The notes beneath the pieces are model-generated. The model saw only the letters and a list, made by a program, of their open reading frames with translations, had not been told where the DNA came from and did not search any database. DNA of 64,000 nucleotides from Centroberyx gerrardi (taxonomy: Eukaryota; Chordata; Actinopteri; Beryciformes; Berycidae): the NCBI RefSeq assembly GCF_048128805.1, contig NC_136010.1:19968980-20032979 (forward strand). Direction: 5' to 3'. This document shows, piece by piece, positions 1 through 64,000 of the stretch (positions within the stretch are counted from its first letter, which is position 1; each line of letters opens with the position of its first letter). Made by a program: the position numbers and the translations under genes.

Positions 1-190
1 CTTTTTGGCATACTGGGGACTCTGGACAAATAATGGCCTGTCTCTAATAATGGCCCATCTCTAATAAAGGCCTCTTTTGTTGAGGTAGATAAAGGCCCCA
101 GCCATCATTGGAAGTTTGACAGTATTCTACGAATAACATTCTTTGTCCCATTTTTTATTGTTTGTTCAAAAACATGTTCTACGTTCTCAC

Positions 191-3100
191 ATTTGCAGTG
201 CACTGTTGGTGGCGTTTATCAGAGTGGGATTGTGGATCTCCCCCAGAATCAGCAGGGCGCACATCTCATGAGCCTGAGGGAGAAATAAAGAAGACGGTAA
301 CAAGATGCATGTGTGTTTGTCAGAGATGCTACACACTCAAAGCAAGAGCTAGTTTTTACCATTTTATACACCAGTGGTAGTTTTTAAATGAAAATAAATC
401 CTAGCTTCTTAATGACAAATTATGGCTGCTGAAGTATTGTTTTTCCTAGTTTCCAAGTTACATGGTGGCAGTGTGCGGCACACTACAGTGAATCTGTGAC
501 TTTAGGATCATTGTGAGTAATATAAGTGTTTACCTTGCTGCAGGCCAGGTGCAGGGCAGTGTTCCTGTTGTCATCCAGCAGTGTCAGGTCAGCCTTGGCT
601 CGGTGAAGAAGAATGGCTGCACAACACAAACACATAAAGATAATTACCTTCTGCAACTCTATCTGGAAGGCAAGACTCACCACTACAACAACAACTTCAG
701 TGCAATGAATGCACACTAAATGCTAGGTTTGGTGTAGTATTGTTTTGTATAACTTGTGTCTTCAAGTCTGTTAAATGCATTGACTGCGTCTGATTTTCTA
801 AGCCTGTTTGTCATAAGTGGCCATTTACAAAACTGCATGCTCCCTCTGGGCAGACTTACCCACGGTGCCGCTCTGTCCCTTGTCGGCGGCAACCATCAAA
901 GCAGAGCGTCCAGTTTTGTCCACTGCATTGATCTCTGTCCCATGGCGAAGCACCAGCTGAAGCCCCGCCACATCCTCAGCAAACGCAGCAGCATGGAGCG
1001 GGGTCCTACAGGCAGAGACAGAGACAGTCCAGCGACTTATGAGCTCAGGGTTACAGCTTCAGAGGCTTTGCTTAGTCTGTTAAGCTTTAAGTACAAAGCA
1101 CTACGCAGTCATCGTTAAACATTTGCATAGACTGAAGAAGATAGAACAGATGCAAGCAATGAGCAAAAGAAAATGCTATCTTGTCTATATCTATCCAATT
1201 ATTACGGATCTTTAGGTTAACAAGGGTTGTTTCTGAAGGTCGTTCCTGAATACTCAAAGCGTCCTTATGTTCTGTAGCCTCACCTTCCTTTGGCATCTCT
1301 GGTGTTAATCATGTGGACCCCAGCACATTCCAGCAGCCTCTCTGCAGCACCGCTGTGGCCGTTCATCCTGCAAGCAACACGATTGAGTTTGTTAATGACA
1401 AAAGCACAACACTTTCAGCTAATCCTAGAAAATGTGTGGTGTGTTTTTTTCTGCGGAAAAGTACTTTTGACACATTGAGGCACGAGATGAGAGCCTATGC
1501 TGAGTTAGTAGTACTCACAGAGCACAGTGCAGTGGGGTGAAAGGGTTTCCCTCTTCGTGGGTAAATGTTTTATGTTCAAGTAAAACCTCCAAACAGTCTT
1601 CATGCCCTGAGAACAGATGGACACATATTCAGCATAACAGACAACAGATTATTAGATTTATCAATTACAACATACAGGATTGGGGATTGGCCATTTCTGC
1701 CCGATCAAACTGAACAAACCTTTGTAAGCGGCCCAGTGTAATGGGGTGTATTGTTTGTTGTCCAGCAGTTTATCTTGGGGGTCACTGGCTACAGCGGCCT
1801 GCACCACACTGGCCAGGATCTCGGTGTGGCCTCTGGATGCGGCGTAGTGCAGCGGTGTGCTACCCTGGGCGTCCCGACACAGTGCAGAAGCTTTGTGCTC
1901 CAGCAGGGCCGTCACACAGTCATCACGGCCCAACACCGCCTGGACGACAAAACAAAACGGGGTGATGAGGCTATACAGACACAGCTGCAAATAACGAATT
2001 AATGTAATAATGCCTTTTCTATTTTGCAGATATATCCTTTTTCTTTACATTTCGCCGTTATATATGAATATTCTAGGGACACAGGAATATTTGTTACATC
2101 TATTGTTGAGGCGCTGTTGCTTTGACCTTGTCTTGTACATGTATTGTGAAATTTGTGTCAGTTTTCCCAACTGATGTCATATTATAACAGGTGCTCTGGC
2201 GCATTATAGGGACTTGGGTGGAGGAGTGTGGTGTGGGGATATGCATGATTGGATTGAGTGAAGCTACACTGACTTTAAAAACTCCACCTGTTAACACCAA
2301 AGTGCTGTGATAGCGCAGTGTTGTTGTAACTAAAAGAATTGCTGAAGAAAATATTTAATGTCCTCTACAGTTAGAAAATCACAGAGCTACTTCCTGGTAT
2401 GTGGATGTACAGCGCAGCAGCCTAGAGCTGGCTCATGCTTATGTGAATTCTACCGTACTGCCTGGTGTACAAGCGCACACTGTATTTCCCTTATGCAGGG
2501 CTCTGTACAGCCTAAAGAGTGCGTACTACTGCACACTGTAAAAAGCGTTACACATGAATGAAAGAACACACAGAGCCCAGCTCTACTACAAGTGCTCCCG
2601 AACACCAAATAATGGAATTATTAGAACGGTACATACATTTTAGCTATCAACATAAGAAAACATTTTAAGCAGATGAAACTGTAAATCACATTTGGTTTTG
2701 TTTGAGTTTTGTGGCATAGCTGAGGCCCCGCTATTCAGACTAATTTTGAGGTTACAGCCATGATGGTGTTTTTGACTCACCCCTCTGTGCAAAGCTGTGC
2801 TGCCCCTCTTGTCCTTGGCGTCTGGCAAGGCACCCTTCTCCAGCAGGAGGTGGACACAGTCAGTGTGACCTCCCAAAACAGCTAGCATCAGAGGGGTCCT
2901 GGAATAAAAATAGAAGAGTGCTTTTTTCCACTGAGTGGGCAGATTCGATTTTGAAAACATTTTTTGAAATAAAAACTTTCAGCCTTTTCAGTTAAAGACT
3001 TGTAATAGTTGACATAAAGAGAACCACTTACTGGCCAAAAGTGTCTGCGACATTGGTGAGATCCCCCTCCTCCCCATAATCAATCATCATGAGCAGGCAG

Positions 3101-6100
3101 TCTGTGTGACCATTGGCAGCTGGTATGAAACAAATAACAAAAACAGAGGGTAAAGAAATCAGGACGGGTATTTTCACTTTTGCTGTAATACAAAATGGAC
3201 TCTATTCAGGTAGATAATATTTGAAACACCATGCTATGCTTCGAGATATTCCAGCAGAGAGCAGTATACCTGCAACATGAATTGGAGTCCACATGGAGCG
3301 GTTATCATTGAGGAGACAGGAGGCCCCCTGAGCCAACAGGACCTCGACGCAGCGGGCGTAACCTCTCTGGGCAGCCAAGTAGAGCACAGAGCGCCCTGCA
3401 GCATCCTGCACATCCACGTAGGCTGCAGTCTCTGTCAGCACACGCAACGCCTGCCAGTGGCCCTTATCAGCCTGAGGGAACAGGGGAAGGCGGTCACTAC
3501 TCTGCACACAGCAAACGTTAAGAGGCCAATGTTGAGCCAGAGACTTGGGGAAATGTAAAAACACTTACAGCAAGATGCAGCGGACTGACTGGAATACTGC
3601 TCTCTATGTCTCCTAGTGCATTAAAGGACATCTCCAGGAGCTAAAAATAAACCAAGAGGTTAGATCAGTGCAAGCTGTGACAGCTGACTGATGAATGCAT
3701 GCGCCGAGTTGAGTTTTGAGGTAATCTGAGGTGAGAAAAACAAAACGCACCAGCTCCAGGTTCTGTTTGTTGCCGTGGTAAGCTGCATAGTGAACAGCAC
3801 TGTAACCCTTTGAGTTGACCATCGATGGATCAGCACCATTGTCCAAAAGATGCTCCAAGCAGCTGTTATTCAAACAATGAAGAAAACACAACATCTAGAG
3901 AACTGTGCCATCCCACCTTAGGACACAACTGTTATCCAAAGGCATATTTTATATCAATGTATCAAATTTTACAGCATGAATCACATGATCAGATGGAAGA
4001 GAGGATAGATGGGTAAAAAAAAACTCACAAGTAGGACTCCTTCGCCTCATCCTCATCACTCTGATGGCTCCCAGAAAAATGACGATCAACTCTGAAAAAG
4101 TAACAAATGATTTCGATCATCCAACCACTAGAACCTTTTAATGCCTGGATAAATACATTACTCTTAATTAGAGAGCAAGTGCTCAGGGCACCTTGGGTTG
4201 CCAGAAACTTTTCACTTCAGTCAGGCTGATTGAGAATAATCAGATTAAGAACGTGTCTATGTTGACATCTTAATTCAATGGCATACTTTTGATGAAGGTC
4301 ATAACAACAAGTGCAGCACTGTAATATTCTTGACATTGTTGGGACATTTACGCTATTATCTACGAGAGACTGTTTAGAGTTTTCCAGCTCTGGCACTTGG
4401 ACAAAATACTCCAACATGACAAGGTGTTTATTACGGCTAGTATCTTCATTTACATCCAGACTTTAGCCCTTGCTAGTTTACAGGTGAGAGGTAAAGGTCG
4501 GTTTCAGTTAACTAGACACAGATTTAACCACAGTTTATTACCTCGGGGAAATGACTGATGTTAATTGTAGCCCATATAAAAAAAAGGCAACTGACGGAGC
4601 AACTGTTGCTGTATGTGAAACTGCATCAAAAGAGTAACTGAACACACCTTTGCAGCAGGCATACCAGCTGTTTCATCAAATTATCATCAGAGGAAAGACG
4701 ATCATTCAGTTATTGTGTGAATGTAACACAGAATGATTTTGAGTATGAACCTTGATATTCTGTGATCATTTGCATTAATGAAATTTTGAATTCCTGTTTG
4801 AGTGTAATTAATGAGTATTTTCCCACGCATGGGAAAAGTTTAAGTGTATGTGTACAACAGAGAGATACAAAACCAGACAGACAGATAAGGGCAAGAAGAT
4901 TTTATAGCCTATATTCTTGTCCTCCAACTACAGTGGCTGGTAAATTCCAAAATTCACCAGCCACTTTGACCGTTTTTACTCGCCAATTTTTCTTATTATT
5001 ATTTGAAGGAACTCCAAATGATGGTTGATTACCTGCTAATGTTAGACTAAGTTAGCAGCCACAGACAACATTTACCAGAATTTGACTGGTGGCTGGTGTT
5101 ACTTTCCCACCCTGGGTGAGAGAGAGAACACAGAAAGAGAGAGAACAGAGAAATGGGCCAACCTGCAGAAGGCTTGTGAGGCGGCAGAGTAGTGCAGGGG
5201 AGTACAGCCTGTCTGGTCAGGCTCGTTGACCTCAGCGCCAGCGCTCACCAGGGTCACAGTGCACTGGTACCTCCCATTAGCAGCCGCATAGTGCAACGGT
5301 GTCCTACGGGGGAGAAACAAGGTGAGTGAATACACTGTAATGAAAAATCTCAGAACCAGAATATTAATTTTGATGAAGCGCCCGGAGAACAAAATTTCAA
5401 TCAGTTGCATAGGCTAGCAATTTGCCGATACAGCATCACTAGGCTTACCAGGCAAATGAAAAACACAGACAGGGTTATCTGAAGATGCAAATCTATTCAA
5501 GATGGCAGCAAACTCACCTTCCCATTTTGTCCCTCTTATTCAAGTCGGTACCACTACTTAAGAGCAAGTTCAGACATTCAACATTTCTGTAAAGAAAGAC
5601 GACAAAGGGAAGGAAATTAAACCCGGGGTAAAAGAAATGGCAGTTCCAGGATGCATCATGTGATACTGGGGCACTTGTTTGTCAGTTGAACAGTCCAGTT
5701 CCAGAGGAGACTGTGTGGCTTACCCTCCAGAGGCAGCAGCGTGTAGACAGGTCCTCCCAAAGTTGTCAGGGGTGTTTATGTCAAACCCAGCCGATAGTAC
5801 ATGCTCCTTACTCATAGATGAAACTATACTATACAGCTGACCTGTAGGGGAATGAGGAAATAATTGGCGGTGACGGCTATGTCAAAGTGTATATAAACAC
5901 GGAGATCGAAGATTGAATACATTTGCACACATCCATGGCACAAACACAAACCTGAGGAGAGTAACTTGCGACAACAGTCTGAAAACCCGTAGAGCACAGC
6001 TAAGTGCAAGGGGAACATTCCGTGGATCCCACGTCTGGAAAGGCAAGAAAGACACATAAACACCATCTTAGAAACCAAGTAGTCATCTTGTCAATATCTA

Positions 6101-6776
6101 AAAGCTTAAATCTGCTTAACACTAACTGTCTTATAGCATGGTACTAATATATGAATGCTTCATTTCATGAGGCGATGCGCTTTAATGTGCTTTTATAACC
6201 TGGTGGCACCACTACATTCATCAGCAATACCACTTAAGGCATTTCCCCTACCTGGCCGTGTCTGCTCCGTTGGTCATCAGAGTGCTGATCAGCAGTTCGT
6301 GGCCGTACTTAGCAGCAACGTGGAGAGGGGTATTGCCATACTTATCCACACAATCAATCTCCCCACCTGATGGAAAGTAGGGAGGAGGAAGTGAATCAAA
6401 GAGCCATTAGGAGGAGAGACAAGCCTGTAATAACATATCCTTACAAGTCAATCAGGCAGCATTGTCATGGTTACCATTTTGGATGAGGATCTGAGAGCGT
6501 GTGAAGCGTCCATGAATGGCTGCCATGTGCAGGGGGCTCTTCCCTTCTTTACTCTGGAGAGGGTAAAGAAAACCAGAGTATAAAATCATAGTATTTCTTC
6601 TAAAATATAGAGATTATTATAACAGAATTACATTTCACTGAGTAATGACTCAGACTTTTTTGAAAGAGCTTTGGAAAACTACTACAACCAACAAAAGCAG
6701 GCATAACTCAGCATTTCAATTTACAACGATAATCCTGATTATTTTGCTAAATATTGTGATCACAATTATTAATCAC

Positions 6777-6846
<70 letters not shown>

Positions 6847-9800
6847 TGGTCTTAGAAAACAATTATTTTAATGTATTTTTGCAAGTCAATATATTTTCAC
6901 TTTTTTCAGTGTAGTATTTCTCAAAGTAGCAGCAGCTAGAAAGTCTTGTTTTCACTCTTACTGTCTAACTGTTGTCCTTATTTACACAACTCAAACAGAA
7001 AGTATACAGGCGAAGCAATAGGTCTCACTTTCACCTACTTCCATCTTTACTGAAAATATTGTTAGGCAGACTAGACTGCTTCTCTTCTGGCTGGGAGTCA
7101 ATGAGAGTCTCTCACAAATATCTTTTTATCTGTGGGAGGCTTATTTGATTGTAATGTTTAAGGTCTTGGTAAGCTACTGACAGCAGCATAAGATTCAGAT
7201 GTGTCTTTAAATTAGTAAAAACTGATTTTGTTTATCAGGTGCTCCCATTTTGCACAGGCGTAGTATGGCAATATTGTAATTTCAGACATTTGTACACGTG
7301 TTCGAGATGAATGTTTATAAAGATGTTTCAATTCGGGACACATTTCATACCTGCTGGTTGACGTCTGCCCCATTGTTGACCAGCAGCTCCAGGCAGAGGG
7401 CACCGTTGGTGGAGACGGCGGCCAGATGCAGAGGGGTGTAGCCGCTCTTGTTGGGCTGGTTAACGTTAGCCCCGTGGTTCACCAGCTCGGTAGCCACAGC
7501 CTCCTGCCCCATGTAACACGCCACGTGGAGCGCAGTGTTTCCAAAGCCATTGGGCTCATCGATCTGACACAGCAAAACACACATAACACCATTCAAGATC
7601 CGACTGAACACAGAGTCTGAAAAGAAGGAAGTCTGGAATTTTAAAATATAGCGTCGACTGTGCGTGATTCAACTACTGGTTACATTTTATCCAAAGTTAA
7701 GACATTTAACAGTAAAAATCAGACAGCAGAGCAGTCTACTTCAGCTACTTTATATCTATATTAATGTTTTTCACAAAATGTTTACAGAATCACTCACCTC
7801 TGTCCCCAGCCTCAGAAGGTACTTAACAATTTCGATGTGACCACTTGCAGCTGCGGCATGGAGAGGCGTGTAGCCCTGTTTATCCTTGCAGCTCTTGTCA
7901 GCGCTGCGGGACACCAGCAACTTCACTACCTCCACATGCCCTACAGAGGAAACCACAATGGAAGAAAACACTTTAATATTGTGATTAATATATTGCTCTT
8001 TTTGGGAAGCACAGCAAGCAGCCAGCCTTCCTTGTGTGTTTTCTATTTTATAAAGCGATAATGGTTACAGATAGGGGGATTTTAGTACATGAGGTACATC
8101 CACTGGTGGCATCAAACTCCAGACCCCACAGTGGGATTCATACATGGAGTCTAGACTCTCCTGCCCCAAGACGGTGGCACAAGGACTCTCTCCATGTTAC
8201 TGCTTCCCCCTCAAATCACACTTGTGCCATAAACAATAAGAGCTTTAACTGCTATTTCAATGAGTATCCTATTGTGCTGTGCAGAACTGACCAGAAACTG
8301 AAACCTGCTTACCCAAGTAGGCTGCACAATGGATAGGCTGCCTCTCCTTCTTATCGATGGCACTCAGGTTGGCCCCTTTGTTCAGCAGCAGCTTCACCAT
8401 CTATAACAAACAAATATATGTGTTTGTATTTTGCAAAATAAGCCATGGAGTGCATTTGTCCCAACTATCTCAGACAGAATCATAACTATATCGACTCTGC
8501 ATCTTCACAGCAAAATCGCACTACTGTTCCACCCTCTCTCACCTCCTGGAACCCGCTCTGAGCAGCGTGGTGCAGGGCAGTTCTGCCGGTGCGATCTGCC
8601 ATGTTCAGGTTGCTCAGCTGGGTTAGCAGGGCCTCGGCGCAGCGCGTGCCGCGGTTGGCAGCGGCCACGTGCAGCGGTGTCTGCCAGAACTTGTCTCGTG
8701 CATTCGCCTCTGCTCCGCGCCGCAGCAGCAGACCCACTGCCCTCTGGGGACGAAGAAGCAATCAAAAGGGCTTAAAAAATATATTTCCCATCTGCGGGTT
8801 TGCTACATTTCCTGCGGTGCAGTGTTTTCATTGCATAAATCTAAATGGAATCAATAACCCACCATGTATGAATAGATAATAGAATCACAGGGTGAAGCTA
8901 TCTGATTGAGCCATCATTAGAGTCTTTGGAAAGCACAAGGAGATTAGTAACATTTATAGCTTACTTCGTTCCGGGAAGCAGCCGCCCTGTGCAATGGGGT
9001 CAACCACACATGGTCTTTAGCATTTACACTGGCACCTGTCAAGACAAAAAGATCACACATGTTAGGAGGTCACAAGGACAACTCATCAAGTGAAGGAGCA
9101 TCCTGTTGCACAGTGAACTGATAATGAAGGGGAAATCTGCTGGGGCGGTGACCATGGAAGAACAGTCCACCACGTTTCTGTAGGTTACAGATGGGAAGCT
9201 TAATCCTTCACAGTAAGTACCAAGAATGCATGCAGGCAGCTCACTCACCTGATTCAATGAGGAGGTCCATTATATGGACGTCACCCACACAGGCAGCAGC
9301 ATGAAGCGGCGTACGGCGCTCTTGGTCCTGTGGGATAAAGATATGCAGGATCAATCAGTGGTGACATTTAATTTGCATGTTCAACCGATATTACAGGGTC
9401 CACCCCGCCAATGATTCTTACTAAATTTGCAAAGTAGAAGCACTTCGTACTTACCAGTGCATTGACATCCTCCTTTTTGTGCAATAATAATTGGACTTCT
9501 TCAGCATTACGATTGAAGATGGCCTGGACCAGAGGAGGCTGCAATACAGAAATGTCTGTTAACGCTACGCTAACGTTGCATGAAATGCTCTCCGAAGCGA
9601 AGGCACGGATTTTCTTCCATCTATGATACAACTGAACGGGATACGTTTCATCGGATAGCTATAACCTGCTAAAAGAATATTAACTAAAGTTACTTGGTAT
9701 GGCTAACAACATTTATTTTTTATATTTGGTGCGTTTACTGTGAGTGAATGCGATACTTGTTTCCTTCCAGCTAATAGACGGAGCCCTAGCTGCGGCCTAA

Positions 9801-10174
9801 CGTTACATCAGGGCCCTTGTCTCGCTGTTAGCTAACGTCGTCAGCTAGTCGAACGGCTCTGGCTAAATCTGCTATGAAGCTGGCCTTGACCCAGACCAGG
9901 GCCTAAACATGAGCAGGACGGACAGACACAACGTCTACCGTCCCAACATCGTCGATCGCAATGACTAATATATTTACAGTGTCAATAACGAATATCTACA
10001 CTCAAATAAGCAATAATCAGAAATTGGCTAGTGACAAAAAACAAACCGTTGCACGAAGAAATCATATATGCTGCGCACAAGAGCAGTTATTTACCAGCAA
10101 ATAGACTACGCCACAGCACAGACACGGAGCGCTTTCTTTCAACCCACCTGGTCTGCAATGTTGAGTACTCCCAT
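191..10174 (-). CDS. ankrd52: ankrd52, PP6 regulatory ankyrin repeat subunit C (3' end outside window)
   Basis: Ankyrin-repeat scaffold of the ANKRD28/44/52 family, known to target the protein phosphatase 6 catalytic/SAPS complex. I joined 26 coding exons on the minus strand: 10148-10174, 9455-9538, 9249-9327, 8965-9035, 8543-8743, 8313-8400, 7798-7940, 7351-7563, 6475-6553, 6252-6366, 5952-6034, 5724-5841, 5518-5586, 5163-5303, 4029-4091, 3751-3862, 3569-3640, 3270-3471, 3032-3119, 2781-2898, 1720-1939, 1519-1606, 1284-1367, 860-1005, 534-616, 191-273. All junctions are GT-AG and in phase, giving about 957 of roughly 1,080 expected residues. The start MGVLNIADQ is followed by back-to-back TPLHxAA ankyrin repeats covering the whole chain. 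A charged, repeat-breaking insert (exon 4029-4091) interrupts them in mid-protein. The sequence is closest to my recollection of ANKRD52 rather than ANKRD28 or ANKRD44, and the coq10a-cs neighbourhood agrees. The last exon or exons are off the left edge. Confidence 0.95.
6781..6844. repeat. (AT)n microsatellite
   Basis: Thirty-two AT units in an ankrd52 intron. The preceding 55 bases ('acgataatcctgattatttt', 'ttgtgatcacaattatt') resemble the interior of a hAT-like MITE, so the tract may have grown from a transposon end. Confidence 0.9.
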
Positions 10175-12071
10175 CTCCCAAACTCAGCCAGGACGGAGCT
10201 CCTTCATGAGGATAAAACTGCGAGGTATATTGCGGTGCGCTACTGTATCCACTTTTTCAGACTACACCCATAACTGGTTGCAAACAGAATTGCGGGCTGG
10301 ATCTGTCACTGTTGTTGTCCGTATCCAATGTCTAGTCTGACGATGCTGGCTACGACTGTACTGGTCCGCCTACAGGCGTGGCGGTCTGTTTTCGCCTCGT
10401 CCGGTGCAATGGCGCCGCCATGTGGTAGAACCAGGAAAAGAAAGTCAGATTTCTACAGAAAATATGCAGGGTGTGCTGCCTTTAAGTGCTGTTGGAAAAA
10501 TTAGAATTTCACCTAAAGGGACATGAATGACCCAAATTTGAGCAAGGTTTAGATCCCCGACTTGCAGAGATGTGAAGTTTAGGGGGCGGAGAGCATAGAA
10601 GCCGTGTTAACATTGGTGGTAAAAGTGATGTATTATACAATTATACAATGACTGAATTAATTAATACATCTATTACATGCCTGGTCCGCGTTTCTCCTTT
10701 CCATTCTGCCGCTGCGGCTCAAAAGCTATGTTTCGCTATATGCATAAAATAAAACAACTGCCACAAAAACACGTTTGTTGACAGGATCAATTTTGTTCAT
10801 ATTTCCGATCAAAAGCGCATGACTATGCGACATGTCGTATTTCCGATTTAAGAGCTCAAAAATTCGATCTTGAGGAGTGCCTGAAGGCAGCATTATGCAG
10901 GTTTTGTACTTGCTTCAGCTTGAAAGGCTAAATAAAAATCTACTCCATTATTTGAAGGTATTTACAATATGCCCACTATTCACTCTTCTCCATCCATTTG
11001 TATGGGGAAATACGTCTCTCAAAAGTATAGAGTATCAAAAAGCTGAATATGTCCCCATCTCTCTTAAAGCAGGGGTTACCAAACGTTTTCGTGTCAAGGA
11101 CCCTCATACAGATGCACTTTACACCACATAGCCGCATTTGATAAAGGTTTTGTCCCAGGAACACCCTGCCTATACTGTAGGTGAGGAGATAACAATGTTG
11201 GAGAGAGTGAAACATATAGCCATTATATACATTATCTTCAGGTATACTTTATTTTTGCTGAGGACCCCTTCAAGAACCCATGGTGTGTCCCTGGAGTCTG
11301 GAGGACCCCAGTTTGGGAACAAGTCCTAAATGCATATTTTAACGTTAGATGGGAGTCTCTATATGACAGAATGTATAAGTAGTTAGAGTGCGATATTTTT
11401 GGCAAGAATACTGATAATAACCAGAGAATAATATTTCCTGGAGAAAATGTGAGGGGTAGTAGCATGAGTGTGCTAGTTTTCAGCCTTTACCCTCCACCAC
11501 GGTGGGAGGCAGCATTTCACCAAGGGAACCAGGGAGGGAATCCATTAGCCAAACCGAAGGCCAACCTCTATGAGGCCAACTGACAGAAGAAAGGAACAGT
11601 TTGTCCCCCGCAGCACCACCGGCGTTTTATTTAGCAGCCGAAGGTCGACCACGGCCGGGAGTCATTGGACAATATCTAAGACGAAAACCAGTAAATGGCA
11701 TGTCTTTGTCAGCAACTTGGGGGCTTCAGACACGGAGTGATATGAGTATTGCTGCAAAAAAATAGGAGAACGCGGCCCTAGGTCGCGTTTGTTCGGAGTC
11801 GTTATAAAACCTAGCTAGCTGCTAGCTAGCTAGCAGTTACGTCGATAACGCTAAATGCAGCTCAGGGAGACGTTGGGGGCAGGCGGCGACTCTGGTAGTT
11901 CAGATAGTTGTAGATTGGCAGCTAGCTTATGCCAGCTAGTTAGCCTGGCAGGTCAGAATTAAGTGTTAATTATACCTGTCCGACCGAAACGGGATTTTAA
12001 CCGGCACCTGGTCTTGGACCAGACCGGACTCAGCTAAGGATCTCACTCCCCTGAACTCAGTGGCTGACTTC
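10175..12071. promoter_or_regulatory. Divergent ankrd52/coq10a intergenic region
   Basis: This gap holds both 5' UTRs and promoters, which point away from each other. Near 10370-10430 the sequence is CpG-rich and contains GCCGCCATG, which resembles a YY1 site on the ankrd52 side. Near 11805-11850 there is a run of GCTAGCTAG repeats just upstream of coq10a. A hAT-like MITE (about 11070-11325) lies between the two. No TATA box is obvious. The exact transcription starts cannot be placed from sequence alone. Confidence 0.5.
11070..11325. mobile_element. hAT-like MITE remnant
   Basis: The left end reads CAGGGGTTACCAAACG and the right end reads CCCAGTTTGGGAAC, which is its inverted complement with a few mismatches. 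The interior (a 'caaggaccc' motif near the left end, 'ctggagtctggaggacccc' near the right) matches a non-autonomous element I recognise as common in fish genomes. It has no coding capacity. The family name is inferred from the terminal repeat, not from a search. Confidence 0.55.
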
Positions 12072-13796
<1,725 letters not shown>

Positions 13797-14359
13797 GGCT
13801 GGCCGCTGTATGTCCTCTTCTAGCCTTACACCAATACCAACCCTCATCTGCTTTATCCCCACGGACCTGTATGATGCCGCTCGGTCGCCCGCCACCTCAA
13901 GTCTCCCCCACCACCCAGATGTCGCAGTGCTTCCTCACACGAAGACGTAGGACCATCCAACCCTCGTAAGCACTATGTAGGAACAATCAGAATTGTTCTT
14001 ATTCCTGCTTCCACATAATATGACACATTAGTCATTTTTCAATTACGTCCCCCCTCCATAAGTTTAAGTCTGTACAGTTTCCATCTACCTCCACTCAAGG
14101 GATCCTTCCTTGGCAGAGGAACCCTGCATTGCTGCTCGCTCCATTGCAGTTACAAGCTATATTTATGTAAACAAAATAGTAAATCCATGCAACATCATAA
14201 TATCAATGGCAGCGAGTCGACTATTATTTGACGATGAATGGACTCCTAGGACAGTGAACAAAACACACTTGACTTTTACAAAAGGCACAGGGAGCCTTTG
14301 AGGCTGACTTTGTGTTTGGCTGTTGACTGGGAACAAGACTCACTACTCACCGTGCCCTT

Positions 14360-14380
14360 GGGGGGGGGGGGGGGGGGGGG
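14360..14380. repeat. Poly-G run, about 21 bases
   Basis: Uninterrupted G homopolymer in the coq10a 3' region. Its length is uncertain because such runs are error-prone in assembly. Confidence 0.9.
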
Positions 14381-15000
14381 CGGGGTGTTACGCCCCACTC
14401 ACTATCCCTACCGCATTATCATTTTCAAGTCAAGGTGTGTCCGATTGTCTCTTTCAGTTCAGCACTTGCAACAGTTGGTTATATTAGGAACAAATATAAT
14501 TTGCCTTTACTTTTACTTTATAAAATCTTAGTTTTAATATATTGTCTGACCTATGGTATTGAATTCAGTGCAAGCCGATAAATTTATTCATTTTATCCTT
14601 TGAAGATGTTCAATTTATGCAGCACTGATTATGCAAATTAAGTACATTTTATTGGGTTTAAAATTAAATGTGCCATGTTTGGGGAAAAAAAGGACATTGC
14701 CTCCCCTCACTGTGTGCTGTGAGAATATTATTCAAGTGCTTCTTTTTGCAGAGGGAAAAAGGTCATTTTGTCTTTATTTAGCTTTGGCTTCAATTGACTT
14801 AGAGTATTGGGAAATTAAGCTTTAACTTGACTATGTTATGGTGTGACGGTTGTAGTTTTGGACATTGAGGCTTGGTCTGCCATTGCAGTAATGCCTTATT
14901 TTACAGCCCAGCACTAGTTACTATCAGGTAGTAAACAGGGAAGAAACTAGCATAACCAAGAACACCTGAATTATTAACAATTGTAAGCTGTACCAATGAA

Positions 15001-15374
15001 CAGGGTTGGGTAGTAGTTGTAAATGCAGTGGAATTACAATAAGATGATTACAGAACATATAACTAATTGGAAAGATGGGTAATATTTTGTTGGATTAGGC
15101 TACATGGAATCATAATTAAAGGAGAAAAATGCCATTTTTGATTGACCTTATAGACAAACATTTAATTGTGCTTGAAATGATGGCTAAACATTGTTGTAGA
15201 TGACATATTCAAATTCATTAGTTAAAGTGAAATAGCTAGTTTAACTCTTCATTCTGTGGCAAAGTCATTGCTAGTATTCTGATTATGTTACAGTTATAGT
15301 AATCCAATGGATTATTGCACTAATAACAAGCAATTTGTAATAGAATACGAGCTGAAATAGAGTTTCCCAACCCC
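15001..15374. mobile_element. hAT-like MITE remnant ('CAGGGTTGGG' type)
   Basis: The left end is CAGGGTTGGGTAGT and the right end is GAGTTTCCCAACCCC, forming an inverted pair around GGGTTGGG. The interior is AT-rich with 'gtggaattac', 'ttacagttatagtaatccaatgg' and 'ggattattgcac' segments. These match a widespread teleost non-autonomous element I recognise. It does not encode protein. Confidence 0.55.
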
Positions 15375-16833
15375 GCTTATGGGATCCTGTGGTACATCTT
15401 CTGAAGAACATCAGTAAAAACCAGTGTTATCCATACTGTGCTGTTACTTTATGCCATGTACATTCTCAGTATACTGTATAGTATACTAATAATATACACT
15501 GTGGGCTGTAGAATAAAACATTATACCTGCTCTTGGGTTTCCTTGCTTCATTTGTTTTTTGACAGCTTTAAGAAGTCTTTATTTTACTGTGAGATTTATT
15601 TATGATGCATGAATGTAACTAAAGAGGTGGATATATATTTTCTAGTGTTTATGTGTTGCATTGCTGGGGCATGACTACTTTTCATTAGGATTTATGTTTC
15701 ATATCTGAGTAGCCCATTGCTTTATGCCATGAAAAAGGGCTCAGCAAAGTAAACCAATGTTAATTGATTGTATTTGCCATATCCACAGGTGAGGCTGACC
15801 TACAGGTCAATGGAAGAAGTCATTCTAAGTACGGTCTTCCTCATAATAGCCGATTCATTATATCACATGTAAAACTGAAGTTGGGTTCAAAATGTTCAAA
15901 GCTGGATATGGGCTTCCATGATGATGTGGTTTATTTTCTCTCTGTCAGTGAGGTGCTTTGAAATGAAGGGAAAATTAATTGTTATCAATGCATGGACAAT
16001 ATTGTGTATTTAAAATATGGGAGTGGGTCTTTCTGAATCACTTCTACTCTAAAAAAAAAAAAAATCAGACTCTTTAAACTTTTATTTATTAAAAGTTGAA
16101 GTTGTATGTCATTATTTGAGTTTCATATTTTTAAGCAATAAAAAGATGGTCTATTTTATACTATGTTAACATAATGTTCAGTGGTTAAGCATGTTCATAT
16201 TATCAATAATATTTGCATTATGTATGTTGATCTCCACCCCAACATTATTGTAGTAGACACTCATTTTATCTTCAGAATGCTGAGACCTTACAGATTTGAG
16301 GACTTAATGCACAAAGTATTTTCTATCATAGGAGCCAACACTGTATATCTGAAAAATATTTTATGAACCCCTCACCCCCCCATGCCCCCTGGTATATACC
16401 CTGATGTCAAAGTGCAGGTGTAATGACAGTCAGTAATCTACAAGGATGCAGGGCCTAAGACATTACTATCACCCATTGAAGAGTTACAGTCTCATCACTT
16501 TTCCTCTTGGGAGCCAAAATGAATCCTTGTGAACGCTGTCTGTTGGTGTAGTCGAGGCTTAATGTTATTTAAATAATAAAAATCCAGGTGTAAATATATG
16601 TATGTGATTCTTTATTTTTTGATCGACTCGTTTGATTGTGAACTACTTTTTTTTTTAATGCATTTTCTCATTATATTGCAGTAGAAGCGACCTTTGAGGT
16701 TTTAGTTAGAACACATTTAGCTGAAGCTGTGGAGCGACTTGTTGAAGCGAGTCTTTTATCCCACAGTATGGAACAAAGTTGAGGTTCCGTTGCATCGCCT
16801 GGCACGAAATCAATTTGTCACTGGAAAGAACAT

Positions 16834-16856
16834 GCGTGTGTGTGTGTGTGTGCGTG
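16834..16856. repeat. (GT)n microsatellite
   Basis: Alternating GT tract, interrupted once by GC. Confidence 0.85.
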
Positions 16857-17573
16857 CACGCAGAGGGGGAGAGTCTCATTATGGGGGACAGTGACACGGG
16901 ATGGGACAGTCGTTTCCAAGGGCAGCTGACCCACAAGAAACCAGAGTGGGGTGATGGTATGTGGGACAGTTATTAATAACAGCACATAGGAGAGGTGGGT
17001 ACTTGGGACTGTCTACCTTCTTGATCATACCAATTTCCTTAATTACACAAAACTCAGCCTTCACAATGCTAGTCTTATAACAGAGATAAGTATATAATTG
17101 AATAAGGACCGAAATTAAAGTGTAAGCCCTATGGGAAGAGGTGAAATTGGAGAAGTAATGGTATTACCTTAAAGGCTTAGTTTTTTTTTTTCTTGTTAGA
17201 AGGAAAAAAAAACTCATTACCAGTTAGGTGCCTCTAGTCACCAACATGGATTCTCCTGTGGTAGCTCTGTGGCTTGATTATGCAAAACCTGAAACTATTC
17301 AGGTCACCATTCCTGTTGTCTCATGCTGTATGTTGAAACAAACGGCACGCTAGATGATTCTCTCAAGGTTTACATTGAGTGAGGGTTTGCTCATGTAACA
17401 GAGGTCAAGTATGTGTTCAGTTTGTAATTTTATCCTCAGGTTACAGACATGACTACGTCTCATAAAGGCCATAGAGGAAGTGGAGATGATCAGCTGGATG
17501 GACAAGGCACTGCCCCAACTATGAAATGGCTGTGCATGTATTTCATATGAATAGAGTATTTCAAGTCCACATT

Positions 17574-17625
17574 TAAGATAAGATAACATTGCACTTTATT
17601 GATCCCTGGGGGAAATTAAGGATTT
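17574..17625. repeat. Teleost dispersed repeat fragment (TTTATTGATCCC type)
   Basis: The stretch AAGATAAGATAA... followed by CTTTATTGATCCCTGGGG and AAATTAAG is a short motif I recognise as the tail of a very common fish retroelement-derived repeat. No flanking duplication was identified, so class and borders are uncertain. Confidence 0.45.
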
Positions 17626-17736
17626 TCCACATTTAGAAATGCCAGATCACTGCAATCCATATACATCATGTACCCCTACGGTAAGACCATGCACTTTTCT
17701 ATCCCATGAACAAAATGAGACAAGACAGTAACTGTT

Positions 17737-17752
17737 AATAAAAACTTTTATT
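17737..17752. other. Back-to-back poly(A) signals for convergent coq10a and cs
   Basis: AATAAA on the plus strand (17737-17742) and AATAAA on the minus strand (17747-17752) form a near-palindrome separated by four bases. The first could end coq10a transcripts and the second cs transcripts, implying a cs 3' UTR of about 2 kb. The pairing is seen directly; its use is inference. Confidence 0.45.
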
Positions 17753-19746
17753 GTTTTTCCTTTTTTGTTAACGTTTTCCAATATTTGCTCTGTCCAGCAC
17801 TTCTTGCCCATTTGACCCATCCAGCCCCATCCCCCAACTGTTTCTCTGATGAATCCATCTGCAATGAATTCTCCCAGCTATCACACACACACACAACCTT
17901 TATGCTCCTCTACGATCAAAATAACCACATATCTTAAACACCAACCACATGGAAGAATACTACAATAATAATATAAACACACACCTGATAAAGCCAAAAG
18001 GGAGATGGTAGCAAGGCAGAGAGAATCAAAGATTTGTGTGATTCAAATTACTGACTAAGGTGGAAAGACTACTACTTGTTGGAGCAGGACGCAAGATCCA
18101 GCTTAAACTACACAAAAATGGAGTGTTGACAAACCTAGGAGCAAGAGGTGAAGCTGCTACAGAACTCAGACTTAAGAGCAAGCTTGAAACATTCAAATCA
18201 AACACCTGCAAAACAGCACCGGCTAAGCCCATAGAACTAGGCGAGAATTACTGTATATACAAGATAGCTGCAGTATGTGTTTTGTTCGTTGTCAGAATTT
18301 TCGAAAAGCAGAAAAAGCCACATTTTCCAGTGACCAGTGAGATTTGACATTACACAGTGTTGGTAAACTACGGTAATTACTGTGGTTATACAAGCAAATG
18401 GTCGCGTAGAGCTCATACATTCAAGCTATACATATATATACCTATATACACAAAGTATAAATAAAACCACAAAATGAGAACCCAAAGATTATAGTTTTAT
18501 ACATATTAAACACCCAAAACCTCTGCAAAAAGGACACTAAATCAACCTGGGGTTTCTACTGCTACAAATTAGGAAATCCAATCCAGCAAGTGCTCATTTT
18601 GGAGTAGTTGATGACTGAAGCGCTCTCCTGTGGGGATTAACAAACGCACACTCAAATAAGACAGGACTTCAACAGGTACAAAGCCCCCCTGGCTACCCAC
18701 TTGTAATTCAAGCTTGCTCTTAAGAATTTACTGTACGCAAATTATAACATCCTTTACTCAATCCCTTTAGCATTCTGTCACTGTACACAATTATGCTTTT
18801 TGGTTCTCCAGACTGCTATTCAGAGCACCCTTCGAGCACAAGACCCATATCAATTTGAAAGTTATGTTATTGAAAAAAGTAGGGGAAAGCATTTCGGTTT
18901 CGACATGACAGTTATTTTGATCATAGAGGTGATAGAGGTCATGAGAAACAAAACAAAACAAAAAAAAACAATAAACGGAAGTCGGAGAAAAACGGGAGAC
19001 CAAAGATTTAAAGGGGCAGTATCTTTTAACTGATTTTCATGTTTATAAATGTGTATCTTGAACAGTTTGCTAATTTTACTGGGGAGGACCTTTTTTTCCT
19101 AAACTGGAGTGTTCAAAACGGGAGTGAAATGTATGGATAGACTGGGTGGGATGACGTCCGGGAACATTGCATAGAAGAAACTACGTTGAGACTTTTAATT
19201 GAAAAAAATTAAAGTTTTTGCTTGGGAATATCCTCTAAGACAAAATCACAGCATAAGCCAAAAGCAGCAAAGGCTGAGGCAGATAATTAACTACTAGATC
19301 TTTAGCTTTTAACAAAGGAAGTGTAATTCACCCCCACAATTCCCTTTGAATGCCATTGCCTATTTGTAGTTCTGGCCCAGTGCTCACAGACAGACACACA
19401 GGCACTGTACCAATATCTCAGGGAAAAATCTTACTGATGCTAGCAGATATAGTTTGAGCCTATTAGGGGGAACGTGTACGTGTGTTTCAAGTTTTCGCTT
19501 CTCATCTTCCAAATATGGAGGCATGGTGCGAAAACTTTTCTGTGGTTAACTAACACACTAACACTAATGGTTAAAGATTTAAAAGGCCCTTTTTTCGTGA
19601 AATGACATTAAAAGCGTACTGTCTCTTTGAATCCCATTTCCCTGGGGTTGGGAAGGACAGGGGGTCAACTTATATCTGCCATTTGATATTTCCTCCTCCT
19701 CCCACCCTTTACACTAACCCCCAACTCCCTTCGGCTTTGTTCGTCT

Positions 19747-22700
19747 TCAGCCTGACTTGGTCCCCACCAGTGCCATCAGTCCATCCGTGCTCATGGACTT
19801 GGGGCGCTCCAGGGGGAAGCCCAGGGCTCTGCTCCACACCAGCTGGGCCAGCACACCCAGGGCTCGGGACACGCCGAACAGCACAGTGTAGTAATTCATC
19901 TCAGTCATTCCATAGTACTGAGCAGACAGACAGGCAGAGAGAGAGACAGGTCAGGATGTGATAAGGCATGCTTGATAGTGTAAAATTACAATTGCATGAT
20001 TGAAAATTTTGGGCTACAAGTTTGATACATGAAAGTATTTTCTATTATGAAAGCTGTTGCAATAAAATCATTCCACCTACATGAATTAGCAAGTGTTCGT
20101 TCTCTTTAACCCCCCCTCCCCCTCCCCACAACCACCACCTCATATCCCTTACCTGCAGCAGCACTCCACTGTGGGCATCCACATTGGGCCAGGGGTTCTT
20201 GGCCTTGCCCTGCTCCAGCAGCACATTGGGCACAATCTTGTAAAGCTGGGCAACCATCTTGAACATGGGGTCGTTGGGCAGGTGCTTCAGGGCAAACTCA
20301 CGCTGGCAGGTGTAACGTGGGTCAGTCTTCCTCAGGACGGCGTGGCCGTAGCCTGGCACCACCTATGGCCGAGAGAGGGCAAATCTCACTTTAAACGTAC
20401 ATCTTCCAAACTGTGGTGAGATAATACTAGTATTACTACTAATAATCTTTATCAAGTATTCTTAAAAACAGTTACAAAGTGCTTTAAAGTGTAAAGCGCT
20501 TACAAATAAAATGTATTATTATCATTATTATTATTATTAACACAGGATTGAAAAAAGCAATGAGGAAACATTAAGAAATATGAAAGCAGGGCAAGAATGC
20601 AGTCACAAAAGAGAGGTAATTACATATCAGCAAGTCAATGGAAATGTTTAAGTTTAAGGATTGATTTGAAAAGATGATACAGATTTATCCAGCCTGAGGT
20701 TGTTCCTAAGTCTAGTAGCCCTGAAGGCAAAGGCCCAATAACCTCTTTTTCTGCAACACCCTTTCGAAATTGAGGATCAAGGCATCCTTAACAACCATGA
20801 TGACAAGTTAGGGGATAAGACTCCCGACATTCCTAAGGCTTACCTTGAAACTCCCTCATGGGAGTGTTGAAATGTGTTCATACCGATAGTAGAATTGGAT
20901 ATGGTGTGTCCTTACCCTGCCAGACTTGAGCGTGTTCCAGATGTAATCCCTCATCCTCTCGTCAGACACCTCTCCACCCAGCTCCTTCTGCAGGGCCGTC
21001 AGCCACACCAGCACCTCCTGTGGGATGCACAAAGAAATACACATCACTGGTGAGTTATTGCAAAATTCAAAATGGTGTTTGTAATTATCACACACAATAA
21101 CCAGGCCACATTATCATCCTAAATAACACACAAAGTCTATGGAGATGATACCTTCACTAATGTCCTCTGACAGACAGCAGCTACAGCCTAGGAGCAGAAA
21201 CTAGTACAACAACTCTCAGTTGCTGGGACACATTTAGCACAAACCTGATTGGCCAGGCCATGCAGAGGACCAGCCAGGCCATTCATAGCTGCACTGAAGG
21301 ACAGGTAGGGGTCAGACAGTGCACTGCCCACCAGGTGGCTGGTGTGGGCACTGACGTTGCCTCCTTCATGGTCACTGAAACATTATGAGAGGGGTAGATT
21401 AAGCAAAAAGAACCCAAAACAACAACAACAAAAACAAGTTGTTATCAACAGCCAGTCTCAAAATGAAGACAACATTTCCAAGGCATCCTAAAATAGAAAT
21501 TTCATTTTGTATTCTACTAGCACTTACGCCATATGGACACTAGGGGGCAAAGATTAGTCAATTTGACACTGCAATCCCGTGACTCACTGAAAGGGGAGAG
21601 GGGCTGGGCTTGCAGTGGAGTACTGCAGCCACTTGCCTACCTTTTGTGACTGAAGGGTACATTTGTGCACTGCTCCATGTAGTGACTCTGAAAGTGAAAA
21701 GCTGCACTGGTGTGGACTTACACCAATCTTATGCTTTTAACTCAACACGGGCGAGTGCATACATGTAGCCTTTGGGCACAGAAAGAGGTGAGCTGATCCA
21801 TTTGTTTGAAGTGATTTCCCATCAATGTCTTGTGCATTTGCAATAAAACCACTCAGGTTTGAATGTGCTTCCCCTCCAGCTCTACTATTATTTTATATTC
21901 CAATTGGGAAACTTTGATAAAATTATGACTTTAGATCAGTAATTTAAGAAATGGGAAAGGAGCATGGATGCTTTCAGAGTGCCGACAAACCTTTTTTCAA
22001 AATCAAAGCTACTTTATAATCTAGGATCAAGTGTTTCAAGATGCACCTGTGGATGGTGAGGTAGAGCCTCATGAGCTCGGTGAACTGGGCATCACTGTAG
22101 CCCAGCATGTTGGTGAAGTTGTGGGACCAGTCCAGGTTGGAGTCAATGGCTCCGATACTGCTGCCCTCGCGGTAAAGGTTGCGGTAGATCTTGGCAGCAA
22201 CACAGGGCAGCTTGGCAATCAAGTCCATGGAGTCTTCATAGACAAACTATGCGAGCCAAGAGGTTGAGCAATGTTTAAAAACAAAGAGGAAAACGCTCAC
22301 AAGACTTGACAAGACAGTAAGATACATATGAACAGCAAGCATGAACAAATGGTTGGATTAACTCGCTTCAGTGCATTTATCCAATTCATTGACTAGGACT
22401 GGGGAAAGAACACATGAAAAAAGCAAGATGGGTTTGGTTTTCTGTGTGTGTGAAGGTGCAACTCACCTCCCAGTACTTGGTCTTGTGGACGCCCTCAGAG
22501 TAGGCCCGCGCAAAGCTGCTCTCACTGTTCAGAGCTGTGATGGCAGCACTGAACTGAGACATGGGGTGTAGGTTTGTGGGGAAATTATCCAACATGGTGA
22601 CAACATGAGAGGGGAGAGCTGCTCTCTTGGCCCATTCTTTTGACAGCCAGTTCACCTAGGAAACACAACACAAACAATGTGGGTGGGTGACTTGACATAC

Positions 22701-25153
22701 TTGCTTTTCCACTCATTCTTACTCATCCTTACTCATCCTAATGAGGAACTTTTCAGGGTATGCTACAATGCTACAGACATGTAGATATCCAGTGTGAGTA
22801 GATAGGTAAAGAAATAACTCTGTTACTACTAAAATGTTATTCCTTCCTGGTAGGGCGGGGTGAGTGGATGAATATAACAGATATTGACGATAGACTGAAT
22901 CTATTGTGGGTGAAAATTTCTTGCCAATCTAAATAACCTTGATAGTTGGTAATTTAAAATTAAGCCTAGTGTAAGACATGCAGGGTCACCTGCAGCGCTT
23001 TATCGCTAAGGCCATAATACCAGCATACCCTGCTTAAAATGCTGGTATCTAGCTCCGTTAGCAAGTACTGCCTGAAATTAGTTCCTTTATGCCACTGCAA
23101 AATTCAAGTCGTCATGCCTACACCGCGCACACTGTGCGTCTGTCTGTCACCTGTGTGAGTACAATTAAGAATACTGATCTGCAAGACACTGTTATTTCTT
23201 GCTTTGGAGAACAACATACTGTGTATTTAGTTTAATCAGCATTCAGCAGAAGTTTTAGATTGGTAAGAGCTTTGTGTAGAGCTGAATTTGAGCTACAATG
23301 TTCAATAGCCAGTTGCTCTGATTGAACATCCCCCAGTGCTACAAACTGGAATGTGTAGTACTGGAGTGGTTAAAGATTAAACCATAGTGCGTAGCAAGGA
23401 AGGCCATAAACTGTTTATTTACTAAGGATTCCACAATTTTGGCTATGCAGGAAAAACGTGAATCTAATCTATCCTCCCCAGCTGATTTCTTAGAGTCAAT
23501 AGCAAGTGCAATAAAAACTTCACAATGCAAAAGTACAAAGGGTAAAGTGGTGAGCACTGTTCTCTCCATGAAAAGTAGTAGTCATAACTTAGGAGGAAAA
23601 GGCCTTTGCTTATCAGGAAGGTTATCCTCATATTCTCTCTCAAGGAGATGGTTGGCAGCAATAAAATGCCTTTTATGGCACAGCCTATCTCCTGTTGCCC
23701 GGTTATTAAACAATCACTAGTTTACACAAGCAAACAATTTTCCCGGGTCATACATAATTCACCATGTATAATTCACTACTTATGCTGCTAAATATCTTTT
23801 GATTGATCTTGTGATGTTTTAACAGGGAACAGTAAACATGGTGTCCCCCACGAATGATGCAGCCCCCATCTTGGTCAATCAGTAGCAAATATGTCACACA
23901 TATGTCAGCAAATATGTGACCTGTAATTGCAGTGAACTGCCTTGAGATTTGGCATGTGACAGACGGAGGGATGGATGAACCGAGTCTGTTCCATAGTCCT
24001 CTCTCTGATTTCATTATGGGGGACAATGATATTTGCAGCTCCAGCGCCCTTCCCCCTCTCACCTGTTCCTCAGTGGGCACCTGTCCCGTGACCAGCAGCC
24101 AGAAGAGGCCTTCAGGCAGCGGCTCCTGACCTCCTGGAGCCTTGGGCAGCAACTTCTGACACTCTGGAATGCTGTAGCCCCGGAAACGGATGCCCTGTGC
24201 ACCAATGGGGAAAGAGAGACGCAAACAAATACAAAGTCAGGTTCCAGTGGGCTTCGTCTTAAAACGTTGGGGCAACAAGCGCATTAAGGGAGTGCAGGCA
24301 AGCTGTCATTGTGGCCTCTGGTTCTACCAATGAATTTGGTTGATTGAATGTCTCGTTCTGTTTGGTGGCCTGGCCTAACAAGATATGCAAGAACAGTGTC
24401 ACTGACACTGAAAGCTGTTAGTACTCCGCTTCAGTAAGAAAAGTGAAAGTTATCTGAATGCAATCTAGATAAGTGCCTAGACGGCATGCATATCTCCAAA
24501 AGGCCAACAGAGTTCAAAATATAAGATCATTCTGAGATTGAATATACAGCCTGGTCCTTTTTGTTGTGTTTGACTTATAGTATACTCACCTCATCAGGAT
24601 CCAGCACAGAAGTCTCATACACCAAACCCTTCATTCCCCTCATACCACCATAGACCTATACATGAAAACATACAAAACAAGCATATATAGACATTACATT
24701 CTAAATAACCTGGCTTATTGACACTATACATACAGTTGTAACTTTGTAATAATTATCTCTGCATAGTGTACGCCATTTAAAGTCTCATTGCATAATTTAG
24801 TAATTGCTTTATGGTTACATAATATTATTGAAGCTTAACAGTTGCCAGATTTGGTTATAAATAGCTTCCAACTCTATTGTAATGACTAGAAAAAAATTAT
24901 GTACTTTCTTCAATTAAATTGCAGGCATGTTCTGACAATTAATAACTTACAAGAAATTGCTTTGGAATACTAATGAAAAATTCACATAAAAGGACTGGCC
25001 ACAGCTCAATGCATACTCATTGTTTCATGGTGAAACATGAAGTAGACCCAGTGACCCGGCCAAGTAATTCATCTAAAATCCCTGTGACAACGAGGAGGTA
25101 GTCAGGGTAAGTAAATGATGAACAGATCAGGGTGACACTGTTGTTGCAGTGGC

Positions 25154-25186
<33 letters not shown>

Positions 25187-28100
25187 GGAGCTGTGCTAGT
25201 TTGAGATGGGCAATGTAAGGTAAAAGTTTGAGTGACTTGAGGTAAAAGTTTGAGTGACTTGAGGTAAAAGTTTGAGTGACTTGAGGTAAAATGTCTCCCC
25301 TCCCCATGGAGCAGTGCAGCTTCTTATTGTGGCCGAGTAGCGATACCTGACACAGTAAATAAGGCTAGAGAGGCCTAGACGGATTAGGTGAGGCTAAAAT
25401 GCCAGGTCTAATCTACATCACTGTTGACAGCCTACATGCTAGTTTCTACAATATAATGTATCAGGATTTAGTGTGACTTTCAAACTGACAAAATCATTTA
25501 TTCACGGCTCTCATTTTAGTCTGATCCCTTAATTGATGATCATGTGAAAAGTCCTTTATTTTGTTGAACAGTTAAAGTTGCTCACCATATCAACAGTAAT
25601 CTGTCCGATGTTGTTTTTGCCATACTGCTGTTTGAAGTTCTTGATCCTGGTCTGTTCTTTGGGGATAAGGTCTGCCAGAACATCCTTCAGATTCTGTAAA
25701 AACACAAAAATTGATCAATGATAAAGTGTACCGATCAGTAATGAAATGATATGATCAGCTCAACCCTCTAGTCTTAGAATACACACACACAAATCTCCAA
25801 TCTGAACTGGGGTTAATTAAACAGCCTTTTGGCTGAACAGAAATTGATTTTTAGCTAAACAAAAGTCAGCATGTTCTATTAATACTCAAGAGAACAGGTC
25901 ATAGTGTCTTTCCTAAATTCTCCAGATAGATTACCATTTCTACAATTCTACAATCACACACTACCAAAAAACAGGAGCCAAGAGATCACCTTGGAGTAGA
26001 CAGAGAGTACTCACTGTTGTTGCGCTGGCATGTCTGGCAGCCACAACGACGTAGGTGGCATTCTGAGGAAAAGACAAGGAATACCAACAAGATTTTAAGT
26101 GCTGGTGACACAAGGAGAAACCCTATAAGAGAAAACCCTTAAACAAAAATCAAACTGACACAGCTACACTTCTGGGCTACTATAGCACACAATGGAGCTT
26201 CTCAAATTTACATTTAGACAACCTTGAAGAGGCTCAAGGGTCACAATATCATGTTCTGAAATTAGTCATTGATGCTTGACCATCAGCCTGTGGGAAACAA
26301 TTACAGAAAAATTGGACTACAGTGAGTGAAATGACACAAAAGACTTGATTTGTCTGTTTCAATTTGAGGGGCTTTTGGAATCTCAAAATAAAAAGTTAGA
26401 AAACTGCAGTCCTCTTTATTAATGGTCCTTCAATTCAGGTTAGCTATGAACTGAATAAATAAAGATATAGTTTTAAGTCAATAATCAATGTTAATTAACG
26501 GGCAGTCAGAAACTCCTAAAATATCTTTGAGATGAAAACATCTTCAGACTCTTCATAAATTAATTGCAGGCTCTTTTAATGGACCTTTTGCATTGAGCTA
26601 TGACTCCAATATAGAGGGCTTTGATTAATGACAAGCAAACAAGGCACTGAATTATCAAACCTTCCTTATATCAACAAGCACCTAATTCCCCCCCCCCCCC
26701 CCCCTCCCAGCACAGCCCCCATTCCTCTGGGCATCGACTCCAAAAAAGGTTTCAAATGTTCAACAGGGATGCTGGCCCATGCTGTCTCCATTGTTTCCAT
26801 AGTTGTGTTAAATTGGCTGGCGGTAGATTTCTACTCCCATTAGCTTGTTCCAACACATCCCAAAGGCATTCACTTGGATTGAGATGAGGTGGCTGGGAAC
26901 TGGGAAGGCCACTACAAAAAGCCAAGTTAACTCATGTGTATGGACCATTCCTGCCTTGAAGCATCGAGCATTAACCCTGCTAAAACAAAAAAAACATTCA
27001 CTGATAGATAAACTGCTGCCAGGGAGGCTTGCAACTGATTGCCAATGATGTTTAGTTCTGAGGCATACAAATATTGCTCCACTTCTATCAAACAGCCCAA
27101 TGTGTGCCATGAAAAGACACATCGTCACGCCACCGCTACCAGTCTACAATGTCAATACAGTACACAGCAGGGTAGATTCATCTGCTCATGTGATTTTCTC
27201 TACTAATCCCCTCATTGGTGCAAAACAACCGCGACCAGGATTCACCAGATCAGGCAATAGTTTTCCTCAATATTTAGCCCAACGCAACCCCATTTTTTTG
27301 TGGTGAAAGAAGTGATATCCTGAAAGGTTGTCAGCTGCCAAACCCCTTCATGTCAAGGTATAATGAGTTGTCTATTCTATTTTATTTGGCACCAACATTG
27401 TATTGGACTGTCAGTTGACTAAACGTAGCACGCATGTCGCCCTGCACAATTTGTGTCAGCCTCCATTGGCCTCTTTCATCCGTTTTTGACCACTGGCCTG
27501 CAATTAGCTGGATGTCTTTTGGGTGGTGGACCACCTTCATCCACACCGGACACTGTCGACTTTAAAAAGCCCTGCAGCACTGCAGTTGCTGCATGCTTGG
27601 CACCTGCTACCACAGCCCATTAAGTAACACTTAAATTTCTTGTCTTGCTATTCACCCTCTGAATGGCATACATACACAAGTCATGTCTCAATCGCCAATG
27701 TTTATAAAACATTCTTCAACCTCTGTACACCTGTTCCTCTATAATGCTTGAAGGGGACTTAATCAGTGAAATAAAGGACTACAGATTTCACCTGGATTTG
27801 TGTGGCCAGTCTATTTAAAGAAGAGAGCAGGTGTTCTCCAATATATTTGCACCCTCAGTGATGAGAGCAATTACGAATATTCAGATTTATTTGGCAGGAA
27901 ATTAATTCGAATTTTTGTATTGTTTGATGATTAGAGGGCATTGCCAAACAATTAAACACCATGTAAAAAATTGACTGTTACAGAGCTGATATTCCAATAT
28001 TACGAACGAAACGGTGCTTGAAAGACTAATTTTGTCTCATCTAATTTAGTGACATTGGTCCTGTTATTTCTATGATTGCTGGGGGAGGAAGTATTCTGAT

Positions 28101-30423
28101 TTCCATTAGGCATTTACTGGATTTTTTTTGTACAAATTTAGCAATTTTAAAAGCATAATGAAAAAAGCTAGATGCTGACCAAAAATCATTGGTTACACTG
28201 AGCAACCAAAAATTAGGCTATAATTCATGATGCACAGGCTCTTAACCCCTGGGACTCTCGCTGAAACTGGGACAAGACTAGGGGATGTAAGTGGGATTAA
28301 AAAGGCCACTGGCTAGTATAGATGAAGCTGGCCTGGGTTATGAAAGTGGTTGAATGGCAGCCAGTAATCTTTTTCCAAGCTGAGCAGGAGTAGTGAGTAG
28401 TCGAGCCTGCCGTTGCTGATCATTGAAACGGGACTCCCCTGTCAGCCTATTAAGATTGTCAATGGGAGAGGGAGGAGCCTCAGGTCAGGGGGACAGCTGG
28501 CTTTGCTCCCAATAGGATCCCCCGGGATCCACAACTGGTGGGAGCGGACTATGGCCTTAAAGGCTCATGACAGAAACAAAAGGTGTGATCTCTCTTCACC
28601 GTGGTTACAAATTGTCTACACAGCTGAGAGATTATGTAACAGCACAGGGTTTTAAATAGAGCGCCAGTTTCACTCAGTCACTCCTAGCTTCCACCTGCCT
28701 GAGGGGAAGGGTGGGATTACTCCACTTCACAGAGGGATATAGGCCTAATAGAGGCGACAACTCAAACATTGTAGATTAATTAGGAAAACCAAACTGAACA
28801 GAGATCCTGGATTGAGGCTAAAACATTACTGAAAGTTAACTCAGATCTGTGTTGTGCCTGGTAATGACACCTTAACTGCTTAATGGAAAAACAATAGTCT
28901 AACCTAAGAAAAATATCACCATGTTGACTTCACTCTTCCAATTCAGTCTCTTTCCTGTACTTTTATGAACTAGATTTGAACATAGCAAAATCCACAGATA
29001 CATAAGTGCAACTTTCTTTTTTCCTTTTCAGGTAAAGGACGGGATGTGAGCAAGGTATGTCACATGACACTTGCTTGCGTGCTTTCCTGAGGCTCTCAAT
29101 ATGTAAATCACATGAGTTTTTGCTATACTTCAGAGACATGTTCAAAGACAAAGGATTTTACAACCAAAGCCTGTTATGTAATAACTACTAAAACCCACCT
29201 TGCTAATAAAGCTTCTGAGTAAAAGATTACAGCTGATATGAGGGAACAGGTCAGTGTGCCCATGAATAAGCTGCGCAGATTCTAATTGCACGACTGATAA
29301 CAGAGGGGTCTGATACCGACCAGGCTGTACAGAGTTCAAAGGAGGAAAACGGTTAGTCATTGATTATTTGCCTGAGGGGTTGAACATCTCTTCAGTCATT
29401 CACTTAAATATTTCCTCAGTAGCAGGTGGTATAAGTTGATGTCAGGGTAAGTAAGTGTAAGCAGTCTAGGCCGAGGGGTCAGTGGAGTAAGACAGTAGGT
29501 TACAGTATACTGTCAGCAGAGAAAGGAAACTTACTGTGTCAGTCATTAGCACTGCTTCAGCAGGAAGGCCAAAGCAAATTACGTCTTCAGAAAGTACAAA
29601 TATTACTGACTGAACTATAAAAACGATGGCCATTCTGTATCCAACTAGAGAAATGGTAACATGGTGCCTATTGAGAGGAAATGCCTGGGGTTGACATTAG
29701 ATGTCTGAATCCTGTCATACTAAAAAGCTTGCTTCTCGAGTGTTTATTGTATTAAATGAGATAATCCTATGATATGTTAGGTTACCATCAAATACTGTAA
29801 CGTTAAATGACTAGCTGAATTTTCCACGTGAAGGTCAACGGAGGTGGGGAATAAAGACATGCAGAAAGTTGTCTGGAGAGTTTAATTGTTATCGCAATGA
29901 CTGTAGCCAGTCTATAATACTTATTCGTCGCTAACAACAAACAAGAGAGATATGCAAACTGGCTAGTAACGTAAAACTAACATCGCCCCAAACTAGTGAA
30001 AGGAACTGGTCCAGGCTCTGACAATACCAGGCCAACCTAAAAAGCAAGGCTTCCTAAATGCTAACATTAGCTACTGTGGAATAAGCTAACAAGCAGTAAC
30101 GTTACAGCTCAGGCGTTTTATTAATAGTATGTTAACATAAAACAACACGCAAGGCAAACTGTTCTTCAAGCTGTTCGAGTTGCTTTAGTTTTTATTAGCT
30201 AAGCTCTTAATCAGCGACATTTCACAATGTGCCTGACAAGGCTAACGTTAGCTATCCGGCTAATGTTAACTAGCTTGCCATTACGTCGTTAGCCAGCTAA
30301 CGTCAGCTTGCAAGCTAAGGTCCACGGCTCCGACTGTGAAAGTAACATCGAGACTATCTCTCGTCCCCTTACCTTAGAATTGAGGAGTTTAGGTGCTAGC
30401 CTGCTGATAGACAGAAATGACAT
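19747..30423 (-). CDS. cs: cs, citrate synthase, mitochondrial
   Basis: Condenses acetyl-CoA with oxaloacetate to citrate in the mitochondrial matrix, the first step of the TCA cycle. Eleven coding exons, minus strand: 30373-30423, 26015-26062, 25586-25693, 24590-24655, 24063-24194, 22467-22655, 22047-22246, 21245-21374, 20916-21017, 20153-20362, 19747-19917. They total 1,407 nt, or 468 residues plus stop, against 466 in human. The start [17 protein letters not shown] is an amphipathic mitochondrial presequence. The catalytic residues are present: His303 in GPLHGLAN, His349 in GYGHAVLR and Asp404 in NVDAHSG, equivalent to His274, His320 and Asp375 of pig heart enzyme. Intron 1 is 4.3 kb and carries a transposon remnant. 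All junctions are GT-AG and in frame. The gene looks intact and functional. Confidence 0.98.
20430..20860. repeat. Probable dispersed LINE/SINE-like repeat in cs intron
   Basis: Contains 'caaagtgctttaaagtg', a TATTATTATTATTATTA run and the phrase 'tagccctgaaggcaaaggcc', all typical of interspersed fish repeats I have seen. No ORF remains. Borders and class are guesses. Confidence 0.35.
25153..25182. repeat. (GT)n microsatellite
   Basis: About 14 GT units followed by TATAT, in a cs intron. Confidence 0.9.
25217..25290. repeat. 22-bp tandem repeat, three copies
   Basis: The unit AGGTAAAAGTTTGAGTGACTTG is repeated three times plus a partial copy, with almost no divergence, about 35 bp from the GT microsatellite. 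This is a small minisatellite, likely recent. Confidence 0.9.
26689..26704. repeat. Poly-C run
   Basis: Homopolymer at the left border of the Tc1-like remnant. Confidence 0.85.
26690..27862 (-). mobile_element. Degenerate Tc1/mariner-like DNA transposon
   Basis: Lies in the large first intron of cs. On the minus strand, codons near 26880-26840 read [15 protein letters not shown]. This is recognisable as the C-terminal region of Tc1-type transposases, where the motif is SPDLNPIENLWxxLK. The plus-strand text (for example 'ctggatgtcttttgggtgg', 'caccctctgaatggca' and 'gagcaggtgttct' near 27820) matches an element family familiar from salmonid and other fish genomes. The frame is broken repeatedly and no intact transposase remains, so it is a dead copy. 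The right border is taken from the element's usual end, ACTCAGTG; here CCCTCAGTG ends near 27860. Confidence 0.65.
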
Positions 30424-30567
30424 TGTGTCTGTGTCAAAGTGTTACTTCCACTTATTCTTTATAACTAAGAAAGCCACTGCCAGTGCACCGCGGAGCTGGT
30501 TGAAGGTGCCCCTCCAGAAAGCAGAAGGTTGAAGAGGGATTCAGGCCCGCAACTAGCAGCATAGTTG

Positions 30568-30646
30568 ATTGGAGGATGGGCCGGAGCGTAGCAACAGCGT
30601 AGAGAAATTTGATTTGCTAGGTGAATATCGAAAGGATGCTGATTGG
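30568..30646 (-). promoter_or_regulatory. cs proximal promoter with two CCAAT boxes
   Basis: Read in the cs direction, CCAATCAG lies at about 30639-30646 and CCAATCAAC at about 30564-30572, roughly 220 and 150 bp upstream of the ATG at 30423. The surrounding sequence is moderately CpG-rich. This fits an NF-Y-driven, TATA-less housekeeping promoter. The transcription start is not determined. Confidence 0.45.
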
Positions 30647-30699
30647 ACAGCCGCCCTCCCTCTCTCTGACGACAGCTCAAGATCAGGGTTTGTTCAAGA

Positions 30700-32445
30700 A
30701 CAAGTGTCCAATACTGTGTGTGATAAGGTTTCACACGACTATTGAACTCATATTGTAGGCCAAACTACTAACTGGTGATCAAGCCCATCTCTTACCATCA
30801 GCCTCTGTCTGAATAATCAAATAATAATCAATAAACAAAGACTCTCCTCTATTACAACGTTTATATATCTGTACCAGGGCAGAATAGACAAGTTATCTCT
30901 ATGTACATCTGCTGCTCAGGGGGCAAGTGAGGGACATGCTGCATAGTCTCCTATACAGTGTACTGGGAGCTCTAATTACTCCCAACTGCAGCCAGACTGA
31001 ACCCTACAAATTTTAATTGAGCCTTGATAGGGTTAGCATGCATCAGCACCCATCCTGGTATTGGATGTTGGGCCAGTACCAGGTTAAAAAAGGCTATTTT
31101 CCCCCAATATTAAACTATGGTATCAAGATCTACCTAGGAACATCAAAAATCAAGGCAACGTGACTTCATGTCCTACCTTTTTTCACATGTAGAAAGATCG
31201 TAGTAGATAGTGTTGTGTATTGGACTTTTGGTACTCAATTTCAGCAGATACCAAAAGTTGATACAATCAGTGAAGGTGCTACAAATGCCTCCCTTTCAGA
31301 CCTGCTTTGTGGCCCTGATCTCTATAGCCGTTCAGAGCAACAGCTGCAGAGAAACCTTGCTGTGAATGCCAAAGCCGTACAGTTGCAGAGACCAAAGTCA
31401 GTCCCTAGCAAATATTAGTGCATGTGATAGTTTGTTTTTTCATAGTTTAGGCTGCAAATGGCTCTGTGCAAGTAATTGCCTGGTAGGAATGCAGCTGGGA
31501 TGTTCAGTGAAGGTTAAAGGAACCAAAACACATTTTTTTGCTGTAAAACAAGAACTTCATTCTTTATTGTCAAGGATTGTTGAAAAAAGGAGTAACCGGT
31601 TGTCTAGTCTCAAGGGCATTCGGTTTCAAAACAACTACATGCAGTTCACCAGTATGAAGCATGGTTTGACTGATAGCTTACTCCATGATGGCCAATACCT
31701 CTGTCTTTGTGGACTGTAACTTAATAGCTCAACAATTTGTCAAAAGAAATAATTAAATTATGCAATACACAATACACAAATATACAAGAAAAACACAAAA
31801 ATGCCCAGATGTATCAAAACAGAAATATATTGTACTACTAAATATATAGACAGACCTACAAAGTCTGTAAATTATCTGGAGTTAATTTGTTTGTTGTTTC
31901 ATCACATTTATACTTGAATCTGAACTTGTGGTGTGATTAGTCTCAATTGCATAATCATTCTTAGTCACACTAATGCAAGTCATACTAATAAAACCAGTGG
32001 TTAAAGTCCATGTGATGTATTTGGCACATTTAGGATGATGAGTATGCTCATTTAACTTCATTTAGGCAGATTTTGCACATTTAACCCCATTGGGCTAAAT
32101 GAAGAACTGTAAAACACAGAACAATGCATTGTAAACTACTCCATATCATGCAGCCGTTACGACATGCATGTTTTTGACTATTTGTAAACTTTTGGTAGAA
32201 TCAGTAGCCTACTAGCCCACATCATCTTGTGTGACTTATGTAAACAAACAGGGCCTCAAACATATAACAGCACAAACAATTGTGTAGAAGAAGGTATATA
32301 TAAGTTTTTCAGAAGTTGTAGGCGGTGATCTGATGTGTTTGGTCCCCACTCCTGTGCTCTTGTGCCTGGTAGTCCGACCCAAGGTAATGCATAAGATGGT
32401 ACACAGTCCTAAGAGTGTCTTTCCAGAAGAAGGGGAGCTCTCGGC
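30700..32445. other. Intergenic region and DPP-like 3' UTR
   Basis: Lies between the cs promoter and the stop codon of the DPP-family gene. A minus-strand AATAAA at 31563-31568 is a candidate poly(A) signal, giving a 3' UTR of about 0.9 kb. The rest is AT-rich with no recognisable gene. Confidence 0.4.
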
Positions 32446-35185
32446 TCAGTCGTCCTCCTCCTCTGGCTCCTCTATGGGCTCTAGGAGGAGGCTGTGCCTC
32501 AGGCAGGTTTGGAGGTAGTTGACCAGTGTCCGCTGGAAGTGCTGGACGCTGCGGGGCTCTCTAAGGACGTGGCCCTCGTCTGGGTACAGCTGCAGAGAGT
32601 AGTTGGCTTCCACCTTCACCAGTCGGTTCAGGAGCTCAGCGCTCTGCTGGAAGTGCACCCTCGCTTTGTGACCATGGCCACACACACACGCACACACACA
32701 CACACACACATTTAGATTAGAGGTAATAAAATTAAACATAAAAAATTTACGTTAAAGGTCAGTATAAAATTGAACAATAGCTCACCATCTGCAGTTCCAT
32801 GTAAAATGAGGAAGTTCTCGTCTTTCAGCTTGTTAACCTCCTCCAGCAGAGAGGCAGTCTGAACAGAAACACAGCAAAAACATGAGTGGAAATTGTGTAA
32901 ATACAGTCTGAAGCTGACTTGTTGAGCTGGCCTCTATCACAGAAAGGGGTACAGTGTATTTTCACTGATGTTCAGAGCATTAGGTTTAGAGCCTCACCGA
33001 GTAAGTGTGTTCCTCCTTCGCTGGAAGGCCTAGGTACCTCTCTGAGAATGCAGCACCTGAAAACAGTGGAATAACTTCTACTGTGAAAACTGTGAAACAT
33101 ATATGAATTGTTATTGAGTTTAATCCCCGCAAAAAATATATTCACAGTTTTTATGGCCATTGAATGACATGATCTCAACTCACTATAAAGTCTAAAGTCA
33201 GTTATGGGAGCCACAGCAGCGGAACACTGAAACAGCTTGTCCGTTGCGGCTAACATCTTGAGAGTTAAATAACCACCAAATGCCTGTAGGAAGAGACATA
33301 AAAAGCACTTAACATACAGAGCATGCTGTATCTGTGTAGGTGGCCAGGCATAATCCTTTATGTCTATTATTCAATAGAAGTATTGAACTGCCAAATTAAA
33401 AAGCATTGTAACCTTGCCATAGAGGGCCATCCGACGATCATCAATATAAGGAAGTTGCATCAACCACCTGTGGAAACATATAAAAGGCCATTAATGTATT
33501 AATTATTAATACACTGACACTATTCTCACAATTCAACAGTATGGCCTGATGATATTGCATAAGGGCACTGACTCTACAACTCCCAGGTGATCTTTGACTC
33601 TGAGTGAGCCGAGCTTGCGTGGATCCACAGTGGCGGTCTTCTGTCCACGGCCAACCCCGCTCCTGCCGTCCACCCAGGCCAAGGCCACGTTGTGTGTACT
33701 GGAGAGGACCTGAGGCCAGTCCAGGGCAAATTCCTCTGTCACTGACTGACTACCAGGGACTCCATCTCTGTGTGACAAGAAGAACAGGATGAGCTAGTAC
33801 GGTAACAGGTGTGAGAGAATGAAGAGAGAATGAAGAGAGAATGAGAAAAGACTATGGGGATCACAGGTTGCAAAAGAGGTGACTTTAAACCACCAATAGC
33901 TGCTGTTCGGCATGCTTATCCTGGTCAACCTGTCTACAAGGTATGGCACATGTTATGACACATAGGGCTGCAATTCAGAGACACTTACACAATGATGAGT
34001 AGAGGGTGCAGGTTGGCCTCGTAACCCTGAGGTAGAGATAGCTTCAGGTGCAGATCTAAATAAAAGAAAACAGGGGCAGCAGGAGGTCAACTGTCAGGAC
34101 TAATATAGGTAAACCCATCCATAGTCTCTGCCTAAGACACTTCTGGGCACTGAACTGCAGAAACACGAACTCCCCTTAGGCTAATACTGTATGTGTCATT
34201 ATGTTAACAGTGAGTTCACACAAAAAAAACACAGACACACACCTACATGCACACCCAGGATCTGAATGAATGAATGCTTAGTGCTGGTTCCCAGAGGGAG
34301 GGCATGACTCACAGTCCCAAGGAGACTTAATCACCAAATTGAAGCAATTACTGCTTTCTTTGGTTGTTACTCTACTATATTTGTCCCCTCCAGTCTGAGA
34401 TATGTGCAGCCAGCGCTCCTTTGTCACTGCTGCATACAGTAGATTGAGCCACAGTCCATAAATGCTAAATTGCTCAGGGAAAGGTATTGATTATAATCTG
34501 AGAATGCTTTGTGACTGTAATTGTGTGGCCAATAGTCTAACTAAATGTTGTTGGTTTTTTTTGTTCAGCGAGCAGCCTGGTTAGATAAATACAGTGAGTA
34601 CGACAACAAATAAATACAATTAGCGATATGGTTTCTCTGCTGTACCGTGGTTGTCTGCTGACAGCGTCCTGAACAGAGTCTCAGGGAGCCTCTTGTCCTC
34701 CAGGGCTGCAGCCAGAAGGGCGTTGTCCTCCAGGACTATGTATCCTGCAGGGGATAAAACACCAGAGCGTCAGCTGCTACAGTGCAGTGTCTCACAATTC
34801 AAAACATCAACTGAGGTACAGACTGTCTTTCATGCTGAACATCAAGTCAGACACCTAGTGGGTCGTGCTCTCTGAGGAAACGGCAGACAGAGGGCGGTGT
34901 TCACAAGCAAACATTAAAGCCCTGAGATGAATGGGTCCGTGTGAGGCGGCCCCGATGTTTGCTTGCCTATACCACCCTCTGCAGGCCGCCGTGGAAAGTG
35001 TCTGATGGATTAGAGTGGGGAGAGAGGGTAGGTGGTATTTGGGTGATGACATCATTAGTCAGACACTCACTGGAGGGGTCCTTTGTACTGTGAACTGTCA
35101 CTTTGGGGATTCCAGGGCCTGGGGAATTGTTCAAAAGACAACATTGTAAATCCGAGTGTCTGAGCAGCATGCAGCTTTCATATTC

Positions 35186-35220
<35 letters not shown>

Positions 35221-38200
35221 TGTTTACCTAGGCAATATAGAGTGAAATGGGTTTGATTGGGGCTGAATTCAGCTTTGAAAAAGCCACATCCGTCTATGAG
35301 ATTACAGGAGAGACACCGGTGCTGAAAAACTCCATCCAGGTCCACACTCAGAAATAAGAGAAGAGCAAGATTATTGACCGCACTTAAAAGAATAGGGCCG
35401 TCTGAAGCTGTTTGATACGCTCCAGGACGCGGACAACTGATTGTTTGTATATTAAGGAAATGTAGCTGCGTCTTGAGACTATTCAGACGATTGACTCCTC
35501 AGAAACAAATGGGGTTCAATAAGGTTGAACATAAAAGCTGTTTTACAGATGGTGCTGTGAGGCTGTGCCCAGTCTGTAATTGTCCCTGTTCATACCAGAG
35601 CTTTCACATTTCATATAGGATTAATCACAGACCACGATCCTTCCTCCTCTACAGTATTAAGCTATCTACTGAAGCCCAAAGCTATGTAATAAAAAAAAGG
35701 AGATATAAACCCTAGGAGGCTGATGAGTGAAGAGACAAGCGTATTTATCACAGGTAGGGGGCAGGACCGTAAGTCTCAGTGACTCCTTGTCCACTGAGTT
35801 GGCCTTTTCCCTTATAAATGTATTAACTGGCCTGTCAGCTTGGAGCATATTCATGAGGATGGACCGGCTTCCTCTGCTGCATAGTCGCCCTTTACATCAC
35901 ACCTCACTTGTTTTTCACCTTTTTCATATCAGCAAATCAGTGCGCAGTCACTCCACTCTAACCACATTTTTGTGCGGTAACTGTTTAATCATTCAGATGC
36001 CATAAGTGATGTCTTAGTCGAATTGAATGAAAAGTGGGCAGCTCTCAAAAAATGAATCTAAAATCTGTTTTGGAATCGAAAATATGGCAAATTAGAAAGA
36101 TCTCCACAACTCCACAAGTTCAGTACACATCCTATCTTCGTTTATGGATTTGTATTATTCTACTCTTAATATGGAATGGAAATAATTACTGTATTTAATT
36201 TTACAACACACAGTAGGTCAAACATTTTGCATGCTTACCTGTAAAGGTGTCTGCTTTGCCTGGATTCTTCTGTGCTCAGGAAATAGCTGATAAAGAGAGA
36301 AATGACCCAGAGACAGAGCCAGTTATTCAACACAATCCAAGTACTGTAGATCACCCTTAGGCATCTTTACTTCATCGTAATTGCTCTATGATAAGGATCT
36401 ATCTACATATATTTACATACTTCTGCACAATAAAATCAGTGTATCACATTTAATTTGTAGGCAGTGTCAGTGATGGCGAATTAAAGCGTGTAAGCAGTGG
36501 ATTTACACCGAAATATGTTTTCTATCCACTTGAATATGAATAGCAGTGGAGTATTGTGAGAGAGCGTGACTTGCTTGGAGGCAAAGAGCGGTGCCAGCAT
36601 GTGCATTTTGGGACTGCAAACATCTGGCTGGATCTGCAGTAGACTTCCCATAATGCTCTATGATGCTCCACACAGTCATACCTCAGTGTGTCTGTGCAGG
36701 CACCCAAGCAGGGTTAAGACAGAGTTAAGCAATGGTCTGCTCTAAGTCTAACTAATGCTGTGTCCTCCTCAGTGCCAATGCTTTGCCATGAGCAAAGTCA
36801 GAGTCAAAGCCATTTGCCTTGCCCTTCTCATTGAGATCAATAAGTACACGTCAAAATGGCCTTTTTATGTCTTACGAATGGACAATTTTAAATGTACCGT
36901 TTAGCCCATGACCTAATGAAGGCATTTGCTCTCTAACAGCTGACACTTCCGGAATTTGCTCTGAGCTTACACGAAGAGATGATCATTTTAATGATGGCCT
37001 CTATCCTTCTCTCCCTCCTGTCACTTGTACATTCATTGCAAGGAGCTGTGAGCTGATAAAGAGCTGAAGGGTGACTGTGCACCGCTCCGCACACTGTGGC
37101 TCTCACATACATCTTCCCAGCCTTCTCGTCTAGGGCGCAGAGCAAGGTGACGTCCCAGTTCCCCGATGTCAAGAAGCGAGGAGGGACAGAAGGGATGGCA
37201 GGCTGCGTTACACAGAGGCAGAGGAACAGAGATGAAGAGGAATATAGAAACAGGCAGATAGACACGGAAACAGAAATAGAAATAGATGCAGCAGTACAGC
37301 GAGAGTGTGCGAGAGGATGTAAAAGAAACAAATTTAGATAGATCTACAGAATTAAACAAAATGCCGACAGTGCAGAGAGAGTACATAAAGGAGAGCAGTA
37401 TTTTTTAAATTATTCTTTATTTAGATAGTGAGGGAAAAAGCGAGAGAGGCACAAAGCAGCTGAGACACAGGAGAGAAAGCACTGGCAGGATTTGATCCTG
37501 AGCCAGTAGTGGCATACATGTGGGTGATTATAAAATAAAATGTCCTTCTTAATTCAGAATTCACTGAATTCTTGGATGAGATCTATACAGTATAAAAAAT
37601 TACGCTTTTTCCCCTCAAAAAGATAAAGGGCAGAAGAACATGGGGGCAATAAGCAAAATGACTCCTTTGATAAACAATTTGCTGACAAGGTATTGCTCAA
37701 CCAGTGTTTGCAAAATGAAGAAGAAAACAAATGGGGACAAATTGCTTGGAGATAATGAGAGAAGTGGAAGAGAGTGCGAGCAAAGCAGACATTAGGCACT
37801 GCGCTGTTAAGATCTGTAATCACACGCCATTTAATGTGGCCCTGTTGAGAAGTTAACAATCAATTTGGCCGTAAACTATTCGAGGATGACACAAGGGAGT
37901 AAAAGTTAACTGCCCTAAAACTGACCTGGGCTGAGAGGCTGGCAATGTGGCGAAACTCTCCACGAGCCCCCTGTTTGGATGGCAGGATCATATAAAACAC
38001 GGAGCCGTCAGCTGAAAACAACGGCACCTCCTGTTGAGTCGGAGAAACGGATCGAGTCAACAGGAATCTAGTGTCCCACCTCGCTAGTTGGCCCACTGGC
38101 AAGGATGGATAGCTGCAAATAGCCTTTTGCCTCATGAGAAACACCTACCTGCCGCTGGTTTTGCATCAGGTCCATGGCCACTTTGTGTTTCTGGGGATTT

Positions 38201-41200
38201 AAAATCACATACGAATTATTCACACCATTCATACTTACACCTAACACTGTTTTTCACAACATCGTATAAATAAACCATATTATGATTATTAATTATTAAA
38301 TGTAGCATTAATATGTAATCTGCAAAGGGGAAACAAAAATGAATCTGCGAGGATTACTGGGGGACAGAATTATACTGCAGTGCATCATTGAACATTCTTC
38401 ACATGCAGCAAATGACCTTAAATATTAATCTGGCCAGGAGAGATGTGAGAGCTTAAGGAAATCAATCCTAAGTCCCCACACTGTGCGAAAGAAGAAAAAT
38501 TCTATTAAAGCTGCATATGGCGATGGAGACCCGTTGGATTACTGATGTGGAACGAGTGATGACCGCTCACCTCTGAGCACGCCCCAGTGGTGGCCTCGCA
38601 CACGCACAGCACTGATTGGTTCTGGGCACGATTTAGCCAACGAACCGCGAGGCGGGTGCTGCTGACCCAAGTCACCATGGAGATGTAGCTGTCTCTAAAG
38701 GAGTAGTGCAGAAAAAAAAAAAAAACACGAGGAGGGGAGCGGAAAGTGGAATGGAGGAGTTGAGAAAAAAAAAGAAGCAGCAGAGGAGAGGAATTCAGAC
38801 ATTTCTGACAGCTGACGGCTAACGTCTTCATGGTTTATTCTGTTTTTAGACTCGGAGAGAGGTACTACCTGGCCCTCAGGGAGTCAGGAGGCATCATCTC
38901 CAGAGTGTGAGCTGGACCATACAGGTTCACTACAAACAGACTGACTGAGGGGATGCTTGAGCCAGCCTACGAAGTCGAGCAAAAGAAGAAAAAAAAGAGG
39001 ATCAGAAAACCTCATCAAATACGTTTAAGATCTTTTTGGCAAATCTGTTTTCAAACAGCTGTCACCTTGGGGTAAGGAAAGAACACGTTGGAGGGGTAGA
39101 GGCCGCCTAAGAAGTGAGGTATTTCCATCATAGGTGTGGCGGAGTTGTTGATGGTGAGGTATGCCAGCCGGGCGCCATCAGCAGACCACCAGTGGGCAGC
39201 ATAGGTCAAGAGCACTTCCTCTGTTGAACAAGAAAATGTTGAATTCATGACAGCTGTGAAGCCACGTACCTGCCGGCTTGATTTTGCAACTTTTCCACCC
39301 GACCACCTGGGTGTGAAACGTTGGAATACGTCCTACCTTCATAGGTCCAGTCAGAGAGTCCGTTGACCACCTGCGGTTCCTGACCACTGGATGTGAGACG
39401 CAGGGCTTTGCTGGTCACACCTGGCTTGTAGTAGATATCTCCGTCAAACACATAGGCCTGGCGTGACAGCAGCACAGACAGATAGAGCCGATCCGTTATC
39501 AAAGACAGCACACTTGCAGGCTTCGTCGCTGGCTGCCGGAATCAAGCGTCGGATGCCATCCAAGAGTGAATGAATCATCAGCCAGCACGCCCGAGTGAGA
39601 GCCAATACATCTTAGCTTGCCAGTTAATGTGCTGCAGATGAGCACGGACATAGCAGCGAAAGCAAATTACAGTACAGAGAAGCTAGATGAATTATATTAT
39701 CAGTGTAAAACAACCCCATTATAGCACCGCGGTCATGTCAATACGCTCAGTGCTGGAGTTCATCTCAAAACCCCAAAGACACATTGATGGCAGCATTGTG
39801 AAAATATGTCAAAAGGAGTTTCTGTTCATACACAGATTGCAATATTGTAGATTCTAAAGGTTTACAGTGTATTCCTCGCATACCGCCAGGCATAGTTGAT
39901 GTGGAGGACATGCTAACGAGTGAGAGAATGAGTAAGTAAGTGAGTTGAGTGCCAGGCTTACCAGCTGGTTCCCCTGGGGCCCCCAGGCTGCGTACTGTAG
40001 TGCTGCCTTCTCCCTCTCTGGAGGGTTAAGCTCCAGAAGATCCCTGGAACACACACAAAGCCGTCCATTAGGGATGACTGTCCCATTTACAGCCACTAGT
40101 GGATACAGACAGAGGACCTCTGAGGTCCATCCATGCCCTGGCCCTGAGCTTCGCTTGAGAGAGATTTTGTGAGGGGAAAAAAAGAGCAAGATGCAGAGAG
40201 GGAAAACGAAAAAAAACAGAGAATGGGGTTGGTTCATGCAAGGGTGCAACGTTTCTTTTTCCATATTTCTAGCCACACTTTTATCTTCCTTAGGACAGGC
40301 AAACACTTTCCTCCAAGGCATTCTCAGGCAATTCACTCTGATCAGTAGTGCAGATCTTCCTGAAGTCCCTTTCACAGAGGCACTGGCGTTCCTCCGAGAT
40401 ACAAGTTCCAGGTATCGTCTACAGCTACCATGGAGTTTCTCACTGTTATGAGGCTGGATATGAATCTCAGGCAGTGAATTCAAATGTAGATTACAAACCT
40501 CAGGCTGGATATGGCGCCTGGAAAGGGCACTGATAAAAAAGAATGCATGTCTGACAGAAACATGAGGCTCTGATTCGATGAGACACACTTGGGGGAACTT
40601 TGTCAGTCCGCGGGCCTGCTTGCATTGGTAACGCTCATGCCCAGTGCAGCCCATGCATTAGCATTCATGGTTCTACCTACCCATTAGCCACAGTGTAGAT
40701 AGCATAGGAGGCTGTGAAGGACTGAGAGAACACCTGAAAGAGGTAGAGGATATGATGCACAGGTGTCCCGCACTTAGAGGAGAACACACTCACACATTTT
40801 AGTACTCGCACATGCACATACACAGGTGCACATGGACACACACACTCACACACACACAACCACATGTGCACATGCGTATCCAGACATGTGCACACATACA
40901 AACACAAACATGAAACTTGGTTAATTGCAAATGAAACAAAGGTAAGGAAGGATAGTGCTGAGGCCAAGCACTGCATTATTGGCTGCCGGCTTATTGCTTT
41001 TATAAGCCGGCAGTAACACACCACTATATTAAAAAAGAAATAAGCCAAATGTTCAATGAATCCTAAATGATTTTTTACTGATAATAGTTAAATTTAATGT
41101 TATTCCTCCGCCAAGCAACATAGTCGTGCCTAAACAAAGTGGTTGCTAAGCGACACATGAATACGGGTATGTGTGGTGATTCTCAGTTACCACATTAATA

Positions 41201-42104
41201 TTTAAATACACTGTTTAACTGTGTTTAGCAGGTATTTTACAGCAGCTTTGACTCAGCCAATCAGAAGTGAGGACCAAAACTGTCCATTTTATACGGGTCA
41301 TTAAAACTTGGCCAGCAATTTCATCCATATTACATCATCTGATTAGCATAGGAATTTAGATAGCAGGCCTCCTTAGACTGAGTAAAAGAGACAAGTTAAC
41401 ATTACAGACGTGAAGTGAGTAAGGAAAGTACGGGAACTACGAGAGACATCCTTATTAAATAGCATCATTACAGCTAATATCCTTCCAAGTGATAGAGATC
41501 CATTGTGGCTGGCAACTCTCTCGCAACCCTGACACAAGCATCAGCAGCTCAATGAATAATTAAATTAGCATGTTGAAGAAGACTAGGGACCAGAATCGAT
41601 GAATGTGTGTGTGTGTGTGTGTGCGTGTGTGTGTATTAAATACGATTGATCACAACAGTACCTGATGAATTCTAGGTAATATATTGATTGCTACCGGTTT
41701 TTTTTTTTTTCAAGCAAAGAGTTGGAAGCAGGCTATTTGCCCGCTGGCCTCTAACAACCCCAGCCTCCTGGAAAGCCAGTCCCTAAAGAAATTAAATGTC
41801 ACATCTTCTATACAGCATACTTAGCAGTGAAATTGGATTTCTCTGTGTGTTGTTTGTCCCCAGCTAGAAAATGCAGGGATGGAGAGAGGCAGGGGTAAAG
41901 CAGCAGGGATAAAGAAAGGAAGTAAACAGTGTGGCTTTCTAAAGGAAATTGAAACCTGATTGCAGTGTGGTAAGTCTTGCACAGCTGGATGTTGGTGCTG
42001 AGCGTGAGGGCAACTAGGCATACAGGGAAACAGCTTCCCCTTCGCTAAAAGCACAATAGTAACCAGGAAGAGGGAGGAAGAATGAATTGGCCAAAGACCG
42101 GGGA

Positions 42105-42144
<40 letters not shown>

Positions 42145-43370
42145 GGGAAGGAGGGCAGAGTCACTGGCATCGAGGCTGAGGGCCAGAGTTGACAGATATT
42201 TAACAGACGTCAAGCGGGCATAGCAGAGTTAGGAGTGTCACTCTATGAGGCCAAAGGGGGGCAGCCGCAGCATAATCAGCTGTTTATGATTTGTTAACAA
42301 ACCCAGAGGTCCTGCTCATAATTTCACATTATGAAGCTAGCGGAGACAGTACGTTATTGTCTGTGTGTGTGTGTGATAAACAGACGGGACGCCTGTGTAC
42401 GTGCGAGGCAGAGAGAGAGTGAGAGCATGTGTCCCGGGGAGGCAGGAGTGAATTCTAATGTGGCTGCCAACGACATGTCATAAATCCTCCAGATCGTTCT
42501 GCTCGTCTCCCCCCCATTACTACCCGCCCCCTCCCCAGATTAAACACCCAGAAGACTCGTGCGTTCGTGTGGGATTCACTGACAATGGCACCGTGCGGAG
42601 ATTACAACGCCCGTTGCGTGAGGACGGATATTGGTAGCTATTGTATGCTGCAAGACGCACAATATGAGGGGGATAATAGCATCCCTCCCTATCCCATTGT
42701 TTACGCCTCACAAGCATTTCTTTACAGTTTCTCAATGTGCTGCGTTTGATACCAGCAAACAGTGGTGGCTTGATGCAGAGTGCAGACACAACTGGCCTGG
42801 TGTTTTATTTGTCCCTAAACTGCACCGCCTTGGCAGGTACCGCTCTGCTTGCCTCTCCCCATCAATCCCCCAAACCTCCATCTCATCTAAACGATCTCTC
42901 CTCCACTCTTTAAAATATATGGTTCCTCCTCTCTCTCCATCTCTCTCTCTCTCTCTCTCTCCTCTCACACACAAACATACAAACACACATGCACAAACCT
43001 GTCCAATTCACACAGGCTTGGAGGACAGACGGAGCCTTTTCCTGTAGGAAATCAGCTTCCACTTGTTCCTATGAGGCCCCATCCCTAACACACCTCCGAC
43101 TATACCCTCTTATCAAAACCCATTTATTTTCACCCACCAGGCACAAACTGTCCCTAAAGCCTCAAGAGCTAATACGAAATCCAGAGAAGCCTTTTAACTT
43201 TTACCCACAGCCCGCTCATCCATTTCTCCCCACTGCAGCTCTCTCCTTTTAGCATCTCTGTCATTCTTTTATGCCCATTCTGATTGATTTCGATTGGGCA
43301 GGCTATGTAAGGGCAAATGGTGCATATCACATTTTTCTCCCCTTCTCCTCTGCTAGTGGCTTTCTCCCCT

Positions 43371-43406
<36 letters not shown>

Positions 43407-43532
43407 TCTCTTTCTCTCTCATTCTCTGCCATTCTCAGCAGCATGCCGCTCCTCTTCCGAATAAGGAAGCTGGCGCTGGCTGCAAACTGCTTCAGTCAGC
43501 ACAAAACCCCCAGAGATAGACAGAAAAAAAAA

Positions 43533-43565
<33 letters not shown>

Positions 43566-44185
43566 GAAGAATGAGAGAGAGGAAGAGGGAGCTAGAAAGA
43601 GAGCAAAAGAGGGGGAGAATGGAGGAATATCCCCCACGCGCACAAAATACCAGCCATGCCCACACACACATACACACACACACACACACAAACACACACA
43701 ATATACGCATGAATCCAGGTGACATATCCGCTGTCTCTGACTCCTATGAGTGTGCATACATCCCCTCGCTCACACTGAGCATGCAGATGAGGATAGACAA
43801 TTCCTGCTGATACCATAGGAAGTATGCTAATGACATGGCATAAATCAACCAAACCCACCCATAAATTGGGCAAACATCTGAACCTCATCTTTCTCTACCC
43901 GGTTTTTGATATCTGATAACTGATATATCGTGTATTAACCACTAAATAATTCAGTTAAGCTGAATGTGCTGTGTGTTTATGATAAATGCTTTAACACAGC
44001 AACAGGCTCGCACACACACACACACCCCACCCCCACCCCCCTCCACACACACACACACACACACACACCTACACACACTCACACACAGAGAGAATATGAT
44101 ACGCAGTGATTAGAGCAAAAGCAGATCTTTGAAAGAAGGACCCAGAGAGGTAGGGGAAATTCAAAGAGAGACCGAGAGAGAGAGA

Positions 44186-44227
<42 letters not shown>

Positions 44228-47200
44228 ATTCTAAACAACAGCAAAAATCTGTGCTGGGATTTTTAATAAAAATATGTGGGGGAAAAAAATGTGCTGAGAG
44301 CTTTTTTCCTCCTAATTCTGTTTTCTTCCCTCCCCCATTACTTGCACATTACGCGTCTTGCCTGCCCTTTGAGGGAAAGAGTCAACTATTTATTAAGCGC
44401 GCGGGTATTTACAGAGTGGGAGGACCGGCGGGGAGGAGAAGAGAGGCTATATGGCGCTGGGTTGTTTTTTTTTGTGTGTCTATACCATCGATGTGAATAG
44501 ACGCTTATCTCAAACCAGCTGGAGATTGCGAATTTGACTCTCGTAAGCGCCTCATTAAAATTCCCCACCAAACTAGCAGGGCGATTTCATTACTGCAGCT
44601 CCAACTTTGCCGCTCCATCTCCCTGATCTCCCCTTCCCCCCTTCTCTCCGCTCTCCACATCAAACTGATCACTCACCCTAAGCTTTCCTGTAACCCCCTC
44701 TGCACCTTCCACCATCAGCCACTTTAATATTCGACTCCTCACATGTTATCTCAGTCGTTTTGGCTGTCTGCGTTGTAGAGCTACGGACTGCTGCAGTAGC
44801 AGAATCGGTCCCCCTCCTCCTCCTCCTGTTCCTCCTCCTCCTCCTCCTTCCTGTACTCTCTCTTCCCCTCTGTTGTTTCTTTGGGGTCCCCCTCCTCCCT
44901 CCCTCCCTCCTCTCCCTCATACTCTGTAAGATGTGATTAGAATGCATGTCACCGTTGTTTCACAGCCACCAGTGGTCCGCCAGACAAGTAGAGGGCTGTG
45001 AGCGGGAACAGATTGGCTTTGATATTAGGGGATGATTTATGGTCCTGCATGTTCTCTGAAGTTAAAATGCTTGACAGTCCCTTTCTGGCACAGTTCAGAA
45101 TCAACTTACTGTTTTACATGATTAAATGCTGTGGCAATAAATCTTTCCTGACCATAGATTCGGACAAAACTTACCGGTCGAATGTTATGCGCCAAGAGGA
45201 CAAACCTCTTGTCTGCGGACACGTGGAATTTAGTGCTGGTCAGATCCTATAGAAAAAAGACAACATATCATCAGATACTTCGATGTGGCCTGCGGCGAAT
45301 CTAAACCTCTAAGTGTGACACACTATTTGGGCAAAAATCGTCTCATTGCATCATGTATGTCTGGGGAAGCTCTATTTGCTTGTTGGTATTCATGCACAAA
45401 AACATCTTTTTCTGGGATTAACAGCAGCGGCGGAGACGCTACAGCAAATCGCAACTCAGGGGAGCAAAAAGAGGAGCGACTTCATCTCAACCTGACAACA
45501 CAACCCTGCTTAAGCTCCTCGGCAATGACCCATATAAGTCTGTCAGTGTCGCGCAGAGGCGGCGTTCAAAATGATGCCCTTGCTTGGAAAATCTCTTTGA
45601 AGCCACATGTTGAGGGCTCAAACACAGCAGCCGGATCGGGGGGGAAAAAGCGGTTTATTCTGTCACTCTGCCACTGCATATACAAGGCTCTATTTGTCTC
45701 AACAGGGGGATGTGTAACAGGGGGGCTCTATATTCCCTCTCCATCTGGAAGCACCTCTCTATTGACCAGTCCATTTGTCCAGCTGTCTGTATATATGAGG
45801 CAATCAATAGTGAGATCTACCCTTTTGGCAGTAACTCACCAGGGAGCTGTTGTCCAGCAGGGTAGCGGTGAGGTTGCTGTTGAGGCTGAACGACAGCACA
45901 TGTCCTTCTCTGGTGCGCAGAGCCACTTCGTTTTCTGACAGGGACAAGACAGTTGAGGAGGAGAAAGTCCTGTGTTATTAGAGTTATGACAGAAATCCAC
46001 AGAGGCCATGATGCTGGCTGCCTCTGCAAACCCACGGCTCTGTTTCAGGTGAGATAATTAAAAGTGGCTTGCGACTGACACAGGCACTTTGTCAGTCAGA
46101 GGTAATCTATACATCAGCACAGGGGAAATAGACTTTTACCGTTCAACCATGCCACACGGGGGTCATGAACTTTGAACTCCTCGCTCTCCAGATCCTCCAT
46201 GGTGAGACGGGAACGGAGTAACAAGTGGGACTCATCTTCGGAGAGAGAGAGAGAGAGAGAGAGAGGCAGAAGTTAAAGAAACTCCTCGCTTTTCACTTTT
46301 CAGCGCATAACGAGAATTATCTTCTATTTACAGAGAAGCAAAGCCTGGGCATGTTTGCAGTGTTTTGCTTCAGTCTTGGTTTCTTTTGGCATATTTTGAA
46401 TGTGCTTGTTGATATGTTTGTAACGTTTGTAAGAAATGTTTGCCTGCCTGCATTATCCTCCCTTTAATCCCCACACTACAACTCCACTCCACTTCTTTGC
46501 CTTTATTCTTTCCCACTTCTCTTCGCCCCCATTTTTTTTTCATTGCTGTCTCTCCCCCCCCCCCCCCCCCCAGTTCTTTCCATTCTCTTACCGGGTGTGA
46601 GGAGGATGACGGAGAGGATGACCAGGGACATGACGGCCACGATCACCACCATGGCAATTCCTATGCCCTTCCAGTTCCGTGGTGGACCACCTGAACCACC
46701 CAGGTCCTGACAGATAAAAGAATACACACACACACACATGTGCACGCACACACACACAGAGTGATGAGTGTGAGCACAGCCGAGGGAGAGAACATTAGTG
46801 CTGCTTCATTTCCACGGTCGCACAGAATTTTCTCTCCGACAGGCATATCAGTACAGTGAGTCTCTGGAGGATTGAGACCAGTTTTCACCGTGGCAGAAAT
46901 CTACCTGAATTACACTCATTTTCCTTAAAAGTGGTGCATAAAAAACTTTGCAAATGAGAAATTAGACTTTAATTGCAGGCAGCAATTTTTAGTCATACCA
47001 TAATCCCTCTCCACAGCCGCCTCATTTCACCTGTTACATTACTAATGGGCCGTGTGGTAAGGCTGAGAAGGAGGGATATGGACAAAATGATCATGAAATG
47101 TGTGGCGCCTAAAAAAATGTGCTTCAAAGATAAAGCCTTTGTCGAATTCATCTGCAAAGAGCCGCTTTGGGAGATCAAGATGTACTGAACTGATTTGGAG

Positions 47201-50200
47201 GAAATTCTTGATGCGGCGATAAAAAATAAGCAAAAGCAGATGGGACGAAATAGCGATATGATGAATTATAGACAGAATAGCTCAGCTGCAGTTGCCAGGA
47301 GAGGGAAAGCTTCAAGTTAAGGCTCAGTTCCTCGCACATCCTCCTCCTTAACGCCATCAGGGGGAACTGATGGAATGAGATTGCGACAGTATCAGTCACA
47401 ATTAAACACAATTGCGCGCCGTTCCCGGGCTGCGCTCCACTCCCTCGTAATGAGAGGCTGGCATCGCCGGAGCCACATGCCCACTGGAGTGTGAGAGTTC
47501 AATCACAGAGCAGCCATAAAGCTCAGCCTTCATAATGGCCGCCCACCCCTTGGCTTAACCCTCGCAGCCTCGCCTCTCCCTGTCACCTTCCTCCGGGCCT
47601 TGGAGAGCGGAGGAGAGCAGGGAAGGAGGAGGAGGAGGAGGAGGAGGAGGAGGAGGGGTGGGGGGCATCTATGCGGTTCAGTGGTCAACAGATTGCTGCT
47701 CCTCCGCGCTCCCTGGGTGCCACCAGCTGTCCCTGAGTCTGTGCTATCAGCCACAGTTGCCCCCATACATCCCCCCCCCCCCCGCCCCCCCCCCCCCCCC
47801 CCCCCCCCCCCCACATCCACACACCCACACACTCCTATACTGTCCTTGACCATGTGACTCGAACCCCCCCGGCACTGGGTGTAGATATGAAACAGTGTTG
47901 AAAACATGACCGCGTACTCAGGACACTTCAAAATGTCAGAAAACTCAATTCCAAAACAGAAAGCATGGTAGCAATTGAAGATTAAAGGTCACCTCACTTG
48001 AGCCAGAAACAGTGGGGGACACACATTTTCTCACCTTACTTTACGGCTTCATGCACTGCTTATTTTGTTCAGCACTAACCCTCGATACACATTTCTTCTT
48101 TTTTTTTTTTATCAATCTGAGAATTCATTTCAGAAAATCCTCACCTGCTATTCCAAGGTGGCTTACTTTCAACCCGAGATGTATGAGAGTCAGACAAGAG
48201 CTCGGCTATATCTTGACTAGTTGCCAACACGGGACTCCTGCCAAGGTCTCATCTTTAATAGATCTCCTTGGCTGCGGTATCATAACACGTTCAAATTAAA
48301 ACCACTACCAGTTGCACCAACAGGGACGTCTTTTAAGTGATGTTTCAGCTCCCAGTGCAGGCCGGAGCTGTTGGGCAGGCGATTGATGTGCGAGTCTCCC
48401 CGTATCTACTGCCCTCTACAACACTGTGTTTTATCTCATCCTCTTGCCCTCTCGCCGCACAATCTCTCTGCTACAGTGAACCACCATCATTCCATCTGAA
48501 AAAGTTATGTAAGACACTCTATGGAGGCTAGGGGAGTGCTAGAAAATTGTGCAATCAATATTGCAATACATTCAATACTGACAATATACTGTATCGTCTA
48601 CAGTTTCTGTATGATTGAACTATAAAGCACATTTTTTTTCTGGAAGTGAAACCAAGTGTGGAGAGGCAGCTGCTAGTGGCACTAAGCAATTTGTATATAT
48701 TGCTTTATATATTTGTATATTTGATGATTAAATGTTTGAAAGTGGCTGTTTCTAATGGTAAAATCTAATTTAGACTCTTTTTCACGCCACAGATTTGCAA
48801 TATGCTGTACAGAATTGCAGTCATCTGAGGATTACAGTATCATAACACATATATTGAAAGATCCCTCGCAATTCCCAGGTCTCATGGATCCCATAGCAGG
48901 AGGGGACACTTTAAATGAAATTCCTCCGCTCGGCTGATTCCACCACAGACAGTGTTTTCATTTGCAAGTCCTCTCTCTAATTACTGAGTGCAACATGCGA
49001 GCCCAAACATCCTTCTTAATGGGATGCACAGCTCCCATCGTTCCCCTGAGCTCACACATTAGACTACACTTCCAATTAAGGTCGCATCGTTGTAAGATAG
49101 ACAGGGAGAATCCGCATTGGGTGAATGAGGAGTTTTGTCACACTTGCAAATGAGGCACAGATATGAAGAGCAGAATCCCCAGAGTGAATGTGAGGAGAGC
49201 TGCCACCACTGGCTGGCTGCTGGTCGCATTGCATGTGGGATCTAATACAGCACAAACTGCTGGCACAGGTGAACGGATGAGGAATCGGGCTGTGTGACAG
49301 ACCCGGCTTGTCTCAGTCAGCAACCTGATGGACAAGAGATTATATCTCATAGCAGATTTTCTGCTGAGCCACATCAAAAATGAATCACACATAGATCTTC
49401 CTCACTGAGCCATCTATCCCATCCAGCCTACTTGATCCCACGGGAGCTGAAGAAGAAGCCTTGATGAGGTGTCACTCAAACACAAAGGGACTCAAGAATG
49501 CAAATCAAAGCTCTTTATGTTTATGGATAACTCTCACTTGAAGGAACGCCGCTGAGAGGGATTTTGGCAAACCATGCCGAATTGCATTAGAGAAAAGAGA
49601 GCTCCTACCTTTGCCAGCAGAGCTTGGGGAATTTCACTCAACCAAATGAAAGAATCGATAAGGTGTGCAGTTGAACAAGGTCCAGAGGGAAACAATTAAT
49701 GCAGCCTGTAAAGGGGACTTTTAGATAGACAGACCACTGGAGAGCACTGTTTCTTGCAAAGTATGACACCTCCTTGCGGATTACCGGGACCTTTTCTGAC
49801 CTTTCCACCATCTCCACTCAGAAACCCGTACTCAACGGACTGGAACTGTTTTTCAAATTCAACACAGACAGATTTCAGCTAACTGGATCCTTTTTTCAGA
49901 GCAAAGCCCACAAAATCAAACACCTCTAATTGTATTGATTGAGTTCACACACTATAAAGGAAGCCACACCAAGCACAATTACTCAATCCACACACTATGC
50001 ACCACAACTAGGTTGTGGACAATCCAGGCGGTGCTAAGAATTCATAAATTAGGCTCAGGAGACCTCCTTAACTCCATCTTCTCTGTCTTTGAGGCGAGGA
50101 GAACCCAACAATAAATCACTTGCGTAGGAATCAGAGAACCAATGCAGGCGTAGTCTTCAGGGATACAGATTCTCGATTTGCATTCCTCTCACCTCCCTTT

Positions 50201-52951
50201 AACATCAGGCTATGATATTTACTACACACATGACATTGGCAGAGGCATCAGTAAAATAACCACCAACATGAAAAGAGAGGGAACTATGTATTGGCAGATA
50301 CATATAGCCTTCAATATATCCTATAAGCCCCTTATTTTAATGATTCATTGTAATTGCCCACAATGGAGAGCTGTAGATTAGCAAGTAACCCGCGCATGTA
50401 TTGCCTTGTCAATATCTCTCTGTGCCTCATTTAAAATGGAGGTTATCGTTAAAGTGGGCTGTAACTTCAGCTTAGTTTGAATAGATGGTAACCAACCTGC
50501 TGAAGTAAATGAGATACCAAAGCTTGATTTCTATCTAGGCTATCTTTTATCACATCCAGAAGAATTGCTGCACTCCTACTCACTGTGCCACCATGTCTCC
50601 CTTGTGCTCCCCATGTTAAAAGAGGCAGTAGGTGGTAAAGACACCATATGGGACTAAGTGGGCAGATTTTGTGCCCTCGAGGCTAACGCCAGACAATGCA
50701 GCACAAGCCTTAGTGAAATGAAAGACCCACCGCTTTAGCCTCCTCTGCTGCAGGGCTGCCCTACCGTCTTATTCTTTTCATGCTTCCCATCACGCATTAC
50801 AAAATTTACTGTACAAAAGGGTCCTGCGTAAGGAGGCTTTTCCTCAGTGAGTCCAGCCTCTCACAGTGGTTGGGTTTCTGCCTTGGGAAACAAGCAATGT
50901 CAGTGAAATGCATGTGGCAGAGCTTTGGGCAGCATGGCAGAGTTACACTGAAATATGACAGAGAAGAACATGTCGTTTTTACAGCAGGCCAAGATTCTGC
51001 ACAAACAAACTATTGGTTTCACAATATGCTCAACAAATGATACAATATACTGTACAATATACCAATCCACAATATCAGTGTTGAAGCTGAAATTGAAACA
51101 AAATTGCCTTTGAAAGAACTAATTAAATCAAGGTTGTTTTCTTCCTTAATACAAGGGATTAAATGAGCCAGAACAAAAAATATTATGTTACTGTGGCATG
51201 AAATTGTTATATTGCTTTGTTAATTGTATTTGGTTATGGCCATAATTGCCATCACAATACATTTTTCAGCTCAAACAATGCACTTTGAAACTATTGTATC
51301 ATGATGTCCCTAATGTTTTATTGTTACATTCCTCAAACAAACACATGACTGACAAGTAGCAACCCATAATATCTCTTCATCCACTGCTTCTACTCATCAG
51401 CGGGGAAAGACATAACAATTAGCAACACAACTGAGCAATAAAAATAATCCCTCATTGAAAATGAGCAAATGTGGTTTGCCTCATAAATTGCTTGGCTGTG
51501 TAAAGGGTATTGATTGGAGACAGGGGCATAAGACAGTGCGACATTTGCAGGCAATGGATCATCTGTAAGCCCCACAGCGTCATGTGGCTCTCTCAGGGAA
51601 ACGATAATGCTGCAGGATAATCTGAATACATCAAGACACCATTTCATCACATCAGTAGAACTGAGTCAGTGTGTCACATTATTTCAAACATCACTATGCC
51701 CAGTATCATACTACATATCACATTACAGAAAATACCCATGGAGCGTTTTTTTATATATATATATTTACTGTCAGTCCAGTCTCTCAAACACTTGCCTCCA
51801 CCTGCAGCTCTGAACTGAAAGATCTCTGGATTGAAACTCTCTCCCAAAGAAGGTGATGGTTTGTTGAGATCTGTCAGTTGGGCGATTTGACACAATTTCA
51901 AATTGTTGCACTGCACTGAAAATAGAGAGCATATCCACCACAATAGCTAATCTCTGGGCAGCGACTGACTCATCAGTGTGAGAAAGTTTTATTTAGCCTA
52001 AGCCCATAGTGAGAAGGAAACAAGGTGTAGATGTTAGTCATGTATCAGGATTTCAAACTTTCCTTGTCCAGAAATCCCATCCAAACAAAAGTGTAAACCC
52101 TGACTCATGACTAATTGATCTGCTGCAGCTTGATACTCGCTATCGATAATATCATACTAATACATGAATAACTACACCAAAAAACAATATTATTTTTAGG
52201 CATAGAAACCATCAATGAATCTTATGAGTCACCATGTAACATTTGCAATCAACATTCTGTGCCCACAATTTAGAGCGGGCATATGAACAGAGATGAACTC
52301 TACATGGCAATCTCTTTTCCAAAGACACCAACATCAAGTGCCAGAATCACTTTGGAGCTGTTATTACAACATGTTACAATAGAATTAGTAGACCATAATA
52401 AAATCATTTCTTAAACAACAATGCAGATGTGTGACTATAATTTCAGCATCAATTAAGAGTCTAAGGAGTGTAAGCAAAAAAATATATATGATAGTGGCTT
52501 ATCGTCATTCATTGCTCATTGACAATACACCTACACAGCAGAGGGATAATCAATCATACAGTGCAGGCTGTAGTTTTGAGCCCCTTTGTCACCATGCACG
52601 TCTAAGCATTAAACTGATGGGGACAGGCAGCTGGGAAAATCCTAATATCTTAGTGTTAGATGGAATAAATGAGGATTATTATTGATGCAGCAGATATCAT
52701 GTAATAAAAGTGTATCTGGGACAGAAATACAGGTTAAGAGTGAGAGGCACTGGACGTCGAGTTACTACACCAGCCAGCACCGCAGTGCACAAAGTCGAGC
52801 CTGTCCAGCAGATGGATATTGACGGAAGAAAGTCTGAATGGGCCACAAAAGGCTAAAACACACGCGCTAATCGATGATCACCGTTTTGTGTGGATATGTG
52901 AGGAATTCCCTTCTGCACAGCGGAGGATTTTACAGAATCTCCCTCGGCAGG

Positions 52952-53029
<78 letters not shown>

Positions 53030-53132
53030 TCTGTGAAAACCCAACCAGCGTGGACTTGGAATCTGAAGAAAAATAAATAAGGATTCAATAATTACTATAA
53101 TTAAAAAAAACACATACCAGCTCCGTGGTCAT
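32446..53132 (-). CDS. DPP6/DPP10-family inactive dipeptidyl peptidase-like membrane protein
   Basis: Type II membrane protein of the S9B family; DPP6 and DPP10 are non-enzymatic Kv4 channel partners, a role inferred here. Exons, minus strand: 53118-53132, 46592-46706, 46140-46235, 45840-45934, 45175-45246, 40681-40733, 39962-40043, 39337-39457, 39066-39220, 38869-38966, 38571-38694, 38149-38190, 37926-38030, 37111-37202, 36239-36286, 35228-35346, 35071-35118, 34646-34744, 33989-34055, 33573-33767, 33413-33467, 33184-33283, 32998-33056, 32786-32858, 32446-32663. They total 2,346 nt, or 781 residues. After a 19-residue tail comes one hydrophobic segment (about 20-41) preceded by NWKGIGIAM, as in DPP6/10. 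A beta-propeller region follows (NRAQNQS, TTGACSE), then an alpha/beta-hydrolase fold. The nucleophile motif GWSYGG of DPP4 is GKAFGG here (Ala633); Asp709 (HGTAD) and His741 (YPDEGH) remain. It resembles DPP10 in places and DPP6 in others. The 5-residue first exon (MTTEL) is the least certain part. Confidence 0.88.
32679..32710. repeat. (CA)n microsatellite beside a splice acceptor
   Basis: Read on the minus strand it is a TG tract ending about 15 bases before the acceptor of the last DPP-like exon (exon starts at 32663). Confidence 0.9.
35188..35219. repeat. (GT)n microsatellite
   Basis: About 16 GT units, just downstream of the donor of DPP-like exon 35228-35346 on the complementary sense. 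Confidence 0.9.
37400..37535. repeat. SINE-like dispersed repeat, copy 1
   Basis: Begins ATTCTTTATTTAGATAGTGA, continues through purine-rich 'gagagaggcacaaag' and 'gacacaggagagaaagc', then 'ggcaggatttgatcctgag', which resembles a tRNA B box (GGTTCGAATCC). A related start occurs at 58330. Probably a tRNA-derived fish SINE; borders are approximate. Confidence 0.45.
41605..41633. repeat. (GT)n microsatellite
   Basis: GT tract with one GC interruption. Confidence 0.85.
42103..42144. repeat. (AAAG)n microsatellite
   Basis: About ten tetranucleotide units, essentially uninterrupted. Confidence 0.9.
42935..42962. repeat. (CT)n microsatellite
   Basis: Pyrimidine dinucleotide tract. Confidence 0.85.
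43371..43420. repeat. (CT)n microsatellite
   Basis: Long TC tract with a few CC and TT interruptions. Confidence 0.9.
43539..43700. repeat. Paired (GA)n and (CA)n tracts
   Basis: GA tract at about 43539-43565, purine-rich sequence, then a CA tract at about 43660-43700. Confidence 0.85.
44010..44225. repeat. Compound (CA)n and (GA)n tracts
   Basis: CA tract with a C-rich interruption (44010-44088), then a long GA tract (about 44164-44225). Confidence 0.9.
46241..46265. repeat. (GA)n tract forming a polypyrimidine tract
   Basis: On the transcribed minus strand this is (TC)n and sits immediately upstream of the acceptor for DPP-like exon 46140-46235. It appears to supply the polypyrimidine tract. 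Confidence 0.85.
46551..46572. repeat. Poly-C run
   Basis: Long C homopolymer about 20 bp downstream, in the transcript sense, of the donor of the transmembrane exon. Its length is assembly-sensitive. Confidence 0.85.
47621..47656. repeat. (GGA)n microsatellite
   Basis: About twelve trinucleotide units. Confidence 0.9.
47770..47812. repeat. Long poly-C run with one G
   Basis: About 42 bases of C broken by a single G. Likely hard to sequence, so its length is unreliable. Confidence 0.9.
52952..53024. repeat. (CA)n microsatellite, about 36 units
   Basis: The longest pure dinucleotide CA tract in the window, about 95 bp from the donor of the proposed first DPP-like coding exon. Confidence 0.95.
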
Positions 53133-53282
53133 GTTTTGTTGAGTTGTGGCAATCATTGTGGTCCGCAACAAGCTGTGGCACCTCAGTCACGTTAAAACCC
53201 GCTCAGCAGCTGCACAGTGGTCTCGCAGCGCTTGTTCTCCATGCTCCGCTTCTTGCAAGTTTGTCTTCAGTGGGCTAGTGAT

Positions 53283-53346
53283 ATCTCTCTCTCTCTCTCT
53301 CTCTCTCTCCCCCCCCCCTTCTCACCCTCTCTCTCTCTCTCTCTCT
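53283..53346. repeat. (CT)n tracts
   Basis: Two CT runs separated by a C-rich stretch. They lie upstream of the DPP-like ATG, so on the transcribed strand they are GA-rich and may fall in the promoter or 5' UTR. Confidence 0.9.
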
Positions 53347-53778
53347 CCCCCCGTCTCTTTCTATCTCGTTCATTCATCCGCCTATTTCCAATCCACAGCC
53401 TAGCCTATTGATCAGCTGAGAAATTAATCAAGACACGGTGTTAGATATAGCCTGGCAACTTCAGCTGCTTCAGCATTCCTGTAAACATCCAACGTGGAGT
53501 TAACAAAAGGCAATAAAACATTCAGTGAATCATTAACAGCCTCGTTTAGTTTAGAAATAACATCTAGGAGCCTAACATGTAATAGCCTAATGTCATTAGT
53601 AGCCTAATGTCATTAGTGAACATACACTAATAGGCTATAAAATAAATTAATTCCATTAATATCACATAATTGTACTATAATCTAATATAATCCAGCCCAA
53701 TATAATATAATGTAATGCAATACACTATAATGGTTTTGTAATACAATATCCAGTAGCCTATATTGATATAATTGCCTC

Positions 53779-53885
53779 TTACCCAAGGACTTACAATGAG
53801 TGAGCAGGTAGGGTTCAGTGTCTTGCTCAAAGACACTTCAGCAGGACGCATGGCTTTTGCGGGGACTGAACTTCCCTCACTCAAT
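53779..53885. repeat. Teleost SINE-like fragment
   Basis: The phrases 'gagtgagcaggtagggttcag', 'gtcttgctcaaagacacttc' and 'ttttgcggggactgaac' match a dispersed repeat that I recognise as very common in teleosts. It falls in the DPP-like/racgap1 intergenic region. Class is inferred from memory, not searched. Confidence 0.55.
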
Positions 53886-54127
53886 AAACACTGTTTGCTA
53901 TGATGATCACTGATCAATCTAATCAATTGTGCGTTGTGGCAATGCTGCTTTTTCTACCTTTTGGGCGCTACAGATCCAACTTGCCCCACAGCCGACGTAT
54001 GTCGAGAATACACCGTTAGCCAATTTTCATGCACTACAGACTCCTCCTCAAATATATTCGTTATTTTTCCACTTACAGTAGGTACTTGGTATTCACACTC
54101 AAAAAACGACGCAACATCTCTTCGCCA

Positions 54128-54356
54128 ATAAGTGTTTTATTTTGAAGGTTGTGACCGGAAGTGCTGTTTTTATTTAGAGACTATTTGTTTGCTTGTTTGC
54201 TATGTGCTAACATGAAAATGTTTTAGTTCCAAAATTAGCTTTTTTACTCGGGGCTAACGTTAGCTCTTGTGTTTAATAAGGTGGCACTTTCTGGTGCAAC
54301 GACCTCTCATCAATAATGGTTTTATTTTGAAAGTTATACCCGGAAGTGGTCTTTCT
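54128..54356 (+). promoter_or_regulatory. Duplicated ETS-box element upstream of racgap1
   Basis: Two imperfect copies of about 45 bp, 185 bp apart (54128-54172 and 54313-54357). Both contain TTTTATTTTGAA followed by CCGGAAGTG, an ETS-family consensus (54155-54163 and 54340-54348). A GCTAACGTTAGC palindrome (54253-54264) sits between them. The duplication is directly visible; regulatory function is inference. Confidence 0.5.
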
Positions 54357-54401
54357 TCTTTTCTGTTTGTCTTGACGCTGCTGCAACGTTCTTCTTCGTT
54401 C

Positions 54402-54424
54402 ATTGGCTAGCGGCTAAATTTGAA
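54402..54424 (+). promoter_or_regulatory. CCAAT box plus CDE/CHR-like element of racgap1
   Basis: ATTGG (inverted CCAAT, 54402-54406) is followed by GCGG, a four-base spacer and ATTTGAA (TTTGAA at 54419-54424). NF-Y boxes with a CDE/CHR pair are the known signature of G2/M genes controlled by DREAM/MMB, which suits a cytokinesis gene. Confidence 0.45.
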
Positions 54425-54591
54425 ATGCAACGCGCTCGAATGTGACTCCCAGGCTGGACAGAGAGCAGAGGATGCGGACAAAAGAACAACAAGTTGGTCG
54501 TACAAGAAAGCCAGAGGGAAATACAGTGTGCTAACCAACACAGAATACATTTTTGTTATTCAGCAGACATAATTTCGCCAGAGTCGAAACG

Positions 54592-54958
54592 GTAGGTAGC
54601 TAATGTTTGCTAACAGTACGCAAGGGATAAAAAGTTAATGTCGTCGTGTACTTTTTTGAATCGCTAGGCGTGTGCATTTCCTGGAAGCGTTGTCCCATAG
54701 ATCGCTATAGCGAGATCTCTGGGTAGTTTGATTCATTGTTTGCGTTACCATTCGTTTGTTTATGGGCATTATCAAAAACACTCATTTGTCCATTGTCTGT
54801 TTGTCTTTGCCTGTGTTTGTCCTTGCCCGTTTGCCAGCTGTCTTAAGTTAACAGGGCAAACAAGCAGCAATCAAATGTTTTTTACTCTGTGACCCTGTTT
54901 ATCCTATGAGCTAAAGTTGGTTAATTTACTGATGTGTCTCTTTTAAGGAGTCGTTAAA
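54592..54958 (+). other. racgap1 5' UTR intron
   Basis: A donor GTAGGT at 54592 follows a probable non-coding first exon, and an acceptor of the form CTTTTAAG lies just before the exon containing the ATG at 54973. Both sites are good consensus, but no transcript was available to confirm. Confidence 0.5.
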
Positions 54959-54972
54959 CCTTACCGAATACC

Positions 54973-57900
54973 ATGGAGACGGCTGTACTGAACCTGCACA
55001 GCTTATTTGATAGACTGAGGTCACAAATCGACTTCCTCAATGAGAGCGTTGAGCCCCGTGAGTAGTTTATTGTTGGTTTTACCTCTACTGTCATTGAGAT
55101 ACCATAGATCCCTTTAAAGATGCCTGTCATGTTCATGTGTGCATCCTCTTTTCCAGAGTTCATCCAGATGGCACTTAACTTTGATGACTGCCGTCGAAAA
55201 TGGCTTAGGGTTGAGCAGGATTTGGGGTCTTGCAAGGAGGTGCTTGCCAAAGCAGAGACAGAGAAGGGAGCCTTGGAGGTCAAACTCAAGCATGCCCGCA
55301 ATCAAGTGGACGTGGAGATCCGGCGGCGCCAGAAGGCAGAGGCTGACTGTGAGAAGTTGGTATGTTGGAAAAAAGTGCTGACATTTCTCGTGATCCCTGT
55401 GTCCCTGTTATTTCACCCATATCAGGTAATTTCTCATTTGTCCTCGGTTTGCTTTTCTGTCGTACAGGACCGTCAAATCCAGTTGATCCGGGAGCTGCTG
55501 ATCAGTGAGGGATCCAGTAACAGCATCCAGCTGAATGAGGAGCAGCGCTCGGCTCTGGCCTTCCTCAACACACGCTCTCAGGCACCGCCAAACATGAACA
55601 CCAGCCGGCGGTAAGCAACCCATACACACACCTATACAGTATATAAAAGTTGTAGAGTTCCTGTCTCTGGCCCCGGAGGGCTTCTGGCTTTAAAACTTGC
55701 CTTGTCAGTGCTGTGACTGCGTTATCTGTGGTTTGACCCTCCTTTTTATCTGATACAATACTGAGAGAGTGGCCTAACCCATATTTTCTGTTGCTCCTTC
55801 TAGACTCACGACCATAGATGAGTCCGCCTCCATCCTGTCAGACATCAGCTATGATAAAACGGACGACTCCCTCGTAAGTTTCTCTCTTCTCAGCATTATC
55901 TACAATTCACTGCCTTGACTACATACTCGTATTCAGCAGGAACACGAGTAAGAAGAACTCCCCCGTTTAATTCTTAATTGGTGTGTAATCCATTTTTAAA
56001 GCTGATCCTGGTCTGTTTGATCTGTGACAGGATTGGGACTCCTCTGTTGTGAAGACGGTGCGACTCAAGAAACGAGAAAAGAGGGTATCTAAACTAATTG
56101 TGCAGTTTTTCTCCCCAAGCATTTGTGTTTCCAAGAATAGTCTCATGTTTACTGGAGGTATAACTATAAGATGTTTGCTCTCTTTGATTTCAGCGCTCCT
56201 CCAGAAATCATGTCGACGGTCCTCCACTTGCCTCCAAAAGGTCTCGATCAACAGGCAGAAATTCAGAGCGGGTAAATACTGTCACTCCCTCTCTCGGTCA
56301 AAGAAATGTGTCAGCACAGTTTTTTTGTACATGGCGAACCTGGCTGACTGTCTCTATTTGTTTGTAACAGGGAAACGAGTCCATTGTGGCCAAAACCACA
56401 GTGACGGTGCCTGCAGATGGAGGACCTGTTGAGGCCGTTTCTACTATTGAGTCTGTTCCCTACTGGACTCGCAGCAGGAGAAAGACTGGTTAGATTTCTA
56501 TTATGCCATCTATTATATTTACCCTCAAAAATTGTCCTGATTCTGTGTGTAATGGTGTCCTAATAACTAAGCGTAACACCTTTTAATTACTCCATAATAA
56601 GATGGTGCTCATCTGGATTTTATTTACGCAGAAAAAAATCACGTTGTTCTAATTGTATTGCTGTTATACTGTTGAGTATGAATGTGTGGTTGAAGAATAG
56701 ATTTTCCCATGACTGAAGGATGGTATTGGTATGTAATAATATCCCTGAGCTGATATGTATTTTCTATCTCCCCTGTGCAGCTGCCATGGAGTGGGACTCT
56801 GAATCTGTCAAGTCTGAGGATGTCTTCAAACAGCCTGCCAAGCCTGAGAGGGAGATGAGAGCCGAGCCCAGAACTCCGCAGAGCAACGGCGGGGTCCGCC
56901 TTCATGAGTTTGTCTCCAAAACTGTAAGAATGCCACCTGTGTGAGAAACATTACACTGCAGAGTAATTTAATCATAGTAGAAAAAGCAGGTTTTCTTTTC
57001 TGATTCAAGGATAATTCTGGTTATTTTCAACCTGGGCTGCCATCATGTCGATCAGATAGACACTTGTGTGACAAGAAGATTAGAAGCAGTTTCACCTTTT
57101 TGTGTTCTGTATTTGGTGTAGTGCTTTTGTGGTGAAGCAAAGCTAATTTTTTACCATCCTCTATACAGTGTGTTACAGCATTTACATACATTGGAGTGAA
57201 CTGAATAAGTACACACTGTATTTATGCACTGTACTTACTTTTACTGTAGACACAGGCGAAGCTGCTACCAGTCCACTTGTCTCGCAGTGTTATGTTGATC
57301 ATTTGCCAAAACTCGGTGTGTTCCCCAGGTGTCGCTGAACACTGTATGTTTCCAGCTGTTGGCCCACTATCTTTACTGAGTCCTGTCTTGTTTCTGCCTA
57401 AGGTCATTAAGCCAGAATCCTGCGTGCCCTGTGGGAAGAGGATCAAGTTTGGGAAGATCTCTCTGAAGTGCCGTGACTGCAGAGTGGTCACGCACCCCGA
57501 GTGCCGCGAGCGCTGCCCGCTGCCATGCATCCCCAACATGGGTGGCACCCCCGTCAAAATTGGGGAGGTACGTGAAAGCACATTTCCTGTTGATTTCTCT
57601 CTTGATGTTCAGGTACAGTCGCACTATATGGTTTATTTCAGTTTTTGCACCTTCATTTCAGTGCTGTCCGTCTTTTTTTCATTTCTCTTTTTTTTTTGTA
57701 TGCAGGGCGTTCTTGCAGACTATGTCTCAGTCACGTCGCCCATGATTCCCCCTCTGGTGGTCCACTGTATCAGTGAGATTGAGCAACGAGGGCTGCATGA
57801 GGTGAGTGTTGTATTTCCAGCCTGTCTCCATATTCCACAGAAGCATGAAGGACAGTAAAGCCTGAGGTCCCAAAAGTTATATCTGACGTCTGTCCCTTAA

Positions 57901-60900
57901 GCTCAGACAGAGACGGGTAGCTAAGCCTTTGCAATCTGTTCCCTCTGTGTGGAATAGGAAGATTTGAACCTTAATGTTTTTAGTGAGTTTAAAGCAGTAG
58001 CTGGGCTGTGGAAGATTATCCCATTTGAAAATGACTAAGCTCTGGTTAAGTTGATTGTCTTATGACTGTGTTACTGTTCTCTTTCTTTTCCTTGGTCTTG
58101 CTCCTCTCGCTATCTCTCGCTTTTTTATTTTGAGATTATCATGAAATGTTTTTGTTTTATTTTGTCTGAAACAAATGTGCTGCTGCTGCTCTTGTAGAAG
58201 GTATCCTTTATCTTCACATGGTTAACCTTGATAAATGCATAAAAAGTTAGATTTTTACAAGTATTCATGTTCTGCAGGGGATTTTTTATTTATTTATTTT
58301 TTTAAAGAAGAGGGTAGTCCACTCACTTTTTTTTATTCTTTATTCAGACAGTAGGAAAGAAGCAAGGGAAACAGAGTAGGGGAGACTGTCTTTGTTCATT
58401 CAAGAAAATTAAGCAATGAATGATGAATCTCAGCTGAATAACTGCATTCCTTCCCTATCAGACCGGACTGTACCGTCTGTCTGGTGCCGACCGCACGGTG
58501 AAGGAGCTGAAGGAAAAGTTCCTGCGCAGTAAGACCGTTCCTCTGCTCAGCAAGGTGGACGATATCCACGCCATCACCGGCCTCCTCAAGGACTTCCTGA
58601 GGAACCTCAAGGAGCCCCTTCTCACCTTCCGCCTCAACCGCACCTTCATGGAAGCAGCAGGTGTGTGTGTGTGTGTGTGTGCGTGTGTGTGTACAACTAT
58701 GATGGTAACAGACGTGCCGACGTTGATGGCTATTTCAGTGATGTGCTGATATTGTCCAGGCCAGGGCTACATGGCAAAAGTACAAGCACACCAGAAATAA
58801 GAAATTTATGACATAGTAACTTGAAATGACTTCCACTTTGTGTGATTTCTTAATGGGCAGCAGAAATGTACCAAACAAACCCATTAAATGTAAGTTTCAT
58901 GAGTTTCTTTGTGCAATTTGTCTTGAGCAGTGAGGAAAACTTCAGTCAGGTGGTCGCCTGAAACACATTTTATGAAGGAAAAATTGGGCGAGAGAGATTG
59001 ATCTTTTAGCTTGTTAGCCTTTTGGTATTTACTTGTTACTGGAGTCATATATATTTAGTTTCAAGCTATTGTCACTTGCAATAAATCAGCACAACCCATT
59101 TCTTGCTCTCAACTGCCAAATTGTTTTCTTTGTTTTTCCCTCAGAGGTTTCAGATGATGACAATAGCATAGCTCTAATGTACCAAACCATCAGTGACCTG
59201 CCACAGGCCAACAGGGACACGCTGGCCTTCTTAGCCCTTCACCTCCAGAGGTTAGTAGCTATTCTCTGCTCAATGTAATATTAATGTAACCGTGACATGT
59301 GTCATCTGGTTTCCATCAATGCTCATTTGGCTATGCATATTAGGATACAGCTGGTTAAAAAACATTCACCCAGATTTGACTTGCATATTTTTGCCACAAA
59401 TGTAATGTTTTTATTTTGGATTTGCTGATATTCACACAGTGCTCTATCCTTTCAGATTATGTTAAGTTTTATAATTAAATTAATTGAACTTATTACATAG
59501 ATTCTGCTCTCATTTTAATTAGGTTAAATTGCCTTAGGCAAAAAAATGTGCTCAGAATTTCATAAACAGCTCAACTGTACCTCGTACCAACTGTACCTTG
59601 CTTCCTGAATTTGAGACGAAGGGCAACCATTCGTTTGATTGTCAGGGAAATTCAATTTATTTAACAAAAGAACCATTTCAAATGGGTGATGCTTGACTTC
59701 ATCTCTATCAAAGACTTAATTAAATGTAACAAAATCTTTCAGAGTTGCTCACAGCGAGGACACCAAAATGGATATCAGTAACCTGGCTCGAGTGTTTGGC
59801 CCAACTATCGTGGGTCATGCGGTTCCTAACCCTGAACCTATGACAATCCTACAGGACACCAAACGACAGCCTAAGGTAGGGCTGCTTAATTCATCATGCA
59901 TAATTGGATAGCATGGTTTTAGTTTCCATTTACATTTCATTTAATTTAGAATGTGTACTGTAACTGAAAATAACCAAGAAGCGGATATAAGATGAAGAAA
60001 GTGTAGTACAATAATTGTGTCCCTGAAATCATTGAGCCAAATGATCATGATCAGCAATCATGATCACAGTATCTAGTGAAATAACCAGGATTGTCATTTT
60101 AGCCATAATCGTGTAGCCCAGCCCAAGGTAAGAGGCTGCGCTACCACTACAGGAAGACCACCAAAACAGCTCTTAAGTACATGATGGTATTCACAGAATC
60201 GTCACAATACCGTGCTTTTGTTTTTGGTAATCCCTCTCTGTCTTAAGCTCTAGCCCAAGGGTGCTTTCATTTCTAGCTTGGCTCTCTATTGGAGGAAGAT
60301 GAGGCAATACACTGAAATGCCCTTTGTATGTATTTTTACTAATATTCTTTTCAGGTTGTTGAGCGCCTGCTGGTTCTGCCTGTGGATTACTGGCGCCAGT
60401 TCATGATGGTAGAAAGCGAGCAGCCTCACTCGGATCACATGATCATCGAGAATGCAAACTGCTACGCCACCCCCGATATGAAAAGTAAGGGGCCACAAAA
60501 CCAGTTGGGGGGGGGGGGGGGATATATACACATTGTAATCTGTTGTTCACCAATGCTTGACACTGGGTACAATCAGTTTTACACTAACTGAGCCTGAGAG
60601 GTACATTTCATGGGAGTTTGAGATCGTGTTGTAATGTGGACTGTGTGCATTGTTGCAGTGAGCATGCTGGGGCCTCTCACCACTCCAGAGCACCAGCTGA
60701 ACAAAACCCCCTCCTCCAGCTCCCTGTCCCAACGCATGAAGTCCACCCTGACACCCAGGTAAACACACAGGACCGGTCCCATCCTGCCCCGGCTTTTTTT
60801 CAGTCATTGATCTAATGATTACTAGGCTCTAGCAGGACTGTTGCATAGTGCTGACTCAAGTGATTAGTAAAGATATGTTAAGTTTTCCTGAAACATCAGA

Positions 60901-61124
60901 TTCAGAATACGGCTGACTTCAGCCAAAGTGCTCCACAGGAGTTAATCTACTGCATAATGTTGAAGTATTTTTCGTTGTAACTCATGTTTTTTTATTGGCT
61001 ATGGCTCTTAATTCAATTAAATGTCATTATGTGCACTCTGTATTGCAGATTTGGGAGCAAGAGCAAATCGGCAGTGGGATTTTCTCGCCAAGGGAACTTC
61101 TTTGCATCGCCGCTCCTCAAGTAA
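54973..61124 (+). CDS. racgap1: racgap1, Rac GTPase-activating protein 1 (MgcRacGAP, centralspindlin subunit)
   Basis: Binds KIF23 to form centralspindlin, organises the spindle midzone and controls RhoA/Rac in cytokinesis. Exons: 54973-55057, 55157-55359, 55468-55610, 55804-55873, 56031-56084, 56194-56271, 56371-56488, 56781-56923, 57403-57567, 57706-57801, 58462-58660, 59145-59250, 59743-59875, 60355-60484, 60659-60758, 61049-61124. They total 1,899 nt, or 632 residues, the same as human. An N-terminal coiled coil (about 30-115, with [19 protein letters not shown]) precedes a basic linker (LKKREKRRS), a C1 zinc finger (about 292-341; [27 protein letters not shown]) and the RhoGAP domain from about 355. 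The arginine finger is Arg390 in GLYRLSG. The C-terminus ends FASPLLK. All junctions are in phase and the gene looks intact. Confidence 0.97.
58330..58385. repeat. SINE-like dispersed repeat, copy 2
   Basis: TTTTATTCTTTATTCAGACAGT followed by purine-rich text matches the start of the copy at 37400 closely, suggesting both belong to one dispersed family. Confidence 0.4.
58661..58692. repeat. (GT)n microsatellite that forms a splice donor
   Basis: The GT tract begins at the first intronic base after racgap1 exon 58462-58660, so the 5' splice site itself reads GTGTGTGT. Confidence 0.9.
59878..60124. mobile_element. hAT-like MITE remnant ('AGGGCTGC' type)
   Basis: The left end AGGGCTGCTTAATT and right end AATCGTGTAGCCC form an imperfect inverted pair. 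The interior has repeated TGATCATGAT motifs. This is a familiar teleost non-autonomous element. It starts two bases into the intron after racgap1 exon 59743-59875. Confidence 0.5.
60508..60521. repeat. Poly-G run
   Basis: Homopolymer in a racgap1 intron. Confidence 0.85.
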
Positions 61125-62963
61125 TTCAAAGTAGCCACGGAGCACTTCAGCCTCTTTATTCACACTGCAATACCAAGCAATACATTTATATATTTTGTAT
61201 TACACAAAACACGGTACTGCTTCCATAATCTCCATTTTAGTCTTCCTCTCTTTACTTACAATGTTTTAATATTTCACAACGGTGAGATTTGTATTTTGAT
61301 GTTTTTAAGTGTTTGTAAGAGGATTCTTTTTCTAACCAAATGATAGGTTTTTAATCTATGCATACTTACCAGTGTCTTTAGAACTGAGGCTGTTGCTAAT
61401 AGTCTCACATGGCATTCTCATTTAACGACACTATCACTCTATTTGAGGAGTTTGAGCATAGGTTAAAAATGTGTGCGTAACTCTAAGGTGACATGCTTAC
61501 AAAGTTAGTTCTATAATTTCATTTGACAGCTTTTCAACTCATGTATTACTCAGAAGTTGAAGAATTGACTCTTGAGCATTTCATTCTAGACTTTAGTTAC
61601 ACACAAGACTGCATGTAGTGTCATCTTTTAGCTTTGATTTGTATTAATTTTGTGTTTGTATGCAAGCTGATCTATAACAAATGTACTGAACTATTGAATT
61701 TAGATTTTCTCCGTCTCCCGGTGAATTGTACTGTACGTTTTTAATCGTAAATCTCATATCCTTTTCATGCCATTTAACTACAAGCTGTAGTTTTGCCAGT
61801 TAGGCGATATGACCTCAAGGCGCACCTCCCTCCTCAGCTAGATCATCTAGGTAATCATCTATGCAAGCATGATTGGGCGCAATGTTATTTGCGGCTCTCG
61901 TCGATGTCTTGAGAAGGGGACAAAATAATTTCACTTATTTTTTAACAGTGAGTGTTGTATATCCTGCACTCCAAGTGGTCCTAAGGAACAGTGTTCACTG
62001 GTTAATGTCACAGACTGATCTTAGCTTTGTCAGGTCATTTTGCTCCTTGAAGGACTGTTTATTGCTCTGTGTAATGTTTGTATAGTGGGAGGTTGATTAT
62101 GCAGCAATACTTTGCAGAAGGCAATTACTTTATAACATTAGCCAGTTCAGAAATTGTGGCATTTTGTGATTTAATTATTAGAACCCATTTTGTACATTAA
62201 TACACTTTCTATGATTCGTGGAATTTGTAAAATACATTTCTAACATTTACAAACATGTCTGACGTGTCCCTTTTGTTAAATGCTGTGGTCTCTTTCTGTC
62301 CAGTGATCCCCTCAAGTGCTGTTTCCTGCTAGCCTTGCTAACTATCTGGATCTCAAACTGAACTGAGTTTATGAGATCCAGATGGCTAACATGCACTTAC
62401 ACCTCCTGTGGTTGGTTTTACTTTGACCTCAGCACTACATCCATTTCTAAGCTCTCTACACTCTTTTCAAACCTGAGCCAAATATCAGCTCCTCATTCTA
62501 GTGTGGCTGAGTCAGTCAATTTAGAAATAGTTAAAAAGCGGAAATAGTCTTTTTAGTCTGGGGAAAAACTATTATTCCATCCTGTTCAATGCACTTAACT
62601 GGCATTCATACCGCTGAATATCTTACACAGCAGGTTATATTTTTAAACTGGTTACGACAAACATCAAGTTTATTTTAAAGACAAAGTATGATTACAAAGT
62701 GACTTAACACAAAAATGAATTACAACTGTATAACATCAGTTAAATTCATCAAAACATTCTGAGCATGACCGGGTAAAGACTATTGTTCAGAATATTTGAA
62801 ATGACTGTTGTGTCTGCACCTTATTTTGTACAAGGCAATTATTGGCAAAGTAGTTAAAATTGTATGTTCAGATCATTATATTTATATGAGGTATTTGGGT
62901 GCAGGAACAAATGGTCCTGTTCAGAAAATCTCTTTCTCAGAGCTGACAAGTAAACATGTAACA
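61125..62963. other. Convergent 3' regions of racgap1 and the DUF1295-like gene
   Basis: AT-rich, no coding exon seen. A minus-strand AATAAA at 62669-62674 is a plausible poly(A) signal for the gene on the right, about 290 bases past its stop. I saw no clear plus-strand AATAAA for racgap1; it may use a variant signal. Confidence 0.45.
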
Positions 62964-63934
62964 TCAAAACCTAGGCCACGGCCAGAGAAGAGGAGTGTTC
63001 TTGATGTAGTCCTGGAAGGCGGTGTCTGACCCCCACTTCCTCATGGCCTGCTTCTCCAGGATGGGGATGCCGCTGACGTGACGCAGCAGGAACCAGACAA
63101 AGAGAGGCGACACCACGCTCAGGTACTGGTGACCCTGCATCACCGACGAGGCCGAAAGCCAGAGACCTGACCACTGCAAGATCTCTCCCAGGTAGTTTGG
63201 GTGTCGGCTGTAGGCCCACAGTCCACTCTGGATGAACTTTCCCTGCAGGGACGAAATTAATTTGGGTTAATACGATTTGAAAATCCAAAATGCAGTTGTT
63301 ATAGTCGTGGAAAAAGGTGTCCGATGCCCTAATTCCTGACCGAATACAACCATTAGTTCACTTCAGGGCAGCGCATCATGAGGTTAACTTACGGCATTAT
63401 CTGGGTCGCGTTTGAAAAGCCATTTCTGCTGGTCAGCAATAGCCTCAGTAGCAAAGCCAAGGCCCCATAAAGCCCAGCCGATGTAGTCCCTCGTACCCAG
63501 AGGCACATCTCGCTTCTCACTGTTCAGCATGAGGGTGGGCAGGAGGGTCATGAATACCCACACAGCTGCGGGAAACAGGGAGAAATGAATCATGTTCCAC
63601 TAGCCTCGCCTTGATGCTGCCACATATACCTCTCAAAATGCATTGAACTTAACTGCGACATAGGCGGCAGTGATATAATTCTACCTAAGAATAAATGCAT
63701 AAAAAGAGCCAGGAACTAGACAGTGATTTATACAGGGGTCCCTCCCTTCAAAATGCGCTGAGTTGGTCAAGGACTATATGGTAATGAGTGGCTCAGTGAG
63801 GAAGGCGCCCACAACGCTTCCAAGTACCTTGAATACTCCAGTACACAAAGAAAGTCCCTGGGCTGTTTCTGACATTGTTGAACCTGCGGTCCTGGCCGTC
63901 CTTCAAGATCCGCATAAAGAGGAATGTTCCCAGC
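62964..63934 (-). CDS. DUF1295 / steroid 5-alpha-reductase-like membrane protein (5' part outside window)
   Basis: Three in-frame minus-strand exons are visible: 63828-63934, 63393-63565 and 62964-63242 (stop at 62964-62966). They encode roughly the last 185 residues. Hydrophobic stretches typical of a multi-pass protein include a segment beginning VWVFMTLLPTLML and one near LFVWFLLRHVSG. The motif YSRHPNYLGEILQW is the hallmark of the DUF1295/steroid 5-alpha-reductase C-terminal fold, where related enzymes bind NADPH; catalytic activity of this protein is not established. It is convergent with racgap1. Upstream exons lie beyond the right edge. Confidence 0.85.
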
Positions 63935-64000
63935 CTGCAAAAGGAACACGGTTAGCGTTGTTCGCGCACATTAACCAAGGCATTATTCATTAACCCAACT

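Follow-up and report, generated by a model that had tools for sequence, protein, structure and literature searches.

A gene on chromosome C14 (NC_136010.1) of Centroberyx gerrardi is probably a third vertebrate gene for a dipeptidyl-peptidase-like protein (DPLP), the HOXC-side copy of the 2R duplications, and its product would most likely work as DPP6 and DPP10 do. The gene is intact and has the domain architecture and intron pattern of the DPP6/DPP10 family, its encoded protein has lost the catalytic nucleophile, it falls outside dpp6, and its chromosome carries paralogon markers. The DPP6 and DPP10 proteins resemble proteases but no longer possess the active site; their role is to modulate potassium channels. 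The available text of a 2014 review counts two genes of this type (PMC3973911).

An intact DPP6/DPP10-type gene between cs and racgap1

The core exons were modelled with a home-made spliced aligner, using DPP10 and DPP6 as guides. The same 24 core exons were obtained with either guide, and all their boundaries agreed but one, the 3' terminus of the final exon. The completed 25-exon model has GT at 24/24 donors and AG at 24/24 acceptors, and it is open over 788 codons plus stop, with no internal stop and no broken splice site. The preliminary description had placed the 3' boundary at 32446, exactly the 3' end of the completed model, but exon 1 has its first in-frame ATG at 53156, upstream of the 5' boundary described, 53132, which is the second. 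The features in the window (the whole 64,000-nt stretch analysed) are as follows.

53156-32446, minus strand: DPP6/DPP10-type gene, 25 exons, 788 aa
53118..53156, minus strand: proposed exon 1, start codon and 13-aa cytoplasmic N-terminus (ORF; donor GTATGT, phase 0, in frame with exon 2)
46592..46706, minus strand: exon 2, juxtamembrane segment and 28-residue transmembrane helix (18/28 residues identical to the DPP6 helix of 7ukg; splice sites read)
45175..46235, minus strand: exons 3-5, stalk and beginning of the beta-propeller (spliced alignment to DPP10 and DPP6)
37111..40733, minus strand: exons 6-14, beta-propeller (spliced alignment; DPPIV_N 3.5e-93)
33989..36286, minus strand: exons 15-19, propeller end with conserved cysteines and entry of the hydrolase domain (alignment)
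33573..33767, minus strand: exon 20, DGVPGSQSV and the altered DGRGSG-motif segment (alignment, gene model)
33184..33467, minus strand: exons 21-22, YGK/AFGGY across the junction, nucleophile Ser replaced by Ala (spliced alignment)
32446..33056, minus strand: exons 23-25, HGTADARVHF, LYPDEGH, acidic C-terminus and stop TGA (alignment, gene model)
20048..24655, minus strand: citrate synthase exons (Citrate_synt 2e-17 and 8.8e-9 on 2/2 ORFs submitted)
55108..59908, plus strand: racgap1-type exons (C1_1 1.3e-6, RhoGAP 7.5e-17)

Exon 1 is the least certain exon, because no homologous exon supports it. A short list of patterns was searched upstream on the minus strand, and the mammalian a-type first exon, which we take to start with MNQTA, was not found; the only matches were MIATT and MSRSS at 51397, and MSRSS was dropped as a first exon because it reads directly into a stop. 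According to the available text of the review, DPLP genes share a common core of 25 exons behind alternative first exons (PMC3973911). The C14 gene has 24 core exons as against these 25, since it lacks the last intron, between NYSLQ and LYPDEG, which was found in 5/5 other DPP6/10-type genes modelled from the same genome. Its 23 core introns match in phase the first 23 of the C13 dpp6, a gene with one further intron, and the 195-nt length of exon 20 is the same in the C10a, C10b, C22 and C13 genes. We treat the missing intron as a minor and presumably derived difference that would be no bar to DPLP membership.

The location between cs and racgap1 that had been proposed for the gene was borne out by the citrate synthase exons on one side and the C1/RhoGAP exons on the other, for which the name racgap1 was assigned by eye. 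An additional citrate synthase motif was found at 24578-24655, the third ORF submitted on the racgap1 side (55108-55611) matched no Pfam family, and ankyrin and COQ10-like genes are further neighbours. An assembly break beside cs had been named as a possible refutation; as the window contains no N, a join inside it is unlikely, and assembly error was rejected as an explanation for the window itself.

The product is predicted to be a pseudo-peptidase

A hand-joined 726-aa version of the protein was used for the PDB search and a 765-aa version for Pfam, before completion to 788 aa. The former matched DPP10 with 718.5 bits, DPP6 with 669.7 and DPP4 with 372.3, and the latter gave DPPIV_N at 3.5e-93 and Peptidase_S9 at 3e-39, i.e. 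a propeller followed by an S9 hydrolase, which is the S9B DPLP architecture. Identity was highest to DPP10-type proteins (49.0% to DPP10 and 48.7% to the second one), followed by DPP6 (43.7%) and the DPP4 chain (31.7%); at 44-49% identity to solved DPP6 and DPP10, the predicted fold is clear.

The preliminary description likened anchor and propeller to DPP10. All four motifs that it quotes are present, and one 13-letter motif and LQYAAWG occur unchanged in DPP10 (4wjl). The transmembrane helix is of the NWKGI...SVILLTP type and stands beside a short N-terminus, that of the proposed exon 1, and 8/8 cysteine columns listed for DPP10 are conserved. The hydrolase entry DGVPGSQSV, described as DPP6-like, does resemble the mammalian DPP6 sequence DGTPGSQSV. 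In this fish, however, dpp6 has DGTPGGQM and the C10 dpp10 has DGSPGGQS; with the GSQS form missing from fish dpp6, the motif is no argument for kinship with DPP6.

In the alignment, the nucleophile Ser is replaced by Ala (GKAFGG versus GWSYGG), the W of the same motif is also replaced, and the oxyanion Tyr is absent (IVDGVPGSQ versus DVYAGPCSQ). The triad Asp (HGTADARVHF) and His (LYPDEGH) are conserved. The DGRGSG motif is broken, whereas the other 11/11 aligned proteins have D/E-G-R/H-G-S-G. Judged by these residues, the product is a catalytically dead pseudo-peptidase of the DPP6/DPP10 type. With DPP4/FAP it shares the S9B fold, the two triad residues and the YEEE loop, but not the Ser nucleophile or the oxyanion Tyr. 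The inactive hydrolase and common motifs are likenesses to DPP10 (DPPY), which nevertheless has Gly at the nucleophile site and whose two fish genes, on other chromosomes, retain the last intron that the C14 gene lacks; the acidic C-terminus and the transmembrane helix are likenesses to DPP6 (DPPX), where this site is Asp in mammals and Val in fish.

Family members and paralogon markers in the genome

The copy number of the family rests on a genome-wide DPPIV_N profile search in which 34/34 candidates were scored and whose counts are lower bounds. At least 26 matches were grouped into at least eight DPP4-type loci and two others, the latter read as DPP8/9-like from their profile position. The DPP4-type loci comprise two DPP4/FAP-like genes with GWSYGG, two dpp6 (C13 and C22), two dpp10 (C10 and C21), the C14 gene and an extra DPP10-like gene on C10 that is convergent with dpp10. 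The C10/C21 dpp10 pair, grouped at 97.8/98 (SH-aLRT/UFBoot), is read as 3R copies.

HH_signal loci were found exactly on C10, C13, C14, C21 and C22, the five chromosomes with DPP6/10-type genes, so that C14 is the only hedgehog chromosome besides the four carrying dpp6 or dpp10; its hedgehog gene is read as dhh. Engrailed loci were located on C10, C21, C13 and C22 and none on C14, and the CNPY family, used as an extra marker, had no match on C14. One of six Hox9 matches (at 12.04 Mb) and one of seven FYRC (KMT2-type) matches (at 11.56 Mb) lie on C14, where these markers, like the hedgehog gene, are about 8 Mb away from the DPP6/DPP10-type gene; another FYRC match lies 0.13 Mb from dpp6 on C13. 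Matches of both kinds also occur on chromosomes without DPP6/10-type genes. To our knowledge, the human genome has no DPP gene at this position.

Phylogenetic position of the C14 gene

Trees were built from 12 proteins after removal of columns with fewer than 9/12 letters, which left 674/800 columns, and from a set of nine proteins and 634 columns; C. gerrardi was the sole genome contributing fish genes. The C21 dpp10 entered as two blocks plus filler, its fetched locus having a run of N and missing middle exons, and the N-terminal exons were missing from the C10 dpp10. N-terminal stretches of C10b and C22 that had aligned spuriously were trimmed beforehand, and the true last residue of the C14 protein was appended by hand. 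Chain 7ukg, which served as human DPP6, the other DPP6 chain, 7w6t, and the DPP4 chain 3qbj were assumed to be mammalian. Chains 4wjl and 7e8b are human according to published papers.

DPP4 was deeply separated, at 100/100, from the DPP6/DPP10 part including the C14 gene. Within this part, the C14 gene fell outside the DPP10 group with supports of 84.7/56, 89.2/58 and 88.6/57 (LG) and 80.5/38 (LG+C10 model) with the outgroup, and of 90.6/83 (LG) and 69.7/70 (LG+C10 model) without it, the LG+C10 runs giving weaker support than LG+I+G4. The branching order of DPP6, DPP10 and the C14 gene received 24.7/35, 30/41, 43.1/45 and 2.5/31, and with the outgroup three placements passed the AU test: basal (0.73), sister to the DPP10 group (0.60) and sister to the DPP6 clade (0.35). 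At 0.63 substitutions per site, the C14 gene has the longest branch among the DPP6/DPP10-type sequences, and its placement may therefore be artefactual.

Nesting inside the teleost dpp6 clade was rejected (delta lnL 96, AU 0.004 with the outgroup; delta lnL 93, AU 8e-6 without), which rules out a plain dpp6 copy. The preliminary description had held the gene to be no obvious ortholog of either DPP6 or DPP10. This stands on the dpp6 side; on the dpp10 side, by contrast, placement beside the teleost pair passes (AU 0.38 with and 0.081 without the outgroup), as does pairing with human DPP10 alone (0.15 without the outgroup).

Origin of the C14 gene

The AU values for the teleost pair, together with the top identities to the two DPP10-type proteins, would fit a fast-evolving teleost dpp10 duplicate that arose at 3R or by subsequent segmental duplication and was relocated to C14. 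Such an origin is nonetheless unlikely: optimal trees put the C14 gene outside the dpp10 pair and the whole DPP10 group, pairing with a single dpp10 was rejected or borderline (AU 0.023 and 0.0044 for C10, 0.051 and 0.018 for C21, with and without the outgroup), both DPP10-side chromosomes with engrailed and hedgehog already hold a dpp10, and C14 is a fifth hedgehog chromosome. Less probable still is that the gene is the ohnolog of the extra C10 gene and that the two derive from an earlier tandem pair. The two share Ala at the nucleophile site (GKAFGG and GKAYGG), weak evidence because the residue there is variable, fish dpp6 having Val and the C21 dpp10 Asp, and their grouping reached AU 0.068 with the outgroup but 0.040 without it, while optimal trees join the extra C10 gene, weakly, to the DPP10 side. 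That the gene is a decaying or non-functional copy seems very improbable; its long branch and the loss of a DGRGSG motif kept by all the other aligned proteins would fit decay, but the undamaged 25-exon frame and the full set of DPP10-type cysteines argue against it, and a frame preserved across such divergence points to long purifying selection.

A HOXC-side 2R copy is preferred. The earlier proposal of a third 2R copy at the 12q13/HOXC position agrees with the hedgehog, Hox9 and FYRC matches on C14 but lacks a firm third 2R branch in the trees. The gene would have been retained on the 12q13-like member of the paralogon, with dhh and Hox9, DPP6 would represent the SHH/EN2 side and DPP10 the IHH/EN1 side, and the tetrapods would have lost the third copy.

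Proposed role

The product would be a single-pass type II membrane protein with a short cytoplasmic tail, a transmembrane helix, a beta-propeller and a dead hydrolase domain. By analogy with its relatives it is probably a Kv4 auxiliary subunit, and we infer that the gene is expressed. In the available text on Kv4.2-DPP6S, contact runs through the transmembrane helix and S1/S2 (PMC8566240); the C14 helix would likewise pack onto the S1-S2 segments of Kv4 and accelerate channel gating, and the large extracellular part would assist surface delivery of the channel. It may just as well be true as false that vertebrates originally had a Kv4-auxiliary DPLP gene on each of the three surviving hedgehog/Hox paralogon branches, of which the DHH/HOXC copy was lost toward mammals and kept in this teleost, where, fast-evolved and freed from peptidase constraint, it would have become a distinct Kv4 subunit class that has an N-terminus of its own. 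With a third copy where the paralogon would place it, the evolution of Kv4 auxiliary subunits becomes open to testing and the vertebrates that should retain the gene can be predicted, and studies of A-type currents in fish may overlook a subunit missing from mammal-based gene lists.

The fly DPP10 orthologue belongs to the same family and, according to the available text, binds Kv4 but retains peptidase activity (PMC4873792), in contrast to the C14 protein, which lacks the catalytic Ser; the same text suggests that insects may have just one DPLP gene (PMC4873792).

An intact DPP6/DPP10-type gene in the window

The window (C14:19968980-20032979; 0 N) contains a real, intact third DPP6/DPP10-type gene, which bears out the DPP6/DPP10-like gene of the preliminary description. 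The 24 core exons were recovered both with a DPP10 guide and with a DPP6 guide, with boundaries that agree except at the extreme 3' end; the first two exons and the 3' terminus were read directly from the sequence.

53156-32446, minus strand: window gene, 25 exons, 788 codons plus stop, ending at 32446
33767-33573, minus strand: exon 20 of the window gene

All introns of the full model have canonical borders (GT donors 24/24, AG acceptors 24/24). Its weakest part is the proposed exon 1, which has a good donor and an in-phase join and no homologous exon backing it. The phases of the 23 core introns are those of the fish dpp6 on chromosome C13, which has one extra intron, and the last intron, missing in the window gene, is present in 5/5 other DPP6/10-type genes modelled from the same genome. 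According to an excerpt of PMC3973911, the dipeptidyl-peptidase-like proteins (DPLPs) are encoded by two genes, DPP6 and DPP10, whose alternative first exons precede a set of 25 common exons, whereas the window gene has 24 core exons and lacks the last intron.

The window protein as a pseudo-peptidase

The product of the window gene matches DPPIV_N (3.5e-93) and Peptidase_S9 (3e-39) in Pfam, and the best solved relatives of its first, hand-joined version were DPP10 (718.5 bits), DPP6 (669.7) and DPP4 (372.3), in that order. Its transmembrane helix shares 18 of 28 residues with that of DPP6. In a 12-protein alignment, the DPP4 motif GWSYGG is replaced by GKAFGG and the oxyanion Tyr by Asp, the Asp of HGTAD and the His of DEGH are retained, and none of the 8 cysteine columns listed for DPP10 has been lost. 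Taken together, the domains, the transmembrane helix, GKAFGG, the loss of the oxyanion Tyr and the retained cysteines indicate that the window protein is, as judged from its sequence, a pseudo-peptidase of the DPP6/DPP10 kind.

The former nucleophile site is Ala in the window gene and in an extra DPP10-like gene on chromosome C10, Val in both fish dpp6 copies (C13, C22), Gly and Asp in the fish dpp10 pair, Asp in mammalian DPP6 and Gly in human DPP10. Exon 20 reads DGRSGV in place of DGRGSG, within a 17-residue stretch peculiar to the window protein; the remaining 11 aligned proteins all have D/E-G-R/H-G-S-G followed by [FYA][QR]G. Because the exon length is unchanged, paired small indels may be the origin of this stretch.

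Relatives in the same genome

A DPPIV_N profile search of the genome (779 Mb, 278 contigs; 34/34 candidates scored) gave at least 26 matches, the counts being lower bounds, which we group into 8 DPP4-type loci and 2 that we read as DPP8/9-like from their profile position. Spliced models comprised two DPP4/FAP-like genes with GWSYGG (C10, C21), two dpp6 (C13, C22), two dpp10 (C10, C21) and one further gene:

G000:C10:8009218-8028878: extra DPP10-like gene, convergent with dpp10 (loci L035, L030, L031, L005, L036)

This extra gene lies about 4.5 kb from the modelled end of the C10 dpp10 (8004692) and carries GKAYGGF; no N-terminal exons turned up for it in the DNA examined at its locus, and trees placed it near the DPP10 base, its exact position being weakly supported. 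In the C21 dpp10 (G000:C21:5444519-5445023), the 195-nt exon of the C10 dpp10, the extra C10 gene and the C22 and C13 dpp6 is split, in the model, into 129 + 66 nt, which suggests a gained intron.

The window protein is 49.0% identical to human DPP10, 48.7% and 45.9% to the C10 and C21 dpp10 copies (both partial sequences), and 45.7% to the protein of the extra C10 gene. Against DPP6 the values are 43.7% and 44.5% for two mammalian proteins and 42.1% and 44.0% for the fish copies; against DPP4 the value is 31.7%.

Phylogenetic position

In the main tree (LG+I+G4, 12 proteins, 674 columns), the DPP6 clade (SH-aLRT/UFBoot 100/100) and the C10/C21 dpp10 pair (97.8/98) were recovered with the window gene outside both. 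The branching order among DPP6, DPP10 and the window gene had low support throughout (24.7/35, 30/41, 43.1/45; LG+C10 model 2.5/31). The split separating it from human DPP10, the dpp10 pair and the extra C10 gene received 84.7/56, 89.2/58 and 88.6/57 with outgroup (LG+C10 80.5/38) and 90.6/83 without (LG+C10 69.7/70). No branch in the DPP6/10 part of the tree is longer than that of the window gene (0.63 substitutions per site).

AU p values for placements of the window gene (13 trees with outgroup; 10 trees without)
Placement; with outgroup; without outgroup
Inside teleost dpp6; 0.004; 8e-6
Paired with C10 dpp10; 0.023; 0.0044
With C21 dpp10; 0.051; 0.018
With extra C10 gene; 0.068; 0.040
Beside teleost dpp10 pair; 0.38; 0.081
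Beside human DPP10 + dpp10 pair; 0.49; 0.28

A placement inside teleost dpp6 and a pairing with the C10 dpp10 were thus rejected in both sets. Placement with human DPP10 alone (set without outgroup only) gave 0.15, and in the outgroup set the basal position gave 0.73, sister to the DPP10 group 0.60 and sister to DPP6 0.35. On these sequences the tree excludes dpp6 but, taken alone, is no proof of a third 2R lineage.

Chromosomal position

Human 7q36 carries DPP6, EN2, SHH and KMT2C; 2q14 carries DPP10 and EN1, and 2q35 IHH; 12q13 carries DHH, KMT2D, RACGAP1, CS, COQ10A, ANKRD52 and HOXC. Within the window, an ankyrin-repeat gene is followed by a COQ10-like gene, citrate synthase, the window gene and a racgap1-type gene, which fits the site previously given between cs and racgap1. 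The neighbour names were assigned by eye and agree with 12q13. Seven of nine neighbour ORFs had a Pfam family match, the other two (55108-55611 and 9371-9658) having none.

62967-63266, minus strand: ORF with a DUF1295/steroid reductase-like domain, past racgap1

Genome profile searches located HH_signal on C10, C13, C14, C21 and C22 (11 matches/11 candidates), a set identical to the five that carry DPP6/10-type genes. By a hand estimate that assumes 23 chromosomes, the fifth would coincide by chance about 1 time in 19, given the other four; contig numbers up to C23 occur. Hox9 matched at C14:12.04 Mb, on C10, C19, C12 and C7, and weakly on C15 (6/7 candidates), and FYRC (7/9) at C14:11.56 Mb, where the hedgehog gene is about 33 kb away, at C13:16.90 Mb, where dpp6 is 0.13 Mb away, and also on C22, C12, C19 and C6. 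We infer the identity of each hedgehog, Hox and KMT2 match from its chromosome pattern against the human map rather than from trees. Engrailed was found on C10, C21, C13 and C22, with no match on C14 (4 matches/16 candidates), and the CNPY family on C13, C5 and C23, with none on C14 among the 7 matches/10 candidates genome-wide. That dpp6, dpp10, engrailed and hedgehog loci occur in pairs suggests a teleost genome.

The third 2R copy at HOXC put forward in the preliminary description therefore stands in part: AU tests put the gene outside dpp6 and C14 carries hedgehog, Hox9 and FYRC, whereas the tree alone is no proof, engrailed and CNPY are absent from C14, and the C14 markers lie about 8 Mb from the window gene, which is same-chromosome evidence rather than tight linkage. 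A 2R origin at the HOXC position is the best reading of the chromosome co-location together with a weak tree.

Proposed function

Among the matches listed in the open-licence literature on DPP6/DPP10 in teleosts, paralogs, genome duplication and racgap1, no title named a third DPLP gene, and the excerpted text of PMC3366920 traces a DPP6 first exon into teleosts and mentions no third gene. Such genes may stand in databases under names like DPP10-like. According to partial texts, the single transmembrane helix of DPP6S touches the voltage-sensor segments S1 and S2 of Kv4.2 and speeds gating (PMC8566240), and the DPP10 of flies combines Kv4 binding with a peptidase activity that it still has (PMC4873792). 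Binding to the channel therefore probably arose before catalysis was lost. With its retained anchor and dead hydrolase, the window protein would act as a third Kv4 auxiliary subunit.
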